Assembly: GCF_013283745.1 (NCBI RefSeq)
Contig: NZ_JABSTZ010000001.1
Location: forward strand, 1,444,406-1,508,405
Direction of reading: 5' to 3'
From: Aeromicrobium stalagmiti
GTDB lineage: Bacteria; Actinomycetota; Actinomycetes; Propionibacteriales; Nocardioidaceae
DNA: 64,000 nt
This document shows, piece after piece, positions 1 to 64,000 of the stretch. Each line of letters opens with the position of its first letter. The first letter of the stretch is position 1. The position numbers and the translations under genes are program-made. Under the pieces are notes generated by a model. The model was not told the origin of the DNA. It was given only the letters and a program-made list of their open reading frames with translations, and made no database searches.

Positions 1-186
1 TATGCCGAGGGCGACCTCAAGGACCTCACGCACGACATGAACCGCCTGCGCACGTGGATGGACACGGTCCCGCCGCCGCAGCCGCTCGACCCCGGTGCGG
101 AGCAGGGCAAGGAGCTCGACTCCTACCGTGCCTCGCAGGCAGCCGAGGCGGCCGAGGCGGCCCAGCCGGCCGAGGAGGAGTCGTGA
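1..186 (+). CDS. nuoI: NuoI C-terminal end (partial)
   Basis: Only the last 61 codons are in the window; the 5' end lies outside. The tail has a short conserved-looking part ([22 protein letters not shown]) and then an Ala/Glu-rich end. No iron-sulfur cysteines are visible because the two 4Fe-4S motifs of NuoI lie upstream of this tail. The call rests mainly on gene order: in complex I operons nuoI immediately precedes nuoJ. The TGA stop overlaps the GTG start of nuoJ. NuoI carries clusters N6a and N6b in the peripheral arm. Confidence 0.65.
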
Positions 187-683
187 CCCTCACCGAGATC
201 GTGTTCCTCGTCTTCGCGGTCATCGCCGTCGGCTCGGCCCTGCTGTCGATGACGAGCGGCCAGCTCGTCCACGCCGCGCTCTGGCTGGTCGTGACCCTCG
301 GGGCCGTGGCCGGCTGCTTCGTGCTGATGACCGCCGAGTTCGTCGCGTGGGTGCAGGTGCTCGTCTACGTCGGCTCGGTCGTCGTGCTCGTGATCTTCGC
401 CCTGATGCTGACCCGCCAGCCGAGCGGTGCCCGGTCGGCCGAGGTCACGGGCAACCGTTGGGTGGCCGCGGTGCTGGGCGCCGCGGCAGCGATCGGGCTC
501 GGCGCGACCATGGTGGCCGGTTTCGGCGGCGAGCAGATCGAGGGGCGCCGCATCGGCACCGCCGGGTCGATCGGCGACGCCCTCTTCAACGACTGGGTCC
601 TCCCGTTCGAGATCCTCAGCGGCGTGCTGCTCGCCGCGCTGATCGGCGCCATCGTCATCTCGCGATCAGGGTCCGATCGCTGA
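183..683 (+). CDS. nuoJ: NADH-quinone oxidoreductase subunit J
   Basis: Membrane subunit of respiratory complex I (NADH to menaquinone, proton pumping). The 166-residue product has five predicted hydrophobic segments, starting with [20 protein letters not shown]. The family pattern of a Tyr-Val-Gly helix ([18 protein letters not shown]) is present around residues 55-75; this is the helix that forms a pi-bulge in known structures. The GTG start is chosen because it overlaps the nuoI stop (GTGA), the same arrangement as at every other junction of this operon. A longer reading upstream would overlap nuoI in another frame and has no family support. The stop overlaps the nuoK start (TGATG). Confidence 0.93.
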
Positions 684-979
684 TGCCGCTGCTCTATCCG
701 CTGGTGCTGGCGTCCGCCCTCTTCGGCATCGGGCTCTACGGCGTCCTGGCCCGGCGCAACGCCGTCATGATGCTGCTCGGGGTCGAGCTGATGCTCAACG
801 CCGTCAACCTCAACCTGGTCGCGTTCGACGCGTGGTTCGCCGACGTCGTGCACTCGGGGCAGGTGCTCACGCTGTTCACGATCACCCTCGCGGCCGCCGA
901 GATCGGTCTCGGGCTGGCGATCATCCTGGCGCTGTTCCGTGCGCTGCGGACGGTCGACGTCGACGAGGTGGGCCGATGA
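683..979 (+). CDS. nuoK: NADH-quinone oxidoreductase subunit K
   Basis: Product of 98 residues, the usual size of NuoK, with three transmembrane helices. The conserved core [16 protein letters not shown] contains the glutamate in helix 2 that is essential for proton translocation. A second conserved acidic residue lies in the third helix ([17 protein letters not shown]). It sits in the membrane arm between NuoJ and NuoL. The ATG overlaps the nuoJ stop, and the TGA overlaps the nuoL start (ATGA), so translation is probably coupled. Confidence 0.96.
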
Positions 980-2697
980 GCCGCCGCTGGATCTATGTCG
1001 CCCTGACGGCGGCGCTCGCGACAGCCGCGTCGATCTGGGCGGTCCCGCGCCTGGACGAGCCGGGATGGTTCGCGTACGTCGGTCAGGGCGGCGCGGGGGA
1101 CGGCCCGCCGCTGCCGTCCCTGTCGCCCGACCTGTTCCTCTATCCGGTCAGCGCCCAGGTCGTGCTGCTCGCGGTCGGCGTCGGCCTGCTGGTGCAGATC
1201 TACTCGACCGCCTATCTGGGTCACCACCCGCGCTACCGGTCCTACGCCCTGATCATCATTCTGTTCCTCGTCGGCATGATCGCCGTCGTCGGCACGACCA
1301 ACCTCTGGGTGCTGCTCGTGGGCTGGGAGGTCATGGGGCTGTGCTCCTACCTGCTGATCGGCCACGAGTGGCAGACGGCTGAGGCGCGCGCCGGCGCCGC
1401 GAAGGCGTTCCTCGTCACCCGCGTCGCCGACCTGGGCCTCCTGCTCGCGATCCTGGTGATCGGCGAGACCTACGGGACGTACGACATCGTGGGCGCGCAG
1501 ATCGCCTCGTCGCAGGACGGTGTGGCGAGCTCGACGGCGATCGGTCTGCTCGTCCTCGTGGCTGTCGTCGGCAAGTCGGCGCAGTTCCCGCTGCAGACCT
1601 GGCTGCCCGACGCGATGCCCGGTCCGACGCCCATCACGGCGCTGATCCACGCCGCGACGATGGTCGCTGCCGGGGTCTATCTGGCCGCCCGCCTCTTCCC
1701 GTTCTACGCCGACTCGACCGTCGTGCTCACCGCCATGGCGGTCGTCGCCGGCATCACGATGCTGATGGGCGCGCTGTTCGCGCTGGTGCAGACCGACCTC
1801 AAGCGAGCACTGGCCTGGTCGACCGTCAGCCAGCTGGCGTTCATGTTCGCCGCGATCGCAGCCGGCGACCCCGAGGCGGGCACCGACCACCTGATCTCGC
1901 ACGGCGTGTTCAAGGCCCTGCTGTTCCTGGGCTGCGGCTGCCTCATGCATGCCGTCGGCTCGAGCGCTCTCGCGGCGATGGGCGGTCTTCGCCGGTCGAT
2001 GCCGGCGACGTTCTGGACCATGTCGATCGGGTTCGCGGCGCTCGCCGGCGTCATCCCCACGGTGGGCTTCTTCACCAAGGACTCCGTGCTCCATGCCATC
2101 GAGCAGTCCGCCGGCGAGGACGGTGGTCTCGCGACCGGCACGACGTACGTCCTGCTGGGCGTGGCCCTCGTGACGTCGTTCGTCACGGCGGCCTATGCGA
2201 CCCGGCTGTGGCTGCGGGCGTTCTTCGGCCCGGTGCCGGACGGACGCCAGGAGCACCACGGGCACGAGGCGCCGCGCGCCATGATCGGCCCGCTGGTCGT
2301 GCTGGCCGTGGCGACGTTCGCCCTGTCGATCGGGCAGCCGTTCCACCTCGGCATCGGGGTCGTCGGCACCGTGATCGCCGCGGGCGGCATCGCCGTCGTG
2401 GTGTGGTCGTGGCGGGGCGGCTCGACCTTGGAGTGGACGACGCGGCCCCTCACGGCCGAGCTCGGCCTCGATCGTCCCTTCACCTCGTGGGCGCCGGCGT
2501 TCGCGCGAGGGGTGTCGCGCACCGTGGTCGACCTCGATCGTGACGGGGTCGACGTCTATCCGCGCGCCGGCGCAGGGGTCGCCGGACTCACGTCGCGCGC
2601 GCTCGAGCTCGTGCAGACACGCAACGTGCAGCGCTATGCGACCGTCATCGCGGTCGGCGTCCTCGTGCTCGTCGTGGCGGCGGTGATCTGGACGTGA
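976..2697 (+). CDS. nuoL: NADH-quinone oxidoreductase subunit L (short N-terminus)
   Basis: Antiporter-like proton-pumping subunit at the distal end of complex I. The product has 573 residues, against roughly 600-650 in most homologues. The conserved block begins at about residue 65 ([20 protein letters not shown]) and includes [17 protein letters not shown] with the key glutamate, the lysine helix near [17 protein letters not shown], and the [12 protein letters not shown] and [17 protein letters not shown] segments. The C-terminal lateral helix and last transmembrane segment are present. Only one hydrophobic helix precedes the conserved block, so the extreme N-terminus looks shortened. The ATG overlaps the nuoK stop and the TGA overlaps the nuoM GTG. 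Confidence 0.95.
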
Positions 2698-4121
2698 TCG
2701 TCACCGCTCTCGCCGTCCCCTTCGTCATCGGCCTGCTCCTGATGGTCGGACGGGCCAGGGTCTCCGGACCCGTCGCCGCAGCGATCGGTGCTGCCGCGAT
2801 GACGGTGTCGCTGCTGCTCTACGCCCTCGTCTGGGAGGGCCGCGACGTCGTCTCGGGCGAGGTCGACACCTCGTGGATCGAGCCCCTCGGCGCTCGCCTG
2901 CACCTCGGCGTCACCGCCGTGTCGTGGCCGTTCCTGCTCATGACGGCCTTCATCGGCGTGCTGTGCTGCCTGTGGCTCGTCGCCCGCGACACCGCGCCGG
3001 CGCTGGTCGGGCTCGTGCTCGTCATCAGCGCGTCGTCGCTCGGCGTCTTCAGCTCGCTCGACCTGCTGCTGTTCTTCGTCTTCTTCGAGCTCGCGCTGAT
3101 CCCGATGTGGTTCGTCATCGCCTGGTTCGGCACGGGAGACGGCACCCGCCGCGCGGCGACGCGGTTCCTGCTGTTCACGGTCGCCGGGTCGGCGCTGGTG
3201 CTGGTCGGCATCGTCGTCATCGGGCTCGACGGCGGGCTGCAGGTCGACGAGACGGTGACCGGGTCGCTCGCGGCCGCCGTGCTGGTCTGCCTCGGTTTCG
3301 CGGTCAAGACGCCGATCGTCCCGCTCCACACCTGGCTGCCCGACGCCCACAGCACGGCGCCGACGGTCGGCTCGGTGCTGCTGGCTGCGGTGTTCCTCAA
3401 GCTCGGCACCTACGGACTGATCCTGTTCGCCCCGCTCATGGACCGCTTCGCAGACGTCGCGCCCTACCTCGCGATCGCCGGGGTCGTCGGCATCGTCTGG
3501 TCGGGCTTTGCCTGCTACGGCCAGGACGACCTCAAGCGGCTCGTCGCCTACTCCAGCATCGGGCACATGGGATTCGTCGTCCTGGCCATCTCGACCCGCT
3601 CGGACGTCGGCCTCGCCGCCGCGGTCTTCGGCTCCGTCGCGCACGGCCTGATCACGGGGCTGCTGTTCTTCACCGCCGGGTCGCTCAAGGACCGTTTCGG
3701 CACCGCGTCGATGGCCGCCATCGGTCGCGGGCTGTACGGCCGCACCCCGTGGCTGGCGGTGACGTTCGTGCTCGCCGCTGTCGCGAGCCTGGGCCTGCCG
3801 GGGCTCGCAGGGTTCTGGGGAGAGCTTCTGTCGCTTCGCGCGGCGTACGAGATCGGTGACGTGCTGACCAAGCCCGTCGCCTGGACTGCCCTGGCGCTCG
3901 CCCTGGTCGGTGTGGCGCTGACGACGGCCTACTTCGTGCGTGCGATCCGGCTCGTCGCACAGGGCGAGCCGGTCGAGCAGGACGCCGACCGCGACCTCGA
4001 CCGGCGTGAGGCCGTCGTGCTCGGGGCACTCGTGGTTGCCGTGCTGGTGCTGGGCCTGTGGCCGGCGCCGATCCTCGACCTCTTCGAGCCGTTCACCGTC
4101 GTCGCCGGAGTCGCCCGATGA
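2694..4121 (+). CDS. nuoM: NADH-quinone oxidoreductase subunit M
   Basis: Second antiporter-like subunit of the complex I membrane arm; 475 residues, near the family norm. Visible signatures are the glutamate helix LLFFVFFELALIPMWFVI (about residues 122-139), the lysine helix FAVKTPIVPLHTWLPDAH (about 201-218), a conserved DDLKRLVAYSSIGHMGFV (about 277-294) and about 14 hydrophobic segments. The GTG start overlaps the nuoL stop (GTGA). Its own stop overlaps the nuoN ATG. An upstream start is not possible without running deep into nuoL. Confidence 0.96.
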   Translation: MIVTALAVPFVIGLLLMVGRARVSGPVAAAIGAAAMTVSLLLYALVWEGRDVVSGEVDTSWIEPLGARLHLGVTAVSWPFLLMTAFIGVLCCLWLVARDTAPALVGLVLVISASSLGVFSSLDLLLFFVFFELALIPMWFVIAWFGTGDGTRRAATRFLLFTVAGSALVLVGIVVIGLDGGLQVDETVTGSLAAAVLVCLGFAVKTPIVPLHTWLPDAHSTAPTVGSVLLAAVFLKLGTYGLILFAPLMDRFADVAPYLAIAGVVGIVWSGFACYGQDDLKRLVAYSSIGHMGFVVLAISTRSDVGLAAAVFGSVAHGLITGLLFFTAGSLKDRFGTASMAAIGRGLYGRTPWLAVTFVLAAVASLGLPGLAGFWGELLSLRAAYEIGDVLTKPVAWTALALALVGVALTTAYFVRAIRLVAQGEPVEQDADRDLDRREAVVLGALVVAVLVLGLWPAPILDLFEPFTVVAGVAR

Positions 4122-5521
4122 ACATCCCCATCGACTGGAGCCTCGTCGCCCCCGCCGTGATCGTCATGGTCGGCGCGCTCGTCGCGCTGCTCGTCGACGC
4201 GTTCTACCCGCGGCGGACCTGGCTCGGATCGGGTCTTCCGTCGACCGGCGCGCTGGTCGTGGCCGGCGTCCTGGCGCACGTCCACCGCGACGACATCGGC
4301 CGCCTCTCGTTCGCTCTCGTGGCGATCATCCTCGTCGGCAGCCTGTTCGTCGTCGTCGCGTCCAACATCATGAACTTCGAGACCGCGATGCCGCCGGGGG
4401 AGTTCCACTTCCTGCTGATGAGCGCTGCCGCCGGCGCCGTGCTCATGGTCGTCGCGCGCGACCTGGTGACCCTCGTGATCTCGCTCGAGCTGCTCTCGCT
4501 GCCGTCGATCGCGCTCGTGGGGCTGCGGCAGGGCGACAAGGTGGCCATCCGCTCGGCGTGGACGTTCTTCCTCGCCTCCGTCGTGTCGACGGCGATCACG
4601 TTGATGGGCATCTCGCTCCTCTACGGCGTCACCGGCTCGCTCGACTACGTCGAGATCCGCGAGGCGCTGGCCAGTCCCGAGGTACCGCAGAGCGTCGTCG
4701 CGGTGGCCGTCGTCCTGACCCTGGTCGGGCTGCTGTTCAAGCTGGGTGCGGTGCCGTTCCACGTGTGGATCCCCGACACGTACGTCGGCACGTCCGTCAT
4801 GGTCGCCGGCTTCCTGTCGGCGGTCTCCAAGGCGGCAGCGCTGGGCGCGCTGCTGATCCTCGTCAACGTGGCGTTCCCCTACGCGTACGGCACCTGGCAG
4901 CCGCTCCTCGCGGTCGTCGCGGCCGTGACCATGACGATCGGCAACATCGGCGCCCTGCGCCAGAGCGACGCGATCGGGCTGCTGGCGTGGTCGTCGATCG
5001 CCCAGGCGGGGTTCCTGATCGCACCGTCGGTCGCGCTGCTGACGACGGAGGGGCTGACCGCGCCGGTGCAGTACCTCGCGGTCTACGCCCTGGCCAACCT
5101 GGTCGCGTTCGCCGCGCTCTCGGTCGTCCTCCGTCTGCGCGGCAGCACCCGGATCGACGAGCTCAAGGGCATGGTCCGCACCGACCCGTGGATGGGTATC
5201 CCGCTGGTCTTCGCAGCCCTGACTCTCGCCGGCTTCCCGCCGGCGGTGATCGGTCTGGTGACCAAGTACGTCGTGATCCGGCCGGTCGTCGACTCCGACC
5301 ACGTGTGGCTCGCGGTCGTCATGGGCGTCAACGTGATGCTGGGGCTGGCCTACTACCTGCGGCTCGTCGTCACGCTCTGCGACCAGCCCGACGGTGAGCC
5401 CTACGTCAGCCCGTCACCGCCGGTGTCGGTGCGCATCGCCAAGACGACCGTCCTGCTGGGGACTGCCGGCCTGATCGCGCTGAGCGCGTGGCCCGACCTG
5501 CTGCTGCGGCACCTGCCCTGA
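4118..5521 (+). CDS. nuoN: NADH-quinone oxidoreductase subunit N
   Basis: Third antiporter-like subunit, last gene of the operon; 467 residues with about 14 transmembrane segments. Family landmarks are LVTLVISLELLSLPSIALVG (glutamate helix), LLFKLGAVPFHVWIPDTYVG (lysine helix and discontinuous helix), and SDAIGLLAWSSIAQAGFL. The ATG is fixed by the 4-base overlap with the nuoM stop. Transcription of nuo runs toward yajQ on the opposite strand; the 105-base gap holds a long inverted repeat that may act as terminator. Confidence 0.96.
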   Translation: MNIPIDWSLVAPAVIVMVGALVALLVDAFYPRRTWLGSGLPSTGALVVAGVLAHVHRDDIGRLSFALVAIILVGSLFVVVASNIMNFETAMPPGEFHFLLMSAAAGAVLMVVARDLVTLVISLELLSLPSIALVGLRQGDKVAIRSAWTFFLASVVSTAITLMGISLLYGVTGSLDYVEIREALASPEVPQSVVAVAVVLTLVGLLFKLGAVPFHVWIPDTYVGTSVMVAGFLSAVSKAAALGALLILVNVAFPYAYGTWQPLLAVVAAVTMTIGNIGALRQSDAIGLLAWSSIAQAGFLIAPSVALLTTEGLTAPVQYLAVYALANLVAFAALSVVLRLRGSTRIDELKGMVRTDPWMGIPLVFAALTLAGFPPAVIGLVTKYVVIRPVVDSDHVWLAVVMGVNVMLGLAYYLRLVVTLCDQPDGEPYVSPSPPVSVRIAKTTVLLGTAGLIALSAWPDLLLRHLP

Positions 5522-5556
5522 CCCTCGCCGTGGGGCAGCCAGCCGCGCGGCGAGCT

Positions 5557-5621
5557 CCACGATGTCGGCACTGATGGGTGACCCAGGACCGTGAGACCGC
5601 ACAAAAGTGCCGAGATCGTGG
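5557..5621. repeat. Long imperfect inverted repeat between nuoN and yajQ
   Basis: Arms at 5557-5572 and 5606-5621 (CCACGATGTCGGCACT and AGTGCCGAGATCGTGG) pair at 15 of 16 positions across a 33-base spacer. It lies between two convergent genes, so it could end transcription from both sides. No T-run follows either arm. The sequence and layout also resemble a dispersed repetitive extragenic element, which cannot be tested from one window. Confidence 0.6.
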
Positions 5622-5626
5622 ACGGC

Positions 5627-6118
5627 TCAGCGGTAGTTGGTGAACTGCACCGCGAAGTCGAGGTCGGCACCCTTGAGAAGCGCGATGACCTCCTGCAGGT
5701 CGTCGCGCTTCTTGCTCGTGACGCGCAGCTCGTCGCCCTGGATCTGGACCTTGACGCCCTTGGGACCCTCGTCGCGGATCAGCTTGGAGACCTTCTTGGC
5801 CTGCTCCTGGCTGATGCCCTCGCCGAAGCTGCAGTTGATCTTGGTGTCCTTGCCCGACTGGCGGGGCTCGCCGTCCTCGAGGGCCTTGAGCGAGATGCCG
5901 CGCTTGATGAGCTTGTCCTTGAAGACGTCGAGCACCGCGAGGGCCCGCTCGTCGGCGTTGGCGGTGATCTCGATGCCCCACTCGCCGCTCCACTTGATCT
6001 CGGCGCCGGTGTTCTTGAAGTCGTACCGGGTCTGGATCTCCTTGACCGCCTGGTTGAGCGCGTTGTCGGCCTCCTGACGATCGATCTTGCTGACGATGTC
6101 GAAGGATGAGTCGGCCAT
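5627..6118 (-). CDS. yajQ: YajQ family nucleotide-binding protein
   Basis: Product of 163 residues, the exact size of the YajQ family (two RNP-like domains; some members bind cyclic di-GMP). The family opening [19 protein letters not shown] and the segment [14 protein letters not shown] are clear, as is the C-terminal [11 protein letters not shown]...[10 protein letters not shown]. The ATG is preferred over an upstream in-frame ATG because AGGAG lies at good spacing before it and family members begin with M-A-D-S-S-F-D. Transcribed toward nuoN. Given three GGDEF/EAL proteins in this window, binding of c-di-GMP is possible but not shown. Confidence 0.93.
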
Positions 6119-6208
6119 GGGGGTGCTCCTGGTGCGTTGCGGGGGACTGATTTCTCTCAGACTAATCGGCTGCGATAGTCTTGCTTGTCGTTGCCCCGGC
6201 AACACCCC

Positions 6209-6290
6209 GGCAGGTTGCCCGAGTGGCCAAAGGGATCTGACTGTAAATCAGACGGCTCAGCCTACGCAGGTTCGAACCCTGCACCTGCCA
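6209..6290 (+). tRNA. tRNA-Tyr (GTA)
   Basis: An 82-base cloverleaf. Acceptor arms GGCAGGT and ACCTGCC pair fully with A as discriminator. The anticodon stem TCTGA/TCAGA encloses loop CTGTAAA with anticodon GTA at 6243-6245. A long variable arm (class II, as expected for bacterial tRNA-Tyr) precedes the T-arm GCAGGTTCGAACCCTGC. CCA is not encoded. Confidence 0.95.
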
Positions 6291-6301
6291 CGGGAATCGT
6301 G

Positions 6302-6341
6302 AAGGGCCTCTGACCCACCCAGACGTGGGTCAGAGGCCCTT
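6302..6341. terminator. Strong hairpin after tRNA-Tyr
   Basis: A perfect 17-bp stem (6302-6318 with 6325-6341, AAGGGCCTCTGACCCAC) with a 6-base loop. It follows tRNA-Tyr and also lies downstream of the minus-strand secreted-protein gene, so it probably works in both directions. Confidence 0.9.
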
Positions 6342-6382
6342 CTGCGGTCGCGGTCGCCCGGCGACCGTCTCCGTGAGCGGTG

Positions 6383-6760
6383 CTACGAGCAGCGCGGGGG
6401 CAGGACGCTTCCGGTCGTGTAGACGGCGTCGTAGCGGGCCCAGCCGGCGGCACCCGTGCTCGTGTTGCGGGCGTAGACCCACTCGAGGCCGTTGTCGTTC
6501 ACGCGGCTGCAGTGCACGTCGATCCCCTGGCCCTGGTAGCCCCGCCCGACGACCGTGCAGTCGGTGTAGCCGGCGGTGCGGATCGCGGTGCCGTCGCCCC
6601 AGCTGAAGGTGCCGGTGCTGATCTTGTCGGGGTGGACGTCCCACTTCGCCTGGGTGCAGTGGGTCGCGGCCGTCGCCGAGCCTGCCGTCATCGGCGAGAT
6701 GGCGGTCAACGCTCCGGCGGCCATCGCAGCCGCGCCGACCAGTCGTGTCATTCGCTTCAT
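6383..6760 (-). CDS. Small secreted protein of unknown function
   Basis: Product of 125 residues. It starts with a typical Sec signal peptide: basic MKRMTR, a hydrophobic Ala-rich core, and a likely cleavage site after SATAA-T (about residue 32). The mature part of about 93 residues has four cysteines (HCTQ, DCTV, HCSR and the penultimate RCS), suggesting two disulfides, and many Trp, Tyr and Gly residues with a GTFSWGDGTAIRTAGYTDC core. I do not recognise a named family; such compact Cys-rich secreted proteins are common in actinobacteria. An AAGGGGG ribosome-binding site precedes the ATG. It appears monocistronic, with the hairpin at 6302-6341 downstream. Confidence 0.75.
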   Translation of the reverse strand: MKRMTRLVGAAAMAAGALTAISPMTAGSATAATHCTQAKWDVHPDKISTGTFSWGDGTAIRTAGYTDCTVVGRGYQGQGIDVHCSRVNDNGLEWVYARNTSTGAAGWARYDAVYTTGSVLPPRCS

Positions 6761-6992
6761 TGTTTCCCCCTTGATGATCGGGACATCCCACCCGTGAGAG
6801 GCCCCTGAGCCCTCGCGCCGCTGGTCGGTGTGAGGTGACTCACGGACGACCGTAGAGGCCGACCCGGGGTCCGTCGACACGCGAGTTCGAGCGGAGAAGC
6901 ATCAAGCCCGGAAGCACAGGACGGTGCTGCCGAGTGTTCATTCGTGTGTCCGGGACGGTTCACCTGCCGCGATCGGGACGGACGGTGCAGGG

Positions 6993-7670
6993 TCAGCTCC
7001 TGCGGTGCCAGGTCCAGTCGGTCGGCAGGGCGATCCCGTCGAGCCCGATGCCCTGGTAGATCAGTCGGTAGGCGTCGGGGTTGTCGATGCGCTGGCGCTC
7101 GAACATGCGGTGCAGGTTGGCCCACAGGGGAGTGCTGCTGGGCGATCCCAGGTACTCGCCGGTCTTGGTGCCGGGCAGCGCCTGGGTCTGCATCTGCAGA
7201 CCGGTCAGCAGCTGGCGGGCGTGGGAGTCCATGATCATCACGATGTAGTCGATGTCGTTGGCGACCGCCGCGGTGACGATGCCGTGATACAGCGCCCCGG
7301 CGCACAGGCCCCCGCGTCCTGCTCCCTTGCGGACGGCGATCGTCGCGACGTCCCACGTGCGCTCCGGGTCGACGCCGGCCGACCGTGCCGAGCGCAGGCC
7401 GTCGACGCGCCACGGCGGACGGCTGACGTCGTTGAGGGTCTTGAGGCCGGCCGGACCCGGGGCGATGAACCGCGCCGTCGCGATCGCGCTGCCGTCGTCC
7501 TCGAGCACGGTCATGAACCCGGTCGACTCCTCGTAGGGGCCGTACTCGACGTCGAACTCCTCGGGGGTGTTGCCATAGGTCTCCCAGAAGACCTGTGCCT
7601 CGCACCGCTGGGCGGCCGCCAGCTCGTCGCCGACGGGATCGAACACGAACCTCAGGGGTGCGGCGGTCAT
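6993..7670 (-). CDS. LuxI/GNAT-fold N-acyltransferase-like protein
   Basis: Product of 225 residues. The N-terminal half follows the acyl-homoserine-lactone-synthase/FeeM pattern: AQVFWETYGNTPEEFDVEY (aromatic and acidic residues before the beta-bulge), then ATARFIAP resembling the conserved R-x-x-P of LuxI proteins. The second half has TWDVATIAVRKGAG, an Ala-rich helix and DYIVMIMDSHARQLLTGL, matching the GNAT core in which the acyl donor binds. This suggests transfer of an acyl chain from acyl-CoA or acyl-ACP to an amine. The ATG overlaps the stop of the GGDEF-EAL gene (ATGA), so it is the third gene of an operon with a PLP decarboxylase. The substrate is not deducible. A general GNAT acetyltransferase is the alternative reading. 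Confidence 0.7.
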   Translation of the reverse strand: MTAAPLRFVFDPVGDELAAAQRCEAQVFWETYGNTPEEFDVEYGPYEESTGFMTVLEDDGSAIATARFIAPGPAGLKTLNDVSRPPWRVDGLRSARSAGVDPERTWDVATIAVRKGAGRGGLCAGALYHGIVTAAVANDIDYIVMIMDSHARQLLTGLQMQTQALPGTKTGEYLGSPSSTPLWANLHRMFERQRIDNPDAYRLIYQGIGLDGIALPTDWTWHRRS

Positions 7671-9988
7671 CGGGTCTCCTCCCGGTCGAGGTCGGGGTCA
7701 TGGCTATCGACCGCCGTGGACGGGTCCGAGGAGTGCTGGGTGGCGGTCCAGTCGCGCACCCACTCGTTGATCCGCGACGACGGCATCGGCCGCGCGAGGT
7801 GATAGCCCTGCACGGTGTCGATCCCCATCGCGACCAGCGCGGCGAGGTCGGCGGCGTTCTCGACGCCCTCCGCCACGATGCGCATGTCGAGGGCGTGCGC
7901 GAGCTGGATCGTGGAGGCGACGATCATGCGGCTGCGGTCGTCGGTGGCGACGTTGGCGATCAGGGCGCGATCGATCTTGAGCTCCTGGACCGGCAGGTTG
8001 CGCAGGTAGGTGAGGGACGAGAACCCGGTGCCGTAGTCGTCGATCGAGACCTGGACGCCGTGGCTTCGCAGCTCGAGCAGGATGTCGCGGGTGGCCTGCG
8101 GGTCGGAGAGGAACGAGTCCTCGGTGACCTCGAGGACCAGGCAGTCGGCCGGGATCTCGAGCTCGGCCAGTGACGTGTAGAGCTGGGGCAGGAAGCTCGG
8201 CCCGAGCAGCTCGGGCGGCGCGCAGTTGACCGCCACGCGGACGTCGAGACCGACCTCCAGACGGGCCCGGAGGTCAAGGACGGCCTGGCGCGCCACGACG
8301 TCCGAGAGTCGGCCCATCAGGCCGGCGCGACGGGCTGCGGGCAGGAACGACACCGGGCTGATGAGGCCCTGGGTGGGGTGGCGCCACCGCACGAGGGCCT
8401 CGAGGCCGGACACCTGCATCGTCGCGGCGTCGAGCTGCGGCTGGTACCAGACCTCGATCTGGCCGTCGGCGATTCCCTTGCGCAGCTCCTCGGCGAGCTG
8501 CAGGCGCGACCGGGAGAACTCGTCGAGCTCGGCGTCGTAGAGCGCCACCCCCAGGCCGGAGTTCTTGGCCTGGTACATCGCGACGTCCGCGCGGCGCAGC
8601 ACCTCGCTGCCGTCCTGGTCGCCGGCCTGTGCGACGGTCACGCCGATCGATCCCGACGGGGAGATCTCGATCTCGTCGACGACGATCGGCTGGGCGAGCT
8701 CGGCGAGGACCTCGTGCGCCGTCTCCATCAGCACGATCTCGTCGGTCGTGCTGAGGATGATCGCAAACTCGTCGCCACCGAGGCGGGCGACCCGCACGTG
8801 CTGGTCGACAGCCTCGCGCATGCGCAGGGCCACCAGCATGAGCACCTCGTCACCGGCCCGGTGGCCCAGGGAGTCGTTGATCTCCTTGAACCCGTCGAGG
8901 TCGAGCAGCATCAGTGCCATCGGCTCGCGGTCGGTCAGACCCTGCGACAGCCAGGTGCGGACGGCGCGGCGGTTGGGCAGCTTGGTCAGGTCGTCGGTCT
9001 GCGACAGGGCGAACGCCTCGTTGGCCCGGTTGGCGTCGCGGAGCGCCAGCGCGAGGCGGCCGGCGACGGCGACCATCGTGAGGAGCGCCGGCGGCAGCGT
9101 GTAGTAGGCGAGCGTGTCGTCGGGTCGGATGGTCAGCACCGCCATCGCGGCGACTCCGGCGCTGACGAGCACCGTGGGGCCGGCGACCTTGGGGACGCCC
9201 CGGATGACCGACTGGCGAGGCCGGCAGGCGGCCGCCACGAGCAGGGCGAACCCGCTTCCCCACAGGGCGTTGCTGAGGTTGCCGAAGTCGTAGGTGCGGG
9301 CCGAGACCTGCAGGGCGAAGCCGGAGTCCGCACCGGCCAGCATCAGGAACGCGACCCCGATCATCAGCGACTTGCGGCGGTCGCTGCGCGTGAGCAGGAG
9401 CGACTGGCCGAGCACGACGAGGGCCAGGATCACGTCAGCCAACGGGTAGATCAGGGCCAGCAGCAACGAGAGGCCGTCCTGCCCCGACGCGAGCTGGATC
9501 GGCGTCACCAGCAGCAGCGACGCCAGGCACATCGTGCCGCCGCAGATGACGGCGATGTCGAGCCAGCCGCGTGCGGGGCGAGTGGCGCGGCGGTCGACGT
9601 CGCGCAGCAGGTAGCCGGCCATGCCGAGATAGGAGATCAGGAACAGCCACTCGCCCGGAGCAGGGAAGTGCGCCTGCTCGCCCACACGAGCGGCGTTGAC
9701 GGAGATCGATCCCAGCGACCAGGCCGTCACCGCGGCGAGCAGGAGCAGCAGCGTCGTGCGGCGGCCCGGCGACAGCACCACGGCGAGCGCCATGCGGAGC
9801 ACCAGCAGGGGGAAGAAGACCGAGAGCGAGGTCAGCAGGATCGCCGGGCTCCGGTGGTGGGCGACCGACTGCGAGACCTGGTTGGCGAGCAGCCCGACGA
9901 TCAGCACCGCCCACGACAGGCGCGCGACGACCAGGTGTGCTCTTGAGACCCACGCGGTGGTCGCGGCGGAGATCCTCACGGCGGTCAT
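7667..9988 (-). CDS. Membrane GGDEF-EAL c-di-GMP enzyme
   Basis: Product of 773 residues. The first roughly 315 carry about nine hydrophobic segments forming an integral-membrane sensor. A GGDEF domain follows (about 340-495) with TDDLTKLPNRRAV and an intact ARLGGDEFAI, then an EAL domain (about 510-755) with GLEALVRWRHP, AVNCAPPEL, LEVTEDSF, SIDDYGTGFSSL, LKIDRALI and AEGVEN, i.e. all metal-binding positions appear intact. Both cyclase and phosphodiesterase activity are therefore possible. It starts 3 bases after the decarboxylase stop, and its stop overlaps the acyltransferase start. Sharing an operon with two enzymes of small-molecule metabolism suggests that the membrane domain senses a product of that pathway; this is inference. 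Confidence 0.92.
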   Translation of the reverse strand: MTAVRISAATTAWVSRAHLVVARLSWAVLIVGLLANQVSQSVAHHRSPAILLTSLSVFFPLLVLRMALAVVLSPGRRTTLLLLLAAVTAWSLGSISVNAARVGEQAHFPAPGEWLFLISYLGMAGYLLRDVDRRATRPARGWLDIAVICGGTMCLASLLLVTPIQLASGQDGLSLLLALIYPLADVILALVVLGQSLLLTRSDRRKSLMIGVAFLMLAGADSGFALQVSARTYDFGNLSNALWGSGFALLVAAACRPRQSVIRGVPKVAGPTVLVSAGVAAMAVLTIRPDDTLAYYTLPPALLTMVAVAGRLALALRDANRANEAFALSQTDDLTKLPNRRAVRTWLSQGLTDREPMALMLLDLDGFKEINDSLGHRAGDEVLMLVALRMREAVDQHVRVARLGGDEFAIILSTTDEIVLMETAHEVLAELAQPIVVDEIEISPSGSIGVTVAQAGDQDGSEVLRRADVAMYQAKNSGLGVALYDAELDEFSRSRLQLAEELRKGIADGQIEVWYQPQLDAATMQVSGLEALVRWRHPTQGLISPVSFLPAARRAGLMGRLSDVVARQAVLDLRARLEVGLDVRVAVNCAPPELLGPSFLPQLYTSLAELEIPADCLVLEVTEDSFLSDPQATRDILLELRSHGVQVSIDDYGTGFSSLTYLRNLPVQELKIDRALIANVATDDRSRMIVASTIQLAHALDMRIVAEGVENAADLAALVAMGIDTVQGYHLARPMPSSRINEWVRDWTATQHSSDPSTAVDSHDPDLDREETR

Positions 9989-9991
9989 GAT

Positions 9992-11314
9992 CTATGCCTC
10001 CAGGCTCGCCAGGACGAGGTCGACGTCGTGGGTCGACGTCAGGGGGTTGACGAAGCAGAGCCGGAGCGCCGGCTCACCGGCGAAGGACGTCGGCGCGACC
10101 AGGGCGAGACCGTCCGCCCGGGCGCGAGACGACCACTGCGCGTACTGCTCACGGATCCACCCCTTGCGGCGGAAGAGCACGACCGACAGGTGGGGATCGG
10201 TCGCGAGCTCGAGGTGGGAGCTGGCCTCGATCTGCTTCGCCGCATGGTCGGCGGTGGCCAGGCAGACCTCGATCGCGTCGACGTAGGCATCGGTGCCGTT
10301 GGCGACGAGCGACGCCCAGACGGGCAGGCCGCGAGCCCGGCGGGTCAGGTGGACGGCGTAGTCGGCCGGGTTGTCGTCATCGGCGCCGTTGACGACGTCG
10401 AGGTAGTCCGCGCGCTGTTGATGGGCCTCGCGGGCGAGCCTCGGGTCGCGATAGAGCACCGCAGCGCAGTCGAACGGGGTGAACAGCCACTTGTGCGGGT
10501 CGATCGTGATCGAGTCGGCGGCCTGGATGCCGGCGAACGAGGCGCGGCGGGCCGGAGCCAGCAGCGCAGCCCCGCCGTAGGCGGCGTCGACGTGGAGCCA
10601 GGTGCCGCGATCGGCACAGCACTCGGCGATCTCGTCGAGGGCGTCGATGGCTCCGGTGTTGGTCGCGCCGGCCGTCGCGACGACCGCGACGACCGTGGCC
10701 GGGTCGAGGGATCCGAGCGCCAGTGCCAGGTCGTCGGACCCTAGCGGCCGGTCGGGCGACCCGGCGAGGACGACCTCGCAGCCCATGATGGCGGCAGCGG
10801 CCCGCACCGAGGAGTGGGCTGATGCGCCGGCGACGATGACGCTCGGGACGCCGCCGCCGGGAGTCGTCCGCCCGTGCCGTGCAGTCACCAAGGCACTGAG
10901 GTTGGCCAACGAGCCGCCGCTCACGAAGACGCCGTGGGCCTCGACCGGGTAGCCGACGACGTCGCACATCCAGCGGATCGCGGCGCGCTCGGCGGCCACG
11001 ACGTCGCCGGCCTCGAGCTCGCTGCCCCCGTAGATCGACGCTGCCGACAGGGCGGCGTCCGCAATGACGGCGGCGGGAGTCGGTGAGCCCCCGACGAAGG
11101 CGAGGTAGCGCGGGTGGTCAGTCGGGAAGGCCGTCGGCATCAGCACGTCGCGCAGAACGGTCCACGTCGCCCCGATCCCGATGCCGGCCGCGGTGACCTC
11201 GGGCAGTCGGGTCAGGCGGGCAGGGCGGACGGGCGCGACGGTCGACCGACGGTCGGCGATCCAGCCGGCGAGGTCGGTCAGGACCTCCCGGTCCTGCAAC
11301 GCAAAGTCGTGCAC
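9992..11314 (-). CDS. PLP-dependent (group II) amino-acid decarboxylase
   Basis: Product of 440 residues, the size of aromatic-L-amino-acid/glutamate decarboxylases. PLP-binding features are clear: SGGSLANLSALVTAR (phosphate loop), WLHVDAAYGGAALL (aspartate to the pyridine nitrogen), and SITIDPHKWLFTPFDC with the Schiff-base lysine in DPHKW. It should convert an amino acid to the matching amine and CO2; an aromatic substrate is the usual case for this subgroup but is not proven. The GTG start is chosen because it begins the family-like N-terminus (ALQDREVLTDLAGWIADRR); no clear Shine-Dalgarno precedes it. First gene of the operon leading into the GGDEF-EAL and acyltransferase genes. Confidence 0.88.
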   Translation of the reverse strand: MHDFALQDREVLTDLAGWIADRRSTVAPVRPARLTRLPEVTAAGIGIGATWTVLRDVLMPTAFPTDHPRYLAFVGGSPTPAAVIADAALSAASIYGGSELEAGDVVAAERAAIRWMCDVVGYPVEAHGVFVSGGSLANLSALVTARHGRTTPGGGVPSVIVAGASAHSSVRAAAAIMGCEVVLAGSPDRPLGSDDLALALGSLDPATVVAVVATAGATNTGAIDALDEIAECCADRGTWLHVDAAYGGAALLAPARRASFAGIQAADSITIDPHKWLFTPFDCAAVLYRDPRLAREAHQQRADYLDVVNGADDDNPADYAVHLTRRARGLPVWASLVANGTDAYVDAIEVCLATADHAAKQIEASSHLELATDPHLSVVLFRRKGWIREQYAQWSSRARADGLALVAPTSFAGEPALRLCFVNPLTSTHDVDLVLASLEA

Positions 11315-11505
11315 GTGAACCCATCGATCCCGAAGTTGAACAGCGAACAGGGCGTCGAGGCCCCTCGGACGTGACCGTCCGGCGGTTGTTCTGTCTCCCT
11401 CAGAATCCCCCCACCGTCAGGTTAACCTCGCGCTCGTCCAGGTGCGCGCACAGCGGCGTGACGCTGGTCACTCGGCGGCGATGGCGGCCCGTCGGGACGC
11501 GGTCT

Positions 11506-11555
11506 GGCCCGCTCGTCAGGCCCGCTCGTCAGGCCCGCTCGTCAGGCCCGCTCGA
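11506..11555. repeat. 13-base tandem repeat in a gene-free stretch
   Basis: Three exact copies of GGCCCGCTCGTCA (11506-11518, 11519-11531, 11532-11544) and a partial fourth. The surrounding stretch 11315-11657 (about 340 bases) has no gene I can support. It should contain the promoter of the decarboxylase operon, but no clear -35/-10 pair was identified. Confidence 0.8.
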
Positions 11556-11657
11556 CCTTGGTCCAGCCACGCCCGCCCGGCTCGGTGAGCAGCTCCCTCA
11601 GCCGCGGGACCATCGAGTGGGTCTCGCGGCACTGTCACGGGCACCGCAAGGGGTGCG

Positions 11658-12038
11658 TCAGAGCGGCGCGAGACGGGTCCTGAGCAGGCAGAACTCGTTG
11701 CCCTCCGGATCGGCCAGGACGTGCCACGCGTCGTCGCCCGTCTGACCGATGTCAGCAGGGCGGGCGCCGAGCGTCAGCAGCCGCTCGAGCTCGTCGGCCT
11801 GGTCGCGGTCGGTGGCGTTGACGTCGATGTGCAGCCGCGACTTGCCGGGCTCCGGCTCCTCGCGGGCGCTCAGGATGATCGTCGGCTGCGGTCCGCCGAA
11901 GCCCTCGCGTGGCCCGATCTCCAGCGTGCCGTCGTGCTCGCGGTCGAGCACGACGTAGTCGAGGACCTCGCACCAGAAGCGCGCGAGCACCTCCGGATCG
12001 CTGCACCCCAGGACGAGCTCACTGATGCGACAAGCCAT
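11658..12038 (-). CDS. VOC-family (glyoxalase/bleomycin-resistance-like) protein
   Basis: Product of 126 residues, one vicinal-oxygen-chelate unit with two beta-alpha-beta-beta-beta modules. The first is ISELVLGCSDPEVLARFWCEVLDY, the second runs from KSRLHIDVNATDRDQADELERLL to the end AWHVLADPEGNEFCLL. Metal-ligand-like positions H (LHIDV) and E (GNEFCLL) are present. In this actinobacterial group (glyoxalase-like domain, often annotated VOC) the substrate is usually unknown. The ATG gives the expected N-terminus. It lies 50 bases downstream of the beta-lactamase gene on the same strand and may be co-transcribed. Confidence 0.82.
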   Translation of the reverse strand: MACRISELVLGCSDPEVLARFWCEVLDYVVLDREHDGTLEIGPREGFGGPQPTIILSAREEPEPGKSRLHIDVNATDRDQADELERLLTLGARPADIGQTGDDAWHVLADPEGNEFCLLRTRLAPL

Positions 12039-12088
12039 GGACGGGGACCTTCTCTCGATCGGAAGCGGACGCTCCCGCGACCGTACCG

Positions 12089-13000
12089 TCAGCCCAGCGC
12101 GCCGATGGCGATGCGCGTGGCCTCGGCGATCATCGCGTCGTCGGAGGTGTCGTCCTGCCCGTCCCGGCTCGACATCACCGCGATCAGCACCGGAGAGCGG
12201 CGGGGAGGGAACAGCACGGCGACGTCGTTGCGCACCCCGTAGTCGGCACTCCCCGTCTTGTCGGCCACCACCCAGCCGTCGGGCACGCCGGCCCGGATGA
12301 GGGCGTCCCCGGTCGTGTTGTTGACCATCATGGTGCGCAGCAGGGCTCGGTCGCGGCGGGGCAGTGCGGTGCCGGTGACGTACGTGCCGACCGTGCGTGC
12401 GAGGGCCTGCGGTGTCGTGGTGTCGCGGACGTCGCCCGGGATCGCGGTGTTGAGGTCGGGCTCGAGACGCTCCGGGTCGGTGACGCGATCGCCGACCCGG
12501 TCGAGCGCGCGGTCGAGGCCGTCCGGACCGCCGATCTCGGCATAGAGCAGGTTGGCGGCGGTGTTGTCGCTGAAGCGCAGGGCGGCGTCCATGATCGCGC
12601 GCAGGGTCATCCCGTCGTCGACGTGCTGCTCGGTCACGGGGGAGTAGGGCACGAGGTCCTGTGCGGTGAACCGGATCACGCGCGACAGGTCGCGCTGCGA
12701 GACGCGATCGAGGACGGCTCCCGACAACGGAGCCTTGATGGTCGAGGCGAAGGCGAACCGCTCGTCGCTGCGCCACGTCACGGAGCGTCCTGTGCTGGTG
12801 TCGAGCACGAAGAGCCCGAGCCGTGCGTCGTACGTCTTCTCGAGTGCGGTGAGGTCGTCGGCGACCGGGGTCGGGATCGGGGCCGTGCTCACGTCGATGG
12901 CGTCGGGTGAGGCGGCGTCGGCCTGGTCGGGTGCACAGGCGGTCGCGAGCAGGGCTGCGGCGGCGGCCAGCGCCGCGACGGCGGTCCGGGTGTTGTTCAC
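12089..13000 (-). CDS. bla: Class A beta-lactamase, lipoprotein
   Basis: Product of 303 residues. The N-terminus is a lipoprotein signal ending in LLATAC, so the enzyme is probably anchored to the outer face of the membrane. All class A motifs are visible: FASTIKAP (catalytic S-x-x-K), SDN in RFSDNTAANLL, EPDLN (the E166/N170 omega-loop pair) and VADKTGSADYG (KTG). Serine hydrolysis of penicillins or cephalosporins is therefore expected. The GTG start is set by a GGAGAG ribosome-binding site 7 bases upstream. No resistance-type regulator of the BlaI/BlaR type is adjacent; the neighbouring upstream gene on the strand is a response regulator 47 bases away. Confidence 0.92.
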   Translation of the reverse strand: MNNTRTAVAALAAAAALLATACAPDQADAASPDAIDVSTAPIPTPVADDLTALEKTYDARLGLFVLDTSTGRSVTWRSDERFAFASTIKAPLSGAVLDRVSQRDLSRVIRFTAQDLVPYSPVTEQHVDDGMTLRAIMDAALRFSDNTAANLLYAEIGGPDGLDRALDRVGDRVTDPERLEPDLNTAIPGDVRDTTTPQALARTVGTYVTGTALPRRDRALLRTMMVNNTTGDALIRAGVPDGWVVADKTGSADYGVRNDVAVLFPPRRSPVLIAVMSSRDGQDDTSDDAMIAEATRIAIGALG

Positions 13001-13047
13001 GGTGTTCTCTCCGTTGCTGTGTGAGGCGTCCAGGGGGGTCGGGCGGT

Positions 13048-13668
13048 CTAGATCCAGCCGTGCTCGCGGGCCTTGAGCGCGGCCTCGTAGCGGTTGGAGA
13101 CACCGAGCTTGGCCATGGCGGACGACAGGTAGTTGCGGGTCGTGCCCATCGACAGGTGGGCGCGCTGGGCGATCTCCTCGACGGACGAGCCATCGGCGGC
13201 GAGCTCCAGGACGTCGGCCTCGCGCGCCGAGAGCAGGGAGTCGCCCGCACTGATCGCGTCGGCGGCCAGCTCCGGGTCGACGTAGCGGCCGCCGGAGTGG
13301 ACCGTGCGGATGACCGCGGCCAACGTCGCCGCCGGGGTCGTCTTGGGCAGGAAGCCCCGGACGCCGGCGGTCAGTGCGCGCTTGAGATAGCCCGGACGTC
13401 CGTGGCTGGTGACGATCATGGTGCCCGCGCCCGGCGTCAGCAGGAGGATCTGCTCCGCGGTGTCGACGCCGTCGATGCCCGCCATCTGCAGGTCGATGAC
13501 GGCCACGGCCACGGGCTCGCCGGCGTCGACTCGACGGCGCCACAGGGCGAGCAGCTCCTCGCCGGACTCGACGTGGGCGACCACGTCGATGTCGTCCTCG
13601 AGGTCGAGCATCGTGGCGAGCGCGGATCGGATCAGTGTCTCGTCATCTGCGAGCAGTACCGGAATCAT
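13048..13668 (-). CDS. NarL/DesR-type response regulator
   Basis: Product of 206 residues: receiver domain (about 1-120) and LuxR-type HTH (about 140-200). Receiver landmarks are the acidic pair in LLADDETLIRSAL, the phospho-acceptor aspartate in VAVIDLQMAGIDG, the Thr/Ser at TMIVTSHGRPG, and the lysine of FLPKTTPAATL. The HTH reads LSAREADVLELAADGSSVEE then HLSMGTTRNYLSSAMAKLGV. The ATG overlaps the stop of the histidine kinase (ATGA). It is the last gene of a five-gene operon with an ABC transporter. A likely DNA target is the ATGACA-AA-TGTCAT palindrome at 16907-16920 and its relative at 18411-18424. Confidence 0.93.
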   Translation of the reverse strand: MIPVLLADDETLIRSALATMLDLEDDIDVVAHVESGEELLALWRRRVDAGEPVAVAVIDLQMAGIDGVDTAEQILLLTPGAGTMIVTSHGRPGYLKRALTAGVRGFLPKTTPAATLAAVIRTVHSGGRYVDPELAADAISAGDSLLSAREADVLELAADGSSVEEIAQRAHLSMGTTRNYLSSAMAKLGVSNRYEAALKAREHGWI

Positions 13669-14804
13669 GCAGTCTCCCAATGGATCTCGAGGATGAACTC
13701 GCCGTCTCGTACGACGGTGTCGAGCGTCGCGCCGCCGGTTGCGAGGCGCTCGGCGAGGCCCAGCAGACCGGATCGTTCCTTCGGGGCGTCGGATGCGCCG
13801 TCGTTGCGCAGTGACATCCCGGACCGCCCGAAGGCGAGGGTCGCCGACCGCGCCGCCGAGTGCTTGACGATGTTGGTGGTCCCCTCGCGCACGACCCATG
13901 CCGCGAGCTCGTGGACCTCGGAGGGCACCGCAGCCGGATCGCCCTCGACGACCAGCGCGCACCCGGCGGACGACAGCAGGGCGCGGGCACCGGCGACCTC
14001 GCCCTCGAGGTCGATGTCGCGATAGCCGCGGACGAGCTGGCGCATCTCGGCCATCGACTCGACCGCGAGCGCCCTGACCTCGTCCATCTCCGCCGTGGCG
14101 CGGTCGGCGACGCCTGCGCGTGACAGCGCCGCGGCCAGCTCGCTCTTGACGGCGATCGCCGAGAAGCTGCGACCGACGACGTCGTGCAGGTCGCGAGTAA
14201 AACGCAGAAGTTCCTCGGCGAGCTGCAGCTCCGCGCCGAGGTCCTTGGCGTGCTCGAGGTCGTCGACGATCCGCAGGCCCCACAGGGTCAGGAGCGACGT
14301 CGTGACGACGAACAGTCCCAGGGCGAGCGTCGTCGACATGACCCGGAGCTCGGTCCCGGCCGGGGCGCCGAGGGCGAAGCCGGTCGCGACGCTGAGCGCG
14401 ACCACCAGCCACCAGCGGTGACGGCTGAACGAGATCAGGCAGAGGGCGCCGAACATCGCCGCGCAGACACCGGCCACGCGAGCCTGCTCGATGGCGGCCT
14501 CGCTGCCGGCGGTGTTCGCGACGACTGCGGAGGCGCCCCACACCGCGGTGAGGACAGCCGCGGATGCGGGTATGGCCCACCGCCGGAACGTCGCACCGGG
14601 CCAGGTGGCCAGCTCGGTGCGTGCCTCCAGGGCGGCGATCGTGGCGATGCCGGCCAGGACGATCGCCACCACCGGCCGCGGGCCGCCGCTGCTGATCGAC
14701 AGGGCGATCACGGCAGCGACGACCGCTCCTTGGAGGGTGAGCCGGGTGTAGAGGCGGAACTTGGCCGGGCCGGGCATGTCCCGCCACCAGGTGGACCAGC
14801 GCAT
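13665..14804 (-). CDS. DesK-type sensor histidine kinase
   Basis: Product of 379 residues. The N-terminal half has about six hydrophobic segments. The HisKA_3 dimerisation domain shows the phospho-acceptor in FTRDLHDVVGRSFSAIAVK (about residues 197-215), and the ATPase domain shows the N-box region AAWVVREGTTNIVKHSAA and the later SGLLGLAERLATGGATLDT. This is the kinase class paired with NarL/DesR regulators. The ATG overlaps the upstream permease stop (TGATG), and its stop overlaps the regulator start. The stimulus may be related to the substrate of the linked ABC transporter or to the state of the membrane; this is not shown. Confidence 0.93.
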   Translation of the reverse strand: MRWSTWWRDMPGPAKFRLYTRLTLQGAVVAAVIALSISSGGPRPVVAIVLAGIATIAALEARTELATWPGATFRRWAIPASAAVLTAVWGASAVVANTAGSEAAIEQARVAGVCAAMFGALCLISFSRHRWWLVVALSVATGFALGAPAGTELRVMSTTLALGLFVVTTSLLTLWGLRIVDDLEHAKDLGAELQLAEELLRFTRDLHDVVGRSFSAIAVKSELAAALSRAGVADRATAEMDEVRALAVESMAEMRQLVRGYRDIDLEGEVAGARALLSSAGCALVVEGDPAAVPSEVHELAAWVVREGTTNIVKHSAARSATLAFGRSGMSLRNDGASDAPKERSGLLGLAERLATGGATLDTVVRDGEFILEIHWETA

Positions 14805-15619
14805 CAGCCGCGGTCGTCCCAGCGGAAGTTCCTGCGGGTGAGCTCGAGCGCGAGGACGGTCCACACGACCAGTATCGCCACGGGCTCAGCGATCTCTGCA
14901 AACGTGCCGGAGAAGTCCAGCGCCGTGGCCGAGTCGGGGGCGGTGGCCAGACGGCCCGAGGTCCCGATCGACATGAGGTCGGACAAGGCGGCGAACGGCG
15001 TCCAGTCGGCGAGCTGGGCCAGCCGGTCCGGGAAGGTGCTGCGGAGCGTGGAGAGCCCCATGAAGGCGAGGGCCATGATCGGCAGGGACGTGATCTGGGC
15101 GGCCTCGGCATTCTTGGTCAGCGCGCTCGTCGCCAGGCCGAGCAGCGAGAAGATGGCGATTCCGGCGAGGACGGCGATCGCCATGAGCACGGGATTGACC
15201 GGAGCCGGGGCGCCGGCCGCGTAGACGACGGCAGTGACGAGGGCCGTGCCGACCAACGTGATCACCGCGCCCGGCACCATCGGTGCGACCTGGATCTGCC
15301 AGTCGGTGGCCTCGCCCGTCCTCAGCCGCTTGAGCACGCCCTCGGAGCGACGGGTCGTGACCATCGACAGCACCGAGTAGAACTGCACGAAGAGCAGGGC
15401 CAGGAGGACGAACATCTCGAACGTGGTCGTGGCCAGGGACGCCGAGACGCCCTCCTGGTTCCTGACGACGAAGAACGTCGCCAGCGGGATCGCCACGGGG
15501 AAGCCGATGCCCATGACGAGCAGGGTGGTGTTGCGGCGGAACTGCAGATACTCGGCCTTGGCGAGCGCGACCAGCGGACGCCTGCGTCGGGCCGGTGCGG
15601 ATGCGGTCGTGGTGGTCAT
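14804..15619 (-). CDS. ABC-2 type transporter permease
   Basis: Product of 271 residues with six predicted transmembrane helices and the ABC-2 layout (a membrane-entry helix NTTLLVMGIGFPVAIPLA, a long second helix, and a family-like ARLRTGEATDWQI-type segment after SVLSMVTTRRSEGVLKRL). It forms an exporter with the ATPase encoded immediately upstream; the ATG overlaps that gene's stop (ATGA). Its own stop overlaps the kinase start. Transporters of this type next to DesK/DesR systems often export lipids, peptides or antibiotics. The substrate here is unknown. Confidence 0.9.
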   Translation of the reverse strand: MTTTTASAPARRRRPLVALAKAEYLQFRRNTTLLVMGIGFPVAIPLATFFVVRNQEGVSASLATTTFEMFVLLALLFVQFYSVLSMVTTRRSEGVLKRLRTGEATDWQIQVAPMVPGAVITLVGTALVTAVVYAAGAPAPVNPVLMAIAVLAGIAIFSLLGLATSALTKNAEAAQITSLPIMALAFMGLSTLRSTFPDRLAQLADWTPFAALSDLMSIGTSGRLATAPDSATALDFSGTFAEIAEPVAILVVWTVLALELTRRNFRWDDRG

Positions 15620-16557
15620 GAGGGTGCTCCGATCAGTCCGGGGGTGGGGGCCGACGTGGTGGTGGGGTTGTCGGCGATGGTGAGGAAGACCGACTCGAGC
15701 GAGGCGGCCCTGGCGTCGAGCCCGACGAGCTCGATGCCGTGGGCGCGAGCCCAGCCGAGCAGCTCGTACAGGTGACCTTGCAGGTCGCGAGTGCTCACGG
15801 TGACGCGTGACCTGGCCTCGACGTGGGCACCGTCCAGCGGTGGCAGTGCGAGGCCCGGGTGCTCGAAGGCGATCGTCGCCGGGTGGGCGTCGACGATGTC
15901 GCGGAGCGTCCCGCTGTTGGCCACCTCGCCCTGGTGCATGATCGCGATGTGGTCGGCGAGCGCCTCGGCCTCGTCGAGGTAGTGGGTCGTCAGGACCATC
16001 GTCACGCCTGACGCCTTGAGGTCGGCGAGCAGCTGCCACGTGGCGCGTCGGCTCTCGGGGTCGAGCCCGGTCGTGGGCTCGTCGAGGAACAGCACCCGTG
16101 GCTGCCCGAGAAGGGCGGCTGCCAGGTCGACGCGGCGCTTCTCGCCACCTGACATCGCGCCGACCCGGACGTGGGCCCGGTCGATGAGGTCGACCTGCTC
16201 GAGGACGGCCTCGACCGTCGTGGGGTTGCTGCAGGTGCCGCGCCACATCTCGAGCGTCTCGGTGACGGTGAGCTCGGCCGGCAGGCCGCCGGACTGGAGC
16301 ATGATGCCGATCTGCGGGCGGACGGTCGCGCGCTCGGTGTGGGGGTCCAGACCGAACACCTCGACCCTGCCGCTGGTGGGGGCGGACAGCCCTTCGAGCA
16401 GGTCGAGCGTCGAGGTCTTGCCGGCCCCGTTGGTGCCGAGGAGGCCGAAGACCTCGCCTTCCTGGACATCGAGGTCGATGCCCTTGACCGCCTCGAAGGC
16501 AGAAGCCCCGTGGCCGTAGACGCGGCGCAGATCGCGCGTCGAGATGACGGTGCTCAT
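15616..16557 (-). CDS. ABC transporter ATP-binding protein
   Basis: Product of 313 residues. Walker A is LLGTNGAGKTSTLDLL, the signature is GAMSGGEKRRVDLAAALLG, Walker B with the catalytic glutamate is RVLFLDEPTTGLDPESR, and the switch histidine is in MVLTTHYLDEAEAL. A C-terminal extension of about 80 residues follows the NBD, as in DrrA-like exporters. The ATG overlaps the stop of the small membrane protein upstream (ATGA), supporting this start over an in-frame one 33 bases earlier. Second gene of the operon running down to the response regulator. Confidence 0.94.
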   Translation of the reverse strand: MSTVISTRDLRRVYGHGASAFEAVKGIDLDVQEGEVFGLLGTNGAGKTSTLDLLEGLSAPTSGRVEVFGLDPHTERATVRPQIGIMLQSGGLPAELTVTETLEMWRGTCSNPTTVEAVLEQVDLIDRAHVRVGAMSGGEKRRVDLAAALLGQPRVLFLDEPTTGLDPESRRATWQLLADLKASGVTMVLTTHYLDEAEALADHIAIMHQGEVANSGTLRDIVDAHPATIAFEHPGLALPPLDGAHVEARSRVTVSTRDLQGHLYELLGWARAHGIELVGLDARAASLESVFLTIADNPTTTSAPTPGLIGAPS

Positions 16558-16826
16558 CGGGCACCCCACTTCCGGATGCCGGCGGCCCAACGGATCGCGA
16601 CGTAGACGACGGCGGCAGCGGCGACGCCGACCGCGACGGCGGGCTCGGGCCGGATCACCGCAAGGCCGGCGCCGACCACCGCGAGGTTCACGATCGCCGA
16701 GAAGGCCTCGCGCGAGCGGTTGGGGGCGGGACCGAGGCGCGACACGTCCTTGACCAGCTCGTCGAGGCCGGCGTCACGGAAGCCTGGTTCGGTGGGGACA
16801 GGATGGTTGGTCTGTGTGCTGTTCAT
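16554..16826 (-). CDS. Small two-helix membrane protein, operon leader gene
   Basis: Product of 90 residues. A polar N-terminus with Gly and Asp (FRDAGLDELVKDVSRLG) is followed by a hydrophobic pair of helices (IVNLAVVGAGLAVI and VAVGVAAAAVVYVAIRW) ending in a basic tail. No family recognised; it has the size and layout of small accessory membrane proteins. A GGAAGA ribosome-binding site precedes the ATG. It is the first gene of the ABC/two-component operon. Its leader is nearly identical to that of the PAP2 gene, with the palindrome exactly 80 bases before the start codon in both cases. Confidence 0.78.
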   Translation of the reverse strand: MNSTQTNHPVPTEPGFRDAGLDELVKDVSRLGPAPNRSREAFSAIVNLAVVGAGLAVIRPEPAVAVGVAAAAVVYVAIRWAAGIRKWGAR

Positions 16827-16843
16827 GTCTTCCAGCCTCGCCG

Positions 16844-17524
16844 TCAGGCGCCCTCGCCAGTAGTGCGTGCAGTCACGACTTGGGACGCGCAGCTCATCGA
16901 TCGGCGATGACAAATGTCATCCGCGGATCGGCGCTGCTGAGACGTCGAGGAGATGGCCGGCACGGCGGTGCGGGCGGTCCGTCGGCGGCGCGCGAGTCGG
17001 CGGCCGAGCAGCCCGGTCAGCCCGACGGCAGCCGCCGCGAGCATCATCTCCGGATGATCGAGGACACCGCTCGTCGCGATCCCTGAGCCGGCGCCGACCC
17101 ACAGCGTGGACCAGGCCACGGCTCCGATCAGCGATGCCGGCAAGAAGGCGCGGTAGCGCAGCTCGGCCGAGCCGGCCACGACCGGCATGACGGTGCGCAC
17201 GACCGGCAGCAGCCTGCTCGCGAGCATCGCCCAGAAGCCGAACCGTTGGACGACGTCAGCGGCTCGGTCCCACCGGTCGACTCCCAGGCGTGCGACGAGC
17301 CGCGAGCCGCGGATCCGTGAGCCGCCGCGTCGACCGATGGCGTAGCCGAGGTGGTCTCCGGCCGTCGCGCCGAGGGCGACCGCGCCACCGAGGGCGAGGG
17401 CGCCTCTGGGCCCGTCGGCCACCGCCGCGAGGGCCGAGATGGCCATCTCGCCGGGCACGACGGCACCGAGGCCCAGACCGGACTCGGCCAGCGCGAGGGC
17501 GAAGCCGACCAGCGCCGCGATCAT
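16844..17524 (-). CDS. DedA/SNARE-associated family membrane protein
   Basis: Product of 226 residues. It has the DedA core: a Gly/Pro motif (SGLGLGAVVPGEMAIS), a helix with a conserved acidic residue (TAGDHLGYAIGRRGGSRI), and FWAMLASRLLPVVRTVMPVVAGSAELRYRAFL with the family's arginine. DedA proteins act in the cytoplasmic membrane as lipid (undecaprenyl phosphate or phospholipid) flippases and affect membrane energetics. The ATG overlaps the stop of the PAP2 gene (ATGA). The last about 27 codons run through the operator and promoter of the next operon, so the tail after RRRTARTAVPA is probably not functional sequence; typical DedA proteins end near there. Confidence 0.88.
   Translation of the reverse strand: MIAALVGFALALAESGLGLGAVVPGEMAISALAAVADGPRGALALGGAVALGATAGDHLGYAIGRRGGSRIRGSRLVARLGVDRWDRAADVVQRFGFWAMLASRLLPVVRTVMPVVAGSAELRYRAFLPASLIGAVAWSTLWVGAGSGIATSGVLDHPEMMLAAAAVGLTGLLGRRLARRRRTARTAVPAISSTSQQRRSADDICHRRSMSCASQVVTARTTGEGA
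16907..16920 (-). promoter_or_regulatory. DesR-like operator of the ABC/two-component operon
   Basis: Perfect palindrome ATGACA-AA-TGTCAT. It lies 80 bases before the start codon of the first gene of the operon (16826), inside the 3' end of the DedA gene. The spacing, symmetry and TGAC core match sites bound by NarL/DesR-type regulators, one of which is encoded in this operon. It is best read as the autoregulatory site; binding is inferred. Confidence 0.65.
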
Positions 17525-18330
17525 GAACGGGTCCAGGTGACGAGCCTGCCGGGTGCGCTCACGTGGATCCTGTGCCGGCCCGGGGCCGGGAAGAGCGCGA
17601 GCCCCAGGCCGAGCAGCGCAGTCGCCACGATGCCGTCCAGCAGCCAGTGGTTGGCGGTGATCACGACCATGACGACCGTGATGGCGGCATGGAGCACACC
17701 GAGGGCCGCGATCGGCCGCGGAGCCGTCCGGACGAGAACCACCGCGATGAGCACGGCCCAGCCGATGTGCAGGCTCGGCATCGCGGCGTACTGGTTGGCC
17801 ACGGACGCGCTCGCGCCGCCATAGGCGTTGGGGCCGAACACCGCCATGGTGTCGACGAACCCCCACTCGGGGAACATCCGCGGCGGAGCCAGCGGGAAGG
17901 CGATGTGCAGGATCAGGGCCAGCGAGGTCTGGATGATCAGGAGGGTGCGCGCCCAGGCGTACTCCGCACGGGGGCGGGCGAGGAATCCCCAGAGCAGGAA
18001 GGCCACGATCACCGGGAAGTGCAGGGCGACGTAGTAGCGGTTGGCCAGCTCGTAGACGTCGGGGATCACGGCGACGGCGTCCTGGATCATGGCCTCTGAC
18101 GGCAGGTGCAGCAGCTGCTGCGTCCGGTGGACGAGCTCGGCGTGGCCGTGTGCGACGTCTTCACGGCCCAGGCCGATCAGGCGACCGAACCGGTAGGCGA
18201 GGTAGAGGGCCACGATGATCGCCACCTCGAGGGCCGCGCGGGTCGCGGGTCGGGGACGTCGTCGGTCGGGTGACGGGAGCCGACGAGGTGGGGGTCCTGC
18301 TGTCGTCACGGGGTCGGGTGCGTGCTCCAT
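17521..18330 (-). CDS. PAP2-superfamily (inositol-phosphotransferase-like) membrane protein
   Basis: Product of 269 residues with six hydrophobic segments after a Pro/Arg-rich cytosolic N-terminus. The phosphatase/transferase motifs are NQYAAMPSLHIGWAVL (motif 2, catalytic histidine) and ITANHWLLDGIVATALLG (motif 3). The motif spacing fits the Aur1/Ipt1-like PAP2 subfamily that moves phospho-head groups between lipids. It is the first gene of a two-gene operon with DedA, so the pair probably acts on lipid phosphates in the membrane. The leader carries an ATGAC-AAAA-GTCAT palindrome 80 bases before the ATG, shared with the neighbouring ABC operon. Confidence 0.86.
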   Translation of the reverse strand: MEHAPDPVTTAGPPPRRLPSPDRRRPRPATRAALEVAIIVALYLAYRFGRLIGLGREDVAHGHAELVHRTQQLLHLPSEAMIQDAVAVIPDVYELANRYYVALHFPVIVAFLLWGFLARPRAEYAWARTLLIIQTSLALILHIAFPLAPPRMFPEWGFVDTMAVFGPNAYGGASASVANQYAAMPSLHIGWAVLIAVVLVRTAPRPIAALGVLHAAITVVMVVITANHWLLDGIVATALLGLGLALFPAPGRHRIHVSAPGRLVTWTRS

Positions 18331-18410
18331 GAGGTCCAGCGTCGTCGGCGTCAGCCGCCGGCAGTAGTGCCCGCAGTCACCGGCTCACGGGCGCATCTCA
18401 TGGCCGGGCG

Positions 18411-18424
18411 ATGACAAAAGTCAT
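18411..18424 (-). promoter_or_regulatory. Second DesR-like operator, before PAP2-DedA
   Basis: Palindrome ATGAC-AAAA-GTCAT, 80 bases before the PAP2 start. About 100 bases around it align with the leader of the ABC/two-component operon (16824-16925), sharing blocks such as CAGTAGTGC and GCAGTCAC at equal positions. Control by the same response regulator is the simplest reading. Confidence 0.6.
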
Positions 18425-18438
18425 GCGCCGGAGCGCGG

Positions 18439-19368
18439 TCAGCGGGTTCGCGCGGCCTGCAGGTCGCGCACGACGTCGGCGACCATCCGGATCGACGCGG
18501 CGTCGAGCACGTTGCCGAACTCGATGACGCGGACCCGTCCCTCGAGCCGCTGCTTCAGCTGGGGCATCTCGCTGGGGATGACCACCAGGTCGAGGTCGGT
18601 CAGCTCGTCGTCGGCGGCGTCCTGCAGCACCCGGATGTTGGTGATGCCGGACTGCGCGAGCGAGTCGCGGATGCTGAGGGCCTGGTCCTGCGTGGAGTAC
18701 CAGATGCCGACCGTGCGGTCTGACGGCACCTGCGCGATCTGCACCAGCGTCTGCACGTGCGGGGCGACGACGATCGCGACGACGTCGGTCCGCGGTCGCC
18801 GCAGGAGCGCGCGCACCTCGGCGAGGTGGAAGAACGTCGTGAGGACGAGGTCGGGGTGCACCGTCGCCGGATCGAGCTCGCCCAGGACGAGCGGCGTGAC
18901 GGTGAGGCCGAGGTGCTGCTCGAGCTCTTCGGCGAAGTAGGCCGCCCGGTCGGCGTTGCACTCCACGAACGAGACGCTCACGCGGTCGTGCTCGGCGCGG
19001 ATCGTGGCGTTGACGGCGAGGGCCTGGATCTGTGTCGCCGAGAGCCCGAGCTCGCTGCACTCACGGGCCGCCGACTCGAGCGCGGCCCGAGCGCGGTCAC
19101 GGGCGACCGAGGAGGAGCGCGCCCGCTTGCCGCCGATCACGACCATCCCGTTGCGCCGGCGCGACTCGACGAGCCCGGCGTCGCGGAGCGTGGCGTAGGC
19201 GTGGGCGACGGTGTTGCGGTTGACGTGGAGGTTGTCGGCGAGCAGCCGGCTGCTCGGGAGGCGCTCGCCGTCGACCAGCCCGCCGGTCTCGATCAGCGCG
19301 GTGAGCTGGGCGGCGATCTGGCGATAGATCGGCATGTCGGACTGCTGGGTGACGCGGATCGCGACCAT
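18439..19368 (-). CDS. GntR-family regulator
   Basis: Product of 309 residues. The N-terminal winged HTH (about 5-75) reads MPIYRQIAAQLTALIETG, ERLPSSRLLADNLHVNRNTV and AHAYATLRDAGLVESRRRNG, the classic GntR pattern. The C-terminal about 200 residues do not look like the FadR, UTRA or MocR aminotransferase domains; they read as an alpha/beta sensor (LTVTPLVLGELDPATVHPDL, TDVVAIVVAPHVQTLVQIA) possibly related to phosphonate/amino-acid binding folds. It is divergent from the dgdA-type decarboxylase with a 183-base gap holding a perfect inverted repeat, so it probably regulates that gene. Confidence 0.87.
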   Translation of the reverse strand: MVAIRVTQQSDMPIYRQIAAQLTALIETGGLVDGERLPSSRLLADNLHVNRNTVAHAYATLRDAGLVESRRRNGMVVIGGKRARSSSVARDRARAALESAARECSELGLSATQIQALAVNATIRAEHDRVSVSFVECNADRAAYFAEELEQHLGLTVTPLVLGELDPATVHPDLVLTTFFHLAEVRALLRRPRTDVVAIVVAPHVQTLVQIAQVPSDRTVGIWYSTQDQALSIRDSLAQSGITNIRVLQDAADDELTDLDLVVIPSEMPQLKQRLEGRVRVIEFGNVLDAASIRMVADVVRDLQAARTR

Positions 19369-19459
19369 GTCCCGTCCCGTCTCGCGTGGTGTCGGCGGGT
19401 GCCGCCGTGGCCTGCTCGTGGAGCAATCTCACTATGGCACAACAGTGCTGGGATGAGAC

Positions 19460-20866
<1,407 letters not shown>

Positions 20867-20868
<2 letters not shown>

Positions 20869-20908
20869 CGAGACTGGTCTGACGAGACGGGTCTGACGAG
20901 AGGGTGTG
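20867..20908. repeat. 14-base near-tandem repeats after dgdA
   Basis: GACGAGACTGGTCT, GACGAGACGGGTCT and GACGAGAGGGTGTG follow one another directly after the stop codon. No gene or hairpin explains them. Confidence 0.6.
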
Positions 20909-20909
20909 G

Positions 20910-21346
20910 TCAGGCGGACGGACCGGGCGGGATCCCGTCCTTGACCAGGTCGGCCGCCACGTCCCTCAGCTTCTGCGTGCCGTGCTGCGACATGCGCACG
21001 AGCACGCTGAAGGCCTGGCGCCCGTCGAGGCCGTAGCGCTGCATCAGCATCCCCTCGGCCTGACCGATCAGGGCACGCGATGCGAGGGCGCCCTCGAGCG
21101 AGGCGTAGTGCTGGGCCGACGCGAGGGCCACGGCGACGTGCGCAGCCAGACCCAGCCTCAGCGACCGGTCGGTGTCGTCGAACGCGGACGGTTCGGCGGA
21201 GTAGACGTTGAGCGCGCCGAGAGGTCATGGGGCACGATCGTGATGGCGCTCGCGACCGCCGAGTGAAGGGGCGCCCCGACACCGTCGGCGCTGCTCATCG
21301 CTCGGGCCGCTTCGGAGAACTGGGCCCGGAGATCGTCGGTGTCCAT
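20910..21346 (-). pseudogene. GAF-ANTAR regulator with internal deletion and frameshift
   Basis: The 5' part (from 21346) encodes MDTDDLRAQFSEAARAMSSA and continues to TIVPHDL, the standard N-terminus of GAF-ANTAR proteins. In the next frame the 3' part encodes GALNVYSAEPSAFDDTD, HVAVALASAQHYASLEGAL and the ANTAR helices RALIGQAEGMLMQRYGL, RQAFSVLVRMSQHGTQKLRD. In intact family members about 80 residues of GAF core lie between these two blocks. Here they are missing and the frames no longer match, with the junction at about 21222. The gene is therefore probably inactive; a short ANTAR-only product from an internal ATG at 21131 is possible. An intact paralogue lies at 23341-24027. Confidence 0.85.
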
Positions 21347-21410
21347 GCTCCAGAGTCGCAGACTGCTGGAATGGCGGGCCGGCGCGCGTGATCGGTGCTA
21401 CGTTCTCGGC

Positions 21411-22922
21411 GTGCGCGAGGGGGTCGTCGAGTCCGTGGCCATGGCCTTTCGCGGTCTGGTGGAGCCGTCTCGTGAGGCGCTGGCGCGTGGAGCAGCGGAC
21501 GACGTGCTCGCCGGGGCGCTGTGGTCGTTCGCGGCCGCCGACTACGAAGCCTGTGTGCGCCAGGTCGCCGAGGCCGGGCCGGAGCAGTCGGCGGACCGAT
21601 CGGCTCTGAGGTCGGCCCTGCGGTCACTCGTGCAGGTCGAGTGCGAGGGGTGTGTGGTCGTGCCCGTGGACGAGACGCTGGTCGACCCGCGGTCGCCGGT
21701 GTCGGGGCTGGTCGGATATCTGATGACGGAGACGGCCTACTCGGCAGGCCTGCTCGAGCGTGCCGTGTCGATCAGCCAGCGGGTGCTGTCGGGGACCGGT
21801 GCGGGCGATCCCTTCGTCCCCTGGGTGCGCATCACGCGGATCCGGGTGCTGGCGTTCCTCGGGCTGGTCGACGAGGCCGAGGCGGAGCTGTCGTGGCTGG
21901 TGGACGAGGTGGGTGACTGGCCGATCGGGGAGGCCGTGATCGCCTGCCACACCGCGCTCGTCGCAGGGGTCAGGGGCGATGCGGACAACGTCCTGTCGGG
22001 CGCCGAGCGGGTGCGCGAGCTCATCCCGCGACCTGCTGACCAGCTCTCGGGGATGACCCTGGCGCTGACGGGGCTCGCCCTCTCGACGATCCCGCGGCCG
22101 GACCTGGCGATCGAGACCCTGGAGGCCGTCGGCGACGACCTGCGGCTGCTGCCGGTCGTGAGCCGTTGCCACGCGGGCGACCTCGCGGTCGAGTCGTGCC
22201 TGCTGCTCGGCCGGGTCGACGACGCCCGACGGCACCTGCGGCGGTCGGAGTCGTACGGGGTCGAGCCTGGATCGTTCTGCGGCGCCGCGGTCGAGCGGTC
22301 ACAGGCTCGACTGGCCGCCTTCGAGGACGCCGGCGCGCCGGACGCGGGGCCGCACGCGCAGATGTATCTCACCCGCGAGCGCGCCTTCGCCGACCTGGCC
22401 GCGCTGCCCACCAGCCCGGCGGACGTCGAGGAGCTGACGCGGCTCGTCGCGGGGGAGGGCCTCGCCGCCGTCCGGGTGTGGGCGGGCCGGGAGCCCGGCA
22501 GCGAGGAGTCGACGCTCCGGCTGTTCGCGGGGCTGGGCTGGGACGCGCTGCCCGCGCAGACCCGGGTCGTGGCGCGCCTGGCCGCAGCGGGCATGCGCAA
22601 CAAGGAGATCGCCGAGCGGATGTTCCTCGCCGAGAAGACGGTCGAGTCGCACGTCGCTGCGGTGCTCGCGACGCTCGGCGCCGAGACGCGCGTCGGCATC
22701 GGGGCGCGGACGTCGTTCACGGTCGCAGGCCGGTCGTCCGTCGCCCTGACCCCGCGCCAGGTCGAGATCGCCCGGCTCGTCGCGGACGGGCTGGGCAACC
22801 GCGAGATCGCCCAGCGCCTGTCGATCACCGACAAGACGGTGGAGAAGCACGTGAAGGCGCTGTTCGCGGCGCTCGACGTGAGGTCTCGCGCCGGCATCGC
22901 GGCGGTCGTCCGCGCCCTCTGA
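21411..22922 (+). CDS. LuxR-family regulator with two C-terminal HTH domains
   Basis: Product of 503 residues from the GTG. The N-terminal about 370 residues are Leu/Ala-rich helical repeats, probably TPR-like as in LAL/MalT relatives, without a P-loop. Two LuxR HTH domains follow: QTRVVARLAAAGMRNKEIAE with LAEKTVESHVAAVLATLG (about 383-425), and LTPRQVEIARLVADGLGNRE with ITDKTVEKHVKALFAALDV (about 444-500). Tandem HTH domains in one chain are unusual. The GTG is chosen because TACGTT ends 6 bases before it, as in leaderless actinobacterial genes; an ATG 30 bases later and one 72 bases upstream are alternatives. A strong hairpin follows. Confidence 0.82.
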   Translation: MREGVVESVAMAFRGLVEPSREALARGAADDVLAGALWSFAAADYEACVRQVAEAGPEQSADRSALRSALRSLVQVECEGCVVVPVDETLVDPRSPVSGLVGYLMTETAYSAGLLERAVSISQRVLSGTGAGDPFVPWVRITRIRVLAFLGLVDEAEAELSWLVDEVGDWPIGEAVIACHTALVAGVRGDADNVLSGAERVRELIPRPADQLSGMTLALTGLALSTIPRPDLAIETLEAVGDDLRLLPVVSRCHAGDLAVESCLLLGRVDDARRHLRRSESYGVEPGSFCGAAVERSQARLAAFEDAGAPDAGPHAQMYLTRERAFADLAALPTSPADVEELTRLVAGEGLAAVRVWAGREPGSEESTLRLFAGLGWDALPAQTRVVARLAAAGMRNKEIAERMFLAEKTVESHVAAVLATLGAETRVGIGARTSFTVAGRSSVALTPRQVEIARLVADGLGNREIAQRLSITDKTVEKHVKALFAALDVRSRAGIAAVVRAL

Positions 22923-22954
22923 CCGGGTTTCTCCGATCCTGCCCCGGACGTACG

Positions 22955-22991
22955 AGGGCCCCGACCACCTCGGTGAGGTGGTCGGGGCCCT
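22955..22991. terminator. Bidirectional hairpin after the LuxR gene
   Basis: Perfect 17-bp stem (AGGGCCCCGACCACCTC at 22955-22971 with 22975-22991) and a 3-base loop, between two convergent genes. Confidence 0.9.
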
Positions 22992-23010
22992 GCGTGGTGG
23001 GGCGGTGCGC

Positions 23011-23172
23011 CTAGGCTCGGGCGCCTCCGCGGTTGAAGATGCTCCATCCACCAGGTCCGACGGCGAGGCCGAGGACGATGAGGATGATTCCCCACAGGAC
23101 GCTTCCCCCGATGAGGGTCACGATCCCGGCCACCACGAGGACGACCGCTGCGAGCCAGAGTAGTAAGGACAT
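23011..23172 (-). CDS. GPGG-motif small membrane protein
   Basis: Product of 53 residues: MSLLLWLAAVVLVVAGIV, a second hydrophobic stretch (SVLWGIILIVLGLAV) and the family motif GPGGWSIF near the C-terminus. Such proteins of 45-55 residues are widespread in actinobacteria; their function is unknown. A GGAGA ribosome-binding site precedes the ATG. The promoter is a GTTT-N15-GGGTA site at 23245-23268, which points to expression under stress. The downstream hairpin at 22955-22991 should end the transcript. Confidence 0.9.
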   Translation of the reverse strand: MSLLLWLAAVVLVVAGIVTLIGGSVLWGIILIVLGLAVGPGGWSIFNRGGARA

Positions 23173-23244
23173 GGCATCTCCATTTCGTTGTTGGCCGGCC
23201 GAGGGGATTCACTGCGTGAGTGACTCGGCCGGGCACCTTCGATG

Positions 23245-23268
23245 TACCCGCTGTGGCTGGTGTGAAAC
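23245..23268 (-). promoter_or_regulatory. SigB/SigF-type promoter of the GPGG gene
   Basis: On the minus strand GTTT, 15 bases, then GGGTA (-10 followed by C). It lies 73 bases before the start codon. Exact match to the actinobacterial stress sigma consensus. Confidence 0.8.
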
Positions 23269-23340
23269 ACGAGGCGTCGCGAGGCGACTAAACTGCAGGT
23301 CAGACCAGGCCCGGTCGGTCGAGACGAGGTGGGAGTGATC

Positions 23341-24027
23341 GTGGACGTTCATCGGATGCTCGCCGAGATGTCGCTGGAGCTCGAGCAGGAGGGCACGCCT
23401 GCGGCGATGCTCGAGCGGGTCAGCCACTACGCGCGCCGGGTGCTCGACGCCGACGACGCAGGCATCCTGCTCATGCGGAGCCGCTCCCGCTTCGAGACCC
23501 CGGCGGCGACCTCGCCCCGGGTCGACGAGGCGCACCAGCTGCAGATCAGGTTCGACGAGGGCCCGTGCCTCGACGCGATCACCGGGCAGGCGACCTACCT
23601 GACCAACGACGTCGAGCACGACGAGCGGTGGACTCAGTGGGGGCCCGCGGCCGCCAAGATCGGCATCCGCAGCGCCGTCGGCGTGCGGCTGGCCTCGCGG
23701 GGCCGCGGCTACGGATCGCTCAACATCTATGCCGACCGCGCCCAGGCGTTCACCACCGAGGACGCGGCCGTCGCCGAGATGCTGGCCGCCCACGCCACGG
23801 CGGCCTTCGCGGCGGCCGAGAAGGTCGAGGGCCTCGAGACGGCGCTCGAGTCGCGGACCACGATCGGTCAGGCGCAGGGCATCCTGATGCAGAAGTTCGA
23901 CATCGGCGCCGACGCCGCCTTCGACTTCCTCAAGCGGATCTCCCAGCACGAGAACCGCCGCCTCTATGCCGTCGCCGAGGCGATCGTCGTGCAGCGGGAG
24001 TCGAACTCGCAGCCTGGTCAGGAGTGA
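23341..24027 (+). CDS. GAF-ANTAR transcription antiterminator-type regulator
   Basis: Product of 228 residues. GAF domain about 20-155 (MLERVSHYARRVLDADDAGI, FDEGPCLDAITGQATYLTND, GIRSAVGVRLASRGRGYGSL, NIYADRAQAFTTED) and ANTAR about 165-222 (SRTTIGQAQGILMQKFDIGA, FLKRISQHENRRLYAVAEAI). ANTAR domains bind paired RNA hairpins and control transcript termination. Three in-frame GTGs (23329, 23335, 23341) are possible; the last is chosen because GGGAG lies 5 bases before it. It is an intact relative of the deleted gene at 20910-21346. The ligand is unknown. Confidence 0.88.
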   Translation: MDVHRMLAEMSLELEQEGTPAAMLERVSHYARRVLDADDAGILLMRSRSRFETPAATSPRVDEAHQLQIRFDEGPCLDAITGQATYLTNDVEHDERWTQWGPAAAKIGIRSAVGVRLASRGRGYGSLNIYADRAQAFTTEDAAVAEMLAAHATAAFAAAEKVEGLETALESRTTIGQAQGILMQKFDIGADAAFDFLKRISQHENRRLYAVAEAIVVQRESNSQPGQE

Positions 24028-24054
24028 CGGTCAGCGGATGACCTGATCCCCGGG

Positions 24055-24078
24055 CTTTGGCCGGCGGACATGTGGGTA
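24055..24078 (+). promoter_or_regulatory. Near-consensus SigB/SigF-type promoter of the catalase gene
   Basis: CTTT, 15 bases, GGGTA followed by C: one mismatch to GTTT-N15-GGGTA. It ends 50 bases before the katA start. Confidence 0.6.
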
Positions 24079-24128
24079 CTGCCCGGGCGTACGACGTCCA
24101 CGGGCATCCGACAGGCAGGGAATCTCGC

Positions 24129-25652
24129 ATGAGCGACCACGACCAGCAACCGACCACGACCGATGCGGGCATCCCCGTCGCGAGCGACGAGTACTCGCTC
24201 TCGGTGGGCCCGGACGGCCCGCTGCTCCTGCAGGACCACTACCTGATCGAGCAGATGGCCAACTTCAACCGCGAGCGGATCCCGGAGCGGCAGCCGCACG
24301 CCAAGGGTGGCGGCGCCTTCGGCACGTTCGAGGTCACGCACGACGTCACCGAGCTCACCCGAGCCGCCGTGTTCCAGCCCGGGACCTCGACCGAGGTGCT
24401 CGCCCGGTTCTCGACCGTCGCCGGCGAGCGAGGCAGCCCCGACACGTGGCGCGACCCCCGCGGCTTCTCGCTGAAGTTCTTCACGACCGAGGGCAACTGG
24501 GACATGGTCGGCAACAACACGCCGGTCTTCTTCATCCGCGACCCCATGAAGTTCCAGCACTTCATCCGCTCGCAGAAGCGGCGCCTCGACAACAACCTGC
24601 GCGACCACGACATGCAGTGGGACTTCTGGACGCTCGTGCCCGAGTCCGCCCACCAGGTGACGTGGCTGATGGGCGACCGGGGCATCCCGCGCACGTGGCG
24701 CCACATGAACGGCTACTCCAGCCACACGTACTCCTGGATCAATGCCGACGGCGAGCAGGTCTGGGTCAAGTACCACTTCAAGACGGACCAGGGCATCGAG
24801 ACCTTCACGCAGGACGAGGCCGACCAGATGGCGTCTGCCGACACCGACTACCACCAGCGCGACCTGTTCGAGCACATCGACTCCGGGGAGCACCCGAGCT
24901 GGACGCTCCACGTGCAGGTCATGCCGTTCGAGGACGCGAAGACCTATCGGATCAACCCGTTCGACCTGACGAAGGTGTGGCCGCACTCCGAGTACCCCCT
25001 CCAGGAGGTCGGCAGGCTGACGTTGAACCGCAACGTCACCGACTACCACACCGAGATCGAGCAGGCGGCGTTCGAGCCAAACAACGTCGTGCCGGGCACA
25101 GGTCTCTCGCCCGACAAGATGCTGCTCGCGCGCGGCTTCAGCTATGCCGACGCCCACCGTGCCCGGCTGGGCGTGAACTACAAGCAGATCCCGGTCAACG
25201 CCCCCAGGTCGCCCGTGCACAACTACCAGAAGGACGGCGCGATGCGGGTGCAGAACGCGACCGACCCGGTCTACGCCCCCAACTCCTACGGAGGCCCGGC
25301 CGCCGACCCGAGTCGCACCGACGACGGGGGCAGGTGGCACTCCGACGGCGAGATGGTGCGTTCGGCGTACACGCTCCGGCCTGACGACGACGACTGGAGC
25401 CAGGCCGGAACCTTGGTCCGCGACGTCATGGACGACGACGCACGCGACCGGCTGGTGCAGAACATCGTCGGCCACCTGCTCAACGGGGTGAGCGAGCCGA
25501 TCCTGGTCCGCGCGTTCGAGTACTGGCGCAACGTCGATGCAGACCTCGGCGCCAAGGTCGAGGCCGGCGTCCGCGACAAGCAGGACGAGAAGGACCCGAA
25601 GGCCGCGCAGCAGGGCAACCCGGCGCGCTCGAGCATGCAGGACAAGGCCTGA
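24129..25652 (+). CDS. katA: Catalase (clade 3-like monofunctional heme catalase)
   Basis: Product of 507 residues, the size of small-subunit catalases. The active-site histidine is in [19 protein letters not shown], the distal asparagine in [15 protein letters not shown], and the proximal heme-ligand tyrosine in [17 protein letters not shown]. It destroys H2O2 in the cytoplasm. The ATG is set by GGGA at normal spacing and by the family-like start. A SigB-like promoter lies upstream and a 17-bp terminator immediately after, so it is a single-gene unit probably induced by stress. No OxyR/FurA gene is adjacent. Confidence 0.96.
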
Positions 25653-25653
25653 T

Positions 25654-25698
25654 CGCAGCTGGTCGGCCCGGTCAGTCGTGACGGGCCGACCAGCTGCG
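25654..25698. terminator. Bidirectional terminator between katA and the TetR gene
   Basis: A 17-bp perfect stem (CGCAGCTGGTCGGCCCG at 25654-25670 with 25682-25698) and an 11-base loop. The 3' end of the TetR gene, including its stop codon, lies within the hairpin. Confidence 0.88.
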
Positions 25699-26247
25699 CA
25701 GCATCGCGTCGAGCGAGTCGAGGATGTGCTCCCACGACTGCTGCGGCGCGGGGGTGCTGTGGGCGAACCCGCCCGAGCGCTCGAGGCTGACGAAGCCGTG
25801 GAACACGCTGCCGAGCAGGCGCGCGGCGTGGGTCTGCTCGTCCTCGGAGAGGTCGTAGGCGCGCAGGACCGCTCGCAGCATCGACGCGTGGCGGGGACCG
25901 GCGCTGGCGGCGGCGGTCTCGGCGTCGAGCCGCACCTGCGTCGCGTCGTAGCGGCCGGGGAAGTCCCGGCCGTAGTCGCGGTAGACGTGGCCGAGCGCGA
26001 CGAGCGCCTGCTGGCCGGAGCGGCCCGCAACGGCTGACGCCGCCAGGTCGGCCATCTCCTGGAGAGCGATCAGCGCGATCTGGGCGCGCAGGTCGTCCGA
26101 GCTGCGCACGTGCGAGTAGAGGCTCGGCACCTTGACCTCGAACCGGCGCGCGACCTCGGACAGGGTCACGCGCTCGAGGCCGATCTCGTCGGCCAGGTCC
26201 GCGCCCGCGCGGGCCACCCGCTCCGTCGTCAGTCCTGCTCGCGCCAT
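25672..26247 (-). CDS. TetR-family regulator (WHG-type C-terminal domain)
   Basis: Product of 191 residues. The N-terminal HTH reads LTTERVARAGADLADEIGLE then RVTLSEVARRFEVKVPSLYS HV-type recognition helix. The C-terminal domain (YDLSEDEQTHAARLLGSVFHGFVSLERSGGF in parts) matches the TetR_C_33/WHG type. The ATG follows the FBP gene stop by 2 bases, so the two are co-transcribed. The palindrome ACCTATAGGT upstream of the operon is a candidate autoregulatory site. Ligand unknown. Confidence 0.9.
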   Translation of the reverse strand: MARAGLTTERVARAGADLADEIGLERVTLSEVARRFEVKVPSLYSHVRSSDDLRAQIALIALQEMADLAASAVAGRSGQQALVALGHVYRDYGRDFPGRYDATQVRLDAETAAASAGPRHASMLRAVLRAYDLSEDEQTHAARLLGSVFHGFVSLERSGGFAHSTPAPQQSWEHILDSLDAMLRSWSARHD

Positions 26248-26249
26248 CG

Positions 26250-26735
26250 CTAGGCCCTGACCCGCTCGACGAACCCGACGACGCGCTCGACGAGCGCCTC
26301 GACCCGGGTGTCGGGCAGCCCGGACACCGATGTCTCGTGCGCCTTGAGGGGGCGGCGGGCCCGCAGCGAGCACGCGAAGTCGGCGCAGACGTAGAGCCCC
26401 ACCGAGTCGCCGTTCTTGCCACGGGCGCCAGCACGTGGGGCGACCATCAGCAGCGAGCCGGCCGGCGCCTCGGCGGTCTGGCACAGGTCGCACATGCTCT
26501 GACGGCGCGGTGGCGGGCTGCTGGGCAGGCGCAGCTCGATCGCGATGACGTCGTCGTCGACGGGGGCGACCGCCAGGTAGGCGCGGCGCGGTGCCTTCGG
26601 GTCGACCCAGCCGACGAAGTCGAGCTCGTCCGCGTGCGGTGGCGGCCACGAGGCCGGGGGCGTCATCGACGCCGCCTTGCTCCGTGAGCTGTTGACGAAG
26701 GCGCTGCGCACTGTCGAAATGTCGGGAACGTCCAT
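26250..26735 (-). CDS. FBP-domain (FusB-like treble-clef zinc finger) protein
   Basis: Product of 161 residues. The C-terminal half has a zinc-finger arrangement: CDLC (about residue 88), then CADFACSLRARRPL. Conserved segments FVGWVDPKAPRRAYLAV and SLLMVAPRAGARGKNGDSVG match the actinobacterial FBP C-terminal treble-clef family, related to the EF-G-binding FusB fold. EF-G rescue or binding is plausible by family but not shown. The ATG lies 6 bases after a TACGGT box, so the message may be leaderless. First gene of a two-gene unit with TetR. Confidence 0.82.
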   Translation of the reverse strand: MDVPDISTVRSAFVNSSRSKAASMTPPASWPPPHADELDFVGWVDPKAPRRAYLAVAPVDDDVIAIELRLPSSPPPRRQSMCDLCQTAEAPAGSLLMVAPRAGARGKNGDSVGLYVCADFACSLRARRPLKAHETSVSGLPDTRVEALVERVVGFVERVRA

Positions 26736-26760
26736 GGCGCCACCGTACCCCAAAACTAAG

Positions 26761-26770
26761 ACCTATAGGT
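26761..26770. promoter_or_regulatory. Palindrome ACCTATAGGT, candidate TetR operator
   Basis: Perfect 10-base palindrome 26 bases before the FBP/TetR operon start, in an AT-richer spot (TAAGACCTATAGGTAATT) of otherwise GC-rich DNA. It lies between two divergent units. Confidence 0.5.
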
Positions 26771-26811
26771 AATTGCCTTGTGGCTATGCGTTGATCAGTC
26801 GGGGGTGGTCG

Positions 26812-26835
26812 GTTTCCCGTCCCGCGCGGCGGGTA
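26812..26835 (+). promoter_or_regulatory. SigB/SigF-type promoter of the methyltransferase gene
   Basis: Exact GTTT-N15-GGGTA. It ends 47 bases before the ATG at 26883. Confidence 0.75.
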
Positions 26836-26882
26836 GATCGAAGGGGAGCCGGGTCGTCTGCCCCGTCCGAGAGAGGCGCACC

Positions 26883-27518
26883 ATGGATCGCCAGTCGTCA
26901 CCGGCGTCGGTCGTCGAGTTCGGTGGTCTCCAGATCGCCTTCGACGACCGCGTCCTGGTGCCCCGGGCGTGGACGATCGCACAGTCACGCTGGGCGGTCG
27001 ATCTCCTGGACGGCGCGCCACCCGGGCCCGTGCTCGAGCTCTTCGCCGGTGCCGGGCACATCGGTCTGGCGGCGGTCGCCGCCACTGAGCGTGCGCTCGT
27101 GATGGTCGACCTCAACCCGGCCGCCTGTGACCTGGCCCGTCACAACGTCGAGGCTGCCGGTCTCGGCGCGCGGGTCGAGGTGAGAGAGGGCCGCATCGAC
27201 GAGGTGGTGGCGCCCGGCGAGGTCTTCGGCCTGATCATCGCCGATCCGCCCTGGGTGCCCTCGTCGGGCATCGACGCGTTTCCGGAGGACCCGTCCATCG
27301 CGATCGACGGGGGTGATGACGGACTCGACCTCGCACGGATCGCGTGCGCCGTGATCGACGGGCACCTCGCAGCGAGCGGCGCGGCCGTCCTCCAGCTGGG
27401 CACTCCGGAGCAGGTCGAGGCGCTGGGGGCGTACCTCGAGAGCGGGCTCGGGTCGGACATGCGGGTGGTCGAGACCAGGCAGTTCGAGCGGGGCGTGCTC
27501 GCCCGCCTGCAGCGCTAG
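26883..27518 (+). CDS. Class I SAM-dependent methyltransferase (HemK/PrmC-like)
   Basis: Product of 211 residues. SAM-binding motif I is VLELFAGAGHIGLAAVAA, the acidic loop is LVMVDLNPAACDLARHNVEA, and the catalytic NPPY-like motif is IIADPPWVPSSGIDAFPED, followed by AIDGGDDGLDL. This D-P-P-W signature is typical of N-methyltransferases acting on glutamine, adenine or guanine. It lacks the N-terminal helical domain of true PrmC, so the target is unknown. GAGAGAGG precedes the ATG. Its exact SigB-type promoter suggests a role under stress. Confidence 0.85.
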   Translation: MDRQSSPASVVEFGGLQIAFDDRVLVPRAWTIAQSRWAVDLLDGAPPGPVLELFAGAGHIGLAAVAATERALVMVDLNPAACDLARHNVEAAGLGARVEVREGRIDEVVAPGEVFGLIIADPPWVPSSGIDAFPEDPSIAIDGGDDGLDLARIACAVIDGHLAASGAAVLQLGTPEQVEALGAYLESGLGSDMRVVETRQFERGVLARLQR

Positions 27519-27530
27519 CCGCGTCGAGGA

Positions 27531-27758
27531 TCAGGCCGAGCGGCGCGGGATCACCTTGTGCGTGGCGTCGCACCACGGCGGCACGCCGGACTTGCCGCAC
27601 CGGCAGATCGCGCTGATCGGGCGGGTCGTGCGGTGCAGGCCGCCGTCGGCGTCCTGCACGACGTGATCGCCGCGGACGAGCATCGGGCCGTCGGCGCAGA
27701 GGATGACGTCGGGCTGCTCGGGTCGCTCCTGCCGCCCAGCCTCGTCGGGGGACGTCAT
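27531..27758 (-). CDS. CDGSH-type iron-sulfur protein
   Basis: Product of 75 residues with ISAICRCGKSGVPPWCDATH, the C-x-C-x2-S-x3-P-x-C-D-x2-H ligand set that holds a labile 2Fe-2S cluster; here the usual CDGSH/CDGTH reads CDATH. An N-terminal part (ILCADGPMLVRGDHVVQDAD) matches the extended bacterial iron-binding zinc-finger form. The ATG overlaps the stop of the heme-oxygenase-like gene upstream, so the two proteins probably act together in iron or redox metabolism. Confidence 0.9.
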   Translation of the reverse strand: MTSPDEAGRQERPEQPDVILCADGPMLVRGDHVVQDADGGLHRTTRPISAICRCGKSGVPPWCDATHKVIPRRSA

Positions 27759-28699
27759 GCGGCCCACGTCTGGAGCATCCGGCGGGCGAAGCGGTCCTCG
27801 AGGTCGAGGCAGGTCGCGGCGCCGAAGAAGATCTCGTCGCGCTGCGCCGGCTCCTCGGCCAGGAGGGATCCGCAGATGGTCCGGACGGCCAGCTGCTCGT
27901 GCACGGCATCGGCCTCGACGTGCTCGGCGTAGTAGTCGATCATCGACGGAGCCAGGCCGAGTCGGCCGAGGCCCTGCGCCATGCGTCGTGACGGCAGGCT
28001 GCTGGTGACCTCGAACGCGGCGAGGTGGCCGAGGGCGGCGCCGCGCAGGCGGCGGTTGAGCCCGAACAGCGACATCGCGTTGTTCTCCTCCAGCACCTCC
28101 AGCGGCACGTCGTCGATGTAGGCGCCGTACTCCGGACGCAGCCCGCAGTCGTCCATGCCCCGGGCGAACATCCGCGCGTGCAGACGGTTCACGTCGCCGC
28201 AGCCGTACTCGTCGAACTGCAGCTCCATCAGCGCCGCCTTCGTCGCATCGGGCAGTCGCGGCACGAGCCAGGCGCTGGGGTCGGACTCCTTGAGGTGGTA
28301 GATCGATCGCATGCGCAGCAGCTCGAGCGTCTGCTCGTGATCGGCCTCGCGGTGCACGAACGTGGCCAGCGAGGGGCCGTCGTGGTCGGCGACGAAGCCG
28401 AAGAAGGCCTCGGCGAACTCGCCGTCGGGTGACGCGTGGGGGATGCGCTCGCGCAGGTCCTGCTCGAAGGTCGTCTCGAGCGAGCGGCGCAGCTCGATGA
28501 GCTCCGGCTGCCACTCGAGCGCCTCGTCGACGTCCTCGAAGCCGCGGTAGTGCATCTCGTAGAGGGCCCACAGGGTGATCTGCAGGTCCTCGTCGGTGTC
28601 GGGCAGCGTGTGGAGGGCCCGGCGCCACGACGGTGCCGCGCCGCGCATCGCCTCGAACACGACCTCGCTGAGCGAGCCGCGGCCCTTGGGGGTCAGCAC
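27755..28699 (-). CDS. Iron-containing redox enzyme (heme-oxygenase-like fold)
   Basis: Product of 314 residues from the in-frame GTG. Di-iron/helical features are visible: LWALYEMHYRGFEDVDEALE, FVHREADHEQTLELLRMRSI, QFDEYGCGDVNRLHARMFAR, and SMIDYYAEHVEADAVHEQLA with the E-x3-H-x2-E-like pattern. This is the iron-containing redox enzyme family, commonly paired with CDGSH proteins. The GTG lacks a ribosome-binding site. An ATG at 28734 has GAGGA at ideal spacing and starts a family-like MHEHSTDATALA but in another frame; one missing base between 28699 and 28734 would join them, so the true start may be there. Confidence 0.85.
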   Translation of the reverse strand: MLTPKGRGSLSEVVFEAMRGAAPSWRRALHTLPDTDEDLQITLWALYEMHYRGFEDVDEALEWQPELIELRRSLETTFEQDLRERIPHASPDGEFAEAFFGFVADHDGPSLATFVHREADHEQTLELLRMRSIYHLKESDPSAWLVPRLPDATKAALMELQFDEYGCGDVNRLHARMFARGMDDCGLRPEYGAYIDDVPLEVLEENNAMSLFGLNRRLRGAALGHLAAFEVTSSLPSRRMAQGLGRLGLAPSMIDYYAEHVEADAVHEQLAVRTICGSLLAEEPAQRDEIFFGAATCLDLEDRFARRMLQTWAA

Positions 28700-28793
28700 G
28701 CTAGTGCCGTCGCATCGGTGGAGTGCTCGTGCATGGATGATCCTCGGTGACTCGCAGGGCTCCGGCCGGTTGCACGACAGGGCTACGGGGGAG

Positions 28794-28817
28794 TACCCCC
28801 GACCGGGGGTCTCAATC
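28794..28817 (-). promoter_or_regulatory. Near-consensus SigB/SigF-type promoter of the CDGSH operon
   Basis: GATT, 15 bases, GGGTA followed by C on the minus strand: one mismatch. It lies 60 bases before the ATG at 28734. Confidence 0.6.
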
Positions 28818-28833
28818 GCGGGTGGCGAGTGGC

Positions 28834-29505
28834 TCAGGAGGCGGCGAGCCGGGGAGCCAGGACGCCGATGCGCCGGTCGAGCTCGGCGTGGGCAAGGTCG
28901 AACGCCGCTTCGTCGCCCTGCGGCACCGGGTCGGCGATCGACCAGTGGATGGCCACGGCCGACCCGAGCTCTTCGTAGGCGTTGTCGCACACGGCGACGA
29001 GGAGGTCGCCGTCCGCGGCGACGTCGGCGAGCCGTTGCGGTCCGGCCGCCGCGAGGGTCAGTCCGTGCCGGTCGGCGGCGGCCCTCGCCCCCGCGGCGAC
29101 CTGCTCGGCGGGCCGGGTGCCTGCCGACGCGACGGGCACGTCGCTGTTGGCGGCCCACAGTGCTGCCGCGAGCTGTGACCGCGCGGAGTTCGCGGAGCAG
29201 ACGAACACCACCCGGTCGACCGGGGTCGGCTCGACAGGATAGGGGCCAAGTGCCGAGTGGTCCGTGAGGGTCAGGTAGGTCCGCCGACGATCGCCCTCCG
29301 ACCTGCGCCGGGCGACGATGCCGACGTCCTGCAGGACCTTCAGGTGGTGGGCGACCAGGTTGGACGGCAGGCCGAGCCTGACCTGGATCTCGCTGGGCGA
29401 GAGGTCGCCGGCGGCCAGCGCGTCGACGACGGCGAGGCGCGCCACGTCGGCCAGCGCCGCGTGGTGCGCCGCCCGACGAGCCAGCGAAGGTCGCTCAATG
29501 TTCAT
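28834..29505 (-). CDS. ArsR-type HTH fused to low-molecular-weight phosphatase/arsenate reductase
   Basis: Product of 223 residues. Residues 1-90 form an ArsR-like winged helix (ADVARLAVVDALAAGDLSPS, LPSNLVAHHLKVLQDVGIVA, RRSEGDRRRTYLTLTDH). Residues about 95-220 form an LMW-PTP fold with the catalytic loop VVFVCSANSARSQLAAALWA (C-x5-R-S) and the later acid in WSIADPVPQGDE. Such fusions may sense arsenic and reduce arsenate in one chain; the phosphatase domain alone cannot settle which. The start codon lies inside a perfect palindrome (29494-29509), a likely autoregulatory site. Divergent from the aquaporin-arsC pair. Confidence 0.9.
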   Translation of the reverse strand: MNIERPSLARRAAHHAALADVARLAVVDALAAGDLSPSEIQVRLGLPSNLVAHHLKVLQDVGIVARRRSEGDRRRTYLTLTDHSALGPYPVEPTPVDRVVFVCSANSARSQLAAALWAANSDVPVASAGTRPAEQVAAGARAAADRHGLTLAAAGPQRLADVAADGDLLVAVCDNAYEELGSAVAIHWSIADPVPQGDEAAFDLAHAELDRRIGVLAPRLAAS

Positions 29506-29509
29506 TGAG
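29494..29509. promoter_or_regulatory. ArsR-type operator over the fusion-gene start codon
   Basis: CTCAATG-TT-CATTGAG, a perfect 7-2-7 palindrome of the kind bound by ArsR proteins. It covers the ATG of the fusion gene and lies 43 bases before the divergent aquaporin start. Confidence 0.7.
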
Positions 29510-29551
29510 TCGAGTTTGACTGAGTGAACGCTGTCGAGTCAAGATGGGTCC

Positions 29552-30298
29552 GTGACCACCCACGACCCCGCACCCCCGGCCCCTGTGCCGCCACTGGCCC
29601 GCCGGCTGCTCGCCGAGCTGCTCGGCACGGCGCTGCTGGTGACGGTGGTGGTCGGGTCCGGGATCGCGGCCGCGCAGCTCTCGCCGGACGACGTCGGCAT
29701 CCAGCTGCTCGAGAACAGCACCGCGACGGTGCTCGGCCTGGCCGTCCTGATCCTCGTGCTGGGGCCCGTCTCGGGCGCGCACTTCAACCCGGTCGTGACG
29801 ATCACGGACTGGTGGCTCTCGCGCCGTGACCCGGCGGGCTTCTCGGCCGCTCACGTGTGGCCCTACGTCGCGGCCCAGACGGTCGGGGCGGTGGCCGGAT
29901 GCCTGCTGGCCAACGCGATGTTCGACATCGGCACGACGTTCTCCGGCAACGAGCGGGCCAGCTGGGGTCATCTGCTGGGCGAGGTCGTGGCGACGGCGGG
30001 GCTCGTGCTGCTGATCTTCTCGCTCGTCCGCACCGGTCGCGCGGCGCTCGCTGCCCCTGCCGTCGGCGCCTACATCGGCGCGGCCTACTGGTTCACCAGC
30101 TCCACGTCGTTCGCCAACCCGGCCGTGTCGGTCGGCCGCATGTTCAGCGACACCTTCGCCGGCATCGCGCCGACATCAGTGCCGGCGTTCGTCGTCGCCC
30201 AGGCTGTCGGCGCGGCGATCGGCGTCGTGCTCGTGCTCGTGCTGTATCCCACCGAGGCGACGACGCCTCACCATCACCCAGGAGAGTCTCATGCCTGA
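29552..30298 (+). CDS. aqpS: MIP-family channel (AqpS-like aquaglyceroporin)
   Basis: Product of 248 residues with six transmembrane segments and both pore motifs: GAHFNPVVTITDWW (NPV) and SSTSFANPAVSVGRMF (NPA with the filter arginine). By context it is the arsenite channel: it is followed at once by arsenate reductase (8-base overlap), as in the Sinorhizobium meliloti ars operon where AqpS replaces the ArsB pump and lets As(III) leave after reduction. The GTG start is supported by family alignment of the LLAELLGTALLVTVVVGSG region. Transcribed away from the ArsR-phosphatase fusion. Confidence 0.85.
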   Translation: MTTHDPAPPAPVPPLARRLLAELLGTALLVTVVVGSGIAAAQLSPDDVGIQLLENSTATVLGLAVLILVLGPVSGAHFNPVVTITDWWLSRRDPAGFSAAHVWPYVAAQTVGAVAGCLLANAMFDIGTTFSGNERASWGHLLGEVVATAGLVLLIFSLVRTGRAALAAPAVGAYIGAAYWFTSSTSFANPAVSVGRMFSDTFAGIAPTSVPAFVVAQAVGAAIGVVLVLVLYPTEATTPHHHPGESHA

Positions 30299-30701
30299 TC
30301 GCCCCTCCGTGCTGTTCGTCTGCGTGCACAACGCCGGTCGGTCCCAGATGGCCGCCGGGTTCCTCACGGCCCTGGCCGGCGACCGCGTCGACGTGCTGTC
30401 GGCCGGCTCGATGCCCGGAGACCAGATCAACCCGACCGCTGTCGAGGCGATGGCCGAGGTCGGCATCGACATCGCCGGCGAACAGCCCAAGAAGCTCACT
30501 GAGGCAGCCGTCGTGGCCTCCGACGTCGTCATCACGATGGGATGCGGCGACGAGTGCCCGTACTTCCCGGGCAAGCGCTACGAGGACTGGGTGCTCGAGG
30601 ACCCGGCCGGCCAGGGCATCGAGGCCGTCCGCCCTATTCGCGACGAGATCAGGACCCGCATCGAGGCCCTCATCGACTCGCTGGAGCTGCCGTCTGCCTG
30701 A
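30291..30701 (+). CDS. arsC: Arsenate reductase (LMW-PTP type)
   Basis: Product of 136 residues. The catalytic loop is LFVCVHNAGRSQMAAGFL (C-x5-R-S); the redox cysteines lie in ITMGCGDECPYFPGKRYEDW, and the general acid in VLEDPAGQ. This is the thioredoxin- or mycothiol-linked arsenate reductase class; with this actinobacterial background mycothiol/mycoredoxin is likely. It reduces As(V) to As(III) in the cytoplasm. The ATG is set by GGAGAG upstream and overlaps the aquaporin stop by 8 bases, so the pair is translationally coupled. Confidence 0.92.
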   Translation: MPDRPSVLFVCVHNAGRSQMAAGFLTALAGDRVDVLSAGSMPGDQINPTAVEAMAEVGIDIAGEQPKKLTEAAVVASDVVITMGCGDECPYFPGKRYEDWVLEDPAGQGIEAVRPIRDEIRTRIEALIDSLELPSA

Positions 30702-30703
30702 CG

Positions 30704-30728
30704 CTGCGCGTCTGCGTCAGTCGCGCAG
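30704..30728. terminator. Short hairpin between arsC and arsR
   Basis: CTGCGCG (30704-30710) pairs with CGCGCAG (30722-30728) across 11 bases, between convergent genes. Modest strength. Confidence 0.4.
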
Positions 30729-31058
30729 GGTGTCGGCGAGTGCCGGGAGCGCCCCCGGGACGAGCGAGTAGTAGGACCACGTGCCGCGCTTGGTGCGCGT
30801 GAGGAGCCCCGCGTCGACGAGGATCTTGAGGTGGTGCGAGACGGTGGGCTGCGAGAGGTCGAGCGGCTCGTTGAGGTCGCAGACGCACGCCTCGCCGTCC
30901 TCGCGTGCGGCGACCAGCGACAGCAGGCGGAGCCGGGTCGGGTCGCCGATCGCCTTGAACTTCGAGGCCAGGGAGATGGCGTCGTCGGCGCTCATCGCTC
31001 CGCCGGTGACGGGCGAGCAGCAGGTCGTCGTCTCGATGACGGGCAGCGTGGAGGCCAT
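30717..31058 (-). CDS. arsR: ArsR/SmtB-family arsenic repressor
   Basis: Product of 113 residues. The metal-site motif GEACVCDLNEPLDLSQPTVS has the C-x-C-D-L arrangement of As(III)-sensing ArsR proteins, next to the recognition helix (SQPTVSHHLKILVDAGLLTR). A CC pair near the N-terminus (TTTCCSP) may add ligands. As(III) binding should release it from DNA. It is divergent from the flavoprotein pair, and the intergenic region holds a CATTGA-n6-TCGATG site overlapping the promoter of that pair. Confidence 0.94.
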   Translation of the reverse strand: MASTLPVIETTTCCSPVTGGAMSADDAISLASKFKAIGDPTRLRLLSLVAAREDGEACVCDLNEPLDLSQPTVSHHLKILVDAGLLTRTKRGTWSYYSLVPGALPALADTLRD

Positions 31059-31077
31059 GGATCAACTCTACCCCTTT

Positions 31078-31107
31078 CATTGACATTTTTCGATGGACAG
31101 GTATCGT
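31078..31107 (+). promoter_or_regulatory. Promoter with overlapping ArsR operator
   Basis: -35 TTGACA (31080-31085) and -10 TATCGT (31102-31107) with 16-base spacing. The ArsR-like inverted repeat CATTGA/TCGATG (31078-31083, 31090-31095) covers the -35 box, so repressor binding would block RNA polymerase. Confidence 0.7.
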
Positions 31108-31157
31108 CGACTTCATCGAAGAACATGGATGCATTCGCGTCACGAGGAGATCCGCAC

Positions 31158-32519
31158 ATGTCTGAGCCGTCCACCGACCTGCCTGTCGTCGTCATCGGAG
31201 CCGGGCCCTCCGGTCTGGCTGCCGCAGCCCACCTGCAGAGTCGACACGTCCCGGTCGTCGTGCTGGAGTCGGGCCCCGGCCCTGGCTCTGCCGTGAGCGA
31301 GTGGGGGCACGTGCGGCTGTTCTCGCCGTGGTCCGAGCTGGTCGACCCGGTGGCGGAGCAGCTGCTGTCCGGTGCCGGCTGGACCGCGCCCGACCCCTCG
31401 AGCTTTCCGACCGGTGCCGAGTGGGTGAGCCGCTATCTGCAGCCGCTGGCCGACGCCTTGGGTGACGTGGTCCGCCGCGGGACGACCGTGACGGCGGTGA
31501 CGAGGCAGTCGCGCGACCGCCTCGTCAGCTCTGGTCGCGACGAGGCGCCGTTCACGGTGCACGTCCGCACGCCTGCGGGAGACGAGCACGTCGTGGCACG
31601 CGCGGTGATCGACGCGTCCGGCACCTGGGGTGGGCCGAACCCGCTGGGTGGCGACGGCGTCGCGGCGATCGGCGAGGTCGATGCCGCCGACCGGATCAGC
31701 CACCACATCCCCGACCTGCGCGATGCCTCGACCCGTCAGCGGTACGCCGGGCGGCACGTCGTGGTCGCAGGCACCGGTGCCTCGGCCAAGAGTGCGTTGA
31801 TCGGCCTCACGGCGCTGGCGAAGGAAGAGGCGGGCACCCGCGTCACGTGGCTCGTGCGGCGAGCGAGCGTCGGCGAGGCGTTCGCCGGCAGCGGTCAGGA
31901 CGAGCTGCCCGAGCGGGGGGCGCTCGGCCAGCGGGCCCAGGCCGCCGTCGAGTCAGGCCCGGTCGCGACGCTCCACGGTTTCCGCACCGCGCGCGTCGAT
32001 CGAGCCGATGACGACCGCTTGACCCTGACCTCGTTCGACGGGCAGATCGTCAGTGACGTCGACGAGGTCGTGGTGCTGACCGGCTTCCGCCCCGACCTGC
32101 AGATGCTGTCGGAGATCCGTCTCGACCTCGACCCGGTCCTGCAGGCGCCGCGGCAGCTCGCTCCACTGATCGACCCCAACGAGCACTCCTGCGGCACGGT
32201 CTATCCCCACGGCGCCGCCGAGCTCGCGCAGCCCGAGACGGGGTTCTACCTCGTCGGCATGAAGTCCTACGGCCGCGCGACGTCGTTCCTGGCGCTGACC
32301 GGCTTCGAGCAGACACGCTCGGTCGCCGCGGCGATCGCCGGCGACCACGAGGCCGCCGCGCGGGTCGAGCTGACCCTGCCCGACACCGGCGTGTGCGGCG
32401 GGGCAGGACTGTTCGACGACGAGTCCGCGCAGGGGGGTGGCTGCTGCGACGCACCGGCTGCACCCGAGCTGATCTCGCTGGGCGTCCCGTCAGACCTTCT
32501 CCGGGGCGCCCCGCAGTGA
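31158..32519 (+). CDS. FAD/NAD(P)-dependent oxidoreductase of the ars cluster
   Basis: Product of 453 residues. FAD-binding GxGxxG (VVVIGAGPSGLAAAAHLQ), a second dinucleotide site (HVVVAGTGASAKSALIGL) and VVVLTGFRPDLQML define an FMO-like flavoprotein. The C-terminal about 50 residues are cysteine-rich (GVCGGAGLF, QGGGCCDAPAAPE), a tail seen in ars-linked flavoproteins that could bind As(III). GAGGAG precedes the ATG. It is the first gene after the ArsR-controlled promoter, and its stop overlaps the GTG of the ArsO gene. The exact reaction on arsenicals is not established. Confidence 0.86.
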   Translation: MSEPSTDLPVVVIGAGPSGLAAAAHLQSRHVPVVVLESGPGPGSAVSEWGHVRLFSPWSELVDPVAEQLLSGAGWTAPDPSSFPTGAEWVSRYLQPLADALGDVVRRGTTVTAVTRQSRDRLVSSGRDEAPFTVHVRTPAGDEHVVARAVIDASGTWGGPNPLGGDGVAAIGEVDAADRISHHIPDLRDASTRQRYAGRHVVVAGTGASAKSALIGLTALAKEEAGTRVTWLVRRASVGEAFAGSGQDELPERGALGQRAQAAVESGPVATLHGFRTARVDRADDDRLTLTSFDGQIVSDVDEVVVLTGFRPDLQMLSEIRLDLDPVLQAPRQLAPLIDPNEHSCGTVYPHGAAELAQPETGFYLVGMKSYGRATSFLALTGFEQTRSVAAAIAGDHEAAARVELTLPDTGVCGGAGLFDDESAQGGGCCDAPAAPELISLGVPSDLLRGAPQ

Positions 32520-33619
32520 CCGACCTCGACGGTCGCGACGTCGCGATCGTGGTCGTCGGGGCGGGTCAGGCGGGCCTGGCCACGGGCTACTACCTGCAGC
32601 GGGCCGGGCTCGCGCCCGGTCGCGACTTCCTCGTGCTCGACGGCGATGAACAGCCCGGTGCCGCGTGGCAGCACGCGTGGGACTCCCTCACCCTCTTCTC
32701 GCCGTCGGCGTTCTCGTCGCTGCCCGGGTGGCTGATGCCGCGCTGGAGCGAAGGTTTCCCGCCGGCCGACCACGTCGTCGACTACCTGACGAGGTACGAG
32801 GAGCGCTACCGGCTCGACGTGGTCCGACCGGTGCGCGTCACTGCCGTCCATCGGTCGGACGGGCCGCGCCGCTATCGCCTCGAGACCAGTGCGGGGGACG
32901 TGACGGCAGACTCCGTCGTCTCGGCGACCGGCACGTGGACGCAGCCGTTCTGGCCCGCCTGCCCAGGGGCGGCCGACTTCGCCGGTGCGCAGATCCACAC
33001 GACGGGCTACCGGACGCCGGAGCCGTTCGCCGGGCAGAGCGTCGTCGTGGTCGGCGGCGGCAACTCCGGCGCCCAGCTGCTCGCGGAGATCTCGACCGTC
33101 GCCGAGACGACGTGGGTCACCCAGCACGAGCCCCGTTTCCTGCCCGACGACGTCGACGGGCGCGTGCTGTTCGGCATCGCGACCGATCGAGCCGCAGCCC
33201 TCGCGAGGGGCGACGCCGATCCGGGCGGGGTGGCGAGCCTCGGGGACGTCGTCATGGTGCCGTCGGTGCTGGAGGCCCGGGCGAGGGGAGTCCTTCACTC
33301 GGTGGGGCCGTTCGAGCACCTGAGCGCCGACGGACCGGTCTGGGCCGACGGGACGCGTCGACGGGCGGACACGATCGTGTGGTGCACCGGCTTCCGACCG
33401 AGCCTGGCCCACCTGGCTCCGCTGGGACTGCCTCGTCACGCCGGGCACCCGCAGGTCATCGGCACCGAGGCCGTCGAGGCCCCGGGCGTGCACCTGGTCG
33501 GCTACGGGGACTGGACCGGGCCCGCGTCGGCGACGCTGATCGGCGTGGGCCGCACCGTCCGCAGCATCGCCCAGGAGATCGGTCGGCGCACTGCCGGATC
33601 GGCTGCAATCGCAGACTGA
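32516..33619 (+). CDS. arsO: ArsO-type flavin-containing monooxygenase
   Basis: Product of 367 residues. FAD site VVVGAGQAGLATGYYLQR, FMO-type PGAAWQHAWDSLTLFSPSAF and SLPGWLMPRW, the NADPH site VVVVGGGNSGAQLLAEIS, and the ATG-containing SATGTWTQPFW block match ArsO proteins found in arsenic operons. The start overlaps the stop of the preceding flavoprotein (GTGA), so both are under the ArsR promoter. The product probably oxidises an arsenical or helps detoxification; the substrate is inferred from context. Confidence 0.86.
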   Translation: MTDLDGRDVAIVVVGAGQAGLATGYYLQRAGLAPGRDFLVLDGDEQPGAAWQHAWDSLTLFSPSAFSSLPGWLMPRWSEGFPPADHVVDYLTRYEERYRLDVVRPVRVTAVHRSDGPRRYRLETSAGDVTADSVVSATGTWTQPFWPACPGAADFAGAQIHTTGYRTPEPFAGQSVVVVGGGNSGAQLLAEISTVAETTWVTQHEPRFLPDDVDGRVLFGIATDRAAALARGDADPGGVASLGDVVMVPSVLEARARGVLHSVGPFEHLSADGPVWADGTRRRADTIVWCTGFRPSLAHLAPLGLPRHAGHPQVIGTEAVEAPGVHLVGYGDWTGPASATLIGVGRTVRSIAQEIGRRTAGSAAIAD

Positions 33620-33681
33620 AGCCTGCCTGAGGATTGACGATCTGCTCTGCCGAACAGGCGCCGGCGACGTATCCTCGACGC

Positions 33682-33840
33682 ATGACCTATGTCGTCGTGA
33701 CGCTCCTCGGGCTGGTGATGACCGTCCTGGTCGTCGGCGCCCTGACGGGTCGTGTCCGCCTGACGGCGTGCTGCTCGGTGGCCGATCCCCGACGTGACCT
33801 GCGGATGCGCGGCGCCTTCGACGACGAGGTGCCCTCGTGA
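33682..33840 (+). CDS. Small membrane protein with CCSVADPR motif
   Basis: Product of 52 residues: one transmembrane helix (VVVTLLGLVMTVLVVGALTG) then a cytosolic tail RLTACCSVADPRRDLRMR and an acidic end. The CC pair and the ADPRxDLRMR string look conserved-family-like, but I cannot name the function. TATCCT ends 6 bases before the ATG, so the message is probably leaderless. The stop overlaps the DUF6153 GTG (GTGA), placing it in a unit with that gene and DUF305. Confidence 0.75.
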   Translation: MTYVVVTLLGLVMTVLVVGALTGRVRLTACCSVADPRRDLRMRGAFDDEVPS

Positions 33841-34262
33841 GGCGTCGCACCTGGCTGCTGGTCGGCCTGAGCGCGCTGCTCGTCGTGGGAGTAGTGGCGA
33901 TGCACAGCCTGGTGCTGCGTCCCGCTGCCTCGATGCCGACCGCTGGTGCAGACCACTCGCACGCGGCTGCCATGGGCGGCAGCACCATGACGGTCGCCAC
34001 GGATGTCGGCCACACGGGCGGTGATGCCGGCCTCGGTGGCCACGGTGAGCACGGCGGTGGCCTCCTCGAGGGGTGCGAGGGTCTCGTGGCCATCTGCCTG
34101 GCCCTCCTGGTCGGCTTCGCAACGCTCCTGCTGCTGCGGGAGCGGGTCCTGCGCCGGGTCCTGTGGCAGCTGCCCCCTCCGACGGCGATCCGTCTCGGTC
34201 TCGTCCGGGTGGCCCATCAGTCCCTCTCGCCGTTGCAACGCACGACGGTCCTGCGCTGCTGA
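33837..34262 (+). CDS. DUF6153-like His-rich membrane protein
   Basis: Product of 141 residues. Two hydrophobic helices (LLVGLSALLVVGVVAMHSLV and GLVAICLALLVGFATLLLLR) flank a loop rich in His, Met and Gly (DHSHAAAMGGSTM, GHTGGDAGLGGHGEHGGG), a metal-binding composition. Such proteins lie next to DUF305 proteins in actinobacteria, as here. Copper or another soft metal is likely. The GTG overlaps the preceding stop. A cysteine pair in GCEGLVAIC brackets the second helix. Confidence 0.75.
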   Translation: MRRRTWLLVGLSALLVVGVVAMHSLVLRPAASMPTAGADHSHAAAMGGSTMTVATDVGHTGGDAGLGGHGEHGGGLLEGCEGLVAICLALLVGFATLLLLRERVLRRVLWQLPPPTAIRLGLVRVAHQSLSPLQRTTVLRC

Positions 34263-34329
34263 CAGGTCGGCGCGTCGAGCCGACGCGCCTCGATCCGATC
34301 GATGTCAGCACACACACCACAGGAGAGCA

Positions 34330-34908
34330 ATGCGTATCAAGATCATGGTGGCGACCCTTGTCGCCCTGGCCGCGGCGAGCCTCGCCGCGTGCTCGAGCAG
34401 TGACGACAGCGCCGGCAGCGGCGACTTCAACGACGCGGACGTCACGTTCGCCCAGGAGATGATCCCGCACCACCGGCAGGCCACCGAGATGGCCGAGATG
34501 GCCGCGTCCCGCACGAAGAACGCCGACGTCCTCGAGCTGGCGAAGCGGATCCAGGCGGCGCAGGATCCCGAGATCGAGACGATGTCGGGCTGGTTGAAGG
34601 ACTGGGGCAAGGACGTCCCGGCCGATGACGCCGGCATGGGCGACATGGCCGGGATGGATCACTCCAGCGGGGGCTCGATGCAGGGCATGATGACCGACGC
34701 CCAGATGTCCGGCCTCGAGGCCTCGAGCGGCTCGCAGTTCGACGACCTGTTCCTGACCATGATGGTCGAGCACCACGAGGGCGCGGTCGCGATGGCGAAG
34801 GCGGAGCAGGCGGACGGCAAGAACGCCGAGGCGGTGGCGCTGGCGAAGGCCATCGAGACGGCCCAAACTGCGGAGATCTCCGAGATGAACGGGCTCCTGG
34901 GCTCGTGA
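34330..34908 (+). CDS. DUF305 lipoprotein (ferritin-like, metal-binding)
   Basis: Product of 192 residues. Lipoprotein signal ending in SLAAC (about residue 21). Two DUF305 halves follow: TFAQEMIPHHRQATEMAEMA and FLTMMVEHHEGAVAMAKAEQ, each with the H-H/M pattern of the four-helix fold. Between them is a Met-rich stretch (GMGDMAGMDHSSGGSMQGMM). DUF305 proteins are exported and often linked to copper handling. AGGAGA precedes the ATG. It follows the DUF6153 gene by 67 bases and ends before a strong hairpin. Confidence 0.92.
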   Translation: MRIKIMVATLVALAAASLAACSSSDDSAGSGDFNDADVTFAQEMIPHHRQATEMAEMAASRTKNADVLELAKRIQAAQDPEIETMSGWLKDWGKDVPADDAGMGDMAGMDHSSGGSMQGMMTDAQMSGLEASSGSQFDDLFLTMMVEHHEGAVAMAKAEQADGKNAEAVALAKAIETAQTAEISEMNGLLGS

Positions 34909-34913
34909 TTCCC

Positions 34914-34951
34914 GCGGTGCCCGGGCCGCCGATCGGCGACCCGGGCACCGC
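34914..34951. terminator. Bidirectional hairpin after the DUF305 gene
   Basis: GCGGTGCCCGGG (34914-34925) pairs with CCCGGGCACCGC (34940-34951); the 14-base loop can pair further (GCCGATCGGC). It lies between convergent genes. Confidence 0.85.
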
Positions 34952-34959
34952 TGCAGTGC

Positions 34960-37923
34960 TCAACGGAGGAAGCGCTCCACGAAGTTGTCGAACGGCATGG
35001 GCTCTCCGACGAGGTAGCCCTGCGCCAGATCGACGCCTTCGGCGCGGATGACGTCGAGGACGGCGGGCTCGGAGACGAACTCCGCATCCGTCTTCTTGCC
35101 GAGGTCGTGGGCGATCCCCACGACCGACCGCAGGATGCTGCGGTCGACGTCCGAGCGATGGCAGCTGGTGATGAACTCGCCGTCGATCTTGACGTAGTCG
35201 AACAGCAGGTGCTTGAGGTAGAAGAACGAACCGAAACCGGCACCGAAGTCGTCGAGGGCGAACTTGCAGCCCAGCTCGGTCATCCGCTCGGCGAACGCGC
35301 GCGCCGCCTCGATGTCGGCCACGGCCGCAGTCTCGGTGATCTCGAGGATCAGCGTCTGGGGATCGACCGCGTGATCGTGCAGGGCCGTCGTGATGGCGTG
35401 CTCGATCAGCGTGTCGCCGATCGAATGACCCGAGAGGTTCACCTCGAGGGAGAAGCCGGGCGAACGTTCCTGGAGCCGGCTCAGCAGCTCGACGCTGCGC
35501 CGGACGACGAGGGCATCGAGCTGTGGCATGAGTCCTGTGCGCTCGGCGACGTAGAGGAAGCGCGACGGCATGACGAGCTCCTCGGAGTCGGCCAGACGAA
35601 GCAGGACCTCGGCCGTCCGCACGGTGTCGGTCTGGAGGTCCATGATCGGCTGCAGGTGCAGGGTGAGGTCATCATTCTCCAGGGCTCGCTCGATGCGACC
35701 CTTCCACTCCAGCCGTGCGCCGGTGCGCGGCTTGCGGCCGCCACTCTCCTCGAGCACAGCGAAGCCGTCACGCCCGGCGTCCTTCGCGTCGTACATCATC
35801 AGGTCGGCCAGCGCGAGGATGTCTCCGCCGTGGTCGCGGGCCGCCAGGACCGTCGCGACTCCCACGCTGGCTGTGACTCGTCGGCGCGTCCCGTCGAGCG
35901 TCCGGGTGTGCTCGCGAACTCGTTTCACGATGGATCGAGCGACGGCCGAGGCGTCGGCCTGGTTCGACTTCGTCAGCAGGATGGCGAACTCGTCCCCACC
36001 CAGACGAGCCACCACGTCGGATCCCCGCACGCCGCTGAGCAGCAATGCGGCAGTCGACACGATCAGCTCGTCACCTGCGTTGTGGCCCAAGGTGTCGTTG
36101 ACCTCCTTGAAGTGGTCGAGGTCGAGCAGGAGGACGGCCCCTTCGGCGCCGTAGCGGGAGCAGTGGTCGAGGTGACGCTGCAGCTCGTCGCCGAAACGGC
36201 GCCGGTTGACCAGGCCGGTGAGGGCGTCGTGATCGGCCAGATGGGCGAGACGCCGCTCGTAGCGGTAGCGCTCGGAGATGTCGACGACGTTGGTGATGAC
36301 GATGTCTTCTCCACCGGTCGTGAGGACGCGACTGCTGACGGACACGTGGAGCAGGCTGCCGTGGGGTCCGTGGATCTCGCACTCCGACTCGACGCGCTGA
36401 CCCGGTCGCGAGCGGGCGTCGGACAGGTGTCGCTGGAGCCGATCATCGACCGGGACCGCGAGGTCGAGCACGTTCGAGCCGAGGAGCCGAGTCTCGTCGT
36501 GGCCGGTCATCGCGAGCAGCGCGGCGTTGGCCTGCAGGAAGGTGCCGCTCGGGGCCAGCACAGCGATGCCGTGGGGTGCATCGGTGAAGAGTCGCTCGGC
36601 TCGCTCCTTGGCCTCGACGATCACCCGCTCCCGCTCGCGGTCGCGGCTCACGTCGCGGGCGAGGATGAGCGCGCGGCCGCGCCCGCCCTCGGAAGGAAGA
36701 GGGGTGACGAAGACCTCGTGCTCGTCGCCGGTCCGGGACGACGGCAGCTCGGCGACGCCGTCCTTGCCGTCGATCGCATCGAGCACGAGGCCCGACAGGA
36801 TCTCGAAGTTGTGGGGGTTGGAGACGGCCGACAGGTGCTTGCCGACGGCCCCTTCGAGCCCTTGTCGCATCGCTCCGGCACCGGCGACCACAGAGATCGT
36901 GAGGTCCTCGTCGAGCATGACGACCGTCAGCTCGGGCAGATGGTCCATCAGCACACGCCAGCGCGCCTCCGCCAAGGCCAAGGCGCGTTGGGACTCGACG
37001 TTCTCCGTCGCGTCGATCGCGACGCCCAGGTAGCCGGTCACCAGCCCGTCGGCCGTCAGCAGCTCGGTCACGACGAGCCGGACGAAGATGCGTCGGCCGT
37101 CTCCTCGCACGTAGGTCCAGATGCGGCTCGGCGCGTGGCGACGAGCCAGCTCGGAGAACACCGAGAATCCCGGCTCGACCCCGAGCTCGTCGGCCACCGT
37201 GACGATCTCTGCGGCGTCGTGGAAGACCTGGGGTGTCTCGACCCCGACGAGGTCATCGGCGCCGTAGCCCAGGAGAGCCTCGGCGCCGCTGCTGAAGGAC
37301 CGGATGATGCCGGCTGCATCGGTGGAGATCATGCTGCTCAAGCGGGCCCCCCGCATGATGCCTTCCAGCTCGGCCGACGCCGCTTTCTCCTTCATCGTCT
37401 CGGCCGCCAGCTGACGGACCATGCGCTGCACGACAGGAGCGACGAAGGCCGCGAAAGCCGTCCACAGCAGAGCCCGCCGCCAGTCGCTGACGGGATAGTC
37501 GGGCGCCCCCACGAGCAGGATGGGCAGCAGGAAGATCGTGGCGGTGAGGGCGCCCACTGCCGCGAGGTCGCGTCGTGTGCCGGTGATGGCCACCCACATG
37601 ATGGGCAGTGCCGTGAGCGGGGCCAGCCCGGAGGTGGTCCCACCGGAGATGTCCCGGGCCAGGGCGAGCACGACGAGGAACACCAGAGGCCCTGCCGGAT
37701 CGACCCAGGAGCGGTGGTCACGGTGGGTGCTCACCCACACGAACCCGAGAGCGACGACGAACAGCGCCACGACGAGCAGAGGCTCGCCACCGTTGCGGTT
37801 GTAGGGCGGGAGGAGGACGCTGCCGAGTCCGAGCACGGCGACGGCAACGAACGGCGCCGCATCCCGCAGGCTCGGACGGCCGGGCACGGCGTTCCACGTC
37901 GTCGAGGCGGATTGTCGAGACAT
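34960..37923 (-). CDS. Membrane PAS-GGDEF-EAL c-di-GMP enzyme
   Basis: Product of 987 residues: hydrophobic MASE-like N-terminus (about 20-180), up to three PAS regions (about 195-560), GGDEF (about 565-725) with DHDALTGLVNRRRFGDEL and ARLGGDEFAILL, then EAL (about 740-980) with TAEVLLRLAD (EVL in place of EAL), VNLSGHSIG, LEITETAA, ALDDFGAGFGSFFYLK, VKIDG and GVDLAQGYLVG. The usual AEGVE motif reads AEFVSE, as in a known PAS-GGDEF-EAL subgroup. GGAG precedes the ATG at 37923; an upstream in-frame reading lacks a good site. The next gene upstream ends 25 bases before it, so the two are probably co-transcribed. Confidence 0.92.
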   Translation of the reverse strand: MSRQSASTTWNAVPGRPSLRDAAPFVAVAVLGLGSVLLPPYNRNGGEPLLVVALFVVALGFVWVSTHRDHRSWVDPAGPLVFLVVLALARDISGGTTSGLAPLTALPIMWVAITGTRRDLAAVGALTATIFLLPILLVGAPDYPVSDWRRALLWTAFAAFVAPVVQRMVRQLAAETMKEKAASAELEGIMRGARLSSMISTDAAGIIRSFSSGAEALLGYGADDLVGVETPQVFHDAAEIVTVADELGVEPGFSVFSELARRHAPSRIWTYVRGDGRRIFVRLVVTELLTADGLVTGYLGVAIDATENVESQRALALAEARWRVLMDHLPELTVVMLDEDLTISVVAGAGAMRQGLEGAVGKHLSAVSNPHNFEILSGLVLDAIDGKDGVAELPSSRTGDEHEVFVTPLPSEGGRGRALILARDVSRDRERERVIVEAKERAERLFTDAPHGIAVLAPSGTFLQANAALLAMTGHDETRLLGSNVLDLAVPVDDRLQRHLSDARSRPGQRVESECEIHGPHGSLLHVSVSSRVLTTGGEDIVITNVVDISERYRYERRLAHLADHDALTGLVNRRRFGDELQRHLDHCSRYGAEGAVLLLDLDHFKEVNDTLGHNAGDELIVSTAALLLSGVRGSDVVARLGGDEFAILLTKSNQADASAVARSIVKRVREHTRTLDGTRRRVTASVGVATVLAARDHGGDILALADLMMYDAKDAGRDGFAVLEESGGRKPRTGARLEWKGRIERALENDDLTLHLQPIMDLQTDTVRTAEVLLRLADSEELVMPSRFLYVAERTGLMPQLDALVVRRSVELLSRLQERSPGFSLEVNLSGHSIGDTLIEHAITTALHDHAVDPQTLILEITETAAVADIEAARAFAERMTELGCKFALDDFGAGFGSFFYLKHLLFDYVKIDGEFITSCHRSDVDRSILRSVVGIAHDLGKKTDAEFVSEPAVLDVIRAEGVDLAQGYLVGEPMPFDNFVERFLR

Positions 37924-37948
37924 CTGCGGCTCCTGTCGCTTCCGAAGC

Positions 37949-40216
37949 CTAGGGCGAGAGGGGGTCACCGATCCGGTCCGGCGCTTGCCGGAGAACCTCA
38001 CCTGCCGGGAGCGGCGGCGCGAAGAGATAGCCCTGGGCGAGGTCGCAGCCGAGGCCGGCCAGCACGTCGTGCTGATCCTGGCGCTCGACGCCCTCGGCCA
38101 CGACCTGCGTGCCGCAGGCGTGGGCTGCGGCGGTGATCAGGGCGACAAGCTCCGACCAGCCGGGATCGGTCGATGCGAGGAAGCTCTTGTCGATCTTGAG
38201 CGTGTCGATGGGCAGCTCGCGCAGCTGCCCGATCGAGGTGAAGCCTGTGCCGAAGTCATCGAGGCTGACGCTGACGCCGAGGTCGCGCAGCGCGCCGAGC
38301 TGGACCGCTGCGTGAGGGACATCGACCATCACTGTCTCCGTCACCTCGACGACCAGTCGGGAGGCATCGAGGCCGGACCTGTCGAGAACGTGCGCGACAT
38401 CGTCGACGATCGTGTGGTCGGCGAGGTGGCGACCTGAGATGTTGACCGCGACGGTGGCGTGACCGAATGCATCAGGATCTGCAGTGGTCCAGCTCTCGAG
38501 CTGGCGGGTGGCCTCGTGCAGGACCCATCGGCCGATCTCGCAGATCAGATCGGACCGCTCGGCGATCGGGATGAACGCCGCAGGCATGACGAGGCCCTCG
38601 GGTCGGCGCCATCGGACCAAGGCCTCGTAGCCGATGATGTCGCCGGTCCGGACGCTGATCACGGATTGGTAGTGCAGCTCGAGGTCGCCTTCGTCCATCG
38701 CGACACGGAGCCCGGCCTCGACCTCGGCGCGTTGGGCGATCTCACGGCGCATGTGGTGGTCGAACACTTCGATGGCCCCCGCGCCGGACGCCTTGGCGCG
38801 GTGGCTCGCGATCATGGCCTGGTGCAGGAGGCCGTCGGCGTCGGTGCCGATGTCGAGGCTGACCGACAGGCCGATGCTGCAGGCGGTGGTGATGGTGCTC
38901 CCGCTGACGACGTGGGGCGCGGCCAGTGCTCCGAGGATCTCGTGCGCGACGACGGGCGTCTCGTCGACGGCGTCGATCGTCTCGACGAGCACCACGAACT
39001 GGTCGTCGCCGAGACGCGCCACGGGGTGGTGGGCGCCCGCGGCAGTGCGGATACGGCGGGCCGTCTCGCGCAGCACCTCGTCGCCGGTTGCCGGTCCCCA
39101 CTCGTCGTTGATCGTGGTGAAGCGGTCGAGGTCGACCAGCACGAGGCCCGTCGACCGCTCTGCGCACCTGCCGCGCGACAACGCGCCATCGATGAGGCGC
39201 AGCATGTAGGCCCGGCTGAACATGCCGGTGAGCGGGTCGTGGGCCGCCTGGTGGAACAGCTCGTCCTGCAGGTCGTCACGCTGGCGTGCAGTCAGTCTCA
39301 CCTCTCTGATGGCGTAGGCCATGCGGGCCAGGACCAGGGAGGTCAGGATGATGGCCCCGACCACGACGACGGGCGCGTCGATGGTTCGACCGGTGGCCAT
39401 GGCGACGAGGAAGGTGGCCGGCGGCAGCAAGGCCGCGCTGCTGAGAGCGGCCATGCGTCGGCGCGTGAAGCCCACCGGACCCGCTGCCGCGGGCTCTGCG
39501 AGGCTCCCCATCTGGGGGTGCAGAGCCGACGCCCCCCACAGCACGTAGGACGCCAGCCAGAGAAGGTCGAGCGCCGTCGAGTAGTCCCACGACGTCGACG
39601 GGGCCGCGGCCCAGGCCGTGTCGGCGATGATCTGGACGGACACCGCGCCGACGAGCAGGCGAAAGGCCGCGGACGAGGCGGGCGATGCAGCGACGAGCCG
39701 AGCCAGCATCGTGAGCAGCAGGATGTCGCTGATCGGGTAGGCCACCGCGACCGCCCGCTCGAGGACGGGCACGTCGGAGGCCGCGACGATGGGGCCGGCG
39801 ATCCAGGCCCACGAGATCAGGCCGAGGCCGGCGACGACGATGGCGCTGTCGAGGGCGCCCGGGACGTCGAGCCTGGCGCCCCGTCGCCGGATGAGCACGA
39901 AGATGCCGGCGGCGAGGACGGGATAGGCGCCCAGATAGGCGACGTCGGAGATCGAGGGGAACGGCACGACGCCGCGCACGTCCTCGTTCCAGCTGTAGAT
40001 CGTGTCGGCCACGACCCACGACAGAAGACCTGCGACGAACAAGTGCCAGGGGGCCCGCGTGGCGGGTCCGTTCTGGCGGACGCCCCAGCAGATCGCCACC
40101 ACGGCGGACAGGCCGACCACGAGGAAGACGGCATCGCTGACCAACCCGCGGGGCACCAGGACATAGGTGCTGACGGTGAGCATCCCCGCCACGAGGTAGG
40201 CGCGCCAGACGGCCAT
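37949..40216 (-). CDS. Membrane EAL protein with degenerate GGDEF
   Basis: Product of 755 residues. About eight transmembrane segments (1-300), a GGDEF-like domain (about 320-480) in which the signature reads ARLGDDQFVV instead of GGDEF and so should not make c-di-GMP, and an EAL domain (about 495-745) with intact IGYEALVRWRRP, AVNISGRHL, VEVTETVM, SLDDFGTGFTSI, LKIDKSFL and AEGVERQ. Phosphodiesterase activity is therefore likely. GGGAG precedes the ATG at 40216. It lies directly upstream of the PAS-GGDEF-EAL gene in the same direction. Confidence 0.91.
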   Translation of the reverse strand: MAVWRAYLVAGMLTVSTYVLVPRGLVSDAVFLVVGLSAVVAICWGVRQNGPATRAPWHLFVAGLLSWVVADTIYSWNEDVRGVVPFPSISDVAYLGAYPVLAAGIFVLIRRRGARLDVPGALDSAIVVAGLGLISWAWIAGPIVAASDVPVLERAVAVAYPISDILLLTMLARLVAASPASSAAFRLLVGAVSVQIIADTAWAAAPSTSWDYSTALDLLWLASYVLWGASALHPQMGSLAEPAAAGPVGFTRRRMAALSSAALLPPATFLVAMATGRTIDAPVVVVGAIILTSLVLARMAYAIREVRLTARQRDDLQDELFHQAAHDPLTGMFSRAYMLRLIDGALSRGRCAERSTGLVLVDLDRFTTINDEWGPATGDEVLRETARRIRTAAGAHHPVARLGDDQFVVLVETIDAVDETPVVAHEILGALAAPHVVSGSTITTACSIGLSVSLDIGTDADGLLHQAMIASHRAKASGAGAIEVFDHHMRREIAQRAEVEAGLRVAMDEGDLELHYQSVISVRTGDIIGYEALVRWRRPEGLVMPAAFIPIAERSDLICEIGRWVLHEATRQLESWTTADPDAFGHATVAVNISGRHLADHTIVDDVAHVLDRSGLDASRLVVEVTETVMVDVPHAAVQLGALRDLGVSVSLDDFGTGFTSIGQLRELPIDTLKIDKSFLASTDPGWSELVALITAAAHACGTQVVAEGVERQDQHDVLAGLGCDLAQGYLFAPPLPAGEVLRQAPDRIGDPLSP

Positions 40217-40403
40217 GCGCACTCCCTCGAACGAAGACGCCCGAACGGCGTCGTCAGAGATCCACGGTAGGGCCAGGGGAGGGCGTGCGACGGATTTTGA
40301 TCTTTTTGCGGCGGGAGAGCGTGGACGCCGCAGGGCCATGAGTCCCCTCGTCTCCGGCCCTCCGGCCCGGGCGGAGTCACTATGACCGCGCGAGACTGCC
40401 GAC

Positions 40404-41654
40404 ATGACCGGAGCCGGCGTGGACGTCGATGTCGCCCTGCTGCTCGACTGCAGCACCGTCGTCGTTCGGCGGCTGGCCCAGGACGACGAGCCCGCGCTGA
40501 GGGCCCTCTTCGAGTCGACGTCGGTCCACAACCTCTACACCCGCTTCTTCACGGTCGGACGGGGCATGGTCGACCGCCACCTGAGCCACCTGTTCAGCGG
40601 GTCGCCGGACGTGACCACGCTCGTCGTCGATCGCGACGGCAAGATCCTGGGCGTGGCCGATGTCGAGCGGTGTGACGCCGCCACCTCGGAGATCGCCTTC
40701 CTCGTGGCGGACGACGAGCACGGCCAGGGGATCGCGACACTGCTGCTCGAGCGCGCGGCGAGAGACGCCAGGAGGACCGGGACGTCGTGGTTCGTGGCCG
40801 ACGTGCTGCCAATCAACCACGCGATGATCCAGGTGTTCAACGACGCCGGCTACGAGGTGACGATGCACGTGCTGGGCGACGACGTGTCGGTGCGCATGAG
40901 CACCGAGGTGACGCCGCAGGTGGTGGCCGCCACTGCGCGGCGCAACGCGCTTGCCCGCGGAGACCGAGCATGCGTGCCGGATGGTCATCGGGACCGACGA
41001 CCCGATGCGAATCTCCACGGGCTGGTCCGACGTCGCGCAGCGCGTCGCGCTGCATGCGGTGGCAGCGGTCGTAGTGGTTCCTCGCGGGACGCCGCCCGGG
41101 AGCCGCGAGGCACCCGTGCTCGTCGCCGTCGACGGCTTGCACCCGGCCGACGGTCAGATCGGCTTCGCCCTGGAGGCCGCAGAGCTCCGCGGGACCGGCC
41201 TGTCGGTCGTGCTGGCGGCAGGCGCGACCAGCGACTACCCCGGACGACAGGCGCGCCTGGGTCGCCTGGAGGACGAGCTCGACAGGTGGCGATCCCTTCA
41301 CCCCTCGGTGTCGATCACCGTGGCTGTCGAGGGCGGCCACCTGGTCGAGTCCTGCCTCGCCGCCGGCACCCACGCGTCCCTGATGGTCATGGGTCGCCCC
41401 GCCGGCAGACATCCGCGGATCGGTTCCCGCTCCGTCGCGTCACGGGTGCTGCGGCACTCCCACGTGCCGGTCGCCGTGGTTCCTGCCGACTATGTGCCGT
41501 CGGTCCGGTCGGGCCTGACGACCTGAGGGCCCAGCCCGCCCGTGGACGTGGTCAGCGAGGCGGGAGCTCGTCGCGCCGGGCTGTGCGGCTGCGCTGCCCG
41601 TTGGCCACGAGGCTGAGGACGATGCCGAGGGCTCCGGCCGCCATGAAGATGTAG
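40404..41654 (+). pseudogene. GNAT acetyltransferase domain with aberrant continuation
   Basis: Residues about 15-185 form a clear GNAT domain: VVVRRLAQDDEPALRALFES, LYTRFFTVGRGMVDRHL, AFLVADDEHGQGIATLLLER (acyl-CoA loop) and INHAMIQVFNDAGYEVTMHV. After about residue 190 the frame is Arg/Gly-rich and is the out-of-frame reading of a universal-stress-protein gene in the next frame. The domain resembles the GNAT part fused to acyl-CoA-synthetase-like proteins, whose following domain is absent here. A deletion or frameshift near 40950-40980 that joined two genes is the likely history. The GNAT part may still fold. Confidence 0.55.
40981..41526 (+). CDS. Universal stress protein domain, N-terminally truncated
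   Basis: Product of 181 residues from ATG 40981 (TTG 40951 is an alternative). Residues about 1-35 look like a rest of a first USP domain (VIGTDDP joined to SDVAQRVALHAVAAVVVVPR). Residues about 42-175 are a full second USP domain: APVLVAVDGLHPADGQIGFA, LEAAELRGTGLSVVLAAG, HASLMVMGRPAGRHPRIGSR (the nucleotide-binding G-x2-G-x9-G-S-type loop) and HVPVAVVPAD. Actinobacterial USPs are normally tandem, so the first domain is largely lost. It overlaps the GNAT reading frame. Confidence 0.6.
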   Translation: MVIGTDDPMRISTGWSDVAQRVALHAVAAVVVVPRGTPPGSREAPVLVAVDGLHPADGQIGFALEAAELRGTGLSVVLAAGATSDYPGRQARLGRLEDELDRWRSLHPSVSITVAVEGGHLVESCLAAGTHASLMVMGRPAGRHPRIGSRSVASRVLRHSHVPVAVVPADYVPSVRSGLTT

Positions 41655-41752
41655 CCGACCATGACGAGGTCGACGCCTGACACAGAGTCCTGGACGGCGA
41701 ACGACAGAACTGCGCCGATCGCGATCAACGCGATTGAGCCACCGAAATACAT
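41552..41752 (-). CDS. DUF6458-family small membrane protein
   Basis: Product of 66 residues: two hydrophobic helices (GGSIALIAIGAVLSFAVQ and LVMVGYIFMAAGALGIVLSL) joined by DSVSGVDL, and a short basic tail. This matches DUF6458, small integral membrane proteins of unknown role in actinobacteria. The exact GTTT-N15-GGGTA promoter at 41790-41813 ends 37 bases before the ATG, so it is probably a stress-induced membrane protein. Confidence 0.85.
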   Translation of the reverse strand: MYFGGSIALIAIGAVLSFAVQDSVSGVDLVMVGYIFMAAGALGIVLSLVANGQRSRTARRDELPPR

Positions 41753-41789
41753 GGAATGCCCCTTTCGAAGGCTGAAGTTCGTTGCTGAT

Positions 41790-41813
41790 TACCCCGAAGG
41801 GGAGAGGATAAAC
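41790..41813 (-). promoter_or_regulatory. SigB/SigF-type promoter of the DUF6458 gene
   Basis: Exact GTTT-N15-GGGTA on the minus strand, followed by AAT. Confidence 0.8.
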
Positions 41814-41860
41814 CCGATGGTCCGAGCCGCTGGGTCGGTGCAGGTCGCGCTCGTAGGCGG

Positions 41861-43399
41861 CTACTTGCCGCCCTTGCCCTTCGACTTGCCCTTGGACTTG
41901 CCCTTGCCGGTGGAGGTGCTCGATCCGCTGCCGGAGGTCGAGGTCGACCCGCTCGACTCGGCCGCGGGAGCGACGGCGACCGACAAGGTGATGGTGCTGC
42001 CGTCGGGCAGCCGCCCCGACCGGTCGAGGGCGACGACCTGACCCGCGTCGGCCTGCTGCGCGACGTCGTCACGCCTCACCTGGAACCCGAGCTTCTCGAG
42101 GGCTGCCGCGGCCTTGGCATACGTCGTCCCCACCACGTCGTCGGCCGACACCCGCACCTTCCCCGATGCGACGAGGACGCGAACTGTCCCGGCGTCGGAC
42201 GGTATCGAACCGGCGGCGGGGGTCTGCTTCACGACGTCGCCGGAGCGGTGCCCGGCGACGTCGACGGTGCGTGGGCGTGCTGTCATGCCGGCGTCACGCA
42301 GCTGGGCCGAGGCATCGTCGATGCTCATGCCGACGACGTCCGGCATGACCAGCTCGTCCTCGGAGCCGACGGCGTTGACGCCCACGAGACCGACGATCAA
42401 GGTTGCGGCAGCGGCCGCGACGAGCAGCAGCGGCCGGCGTCGGGACCCGGCGGGGCCGGGCACAGGGGCGGTCGCGGGGGCGCTCGTCATCACGCCGGTC
42501 GGCGGGACGCTCGTCATCACGCCGGTGGGCTGAGGGTGCGCGACGGCAGGCAACTCGAACGTCGGCGGCAGGTCGATCGTGGAGGCAGCGCCGATCGCGG
42601 CCGCCTGCAGCGCCACGACAGCTGCCGTCGAGGGACGGGCGGCCGGGTCCTTCGCGGTCAGCGACTCGATGAGCTCGCGGACCGCCGCAGGCGCAGCCAC
42701 CTCCATCACAGGCAGGTCGTCCTGTAGGTGAGCCAGTGCTGTGGCGACCGGCGTCTCGCGGCGGAACGGCGACTCGCCGGTGAGGCACGTGTGCGCGACG
42801 ACGCCCAAGGCGTAGAGGTCGGACTGCGGGGTCGCCGGGCGTCCTGAGGCCTGCTCGGGGCTCATGTAGTCGGCTGTGCCGAGCAGCGACCCGGTGTCGG
42901 TGAGGGGCTCGCTCGTCGCCGTCCGGGCGATCCCGAAGTCGACCAGCACGGTGCGGCCGGCGGGCGTCAGCATGATGTTGGCCGGCTTCAGGTCGCGGTG
43001 CACGATGCCTGCCTCGTGGGCGGCCTGGAGGCCCTCGGCCACCTGCACCACGACCGACATCACCTGGTCGGGCGCCATCGGACCCTGGTCGCGCAGGAGC
43101 TGGGCGAGCGAGTGGCCCTCGACGTACTGCATCACGATGAACGTCATGCCCTCGTGCGACGAGCTGACCTCGGCGAAGTCGAAGACCTGCGCGACGCCGG
43201 GGTGATGGATGGACGCGGCGAGCTGAGCCTCGCTGCGCATGCGGGCGCGAGCCGTCTCGTCGGCGAGCGGACCTCCCCGCAGCACCTTGACCGCGACGGT
43301 GCGGCCGAGCCGCACGTCCGTGGCGCGGTAGACCGCTCCCATGCCACCTGCGCCGACGACCTCGCCGAGCTCGTAGCGGTCGTTCAGGAGGTCGTTCAT
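41861..43399 (-). CDS. PASTA-domain serine/threonine protein kinase
   Basis: Product of 512 residues. Kinase domain about 8-265: glycine loop VVGAGGMGAVYRA, catalytic lysine in VAVKVL, IVHRDLKPANIMLT, VDFGIAR and GTADYMSPEQASG. A juxtamembrane linker holds a repeat PTGVMTSVPPTGVMTSAP. One transmembrane helix (about 328-348) leads to two PASTA domains outside (MPDVVGMSIDDASAQLRDAG and VSADDVVGTTYAKAAAALEK). The tail is Ser/Gly/Lys low complexity. PASTA kinases sense peptidoglycan fragments and phosphorylate cell-wall and division proteins. No PBP, RodA or phosphatase is adjacent, unlike pknB operons. An exact SigB-type promoter lies upstream. Confidence 0.94.
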   Translation of the reverse strand: MNDLLNDRYELGEVVGAGGMGAVYRATDVRLGRTVAVKVLRGGPLADETARARMRSEAQLAASIHHPGVAQVFDFAEVSSSHEGMTFIVMQYVEGHSLAQLLRDQGPMAPDQVMSVVVQVAEGLQAAHEAGIVHRDLKPANIMLTPAGRTVLVDFGIARTATSEPLTDTGSLLGTADYMSPEQASGRPATPQSDLYALGVVAHTCLTGESPFRRETPVATALAHLQDDLPVMEVAAPAAVRELIESLTAKDPAARPSTAAVVALQAAAIGAASTIDLPPTFELPAVAHPQPTGVMTSVPPTGVMTSAPATAPVPGPAGSRRRPLLLVAAAAATLIVGLVGVNAVGSEDELVMPDVVGMSIDDASAQLRDAGMTARPRTVDVAGHRSGDVVKQTPAAGSIPSDAGTVRVLVASGKVRVSADDVVGTTYAKAAAALEKLGFQVRRDDVAQQADAGQVVALDRSGRLPDGSTITLSVAVAPAAESSGSTSTSGSGSSTSTGKGKSKGKSKGKGGK

Positions 43400-43474
43400 G
43401 GCAGAACCTTCATGTCAGGTCCGGGCCGGTCCAGCTCGAACGCGGCACCCGTGCGGCCCCGGAGCATCGTCGGG

Positions 43475-43498
43475 TACCCCCGACGACGATTCCCAAAC
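43475..43498 (-). promoter_or_regulatory. SigB/SigF-type promoter of the PASTA kinase gene
   Basis: Exact GTTT-N15-GGGTA on the minus strand, followed by C, ending 75 bases before the kinase ATG. Confidence 0.8.
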
Positions 43499-43541
43499 AC
43501 GTCCAGCACCCTGCTCGTCGGCTGCCCCAGTGCGCCGACCG

Positions 43542-43661
43542 TCAGCGCTCGGCCGGGTTGGGTGGCGTCACGGGATTGCCCTCGGTGTCAGTGTCGGTCG
43601 GAGGGTGCTCGGGATCCCCGGGACGGGGCGTCCCGGTCGGCTCGCTCGGGTGGGTGCTCAT
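43542..43661 (-). CDS. Pro/Thr-rich small protein
   Basis: Product of 39 residues made mainly of Pro, Thr, Glu and Asp (MSTHPSEPTGTPRPGDP, HPPTDTDTEG). No helix or known family; probably disordered. It has an AAGG ribosome-binding site at normal spacing and starts 23 bases after the 157-residue protein gene upstream, so it may be co-transcribed from the promoter at 44216-44239. Confidence 0.5.
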   Translation of the reverse strand: MSTHPSEPTGTPRPGDPEHPPTDTDTEGNPVTPPNPAER

Positions 43662-43684
43662 GTCAACCTTCCGGTGGTGGGGTG

Positions 43685-44158
43685 TCAACGGACGAGGGCC
43701 CGCGCTGCGGCACGGGAGTGGAGCTCGGCGAGCTGCTCGCCTTGGCGGAGAGCCTGCTCGTGGAGCGCGGTGAGCTCGTCGAGCGGCAGTCCGTCGTGCT
43801 GGTCGACGACGGACAGCAGGGCCTCCCAGCCGGCGGTCTTGCCGGCGACCGCCACGCGCATGGCCTCGAGGTCGATCAGGTCGGTCAGGGGCGTGCGGTG
43901 CAGGAGGTGGCCGTTGGGCTTGAGGCGACCGATGCGCTCGCCGACCTTCGCGGCGACGGCCGCGAGCGGGGCCGGTCGTGCACCGACCCGATGAGCGATC
44001 GACAGCAGCTGCTCGCGCTCCTCGACCAGCTCGTCCCTGATGCCGAGCACGACGCGGCGGGCCTCCTCGTCGGGCATGCCGCTGCCGCGCGAGAAGAGCT
44101 CGATCCCGCCGGCCGAGCCGGTCAGGTGGATGCGGAGGTAGTGGCCGAGTGCGTCCAT
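43685..44158 (-). CDS. Uncharacterised helical protein (ferritin-like size)
   Basis: Product of 157 residues, predicted mostly helical, without signal peptide. Notable segments are MDALGHYLRIHLTGSAGGIE, LFSRGSGMPDEEARRVVLGI, a Lys/Gly turn VGERIGRLKPNGHLLHRTPL and LIDLEAMRVAVAGKTAGWEA. It resembles a family of hypothetical actinobacterial proteins of this size. Four-helix, DUF892/ferritin-like folding is possible, but metal-ligand pairs are not clear. The exact SigB-type promoter at 44216-44239 indicates a stress role. Confidence 0.8.
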   Translation of the reverse strand: MDALGHYLRIHLTGSAGGIELFSRGSGMPDEEARRVVLGIRDELVEEREQLLSIAHRVGARPAPLAAVAAKVGERIGRLKPNGHLLHRTPLTDLIDLEAMRVAVAGKTAGWEALLSVVDQHDGLPLDELTALHEQALRQGEQLAELHSRAAARALVR

Positions 44159-44215
44159 CAGGATCCTTCGGGCTGCGTGGTCTGCCAAGGTGCGCGGTGC
44201 CGGACAGGCGGCGGG

Positions 44216-44239
44216 TACCCCCGAGAGGCAGGGACAAAC
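44216..44239 (-). promoter_or_regulatory. SigB/SigF-type promoter of the 157-residue protein gene
   Basis: Exact GTTT-N15-GGGTA on the minus strand, followed by C, ending 57 bases before the ATG at 44158. Confidence 0.8.
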
Positions 44240-44262
44240 AGCGTCCGCAGCCCGGCCCGTCG

Positions 44263-44697
44263 TCACGCCGTGAGGGACGCCACGACCTTGTCGATCCGGC
44301 GGGAGCGGGTCTCCGCGGCCTTGGCCTCGGTCACCGAGCGCACGTGCTCCTTCGACCGGCTGGGGGGCAGGGCGTCGAACGCCGGCCGGACACCGGCGGC
44401 CTCGATGGCCGCAGCGAGGTCGTCGGGCACGTCGGGCGTCCGGGTCGACGTGTCGTGCTCGAGCGTGACGTCGTACGCCTCGCCGCCCGTGACGCCGGCA
44501 GCCTCCCGCACGGCCTTCGACACCGGCACGAGGAAGCGGCCACCCATCGAGGCGATCGTCGATGCGTAGACGTAGCCGTTGACCTCCACCGTGACCGGCA
44601 CGCGCCGACCTGCTTCGAACCCGAGGACGACGTCCTCCGGCACCTCGATCCCGACGTTGTTGCCCATCTGGAGCAGGACGGTGTGGAACGTGGTCAT
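44263..44697 (-). CDS. DUF1905/YdeI-type protein
   Basis: Product of 144 residues. The N-terminal DUF1905 barrel (about 1-85) has GIEVPEDVVLGFEAGRRVPV, TVEVNGYVYASTIASMGGRF and LVPVSKAVREAAGVTGGE. The C-terminal part matches the YdeI/OmpD-associated helical region (VPDDLAAAIEAAGVRPAFDA, LPPSRSKEHVRSVTEAKAAE, TRSRRIDKVV). Function unknown; YdeI homologues have been linked to peptide resistance in enterics. GGAGG precedes the ATG closely. It stands alone, upstream of the SigB-type promoter of the next gene. Confidence 0.87.
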   Translation of the reverse strand: MTTFHTVLLQMGNNVGIEVPEDVVLGFEAGRRVPVTVEVNGYVYASTIASMGGRFLVPVSKAVREAAGVTGGEAYDVTLEHDTSTRTPDVPDDLAAAIEAAGVRPAFDALPPSRSKEHVRSVTEAKAAETRSRRIDKVVASLTA

Positions 44698-44823
44698 GGC
44701 GCCTCCCGGCCTCGACGTCCGATGGGGTGATCGTAGGCCTGCGCAGCACCGAGGTCGAGGCTGTCGCATGTCTGCCGCAGGCCGGGGTACCCCACATGGA
44801 GAATCGAACTGCAGGAGGACGAC

Positions 44824-45096
44824 ATGCCCGACAAGAAGACTCCGAGCCTGAAGAAGCCCGAGATGTACGAGGACCTCCGCAAGGAGGGTGCCTCCAAGGA
44901 GAAGGCTGCGCGCATCTCCAACGCCGCAGCGCAGAAGGGACGATCAAAGTCGTCCGTCGGTGCGAAGGGCGGAGAGGCCGGCTCCTACGACGACTGGACC
45001 GTCGCGGACCTGCGCCGGCGCGCCAAGGAGCTGGGCCTGTCGAGCTATTCCGACCAGAAGAAGGCTGAGCTGGTCAAGCGACTGCGGCAGCACTGA
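44824..45096 (+). CDS. SAP-domain (DUF7218-like) protein
   Basis: Product of 90 residues. The basic N-terminal part (KKTPSLKKPEMYEDLRKEGA, SKEKAARISNAAAQKGRS) is the DUF7218 type. The C-terminus is a SAP/Rho-N-like helix-hairpin (WTVADLRRRAKELGLSSYSD, QKKAELVKRLRQH) that binds nucleic acids. GCAGGAGG precedes the ATG. A GGGTACC lies upstream with a poor -35 (GCAT), so SigB control is possible but weak. It may bind DNA during stress; not shown. Confidence 0.85.
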   Translation: MPDKKTPSLKKPEMYEDLRKEGASKEKAARISNAAAQKGRSKSSVGAKGGEAGSYDDWTVADLRRRAKELGLSSYSDQKKAELVKRLRQH

Positions 45097-45142
45097 GCTG
45101 GACGGCACGGGCCGACAGCGCAGACGCGGCCCGCGTCCCGGC

Positions 45143-45397
45143 TCAGCTCTCGGTGACCAGCTCGATCGCGAAGGCCGCACCCCGGCTCACGGCGTCCGCG
45201 TAGGCCGCGAGCTGCTCGCCCGTCAGCTGCACACCGATCGTCGCGAAGGCGTCCTCGGCCTGGGAAGCGATGCTCGCGACCGACTGTCCGGTCAGCTTGG
45301 CGCGCACCTCGGCGTCGACCTCCTCGACACTTGGCTGGACGCTGGCCAGCATCTCGTCGTGGCCGTCCGGCCTGAAGTCGTTCGTGGTGCCGCTCAC
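45143..45397 (-). CDS. Small acidic helical protein, second gene of a stress unit
   Basis: Product of 84 residues, acidic, helical (EEVDAEVRAKLTGQSVASIA, EDAFATIGVQLTGEQLAAYA, DAVSRGAAFAIELVTES). No family recognised. The GTG overlaps the stop of the 56-residue gene upstream (GTGA), which argues for translation from this point rather than a longer reading. Confidence 0.65.
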   Translation of the reverse strand: MSGTTNDFRPDGHDEMLASVQPSVEEVDAEVRAKLTGQSVASIASQAEDAFATIGVQLTGEQLAAYADAVSRGAAFAIELVTES

Positions 45398-45564
45398 GGG
45401 GTCGTGTGCGCGGCCGCCGCGACGTGGTGGCGCTGGGGCTGCAGCCACGACCGGCTCGTTCGCGGCTGCCGCCTCAGGGTCGAGGTGACGGCACCGCCGG
45501 CTCCCGAGGCGACCTCGGCGAACAGGAACGAGGTCGAGGTGATGGCGTCGAGCATCGTCTTCAT
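45394..45564 (-). CDS. Basic small protein, first gene of a stress unit
   Basis: Product of 56 residues: a short mildly hydrophobic start (MLDAITSTSFLFAEVASGAG) then a basic, His-rich tail (TLRRQPRTSRSWLQPQRHHV). No family recognised. Support is contextual: an exact GTTT-N15-GGGTA promoter ends 10 bases before the ATG, giving a near-leaderless message, and the stop overlaps the GTG of the next gene. It is too short for a firm call. Confidence 0.5.
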   Translation of the reverse strand: MKTMLDAITSTSFLFAEVASGAGGAVTSTLRRQPRTSRSWLQPQRHHVAAAAHTTP

Positions 45565-45574
45565 CGCGCCGATG

Positions 45575-45598
45575 TACCCACCGGCCGCCGGGTCAAAC
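45575..45598 (-). promoter_or_regulatory. SigB/SigF-type promoter of the two small genes
   Basis: Exact GTTT-N15-GGGTA on the minus strand, followed by C. Confidence 0.75.
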
Positions 45599-45630
45599 GA
45601 TCCGGCGGCCCGCTCTCGCCGCGCGCCGGC

Positions 45631-46131
45631 TCAGCTGATGACGGCGTCGATCGTCTTCTTCAGGGCGCTGGGCTGGGAGGGGTGCCGCGGGGCCGTCATC
45701 TTCGCCTCGATCATGGCCGCACCGATCTCCTGCAGGGTCGTGCGCCCGAGCCCTGCACGCACCTTCGGGAACCACTCCTGCTCCTCCTCGGCCATGTGGT
45801 GCGTGACGTTCTCGATCAGCACCATCGTCTTGGCGGTGAAGCGTTCGGCGTCCGGCTTCATGCCGGCGAGCTCGACGACCAGCACGTCGGCGACATGGTG
45901 CTCCTCGTACGACTCCAGGACGTCGTCCTCGAGCTCGGGCATCAGGTCGCGCACGCGGGGATACATGACCTCGTTCTCGATGTAGGTGTGGACGGTCAGC
46001 AGCTCGATGATCCGGTTGACGAGCTGACCCTTGGCGACATGGGCGTCGGGACCTGCCTTCTCGAAGGCGCTGAAGACCTTGCGGATCTCCTGGTGGTCGT
46101 TCTTGAGCAGCACGATGGCGTCGGTCGACAT
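45631..46131 (-). CDS. Hemerythrin-domain protein
   Basis: Product of 166 residues, four helices with the di-iron ligand pattern: LLKNDHQEIRKVFSAFE, LLTVHTYIENEVMYP (H-x3-E), EEHHVADVLVVEL, and THHMAEEEQEWFP (H-x4-E). Such proteins bind O2 or NO or sense oxidation in the cytoplasm. GGAGAT precedes the ATG at 46131. A near-consensus SigB-type promoter lies 39 bases upstream, fitting the neighbouring stress genes. Confidence 0.92.
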   Translation of the reverse strand: MSTDAIVLLKNDHQEIRKVFSAFEKAGPDAHVAKGQLVNRIIELLTVHTYIENEVMYPRVRDLMPELEDDVLESYEEHHVADVLVVELAGMKPDAERFTAKTMVLIENVTHHMAEEEQEWFPKVRAGLGRTTLQEIGAAMIEAKMTAPRHPSQPSALKKTIDAVIS

Positions 46132-46169
46132 GGGGATCTCCAAGGGGGTTGGGGGGTGAGCCGAGGGCG

Positions 46170-46193
46170 TACCCGTCCAGGGACGAGCCAACC
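46170..46193 (-). promoter_or_regulatory. Near-consensus SigB/SigF-type promoter of the hemerythrin gene
   Basis: GGTT-N15-GGGTA on the minus strand (or GTTG with N14), followed by C. One mismatch. Confidence 0.55.
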
Positions 46194-46213
46194 GGCACGT
46201 CGCTGAACGTCGC

Positions 46214-47764
46214 TCAGTCGCGGGCGGACGGGTCGGCGAGCCTCGCCGTGGCGGTCGCGGCGTCGCGGCCGCGCAGGACCGTGGAGTCGTGCTCGACCCA
46301 GTGAGGCTGCTCCGCGGGGTCGGCAGCGGTCACGCTGGCGGCAGCGGCGAGCACGCCCCCGTCGACGTCCTTGGCGAGCTCCTCGAGCCGGGCCGCGGAG
46401 TTCACGGCGTCGCCGATGACGGTGTACTCGAACCGCGACCGCGCCCCGACGTTGCCGGCCACGGCCTGGCCGGTCGAGACGCCGATGCCGGCGCCGATCT
46501 CGGGCATCTCGTCGGCGATGCGGGCGGCGATGACGCGTGCGGCGGACAGAGCGGCGCCCGCGTGGTCGTCGAGGTCGGTGGGGGCGCCGAAGATCGCAAG
46601 CACAGCGTCACCCATGAACTTGTTCACGAGCCCGTCGCGGCGGTCGACCTCCTCGACGATGATCGCGAAGAACCGGTTGAGCATGTCGACGACCTCGCTG
46701 GGCGGCCGGTTGGTCGCGTACGTCGTCGACCCCACGAGGTCGATCATCAGCACGGACACGAGTCGCGTCTCGCCGCCGAGCTCGACCTGGCCTGTCGTCG
46801 CGGCTGCCGCCACCGACTGGCCCACGTGCCGTCCGAACAGGTCGCGGATCTGCTCACGCTCCCGCAGCCCCTGGACCATCTCGTTGAAGCCCGACTGCAG
46901 CAGGCCGAGCTCGGTGCCGTCGTTGACGCGGATCTCGACGTCGAGATCGCCCTCGCCGACCCGGGCGAGGGCGGCCTGCACCGAGGCGATCGGCGAGACG
47001 ATCGAGCGGGCGTTGAGCACCGTCACGAGCAGGCCGAAGACGAGCACCACAGCGGCGAGCCCGAGGATCACGAAGGCCAGCCGGGTGATGTCGATGTCGT
47101 CGCGGGTCAGCGCGATGACCGACGCGACGACCAGGCCGAGCACCGGCGACGCCGTGCCGAGGCACCAGAAGATGACCATCTTGCGCTCGACCCCCGCGCC
47201 GAGCTCGTCGGTCGCGGCCCGCCCGGCCAGCGCCCGCGCCGCAATGGGTCGCAGGGCGAACTCGGTGATGAGATACGCGATCGCGCACACCACGAGACCG
47301 GCGATGCCGACGGCGAACAGCGCGCTCAGCGCCGCCTCGGGCTGCAGGGACAGCGCGAGCACGGTGAACACGACGGTGCCGCCCGACCACAGGCCCGACT
47401 GGATCAGGGTCATGCGCCAGGGGAGTCTCAACGCGATCCGACGCTCCTCGGCGGTCGGCTCGTCGTCGTCGCGGACCCATCGCAGGGCCCGCAGGGCGCT
47501 GACGGTGACGAGGCTCGCGCCGACGATCACGGCGACGCCGACATAGACGGGGACGGCGATGGCCAGTCCCGCGAGGTACGTGGAGTCCGGGCCGCCGCCC
47601 GGCGTGATGAGGAACGTCAGCCCGAAGACGATGCCGGCGCCGATGACGTTCGTGAGGATCAGCAGGACCGTGAGCAGGACCTGCACGCGCGCACGCAGCC
47701 GTCGGCTCGGCTGATCCGGCGGGCCGAGCAACCAGTCACTGCCCCAGCGGTGCACGGCTGCCAC
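46214..47764 (-). CDS. Membrane adenylate/guanylate cyclase (6TM-HAMP-cyclase)
   Basis: Product of 516 residues. Six transmembrane helices (about 30-265), HAMP (about 270-320: ARSIVSPIASVQAALARVGE), and a class III cyclase domain (about 345-500): LVSVLMIDLVGSTTYATNRP with the metal aspartate, VNKFMGDAVLAIFGAPTDLD (second metal aspartate), GIGVSTGQAVAGNVGARSRF and EYTVIGDAVNSAARLEELAK. The layout is that of mycobacterial 6TM-HAMP cyclases. The GTG at 47764 has GGAG 5 bases upstream; a GTG two codons earlier is an alternative. Divergent from a cNMP-binding protein gene, which could be its effector. Confidence 0.88.
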   Translation of the reverse strand: MAAVHRWGSDWLLGPPDQPSRRLRARVQVLLTVLLILTNVIGAGIVFGLTFLITPGGGPDSTYLAGLAIAVPVYVGVAVIVGASLVTVSALRALRWVRDDDEPTAEERRIALRLPWRMTLIQSGLWSGGTVVFTVLALSLQPEAALSALFAVGIAGLVVCAIAYLITEFALRPIAARALAGRAATDELGAGVERKMVIFWCLGTASPVLGLVVASVIALTRDDIDITRLAFVILGLAAVVLVFGLLVTVLNARSIVSPIASVQAALARVGEGDLDVEIRVNDGTELGLLQSGFNEMVQGLREREQIRDLFGRHVGQSVAAAATTGQVELGGETRLVSVLMIDLVGSTTYATNRPPSEVVDMLNRFFAIIVEEVDRRDGLVNKFMGDAVLAIFGAPTDLDDHAGAALSAARVIAARIADEMPEIGAGIGVSTGQAVAGNVGARSRFEYTVIGDAVNSAARLEELAKDVDGGVLAAAASVTAADPAEQPHWVEHDSTVLRGRDAATATARLADPSARD

Positions 47765-47830
47765 GGTCACTCCGATCAGAGGTGACGGGAGCCCGCCACG
47801 AGGTCGTTGGCCGAGTCGTCGGCCGCTCAA

Positions 47831-47856
47831 GACAAAATAGCGGCCATTTGTCGCTA
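47831..47856. promoter_or_regulatory. Interlocked inverted repeats between the cyclase and cNMP-binding genes
   Basis: GACAAA/TTTGTC (47831-47836, 47847-47852) and TAGCG/CGCTA (47838-47842, 47852-47856) overlap in the divergent intergenic region. They may form an operator serving one or both genes. Confidence 0.4.
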
Positions 47857-47911
47857 CCGTGTGGCGTACGACACCTCCCGGCGCCGTGCGTCGTTGACGA
47901 AGGGAACTCCC

Positions 47912-48322
47912 ATGCTCCGCAAGCCCAAGGCCGATCCAGAGGTCGTTGACCGCCTCACCCACGTCACGGGGTTCGACCCGGAGGTCGTCAAGCGCATCGC
48001 GACGGTCGGCACGCAGGTCAACATCCCGTCGGGCTGGTCGATCATCATGGAGTCCACGCCCGCCGACTCGGCCTACATCGTGCTCGACGGCACGGTGGAG
48101 ATCCGCAAGGGCGGCGAGACCCTGGCGACGCTGGGCCCGGGCGCGGTCTTCGGCGAGATCGCCCTGGTCAACCACCGCCTGCGCAACGCGTCGGTCGTCG
48201 CCTCGTCGCCCATCTCGGCGCTGCGACTCGGTGACGAGGCCGTGCGGGAGCTGCTGGAGCACGATGCCGGCTTCGCCGACACGATGCGGTCGATGGCTGA
48301 GGCCCGGCTCGAGGCCGAGTAG
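47912..48322 (+). CDS. Stand-alone cyclic-nucleotide-binding protein
   Basis: Product of 136 residues, consisting of one cNMP-binding domain: NIPSGWSIIMESTPADSAYI, VLDGTVEIRKGGETLATLG and the phosphate-binding cassette PGAVFGEIALVNHRLRNASV, where the F-G-E-I-A-L glutamate and the arginine of the cassette are present. There is no HTH, so it is not a Crp-type regulator by itself. GAAGGGA precedes the ATG. Divergent from the membrane cyclase; it may act as a cAMP-dependent partner. A 14-bp terminator follows. Confidence 0.9.
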   Translation: MLRKPKADPEVVDRLTHVTGFDPEVVKRIATVGTQVNIPSGWSIIMESTPADSAYIVLDGTVEIRKGGETLATLGPGAVFGEIALVNHRLRNASVVASSPISALRLGDEAVRELLEHDAGFADTMRSMAEARLEAE

Positions 48323-48328
48323 CACCTG

Positions 48329-48365
48329 GCGTCGCGTCACCGTAAATGTTGCGGTGACGCGACGC
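48329..48365 (+). terminator. Terminator of the cNMP-binding gene
   Basis: GCGTCGCGTCACCG (48329-48342) pairs fully with 48352-48365 across a 9-base loop. No T-run, as is usual in high-GC actinobacteria. Confidence 0.85.
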
Positions 48366-48423
48366 AGTGGGACGGTGGAGGTCGGTTGGGCAGCAGCCGG
48401 CTCGTCGGCCTCCGCGAGGAATC

Positions 48424-49374
48424 ATGTCGCTCTCCCACTCCCGCCCCCCGATCTCGCACGACGACCTGCGCGCCCACACGCGCGACCTGTGGCCGGTGCC
48501 CGGATCGGGCGAGACGCTGCGGCGCTGGTCGATGATGTCCGCGATCTCGGCCATCGACCTGCCGCTCGCCAAGCTCGTCGAGCCCCACCACGACGCTGCC
48601 GCGATCCTCGGCGATCTCGGCGCACCGCCTCCGGGGGCCGGCGAGATCTGGGCCGTGTGGGCCTCGGAACCTCCGACTGCCGTCCTGACGGCGACGCAGG
48701 GCACGGACGGCTGGCGGCTCTCCGGGGTCAAGGCCTTCTGCTCCGGCGCCTCGCTCGTCACCCATGCGCTGGTGACGGCCGAGACGTCCGACGGCTCGCG
48801 GCTGTTCTCCATCGAGGTGGGGTCCGGGACGCAGGTAGGAGCGGCAGGACCCTCGTGGTCCGGCCCGGGCATGAGCCGCTGCGGAACCGTCACGCTCGAC
48901 CTCCACGACGTCCCGGCCCAGCCGGTCGGCCCGGCAGGGGCGTACGTCGACCGTCCCGGCTTCTGGCTCGGCGCCATCGGCATCGCCGCCTGCTGGTTGG
49001 GCGGCGCGCGCGGCGTCGCGGCGACCCTGGAGCGGGGCTCGGCCCGTCTGGACGCGCACGGCCGGGCTCACCTCGGCGCCGTGCGGTCGGCCCTCGACAC
49101 GACCGACCTGGCCTTCGAGGCGGCCGCCGACCTGGTCGACCGACAAGCCCTGAGCACCAGCCAGGCGAGACGTCTGGCGTTGTCCTTGCGGGGTCACACG
49201 GCGGGGGCCGTCGAGAGCGTCATCAGCCACGTCGGGCGCGCCACGGGGCCGGGGCCGCTGGCCTTCGACGGTGCACACGCCGAGCACGTCGCCGACCTGC
49301 AGGTCTTCGTGCGCCAGCACCATGCCGAGCGTGACATGGAGCAGCTGGGATCCGAGCGGGCCGACGATGTCTGA
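48424..49374 (+). CDS. Short acyl-CoA dehydrogenase-like protein
   Basis: Product of 316 residues, shorter than the usual 380. The middle beta domain is recognisable (WRLSGVKAFCSGASLVTHAL and later SWSGPGMSRCGTVTLDLHDV), and the C-terminal helices carry LDTTDLAFEAAADLVDRQAL. The canonical active-site glutamate is not evident and the N-terminal helical domain is reduced, so it may not be an oxidising dehydrogenase. First gene of a four-gene overlapping cluster; the PIG-L ATG lies 8 bases inside its 3' end. Confidence 0.82.
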   Translation: MSLSHSRPPISHDDLRAHTRDLWPVPGSGETLRRWSMMSAISAIDLPLAKLVEPHHDAAAILGDLGAPPPGAGEIWAVWASEPPTAVLTATQGTDGWRLSGVKAFCSGASLVTHALVTAETSDGSRLFSIEVGSGTQVGAAGPSWSGPGMSRCGTVTLDLHDVPAQPVGPAGAYVDRPGFWLGAIGIAACWLGGARGVAATLERGSARLDAHGRAHLGAVRSALDTTDLAFEAAADLVDRQALSTSQARRLALSLRGHTAGAVESVISHVGRATGPGPLAFDGAHAEHVADLQVFVRQHHAERDMEQLGSERADDV

Positions 49375-50062
49375 CGCGTGGCGGCAGCGGCTGGAGGCGG
49401 AGCCACCGGCCGAGGCGGTCGACCCCGGAGGGCGTGTCCTGGTGCTGTCGGCCCATCCCGACGACGAGGTGCTGGCCATCGGCTCGTGGTTGTCCCGGCA
49501 GCGGGATCGTGAGCTGGTCTTCGTCACCGCCACCGACGGCGAGGCGTCCCACCCCGGAAGCACCGCGATCACCCCGGACGAGCTTCGACTCCGCCGTCCG
49601 CGCGAGCTGGTGCACGCGTTGTCGCTCCTGGGTGTCGAGGACCCGCAGGTCGAGCGGCTGCAGCTGCCCGACGGCGGCCTGCACGACGAGCGCGAGCAGC
49701 TGCGTCGACGGCTGCGCCCCCTGGTCGCAGACGCTGACCTGGTCATCGCCCCGTTCGAGGCCGACGGGCACCCTGACCACGACGCCATGGGCGAGGTCGC
49801 CCTCGAGCTGACGGCGGGAGCGACCCCGCTGTGGCGCTACCCGGTCTGGACCTGGGCGTGGACCGTCCCTGACGACCAGTGGTGGTGGGGCGCGGTGCGC
49901 AGGCTCGACAGCACCACGTCCGACCGGGCGCGCAAGCGGCGTGCCCTCGCGGCCTTCGTGACGCAGGTCCAGCCGTTGAGTCCCGGGCCCGACGACCAGG
50001 CAGTCGTCGACGGGGCGCTCCTGCAGCACGCCATGTTCGCGCCCGAGGTCGTGATCGCATGA
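49367..50062 (+). CDS. PIG-L family deacetylase
   Basis: Product of 231 residues. The zinc site starts with VLVLSAHPDDEVLAIGSWLS (H-P-D-D) and ends with FEADGHPDHDAMGEVAL (H-P-D-H). PIG-L enzymes remove acetyl groups from N-acetylglucosamine-type substrates, e.g. in mycothiol synthesis (MshB, Mca) or natural products. The ATG is set by the overlap with the dehydrogenase-like gene. Its stop overlaps the ATG of the methyltransferase; in many actinobacteria these two activities occur in a single fused protein, which supports a shared pathway. Confidence 0.92.
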   Translation: MSDAWRQRLEAEPPAEAVDPGGRVLVLSAHPDDEVLAIGSWLSRQRDRELVFVTATDGEASHPGSTAITPDELRLRRPRELVHALSLLGVEDPQVERLQLPDGGLHDEREQLRRRLRPLVADADLVIAPFEADGHPDHDAMGEVALELTAGATPLWRYPVWTWAWTVPDDQWWWGAVRRLDSTTSDRARKRRALAAFVTQVQPLSPGPDDQAVVDGALLQHAMFAPEVVIA

Positions 50063-50619
50063 CCGCCGCCGAGTACTTCGAGCAGATGTACGCCGAGTCG
50101 AGCGATCCGTGGCAGCTGGCCGAGCGGGCCTACGAGCAGCGCAAGTACGCGCTGACGGTGGCGAGCCTGCCGCGCGACCGATATCGACGCGGCTTCGAGC
50201 CGGGCTGCTCGATCGGCGTGCTCACCGGGCTGCTGGCGCCTCGATGCGACGAGCTGATCTCGACCGATCCCGTCGCCGCCCCGTTGACGCTGGCGAGGCA
50301 ACGGGTCGGTGGGTCCCACGTCAGCCTTCGCCAAGCCGCCCTGCCTGACGACTGGCCGGCCGGGCCCCTCGACCTGGTCGTGCTGTCGGAGGTCCTCTAC
50401 TACCTGTCGGCCGCCGCCCGGGTGCAGGTGCTCGCCCACGTCATGAGCACGTTGGCTCCCGACGGGCACCTGGTGCTGGTGCACTGGCGCCACCGCTTCG
50501 AGGCGGCGACGTGCACCGGCGACGAGGCCCACGACGAGGTGGTGGCCTGCGAGGGTCTGGTCACCCTCGTGAAGCACGTCGAGCGTGACTTCCGGCTGGA
50601 GGTGCTCGGCCGTGGATGA
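50059..50619 (+). CDS. SAM-dependent methyltransferase (NodS-like)
   Basis: Product of 186 residues. It starts with AAEYFEQMYAESSDPWQLAE, the opening of the NodS-type N-methyltransferase family that acts on sugar amines. SAM motif I is RGFEPGCSIGVLTGLLAPR, and a later motif reads LDLVVLSEVLYYLSAAAR. NodS methylates the amine exposed by the deacetylase NodB; here a PIG-L deacetylase is encoded immediately upstream, which supports the same order of reactions. ATG overlaps the PIG-L stop (ATGA); the 3' end overlaps the glycosyltransferase start by 8 bases. Confidence 0.9.
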   Translation: MTAAEYFEQMYAESSDPWQLAERAYEQRKYALTVASLPRDRYRRGFEPGCSIGVLTGLLAPRCDELISTDPVAAPLTLARQRVGGSHVSLRQAALPDDWPAGPLDLVVLSEVLYYLSAAARVQVLAHVMSTLAPDGHLVLVHWRHRFEAATCTGDEAHDEVVACEGLVTLVKHVERDFRLEVLGRG

Positions 50620-51313
50620 GGTGCGCAGCATCGCCGTGGTCATCCCGGCCCGTGACGAGGAGGCATCCATCGCGCGCGCCGTCGCCTCGGTGCAGGTCGC
50701 TGCTGCGGGGGTCGGTGACCGGGTGCGGGTTGACACGATCGTGGTCGCCAACGGGTGCTCCGACGACACGGCCGGGGCAGCCCGCCGCGCCGGCGCCCAC
50801 GTGCTCGTCCACCCGAGACCGGGTGTCGGCGCGGCCCGGGCGGCGGGTGCCGACTGGGCCTGCCTCCGGTCGACGGATCCCCGATCACTGTGGTTGGCCT
50901 CGACCGACGCGGACAGCGTCGTCCCGCGGGACTGGTTGAGGGCGCAGCTCTCGCACGCCGCAGCAGGCGTCGACCTCGTGCTGGGGACGATCACGATGGC
51001 CGCTCGCGACCTCGTCGTCCACGACCACTGGCGTCGCGCCTACGAGGTGCGCCTGGCCGGAGGTTCGCACGGCCACGTCCACGGCGCCAACCTCGGCATC
51101 CGAGGCACCACCTACACGGTGGCCGGCGGGTTCCGCGCGATGGCGGTGCACGAGGACGTCGACCTGGTCCGTCGTGCGATCGACACGGGCGCCGTGGCGG
51201 CGTGGGTCGACGACCTCGCGGTGACGACCTCGGCGCGGCACCGTTCCCGGGTCGATGGCGGCGTGGCGTCCGACCTCGCTGCGTCCTGGGCAGCGGGGTG
51301 TGCGTCCGCCTGA
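50612..51313 (+). CDS. Family 2 glycosyltransferase
   Basis: Product of 233 residues, GT-A fold. VVIPARDEEASIARAVASVQ is the nucleotide-binding start, DTIVVANGCSDDTAGAARRA follows, LWLASTDADSVVPRDWLRAQ carries the D-x-D metal site, and GTTYTVAGGFRAMAVHEDVD carries the acceptor-side E-D motif. No membrane segments, so it is cytosolic. It probably adds a sugar in the pathway of the three upstream genes. The GTG lies 8 bases before the end of the methyltransferase gene with GGAGG upstream. Confidence 0.9.
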   Translation: MDEVRSIAVVIPARDEEASIARAVASVQVAAAGVGDRVRVDTIVVANGCSDDTAGAARRAGAHVLVHPRPGVGAARAAGADWACLRSTDPRSLWLASTDADSVVPRDWLRAQLSHAAAGVDLVLGTITMAARDLVVHDHWRRAYEVRLAGGSHGHVHGANLGIRGTTYTVAGGFRAMAVHEDVDLVRRAIDTGAVAAWVDDLAVTTSARHRSRVDGGVASDLAASWAAGCASA

Positions 51314-51349
51314 GAGCGCGGTGCGACTCGTCGCTCACGGGTGCTAGAT

Positions 51350-51512
51350 TGCGACAGCCAGTCAACTCAGCGATGAGCCAGGGAACCCGGTGAGAGTCCG
51401 GGACTGACGCGCAGCGGTAAGGGCGACGGGCGGAGCACGAGGCCACTGGATCGCGAGGTCCGGGAAGGCGCGCCGTCCGGTTGACCCCGAGTCCGAAGAC
51501 CTGCTGGCCGCA
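51350..51512 (+). ncRNA. Cobalamin riboswitch
   Basis: Conserved parts appear in order: GCCAGGGAACCCGGTGAGAG, TCCGGGACTGACGCGCAGCG with GTAAGG, GCCACTGG, and GAGTCCGAAGACCTGCTGGC, the last being the B12-box-like end. A hairpin CGCAGAC/GTCTGCG (51509-51526) follows and may be the expression platform. It sits 66 bases before btuF and should switch the B12 uptake operon off when adenosylcobalamin is present. Boundaries are approximate. Confidence 0.93.
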
Positions 51513-51577
51513 GACACCCGTCTGCGTCACCCGCTCACCAGGCTTCGCGCACGAGCCTCCGGACTCGAGAGAGACCC

Positions 51578-52591
51578 ATGACGTCGACCCGTCGTACCTT
51601 GCTGACCCCTGCCCGTCTGACTCCCACCGTGCTGTCCCTCGCCGCGCTCTGCCTGTCGGCGTGCGCCGGAGCGCCGGAGCCCACCGCTGCCGCCGCCGAG
51701 GACCGATCCGGATATCCGGTGAAGGTCACGAGCTGCGGCTTCACCTCGACGATCACGTCGCGGCCGCAGCGCGCCGTGACGATGAACCAGGGTGCCACCG
51801 AGGTGGCCCTCGCCCTGGGGGTGGAGGACCAGCTGGCCGGCACGGCCTATCTCGACGACTCCGTGCCGAAGCGGTGGCAGGAGGCGTACGACTCGGTGCC
51901 GGTGCTGTCGAAGGATTACCCGGACCACGAGAGCCTGCTCGCGACGAAGCCCGACTTCGTCTACGGCTCCTACGCCAGTGCCTTCGACCGTGAGGCCGCC
52001 GGCGCGCAGTCCGAGCTCGCCGATCTCGGCATCGGGTCGTTGACCTCGCTGTTCGGCTGCGCCGACAACACGCCGAGCGAGGACGTCTCGTTCGAGGCGG
52101 TCTGGAGGGAGATCGAGCTCGTCGGCGACGTCTTCGGCGTCCCCGACCGGGCCTCGCGGATCAGCACCGACCAGCAGGAGCAGCTCGCGGCTCTCGAACG
52201 GGACCGGGTCGGCGAGGGGCTCGACGTCTTCTGGTTCGACTCCGGTGACAAGACCGCCTTCGCCGGCGCGGGCGAAGGAGGACCCCAGCTGATCCTCGAC
52301 GCGGAGGGGGCGACCAACGTGTTCGCCGACCTGAGGGGCGGTTGGGCCGACGTCAGCTGGGAGAAGGTCGTCGCCACCGACCCGGACGTCATCGTGCTGG
52401 CCGACGCCAGCTGGTCGTCCGCCGCCGACAAGATCGCCTTCCTGCAGAAGGACCCCGTGCTGAGCACGCTCGACGCGGTCCGTGACGAGCGGTTCGTGGT
52501 GCTGCCGTTCTCCGAGACGACGCCCGGCGTGCGACTGGCCGACGGGGCGCAGGCAGTCGCCGACGGTCTCGCGACGCTCGACCGCGGCTGA
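51578..52591 (+). CDS. btuF: Cobalamin ABC transporter substrate-binding lipoprotein
   Basis: Product of 337 residues. Lipoprotein signal ending in ALCLSAC (about residue 29). The mature part is a class III periplasmic-binding fold: VTMNQGATEVALALGVEDQL, a central helix and KVVATDPDVIVLADASWSSA. Position right after the cobalamin riboswitch and before permease and ATPase genes assigns it to B12 (or cobinamide) capture. GAGAGA precedes the ATG. Its stop overlaps the permease ATG (TGATG). Confidence 0.88.
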   Translation: MTSTRRTLLTPARLTPTVLSLAALCLSACAGAPEPTAAAAEDRSGYPVKVTSCGFTSTITSRPQRAVTMNQGATEVALALGVEDQLAGTAYLDDSVPKRWQEAYDSVPVLSKDYPDHESLLATKPDFVYGSYASAFDREAAGAQSELADLGIGSLTSLFGCADNTPSEDVSFEAVWREIELVGDVFGVPDRASRISTDQQEQLAALERDRVGEGLDVFWFDSGDKTAFAGAGEGGPQLILDAEGATNVFADLRGGWADVSWEKVVATDPDVIVLADASWSSAADKIAFLQKDPVLSTLDAVRDERFVVLPFSETTPGVRLADGAQAVADGLATLDRG

Positions 52592-53648
52592 TGCACCAGC
52601 TGCAGGCACCGCCGCGGCCGGCGCAGCGGTCCGGCGCCGTCGTCCCGATCGCGCTGCTCTCGCTGGTGCTCGTCGCGACGATGGTCGTGGCCCTGGGCAT
52701 CGGGGCCGTCTCGGTCCCCGTCGGCACGGTGGCCGAGGTCGTCCTCCGCCGGCTGGGAGCTGGGATCGACGTCGACCTGCTCGACGACCAGATCGTCTGG
52801 CAGCTGCGGATGCCGCGCGTGCTGGCCGCTGCCGCGACCGGTGCGGGCCTGGCGATCTGCGGCGCGGTGCTGCAGTCGTTGACCCGCAACGACCTCGCCG
52901 ACCCCTATCTGCTGGGCATCTCCGGGGGAGCCGCGGTGGGCGCGGTCAGCGTGATCGTCCTGGGCGTCAGCGTGGCCGGTCTCGTCTCCGCCACGATGCT
53001 GACCGTCGGCGCCTTCGCCGGTGCGCTGGTCGCCCTCGCGCTCGTGCTCCTGCTCGCGACGGGGCGCACCGGCACCCTGCCGCCGGGACGCACGGTGCTC
53101 GCCGGCGTGGCGGTGGGCCAGATCTGCGCCGCCTACACGTCGTTCGTCGTCATCATGAGCGGCGACCACGACGCTGCCCGGCGGGTCCTCAGCTGGACGC
53201 TGGGCTCACTGGCCGGCGTGCGGTGGGGCTCGGCGACGTTCCTGTGCGTCGTCGCGCTGCTCGCGGTGGTGCTGATCATGGCGTTCGCGTCCGACCTCGA
53301 CGCCTTCGCGTTCGGGGAGGCGTCGGCGGGCTCGCTGGGCGTCTCGATCGCGGCCACGCGGTGGACCCTGCTGGTCGGCACCGCCCTGCTGACGGCCTCG
53401 CTCGTCGCGTTCACGGGAGCCATCGGGTTCGTCGGGCTCGTCGTGCCACACGTCGTGCGCATCGTCTGGGGCCCGCTGCACCGCCGGCTCCTGCCGTTGA
53501 GCGCTGTGGCCGGCGCCATCCTCCTGGTGTGGGCCGACACGATCGCCCGGTCCCTGGTGACCGGTCAGGAGATCCCGATCGGTGTCGTCACGGCCGTGAT
53601 CGGTGCCCCGGTGTTCGCCTGGCTGCTGCGACGTGACGGGCGGCAGGC

Positions 53649-53652
<4 letters not shown>
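52591..53652 (+). CDS. btuC: Cobalamin ABC transporter permease (FecCD family)
   Basis: Product of 353 residues with about ten transmembrane helices. FecCD signatures are QIVWQLRMPRVLAAAATGAG, GAVLQSLTRNDLADPYLLGI, SGGAAVGAV, and the ATPase-contact region SLGVSIAATRW with GFVGLVVPHVVRIVWGP. It forms a homodimer with two BtuD ATPases. The start overlaps the btuF stop; the stop overlaps the btuD ATG (ATGA). Confidence 0.92.
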
Positions 53653-54406
<754 letters not shown>

Positions 54407-54410
<4 letters not shown>

Positions 54411-55036
54411 GCGCGATCGTCCACGTCGGGATGTCCGTCCGCGAGGCCAACCAGCGCGACGTCCTGCACCGGCGCGCGGAGGCTGCGGGTGCCTCCCTCG
54501 CGTTCCTCCAGCACGGCGAGCCCTCGCTGGTGGCCGAGCTGGACCGGCTGGCCGACGCCGGGGTCGACTCGATCCGCCTCGAGCCGGTCGTGGTGGGCGG
54601 CCGCTCGCCGGCGCGGTCGTGGCTGCGGCGGGTCGCGGGGCACTGGCTGCGTGCCGGCGACCGGCGCGCGACGATCCTCGTCGGCGACAGCGAGGTGACC
54701 GGACGGGAGGCCGGCCTCACGTCACCTGCGTGGCAGGAGGTGCCGTCCCACACGCGACACCTGCTGGTGTGCCGGGGGCCGCGCTGCCAGGCGCAGGGCG
54801 CCGACGCGACAGCAGCGGCCGTCGACGACGCGTTGGGAGATCTCGGTCTGGGCGACGACGACGTGCTGGTCACCCAGACCGGCTGCCTGTTCCCGTGCAA
54901 CAACGCCCCGGTGCTGGTCGTGCACCCCGACGACACCTGGTTCGGCCGGGTCGACGCCGACGAGGCGCGCCGCATCGTGGTCGATCACGTGGTCGGCGGC
55001 CAGGATCCCGGCGACCACGTGCTGCCCCGGCGATGA
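54407..55036 (+). CDS. CbiX-like domain fused to 2Fe-2S ferredoxin
   Basis: Product of 209 residues. The N-terminal about 115 residues resemble a sirohydrochlorin-chelatase-like (CbiX) fold (IVHVGMSVREANQRDVLHRR, FLQHGEPSLVAELDRLADAG, IRLEPVVVGGRSPARSWLRR). The C-terminal part is a thioredoxin-like ferredoxin: HLLVCRGPRCQAQGADATAA (C-x4-C) and VLVTQTGCLFPCNNAPVLVV (C-x3-C). It is the last gene of the riboswitch-controlled unit (GTG overlaps the btuD stop), so a role in cobalamin or corrinoid remodelling is likely. The catalytic histidines of true chelatases are not all evident. Confidence 0.8.
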
Positions 55037-55108
55037 CCTGGCGCCGTCCCTCACGGCCCGATGACCGCAGGGACGGCGCCTGCGGCGCCCGACCGATACG
55101 CTGACGTC

Positions 55109-56134
55109 GTGGTCTATCGCGCCTTCTTCGACGCCGTCTTCCGCTCGATGGATCCCGAGAAGGCGCACGAGCGCGGTTTCGCCGCGATCCGCGCCGGTCG
55201 GCCGGTCACTCGGGTGGTGTTCCCGCAGACCCACGCTCCCCGCACCGTCATGGGCGTGGAGTTCCCGAACGCGTTCGGCCTCGCCGCCGGTTTCGACAAG
55301 AACGCCCACGCCGTCCCGGGACTCCTGGCGCTGGGCTTCGGCCACGTCGAGATCGGCACCGTCACGGCCCGGGCGCAGCCCGGCAACCCCCGGCCGCGCC
55401 TGTTCCGCCTGGTCGAGGATCGCGCGATCATCAACCGGATGGGCTTCAACAACGTCGGCGCGGCGGAGGTCGCCTCCCGCCTGCACCGGCTGCGCCGCAC
55501 GAAGGTCGGCCGCGCCGCCGTCATCGGCGTCAACATCGGCAAGACCAAGGCCACCGCGCCGCAGGACGCCGTGGCCGACTACGTCGAGAGCGCTCGGCTG
55601 CTGACGCCCTACGCGAGCTATCTCGTGGTCAACGTGTCGTCGCCCAACACCCCGGGCCTGCGCGACCTGCAGGCCGTCGACGAGCTGCGTCCGCTGCTCG
55701 CCGCGGTCAAGGAGGTCGCCGACCGCAACCCGTCGAGGCGGGTGCCGCTCGTCGTCAAGATCGCGCCCGACCTCGCCGACGCCGACGTGGACGCCGTCGC
55801 CGACCTCGCGCTGGAGCTGGGCCTCGACGGCATCAGTGCCACCAACACGACGATCGCCCGGCCCGACTCGCTGCTCACCGCCCGGGCGACGATCGACGCC
55901 GCGGGAGCCGGGGGACTCTCCGGTCCGGTGCTCGGCGAGCGGGCGACCGAGGTGCTCGTCCGTCTCCGTGCGCGGGTCGGCGACCGGCTCGCGATCATCG
56001 CGGTCGGCGGCGTCACGACTCCCGACGACGTCCGTGCCCGCCTCGCCGCGGGAGCCGACCTCGTGCAGGGCTACACGGGCTTCATCTACGAGGGACCGGC
56101 GTGGCCGTCCCGCCTCGCTGCGGCCTCGGCGTGA
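55109..56134 (+). CDS. pyrD: Dihydroorotate dehydrogenase (quinone), class 2
   Basis: Product of 341 residues. Class 2 features: N-terminal membrane helix region [86 protein letters not shown] (catalytic serine), [14 protein letters not shown], and [20 protein letters not shown] with [14 protein letters not shown]. It oxidises dihydroorotate with quinone in pyrimidine synthesis. The GTG is preferred because TACGCT ends 6 bases before it (leaderless type) and family members begin near Y-R-x-x-F. Confidence 0.95.
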
Positions 56135-56249
56135 GCCGATGTCGGCCGTCTTTGCAGCCTCTGCGAGCCCGCGTCGATGCCGCCCTCACGACAGGGGCAC
56201 CCCCGATTTCACTTCCCGGCGACGGCCCGGTATCTTTGACTGTCGGCTT

Positions 56250-56322
56250 GCCCCTTTAGCTCAGTCGGCAGAGCGTTTCCATGGTAAGGAAAAGGTCTAC
56301 GGTTCGATTCCGTAAAGGGGCT
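56250..56322 (+). tRNA. tRNA-Thr (GGT)
   Basis: A 73-base cloverleaf. Acceptor GCCCCTT/AAGGGGC, anticodon stem TTTCC/GGAAA with loop ATGGTAA and anticodon GGT (56283-56285), T-arm TACGGTTCGATTCCGTA. Discriminator T. No encoded CCA. Confidence 0.95.
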
Positions 56323-56349
56323 CTGGACTCGCAACACGAAGAGTCCGTC

Positions 56350-56371
56350 GGGCATGAGGCATCTCATGCCC
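56350..56371. other. Hairpin between tRNA-Thr and tRNA-Met
   Basis: Perfect 9-bp stem GGGCATGAG/CTCATGCCC with loop GCAT. It may be a processing signal of a joint tRNA transcript or a terminator after tRNA-Thr. Confidence 0.7.
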
Positions 56372-56373
56372 GC

Positions 56374-56447
56374 GGCTGGGTAGCTCAGGTGGTTAGAGCA
56401 CACGACTCATAATCGTGGTGTCGCGGGTTCGAGTCCCGCCCCAGCTA
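56374..56447 (+). tRNA. tRNA-Met (CAT), elongator type
   Basis: A 74-base cloverleaf. Acceptor GGCTGGG with CCCAGCT (first pair G-T), anticodon stem ACGAC/ATCGT region with loop CTCATAA and anticodon CAT (56408-56410), T-arm GCGGGTTCGAGTCCCGC. The first base pair can form as G-U, unlike the C-A mismatch of initiator tRNA. Confidence 0.93.
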
Positions 56448-56501
56448 CCGCACGACTGCACAGGCAAGACCCCAGCATCATCGATTAGAAGAGGCACCCT
56501 C

Positions 56502-56672
56502 GTGGCCAGCAAGAGCTCAGACGTTCGCCCCAAGATCACCTTGGCCTGCACCGAGTGCAAGGAGCGCAACTACATCACGAAGAAGAACCGTCGCAACGAT
56601 CCCGATCGTATGGACCTCAAGAAGTTCTGCCCGCGCTGCAAGACCCACCAGACGCACCGCGAGACGCGCTGA
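56502..56672 (+). CDS. rpmG: 50S ribosomal protein L33
   Basis: Product of 56 residues, the normal size. It has both zinc-ribbon cysteine pairs ([16 protein letters not shown] and [15 protein letters not shown]), the C+ zinc-binding form. The GTG start is set by GAAGAGG upstream and the typical [19 protein letters not shown] beginning. It follows two tRNA genes and is followed by a strong terminator. Confidence 0.97.
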
Positions 56673-56691
56673 ACCCAGCACTTCGTACGAC

Positions 56692-56720
56692 GGCTCCCAC
56701 GGCTCCGGCCGGTGGGAGCC
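56692..56720 (+). terminator. Terminator after rpmG
   Basis: GGCTCCCAC (56692-56700) pairs with GTGGGAGCC (56712-56720); flanking ACGA/TCGT extends the stem across one mismatch. It lies 19 bases after the stop. Confidence 0.85.
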
Positions 56721-56761
56721 TTCGTCATTCCCGGGCGGAGTCCACTGCTAGCGTCGCGGCC

Positions 56762-57781
56762 ATGGACCTCGCGGAGATGACGACGCTGCGTCTGGGTGGC
56801 CCCGCGCGGGCCGTGATCGAAGCGACCACCGAGGAGCACCTCGTCGACGTCGTCCGCATCGCCGACGAGGGCGGCGACCCGGTGCTCCTCGTGGCCGGCG
56901 GCAGCAACCTCGTCGTGTCCGACGAAGGGGTCGTCGGCACCGTCGTGCGGGTGCTGACCCGTGGCGTGACCGTCGACGCCGACGCGTGCAGCGGCGCCAT
57001 GGTGACGGTCGCCGCGGGGGAGCCGTGGGACGCCTTCGTCGCCCGGGCCGTCGACGAGGGCTGGATCGGCATCGAGGCGCTCTCGGGCATTCCCGGCTCC
57101 ACCGGCGCCACGCCCGTCCAGAACGTCGGGGCCTACGGCCAGGAGGTGTCGCAGACCATCGCGTCGGTCCGCACCTACGACCGCTACGACCGACGCATCC
57201 GCACCTTCGCCGCGGCCGACTGCGGCTTCGCCTACCGGCACAGCCGGTTCAAGGCCGAGCCGCAGCGTCACGTGGTCCTGTCGGTGACGTTCCAGCTCGC
57301 GCTGGGCGACCTGGGAGTCCCGGTCGCCTACGCAGAGCTCGCCCGCACGCTGGGCGTCGAGGTCGGCGGACGTGCTCCTGCCACGGCGGTCCGCGAGGCG
57401 GTGCTCGGGCTGCGTCGTGGCAAGGGCATGGTGCTCGACCCCGCTGACCACGACACGTGGAGCGCCGGCTCGTTCTTCACCAACCCGCTGCTGACGCCCG
57501 AGCAGGCGGCGTCCCTGCCCGCCGAGGCGCCCCGCTTCGACCAGCCCGACGGCACGGTCAAGACGAGCGCCGCGTGGCTGATCGACCACGCGGGCTTCGC
57601 CAAGGGCCACGGCACGTCGGCGGTCTCGCTGTCGACCAAGCACACGCTCGCGCTGACCAACCGGGGCAGCGGCACGACCGCGCAGCTGCTCGACCTCGCC
57701 CGCGAGGTGCGTGACGGCGTCCGCGCCGCCTACGGCATCACCCTCGTCAACGAGCCGGTGCTCGTCGGCTGCTCCCTCTAG
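56762..57781 (+). CDS. murB: UDP-N-acetylenolpyruvoylglucosamine reductase
   Basis: Product of 339 residues, type I MurB. FAD-binding LLVAGGSNLVVSDEGVVGTV, GIEALSGIPGSTGATPVQNV with AYGQEVSQTI, the active-site serine region WSAGSFFTNPLL, and the C-terminal glutamate in VNEPVLVG. It reduces UDP-GlcNAc-enolpyruvate to UDP-MurNAc with NADPH in cell-wall synthesis. The ATG lies 9 bases after TAGCGT, so the message may be leaderless. Its stop overlaps the convergent DUF4190 gene by 4 bases. Confidence 0.96.
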   Translation: MDLAEMTTLRLGGPARAVIEATTEEHLVDVVRIADEGGDPVLLVAGGSNLVVSDEGVVGTVVRVLTRGVTVDADACSGAMVTVAAGEPWDAFVARAVDEGWIGIEALSGIPGSTGATPVQNVGAYGQEVSQTIASVRTYDRYDRRIRTFAAADCGFAYRHSRFKAEPQRHVVLSVTFQLALGDLGVPVAYAELARTLGVEVGGRAPATAVREAVLGLRRGKGMVLDPADHDTWSAGSFFTNPLLTPEQAASLPAEAPRFDQPDGTVKTSAAWLIDHAGFAKGHGTSAVSLSTKHTLALTNRGSGTTAQLLDLAREVRDGVRAAYGITLVNEPVLVGCSL

Positions 57782-58362
57782 TCGGACGAGGTCGCGGCCG
57801 CCCGGACCACGGTGGCGAGGGCGTCCACGGAGTCGGTGCGCGAGCCGCTGCTCGAGTCGTCACCCCAGAAGTCGTCGACCGTGAACGAGAGCACCACGAT
57901 CAGCGTGATGACGGCCAGGACGAGGGTCAGCAGGACCGTGCCGATGATGCCGAGCACGAAGCCGGCCTTGGCCTCGCTGCGGCCGGAGAGCTGACCCTGG
58001 CTCGCGTCGATGTCCCGCATCGCGCGTCGCCCCTGGAACCAGGCGAAGGGCGCCACGAGCAGCGGCAGGCCGTAGCAGAGCATCCCCCCGCCGACCCCGA
58101 CGATGCCCAGCACCATCGCGGTCGTGGCCTGCGGATGCTTGGGCGCCTGCGGACCGTACGCCGGGTAGCCGTAGCCGGGCGGGGGCGGATAGCCCGGTGG
58201 GTAGGAGCCGGGCTGCGGGGGATAGCCCGGTGGGTAGCCGTATCCGGAGGGCGGCACCGACGAGCCCGGCGGCGGGTACGACGAGGCGGGCGGCGGGTAG
58301 GCGGAGCCCCAGTTGGGCTGCTGCGGTTCCTCCGACGGGTACTTCGGTGCGTCGTCGCTCAT
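57778..58362 (-). CDS. DUF4190 membrane protein with Pro/Tyr/Gly-rich N-terminus
   Basis: Product of 194 residues. Residues 1-72 are repeats of PPxYPPG type (YPPGYPPQPGSYPPGYPPPP), cytosolic and disordered. Two transmembrane helices follow with the DUF4190 pattern ATTAMVLGIVGVGGGMLCYG, an intervening PFAWFQGRRAMRDIDASQG, and KAGFVLGIIGTVLLTLVLAV. Function unknown; members often sit near cell-envelope genes. It lies convergent to murB and downstream of the second DUF4190 gene on the same strand. Confidence 0.85.
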   Translation of the reverse strand: MSDDAPKYPSEEPQQPNWGSAYPPPASSYPPPGSSVPPSGYGYPPGYPPQPGSYPPGYPPPPGYGYPAYGPQAPKHPQATTAMVLGIVGVGGGMLCYGLPLLVAPFAWFQGRRAMRDIDASQGQLSGRSEAKAGFVLGIIGTVLLTLVLAVITLIVVLSFTVDDFWGDDSSSGSRTDSVDALATVVRAAATSSD

Positions 58363-58389
58363 GCGCCCAGCCTTCCACAGCCGGGTCGG

Positions 58390-58704
58390 TCAGGAGCCGT
58401 AGCCGGAGTCGTAGGCGTTGACGACCAGCTGGCCGGCGACGCCGACGGCCAGCCCGAGCAGCAGCAGGAGCAGCAGGGCGCTCGCGATCATGCCGAGGAT
58501 CATCCCGGCCCGCGCCTCGCCGGCTCCTGACCAGCGGGTCGGCTCTCGCTGCGCCTCGCGGCGGGCCGAGGCGCCGAGGTACCACGCGAGCGGTCCCATG
58601 ACGACCGGCACGACGACGATGATGCCGACCAGGCTCACGATCCCGATGACGAGCGAGGCGGTCGCTCCCGGTGCCTTGGGCGCCGGCGGGTGGAACACCG
58701 TCAC
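58390..58704 (-). CDS. DUF4190 membrane protein, short form
   Basis: Product of 104 residues. It has the same two-helix DUF4190 core as the next gene (ATASLVIGIVSLVGIIVVVP, GPLAWYLGASARREAQREPT, ARAGMILGMIASALLLLLLL) without the Pro-rich N-terminus. The GTG overlaps the stop of the adenosine deaminase gene (GTGA), so it is translated from that transcript. A longer in-frame reading into the deaminase gene is rejected for this reason. Confidence 0.8.
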   Translation of the reverse strand: MTVFHPPAPKAPGATASLVIGIVSLVGIIVVVPVVMGPLAWYLGASARREAQREPTRWSGAGEARAGMILGMIASALLLLLLLGLAVGVAGQLVVNAYDSGYGS

Positions 58705-59777
58705 GCGCTCGGAGCCTCGTCGGTCGAGGTGAGCCACGAGTCGACGGCCGTGAGGGACGACGACACCAGGTCGCTCGGGGCGTACGACCGGCGGATCGAC
58801 ATGCGGCCCAGCTCGGCGAGCTCGCCGTCGGTGAGGCCCTGCGCCGCGCGGAGCACGGCGTACTGCCCGGCCAGGCGTGAGCCGAAGAGCAGGGGGTCGT
58901 CGGCGCCCAGCGCGACGTCGACGCCAGCCGCCATGAGGGGACGGATCGGCACCTCCTCGAGCGTGCTGAAGACACCCAGCGAGACGTTCGAGGTCGGGCA
59001 CACCTCGAGGGCGACGCCGCTGTCGGCGACCCGTCCCAGCACCGCGTCGCTCTCGGCCGCCCTGACCCCGTGGCCCAGCCGGTGCGGGTGCAGGTGGTCG
59101 AGGCACTGCGTCACGTGGGCGGGGCCGCGCAGCTCACCGCCGTGGGGCACGAGTGCCAGGCCGGCGCGCTCGGCGATCGCGAACGCGGGACCGAACGACG
59201 CGGTGTCGCCGCGCCGCTCGTCGTTGGAGAGGCCGAACCCGATCACGCCGCGCCCGGCGTACTGCGCCGCCAGGCGCGCGAGCGTCCTGGCGTCGAGCGG
59301 GTGCCGGGTGCGGTTGGCGGCGATCACCAGGCCCATGCCGATCCCCGCCCGTTGCGACGCGTCACGCACGGCGTCGATGACCAGGTCGGTGAAGTCGGTG
59401 ACGGTGCCGAAGCGCGCGGCGTAGCCCGAGGGGTCGACCTGGATCTCGGTCCAGACCGATCCGTCGGCGGCGTCGTCGAGGGCGGCCTCGAGCACAAGAC
59501 GGCGCACGTCCTCCTCGGTGCGCAGCACGGAGCGGGCGACGTCGTAGAGCCGCTGGAAGCGGAACCAGCCCTTCTCGTCGGCCGTGCTCAGCTCGGGCGG
59601 CCACTCCTCGGTCAGCGAGGTCGGCAGCCGGATGCCGTCGCGCTCGGCCAGCTCCAGCAGCGTGCCGTGGCGCATCGAGCCGGTGAAGTGCAGGTGCAGG
59701 TGCGCCTTCGGCAGCGCCGTGATCGAACGGGCGGGGGCCACACTGGCTGCGGGGAAGTCTTCGACCGGGTCGGGCAC
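58701..59777 (-). CDS. add: Adenosine deaminase
   Basis: Product of 358 residues. Zinc ligands H-x-H in LPKAHLHLHFTGSM, a third histidine in LVPHGGELRG with the glutamate, catalytic histidine in HRLGHGVRA, and the aspartates in VALGADDPLLFGS. It converts adenosine to inosine in purine salvage. The GTG start follows AGGATGG and begins VPDPVEDFPAASVAPARS before the conserved core. It is the first of three genes on the strand, followed by two DUF4190 genes. Confidence 0.9.
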   Translation of the reverse strand: MPDPVEDFPAASVAPARSITALPKAHLHLHFTGSMRHGTLLELAERDGIRLPTSLTEEWPPELSTADEKGWFRFQRLYDVARSVLRTEEDVRRLVLEAALDDAADGSVWTEIQVDPSGYAARFGTVTDFTDLVIDAVRDASQRAGIGMGLVIAANRTRHPLDARTLARLAAQYAGRGVIGFGLSNDERRGDTASFGPAFAIAERAGLALVPHGGELRGPAHVTQCLDHLHPHRLGHGVRAAESDAVLGRVADSGVALEVCPTSNVSLGVFSTLEEVPIRPLMAAGVDVALGADDPLLFGSRLAGQYAVLRAAQGLTDGELAELGRMSIRRSYAPSDLVSSSLTAVDSWLTSTDEAPSA

Positions 59778-59875
59778 ACCGCCATCCTGCCAGCCGCCGT
59801 ACGCGGGCGTGACCGGCGATGCCCCACGCCTCGGTTCGACGGCGGCACGTGCCACCACGTACACTTGACCCACCG

Positions 59876-59887
59876 GTGAATATTCAC
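59876..59887. promoter_or_regulatory. Perfect palindrome GTGAATATTCAC before tRNA-Trp
   Basis: A 12-base perfect palindrome preceded by TTGACC (59865-59870), in the region between add and tRNA-Trp. It could be an operator at the promoter of the tRNA-Trp/secE unit. Its binding protein is unknown. Confidence 0.4.
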
Positions 59888-59936
59888 TCTGAATCGTCAT
59901 GCCCGAAGCCGGGCGGCGGCTCGATGAAATTGACTG

Positions 59937-60009
59937 AGGGCACTAGCTCAACTGGCAGAGCATCGGTCTCCAAAACCGAAGGTTGGGGGTTCAAGTCCCT
60001 CGTGCCCTG
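59937..60009 (+). tRNA. tRNA-Trp (CCA)
   Basis: A 73-base cloverleaf. Acceptor AGGGCAC/GTGCCCT, anticodon loop CTCCAAA with anticodon CCA (59970-59972), T-arm GGGGGTTCAAGTCCCTC, discriminator G. It precedes secE by 35 bases, the usual tRNA-Trp-secE-nusG order of actinobacteria. Confidence 0.95.
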
Positions 60010-60044
60010 CGAAACACGACCATGACACGACCAAGGAGATTCAC

Positions 60045-60266
60045 GTGAGCGATCGTCACGAGCTGGCCGGCACGTCCGGCAAGCGCACCTCGCCGATCAC
60101 GTTCTACCGCCAGGTGATCGCCGAGCTCCGCAAGGTGGTCTGGCCGACCCGTCCGCAGGTCGTCAACTACTTCTGGGTGGTCCTCGTGTTCGTGCTGGTC
60201 ATGATGGCCATCGTGGCCGGACTCGACTACGGCTTCGGCAAGGCTGCGTTCGCCATCTTCGCCTAG
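60045..60266 (+). CDS. secE: Protein translocase subunit SecE
   Basis: Product of 73 residues, one-helix form. It has the amphipathic region PITFYRQVIAELRKVVWPTR with the conserved V-W-P-T, followed by the membrane helix VVLVFVLVMMAIVAGLDYGF. It stabilises SecY in the translocon. AAGGAGA precedes the GTG. Confidence 0.96.
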   Translation: MSDRHELAGTSGKRTSPITFYRQVIAELRKVVWPTRPQVVNYFWVVLVFVLVMMAIVAGLDYGFGKAAFAIFA

Positions 60267-60320
60267 CCACCCGCCCGACAGCACTCACCCGCACCAGACT
60301 TGCAAGGCCAAAGGATCACT

Positions 60321-61178
60321 GTGACTCAAGGTTACGAAGAGAACATCGACGTGGACACGGACGAGCTGTCCGACGTCCCGGACGTCGATGTCGACGCGCC
60401 TGACGCCGAGGAGCCGACCGACGAGGTCGACAGCCCGGCCGACGAGGCCGACGTCGACACGACGGACGACGCCGAGGGCTCTGACGACGCCGAGGTCGAC
60501 GAGGAGCAGGCCGACGAGGTCGACGCCTCCGCCGACGCTGACGAGGACGAGGACGACGCCCCCGTCGTCGACGCGCTCCAGGAGTTCAAGGACCGTCTCT
60601 ACAGCCAGTTTGGCGACTGGTACGTCGTCCACACCTACTCCGGCATGGAGAAGCGGGTGAAGTCGAACCTCGAGAACCGCGTCACCTCGCTCAACGCCGA
60701 GGACTACATCTTCGAGGTCGTCGTGCCCACCGAGGAGGTCGCCGAGATCAAGAACGGTCAGCGCAAGCTCGTCAAGCGCACCGTCCTTCCCGGCTACGTC
60801 CTGGTCCGCATGGACCTCACCGACGAGTCGTGGGGCGTCGTCCGCCACACCCCGTCGGTCACGGGCTTCGTGGGCAACTCCCACCAGCCCGTCCCCCTCA
60901 GTCTTGCCGAGGTCGAGAGCATGCTCGCCCCGGCAGTGGAGGCGGAAGTCGCAACTGCGGCGGACGCCCCCGATCAGCAGCAGACGAAGACCGCCAAGGT
61001 CGAGTTCTCCGACTTCGAGGTCGGCGACTCCGTCATGGTCGTCGATGGACCGTTCGCCACGCTGCACGCGACCATCACCGAGATCAACATCGATGCGCAG
61101 AGGGTCAAGGCCCTCGTGGAGATCTTCGGTCGCGAAACGCCGGTCGAGCTCAGCTTCACCCAGATCCAGAAGGTCTGA
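60321..61178 (+). CDS. nusG: Transcription termination/antitermination factor NusG
   Basis: Product of 285 residues. An acidic, low-complexity extension covers about residues 1-85 (Asp/Glu/Ala/Val), as in actinobacterial NusG. The NGN domain follows ([60 protein letters not shown]), then a linker, then KOW ([40 protein letters not shown]). It couples RNA polymerase to ribosomes or Rho. AAAGGA precedes the GTG; a start 21 bases upstream lacks a site. Confidence 0.95.
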
Positions 61179-61238
61179 TCGCGAAGCGATCGTCGAGCCG
61201 ACCGAACTACTAGCAACAATCTATAAAGGACCCGAGAA

Positions 61239-61667
61239 ATGCCTCCCAAGAAGAAAGTCGCAGCCATCGTCAAGGTGCAGCTGCAGGCCGGTATGGCCAA
61301 CCCGGCACCGCCCGTCGGTACCGCGCTGGGCCCGCACGGCGTCAACATCATGGAGTTCTGCAAGGCCTACAACTCGGCCACAGAAGCCATGCGTGGCAAC
61401 GTCGTGCCGGTCGAGATCACGATCTACGAGGACCGCACCTTCAGCTTCATCACCAAGACGCCTCCGGCGGCTGAGCTGATCAAGAAGGCTGCTGGTCTGC
61501 AGAAGGGGTCGGCCATCCCGCACAAGGAGAAGGTCGGCAAGATCTCCAAGGACCAGATCCGCGAGATCGCCACGACCAAGCTGCCCGACCTCAACGCGAC
61601 CGACATCGACGCCGCGATGAAGATCGTCGAGGGCACCGCGCGCTCGATGGGCGTCACGACGGACTAG
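61239..61667 (+). CDS. rplK: 50S ribosomal protein L11
   Basis: Product of 142 residues, the family size. [40 protein letters not shown], and the C-terminal RNA-binding part ([34 protein letters not shown]) are diagnostic. It forms the GTPase-associated stalk base. AAAGGA with a 9-base spacing precedes the ATG. Confidence 0.98.
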
Positions 61668-61760
61668 GTCCGTCACACACCTACACCCGCACCACTAGTG
61701 GCAGGGCCGGCTGGGCCCGTTCAGACCACGACTGGTTCACACACAGAAGGAACACCAGAG

Positions 61761-62474
61761 ATGGCACAGCACAGCAAGGCGTACCGCGAGGTCGCCGAGA
61801 AGATCGACAAGGACAACCTCTACACGCCGCTCCAGGCCACCAACCTGGCCAAGGAGTCGGGCAGCAAGAAGTACGACTCGACGGTGGACGTCTCCATCCG
61901 CCTCGGCGTCGATCCCCGCAAGGCCGACCAGATGGTGCGCGGCACCGTCAACCTTCCGCACGGCACGGGCAAGACCGCACGGGTCCTGGTCTTCGCCACC
62001 GGCGCCAACGCCGAAGCTGCTCGTGAGGCCGGAGCCGACTTCGTCGGTGCCGACGAGCTGGTCGACAAGGTCAACGAGGGCTGGCTCGACTTCGACGCCG
62101 TCGTCGCGACGCCGGACATGATGGGCAAGGTCGGTCGCCTGGGTCGCGTGCTCGGCCCCCGCAACCTGATGCCGAACCCCAAGACCGGCACGGTCACCCC
62201 CGACGTCGCCAAGGCTGTCGGCGACATCAAGGGCGGCAAGATCGAGTTCCGCGTCGATCGTCACGCCAACCTGCACTTCGTGATCGGCAAGGCGTCGTTC
62301 TCCGCCGAGCAGCTCGCCGAGAACTACGGCGCCGCGCTCGACGAGGTCCTGCGTCTCAAGCCGGCCAGCTCGAAGGGTCGCTACGTCAAGAAGATCACGG
62401 TCTCCACGACCAACGGTCCCGGCATCCCGGTCGACCCGAGCCGCACCAAGAGCTACGCGCTCGACGAGGCCTGA
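61761..62474 (+). CDS. rplA: 50S ribosomal protein L1
   Basis: Product of 237 residues. [60 protein letters not shown] and [20 protein letters not shown] are the L1 signatures. AGAAGGAACACCAGAG precedes the ATG. It ends the L11 operon, followed by a strong terminator. Confidence 0.98.
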
Positions 62475-62489
62475 GCCTCCTGCACGTCC

Positions 62490-62534
62490 CACCGGCCCTG
62501 TGCTGATGTCACTGACATCGGCACAGGGCCGGTG
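62490..62534 (+). terminator. Terminator of the rplKA operon
   Basis: A 45-base hairpin: CACCGGCCCTGTGC, then GATGTC, loop ACT, GACATC and GCACAGGGCCGGTG, 21 pairs with a single T-G. Confidence 0.92.
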
Positions 62535-62558
62535 TCGTTGCTGTCGGGGGATGGTGTG

Positions 62559-63305
62559 ATGAGGCTCAGCCGTGTCGTGGTGGGTGCAGCTGTCGTCCTG
62601 GGAGTCCTCAGCGGGTGCAGCGGGTCCGACACGACTGCCGGGTCGATCGACCCCGACTCGTTCATGCCCGACCTGATCGCCGCGATGCGCGAGCAGGGGT
62701 CGGTGAGCATCACGATGAAGGTCACCGGGTCCGGCGGATTCAGCGGCGAGGGCGACATGGTGTTCGGCCAGGACCCCGAGGAGTCCGACATCGACTTCCG
62801 GGCCGACACCGCGGGCGAGAGGTTCGGCATTCGCGTGGTCGACGGTCGCACGTTCATCGCCTACGACTCGCTGACGGACGGCAGGTTCTACGAGCTCGAC
62901 ACCGACGGCGGAGGCGCGCTGGAGCAGCAGCTCGGCAGCCTGGCGGACCAGCTCGACCCGAGCGCCTCGTTCGAGCCGTTCGCCGACTCGGTCACGTCGG
63001 TCGAGCAGGTGGGTGAGCCCGAGACGGTCGCCGGGGTCGAGTCGCAGCACCTGCGTGTCACGGTCGACACCGCCAAGATCGACAGCCCCGAGCTCCAGGG
63101 CCTCCCGGCGGCCCAGCTGCCCGACACGTTCACCTACGACTTCTGGGTCGACGACGACGGCCTGCTGCGCCGGGCCGCGTTCGAGCTCGGTGGCTTCGCC
63201 CTGTCGGGCGACTACCTCGACTACGGCAAGACCGACGAGATCCCCGTGCCGTCGGGAGACGAGCTGACGACGAAGAACCCGTTCGCCGGCGTCACCGCCG
63301 ACTAG
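62559..63305 (+). CDS. LppX/LprAFG-type lipoprotein
   Basis: Product of 248 residues. Lipoprotein signal with LGVLSGCSGS (lipidated Cys about residue 20). The mature part has the LolA/LppX-like half-barrel pattern: SVSITMKVTGSGGFSGEGDM, IRVVDGRTFIAYDSLTDGRF, and ESQHLRVTVDTAKIDSPELQ. Such proteins carry lipids (e.g. triacylglycerides or polyketide lipids) across the cell wall in mycobacteria. ATG preceded by GGGGGA. A paralogue follows 27 bases later. Confidence 0.85.
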   Translation: MRLSRVVVGAAVVLGVLSGCSGSDTTAGSIDPDSFMPDLIAAMREQGSVSITMKVTGSGGFSGEGDMVFGQDPEESDIDFRADTAGERFGIRVVDGRTFIAYDSLTDGRFYELDTDGGGALEQQLGSLADQLDPSASFEPFADSVTSVEQVGEPETVAGVESQHLRVTVDTAKIDSPELQGLPAAQLPDTFTYDFWVDDDGLLRRAAFELGGFALSGDYLDYGKTDEIPVPSGDELTTKNPFAGVTAD

Positions 63306-63332
63306 AGACACCCTGTCGAGGAGGTTACGATC

Positions 63333-64000
63333 GTGCCCATGAACCTGCGCCCGAAGAAGCTTGCCGCTGCTGCCTCTGTCGCCGTCCTCGTCCTCGGAGC
63401 CGCTGCGTGCGGTGGGAGCGACGACGGCGCCGCCTCGAAGGGGTCGTCGTCCGACTCCTCCTCGTCCTCCAGCTCGTCCTCGACCGGCGGTGAGCTGACG
63501 AAGGCCAACTTCATCTCCTCGGTCACCGACGCCCAGCTCGACGCGAAGTCCAGCCATGTCGTGATGGACATCGGCGTCGGTGGGCAGTCGATCAAGGCCG
63601 AGGGAGACGTCGAGGTCGGCGCCAGCGCTGCCGAGACCTCGATGAACCTGACCATGGACATGGGGTCCACGGGCATGGGGTCGCTCAAGATGGTCCTGGT
63701 CGACTCGATCCTCTACCTCAACTTCGGGCAGATGACCGGCGGCAAGTACGCCAAGATCGACCTCAACGACGACAGCAACCCGTTCGCCCAGCAGTTCGGC
63801 AGCATCACCGAGCAGCTCGACCCGTCCCAGCAGCTCGGGCAGTTCGAGGCGGCGCTGACGTCGTTCGAGAAGAAGGGCAGCCCCGAGAAGCTCGACGGAG
63901 TCGACGCCCAGCCCTACGAGGTGGTGCTCGACACCACCAAGATCAAGGCCTTCTCCGAGCTGCCCGGCGCAGCGAGCGCCCAGATGCCCAAGACGCTGAC
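63333..64000 (+). CDS. LppX/LprAFG-type lipoprotein (partial, 3' end outside)
   Basis: Cut by the window end after about 222 residues. Signal with VLVLGAAACGGSDD, then a Ser-rich linker, then the LppX-like domain: SSHVVMDIGVGGQSIKAEGD, MNLTMDMGSTGMGSLKMVLV, LDGVDAQPYEVVLDTTKIKA. It is a paralogue of the upstream gene. GAGGAGG lies 8 bases before the GTG at 63333; ATG at 63339 is the alternative start. Confidence 0.85.
   Translation, partial: MPMNLRPKKLAAAASVAVLVLGAAACGGSDDGAASKGSSSDSSSSSSSSSTGGELTKANFISSVTDAQLDAKSSHVVMDIGVGGQSIKAEGDVEVGASAAETSMNLTMDMGSTGMGSLKMVLVDSILYLNFGQMTGGKYAKIDLNDDSNPFAQQFGSITEQLDPSQQLGQFEAALTSFEKKGSPEKLDGVDAQPYEVVLDTTKIKAFSELPGAASAQMPKTL

Follow-up and report, generated by a model that had tools for sequence, protein, structure and literature searches.

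DEC, GGE, and ACT, which encode a decarboxylase, a membrane GGDEF-EAL protein, and an N-acyltransferase-like protein of predicted LuxI/FeeM fold, form a tight minus-strand operon in Aeromicrobium stalagmiti, and this operon is well supported as a real, self-contained, block-mobile unit. We put at about even odds (a probability of roughly 0.5) the reading that an N-acyl amine is the product of the module and is coupled to c-di-GMP.

Organization of the Operon and Assignment of DEC and GGE

The window referred to below is the whole stretch of DNA that was analysed, 64,000 nucleotides in length. Within it, DEC (9992-11314, minus strand; 440 amino acids, GTG start), GGE (7667-9988, minus strand; 773 amino acids), and ACT (6993-7670, minus strand; 225 amino acids) are separated, by their ORF coordinates, by a 3-base gap between DEC and GGE (9989-9991) and joined by a 4-base overlap, ATGA on the minus strand (7667-7670), shared by the stop of GGE and the start of ACT. 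Judging by coordinates, the same overlap occurs in several relatives, for example at loci L021 and L022. A search of the operon region found no sigma-70 promoter, and its sole terminator-like site is on the opposite strand.

The product of DEC is a PLP-dependent group II amino-acid decarboxylase, matching Pfam family PF00282 with an E-value of 8.6e-50 and 170 bits against a cut-off of 27, and its DPHKW motif with the PLP-binding lysine (K275) is invariant across 14 genomes. Its best PDB relatives (4obu, 8zpi, and 4rit) include a diaminobutyrate-type enzyme and differ in their annotated substrates. GGE carries a GGDEF domain (E 1.2e-39) and an EAL domain (E 4.7e-68) according to Pfam, preceded by about nine hydrophobic segments, and its catalytic motifs (GGDEF, EAL, N, E, DD, K, E, and Q) are intact and conserved across the module; the model of its N-terminal domain was too low in confidence for use (pLDDT 48.8). 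The first-pass annotation of this DNA, which had described three ORFs spaced by this gap and overlap, a PLP decarboxylase, and a membrane-bound enzyme with intact GGDEF and EAL motifs, is thus confirmed on all of these points. Two more GGDEF-EAL genes are found in the window, at 34984-36273 and 37991-40132, the latter also matching part of the N-terminal region of the module GGE.

Conservation and Mobility of the Three-Gene Unit

The order DEC-GGE-ACT was observed in 14 Nocardioidaceae genomes belonging to at least three genera. A close DEC orthologue (E < 1e-230, the next-best decarboxylases scoring about 1e-130 or weaker) is present in exactly 14 of 198 family genomes, all of which also carry ACT, and four family genomes that have ACT in a SpeD-type or remnant locus contain no close DEC orthologue. 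When positions 1-17000 of the window were compared by blastn with the 13 other three-gene loci, similarity ended at about 6991 and 11336, that is, at the ends of the operon, so that the DNA common to all of them spans 6991-11336; one stray match, in L028, falls in a separate GGDEF gene. When the loci were grouped by shared flanks, the genus alone showed five different sites and the whole set up to nine, although outside the genus divergence could also mask shared flanks. The site occupied in L021, L023, L024, and L027 is present and empty in the window genome (L096), where the matching flanks are about 180 bases apart, and the distribution of the operon is patchy, as it is missing from many genomes of the genus. 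The ending of similarity at the operon ends, the differing sites, and the empty site therefore indicate that the operon was gained, lost, or moved as a whole unit. No relative of ACT was found in the plasmid and phage collections searched.

More distant ACT proteins occur in other Nocardioidaceae, at about 37-46% identity, and also in one order from a second class of the phylum, where 12 of 148 genomes gave a match, four of them weak; the phylum-wide searches score few candidates per genome, which makes their absence counts unreliable. In all 26 confident loci from two classes (the 14 DEC-type loci, L033-L036, L042, and L056-L062), ACT has a GGDEF-EAL gene as its direct neighbour or no more than about 1.3 kb away, and this adjacency holds down to about 26% ACT identity, often with changed orientation. 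Gene order beyond this genome, which the first-pass annotation had set as a test, is therefore seen both as the three-gene arrangement in 14 genomes and as a wider linkage of ACT with GGDEF-EAL genes. Since the window genome has 12 GGDEF genes in 3.68 Mb, for which we estimate a chance adjacency to ACT of about one percent per genome, and yet 26 of 26 loci are linked, the linkage is more than chance. Across 16 neighbourhoods outside Aeromicrobium, only GGE, ACT, and a SpeD-like gene recur, and no LuxR gene does so. Weaker ACT-like proteins (L043, L063-L066, L091, and L098), kept out of the count of 26, are also encoded near a GGDEF gene; among them, those of L091 (8451-12134), L043, and L098 are very divergent and come from further families of the phylum, L091 carrying a SpeD-like gene as well, a hint of an older and more widespread association.

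Fold and Family of the Acyltransferase

The window ACT has no Pfam match, and as a single sequence it retrieved nothing useful from the PDB; a profile was needed to reach PDB relatives, of which LasI came first with a weak E-value of 0.02-0.03. An AlphaFold2 model built from 18 sequences reached a pLDDT of 89.3, and Foldseek placed BjaI, FeeM, and LasI within the top five matches, with an E-value of 4e-7 for FeeM (2g0b) and TM scores of 0.61-0.63 by query and 0.72-0.76 by target. Structure prediction, which the first-pass annotation had suggested as a check, thus gave LuxI- and FeeM-type enzymes as best matches, ordinary GNATs, including SpeG, trailing them at only slightly weaker E-values; neither this check nor the one on gene order refuted the earlier reading.

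At the level of families, the relatives of ACT give weak matches to the profiles of exosortase-type acyltransferases, AHL synthases, and FeeM. PF00765 (Autoind_synth) matches neither ACT nor any other protein of the window genome, the control genomes likewise being without a match, and among 18 ACT relatives it matches two (best E 0.022), while PF21926 (FeeM) does not match ACT and matches one of the 18 (E 0.027). The NCBIfam profile TIGR03694 matches 17 of 18 relatives with E-values down to 2.9e-7, all far below its cut-off; the window ACT scores 18.5 bits against a cut-off of 111.95. An exosortase (PF09721) was not found in nine module genomes, the control search being positive in one, and an identity as exosortase-associated acyltransferase was rejected on both the score and the missing exosortase.

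The signature residues of LuxI enzymes are R24, F28, W34, D45, R70, E101, and R104. In the LasI profile alignment, which is weak, F28 and R70 are kept in ACT, E101 corresponds to Asp107, and R24, W34, D45, and R104 are replaced by E, N, G, and T, respectively. ACT is therefore best described as having a predicted LuxI fold without the LuxI signature, and it fails as a member of the LuxI family; the earlier suggestion of a LuxI/FeeM-like protein stands for the fold and falls for membership, given the missing PF00765 match and the loss of most signature residues. Homoserine-lactone synthesis by ACT is not supported. Asp107 is invariant in the ACT proteins and, through LasI E101 in the same weak alignment, is equated with the catalytic glutamate of FeeM (Glu95) and of the N-acyltyrosine synthase Nas354, which needs its Glu103 (PMC4897644).

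Two Decarboxylase-Type Proteins in One Slot

Of the 12 loci that lack DEC, nine have, immediately upstream of ACT, a gene for a small protein of about 110-130 amino acids with the motif GWAGW(I/V)HWE(T/N/S)SGAH(F/L/M)YAW...FFSVD(V/I)Y(A/T)C. All nine proteins match PF02675 (S-adenosylmethionine decarboxylase; best E 7e-11), and this Pfam result is the basis of their assignment as SpeD-like, their profile having given no match in the PDB. Because most loci without DEC have a SpeD-like gene upstream of ACT, two unrelated decarboxylase-type proteins share one slot. At L035, the SpeD-like gene is a remnant (8440-8658, minus strand) with its central part missing, apparently a decaying copy beside an intact ACT, and at L062 the SpeD-like and ACT sequences form a single uninterrupted reading frame of 388 residues (7351-8517, minus strand), a natural fusion unless there is a sequence error. 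L060 and L061 have ACT and GGE and no recognisable decarboxylase-type gene, either DEC or SpeD-like. A search of 19 module genomes with PF02675 gave matches only at three module copies, and since it missed the other module copies it does not prove the absence of a canonical SpeD.

Comparison of the positions S63, H68, and C83 (Thermotoga maritima numbering; PMC10407285) showed that the pyruvoyl serine and the catalytic cysteine are kept in the SpeD-like proteins, and that every module copy has Tyr at the position of His68, a residue without which T. maritima SpeD is not processed (PMC10407285). Because of this replacement, the module proteins may be altered or inactive enzymes. SpeD relatives can also be ornithine or arginine decarboxylases (PMC10407285). 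In the ACT tree, a single change separates DEC-type from SpeD-type loci (support 82/71), and as SpeD-type loci flank both sides of the root, drawn at the midpoint, replacement of the SpeD-like gene by DEC would be the simpler reading, although it is not proven.

Proposed Function and Alternatives

In the proposed mechanism, DEC would convert an amino acid by decarboxylation into a primary amine, onto which ACT, as a FeeM/LuxI-fold enzyme, would move a fatty acyl group; GGE would either sense the resulting amphiphile in place of a LuxR receptor or set the c-di-GMP level for its synthesis. We infer in this scheme the DEC substrate, the long-chain acyl donor, the amine acceptor, and the direction of coupling. 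That the genes belong together is shown by their conservation, and an amine would be the substrate of ACT because one decarboxylase-type protein substitutes for another, while the fold similarity of the model suggests a long acyl chain in the product. We prefer a sensing role of GGE to control of synthesis on two grounds: the protein is membrane-bound and has a large input domain, and a LuxR gene does not recur. The SpeD-like genes found in the decarboxylase slot of relatives lend support to the N-acyl amine pathway coupled to c-di-GMP put forward in the first-pass annotation, which is still a conjecture. Weighing against it are Asp107 in the position of the catalytic glutamate, the small-acyl GNATs that also match the ACT model, the tyrosine in place of His68 in the SpeD-like proteins, and the lack of a decarboxylase-type gene at L060 and L061. 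It is a tentative possibility that the module represents a new signalling class, namely a portable cassette whose decarboxylase, of either of the two unrelated types, and LuxI-fold acyltransferase would produce an N-acyl amine that a dedicated membrane GGDEF-EAL receptor would turn directly into a change of c-di-GMP, with no transcriptional receptor.

The alternative that survives best, although we consider it unlikely, is amine or polyamine homeostasis, in which DEC or the SpeD-like protein would make an amine, ACT would acetylate it or add a short chain in the manner of SpeG, and GGE would read the amine level. MbaA of Vibrio cholerae is a membrane GGDEF-EAL protein that reads polyamines, and SpeG structures are among the Foldseek matches of ACT; however, they rank below BjaI, FeeM, and LasI, and the weak profile matches point to exosortase-type acyltransferases, AHL synthases, and FeeM. 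The SpeD-family neighbour in relatives is consistent with this alternative, as are the ornithine and arginine decarboxylases among SpeD relatives (PMC10407285). An improbable second alternative is that cells in the sessile state make the product as a lipid of the membrane or surface, such as an N-acyl amine surfactant or lipoamine, whose synthesis GGE would merely time through c-di-GMP without sensing. The FeeM-PilZ fusions are enzymes that produce N-acyltyrosine surfactants (PMC4897644), and the loci share only GGE, ACT, and a decarboxylase-type gene, with no LuxR-type gene in common, both of which would fit a surface lipid; against it, the module has no c-di-GMP effector such as PilZ, and its c-di-GMP gene encodes a membrane enzyme with a large input domain of its own.

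That an actinobacterium acquired a canonical acyl-homoserine lactone synthase is very improbable: LasI leads the PDB sequence matches and the ACT fold matches BjaI and LasI, but the genome lacks a PF00765 match, only two of the seven LuxI signature residues are kept, with E101 as Asp, and the module has no recurring LuxR gene, and AHL synthase membership of ACT was ruled out on the missing PF00765 match and LuxI residues. Accidental proximity or carriage as unrelated cargo, with which the coincidence of operon boundaries and block mobility would agree, is scarcely credible and is contradicted by conservation, since the ACT-GGDEF-EAL adjacency persists across two classes at about 26% ACT identity and in changed orientations, whereas other flanking genes do not recur.

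Relation to Known Systems

The N-acyl amine reading, in the favoured model, resembles by analogy only the DSF/RpfG and polyamine/MbaA systems, in which a c-di-GMP enzyme provides the readout of a small molecule. The LuxI-type AHL synthases LasI (1ro5), BjaI (5w8a), and MesI (6wns) have the same overall fold as the ACT model and share the equivalents of F28 and R70 with it, but ACT lacks their PF00765 match and most signature residues, and the module lacks a recurring LuxR. The PEP-CTERM/exosortase-associated acyltransferases of TIGR03694 are the best profile match for most ACT relatives; they are set apart by the low score of the window ACT and the absence of exosortase from the nine module genomes. 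FeeM and the FeeM-PilZ fusions Nas343 and Nas354 (PMC4897644) resemble ACT in fold (TM up to 0.76 by FeeM length) and in probable N-acyl transfer. In contrast to FeeM, ACT has no PF21926 match, has Asp for the catalytic Glu, and is linked to a decarboxylase-type gene. The fusions show a FeeM-type enzyme linked to c-di-GMP elsewhere (PMC4897644), but through a fused PilZ domain, whereas the module uses a separate GGDEF-EAL enzyme. The small gene of relatives matches the SpeD family (PF02675) in 9 of 9 cases with Ser and Cys kept, as compared with SpeD and its ornithine/arginine offshoots (PMC10407285); it differs in the Tyr for His68 and in having an acyltransferase as partner rather than spermidine or homospermidine genes, and the window genome is without this module SpeD-like gene.

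No described module of this composition was found in the searchable literature, of which coverage was partial and included few subscription journals, in agreement with the earlier statement that no such system was known. In papers dealing with Gram-positive LuxI and with AHL signalling among Actinomycetota, term searches returned no mention of GGDEF or decarboxylase linkage, and the paper on SpeD neofunctionalisation mentions no acyltransferase or GGDEF (PMC10407285). What appears to be new is the conserved and mobile arrangement of a FeeM/LuxI-fold acyltransferase system with a decarboxylase and a GGDEF-EAL protein, the fold itself being known. If the proposed function is true, actinobacteria would carry a portable acyl-amine system feeding straight into c-di-GMP, a link that for the FeeM/LuxI fold appears in the accessible literature only as FeeM-PilZ fusions, and the exchange of a PLP decarboxylase and a SpeD-like protein in one slot gives a concrete prediction of the chemistry, an acylated amine.

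Neighbourhood of the Operon in the Window

A gene resembling class A beta-lactamases (PF13354, E 4.8e-41) lies upstream of the operon at 12089-13543. Near the operon, at 13048-14864, ORF translations read as a histidine kinase and as a response regulator whose end is of the LuxR DNA-binding type; this pair is not counted in the module because it is absent from other loci. On the other side, a 165-amino acid, small secreted-looking protein without a Pfam match is encoded at 6383-6880, between the operon and a tRNA-Tyr gene (6209-6291), and a perfect inverted repeat of 18 bp (6301-6342) comes after it. The 3' part of the tRNA-Tyr gene (6265-6285) has a 21-base inverted copy of 81% identity at 6984-7004, just where ACT and the mobile unit both end; this partial copy may be a matter of chance or may record an insertion beside a tRNA gene.
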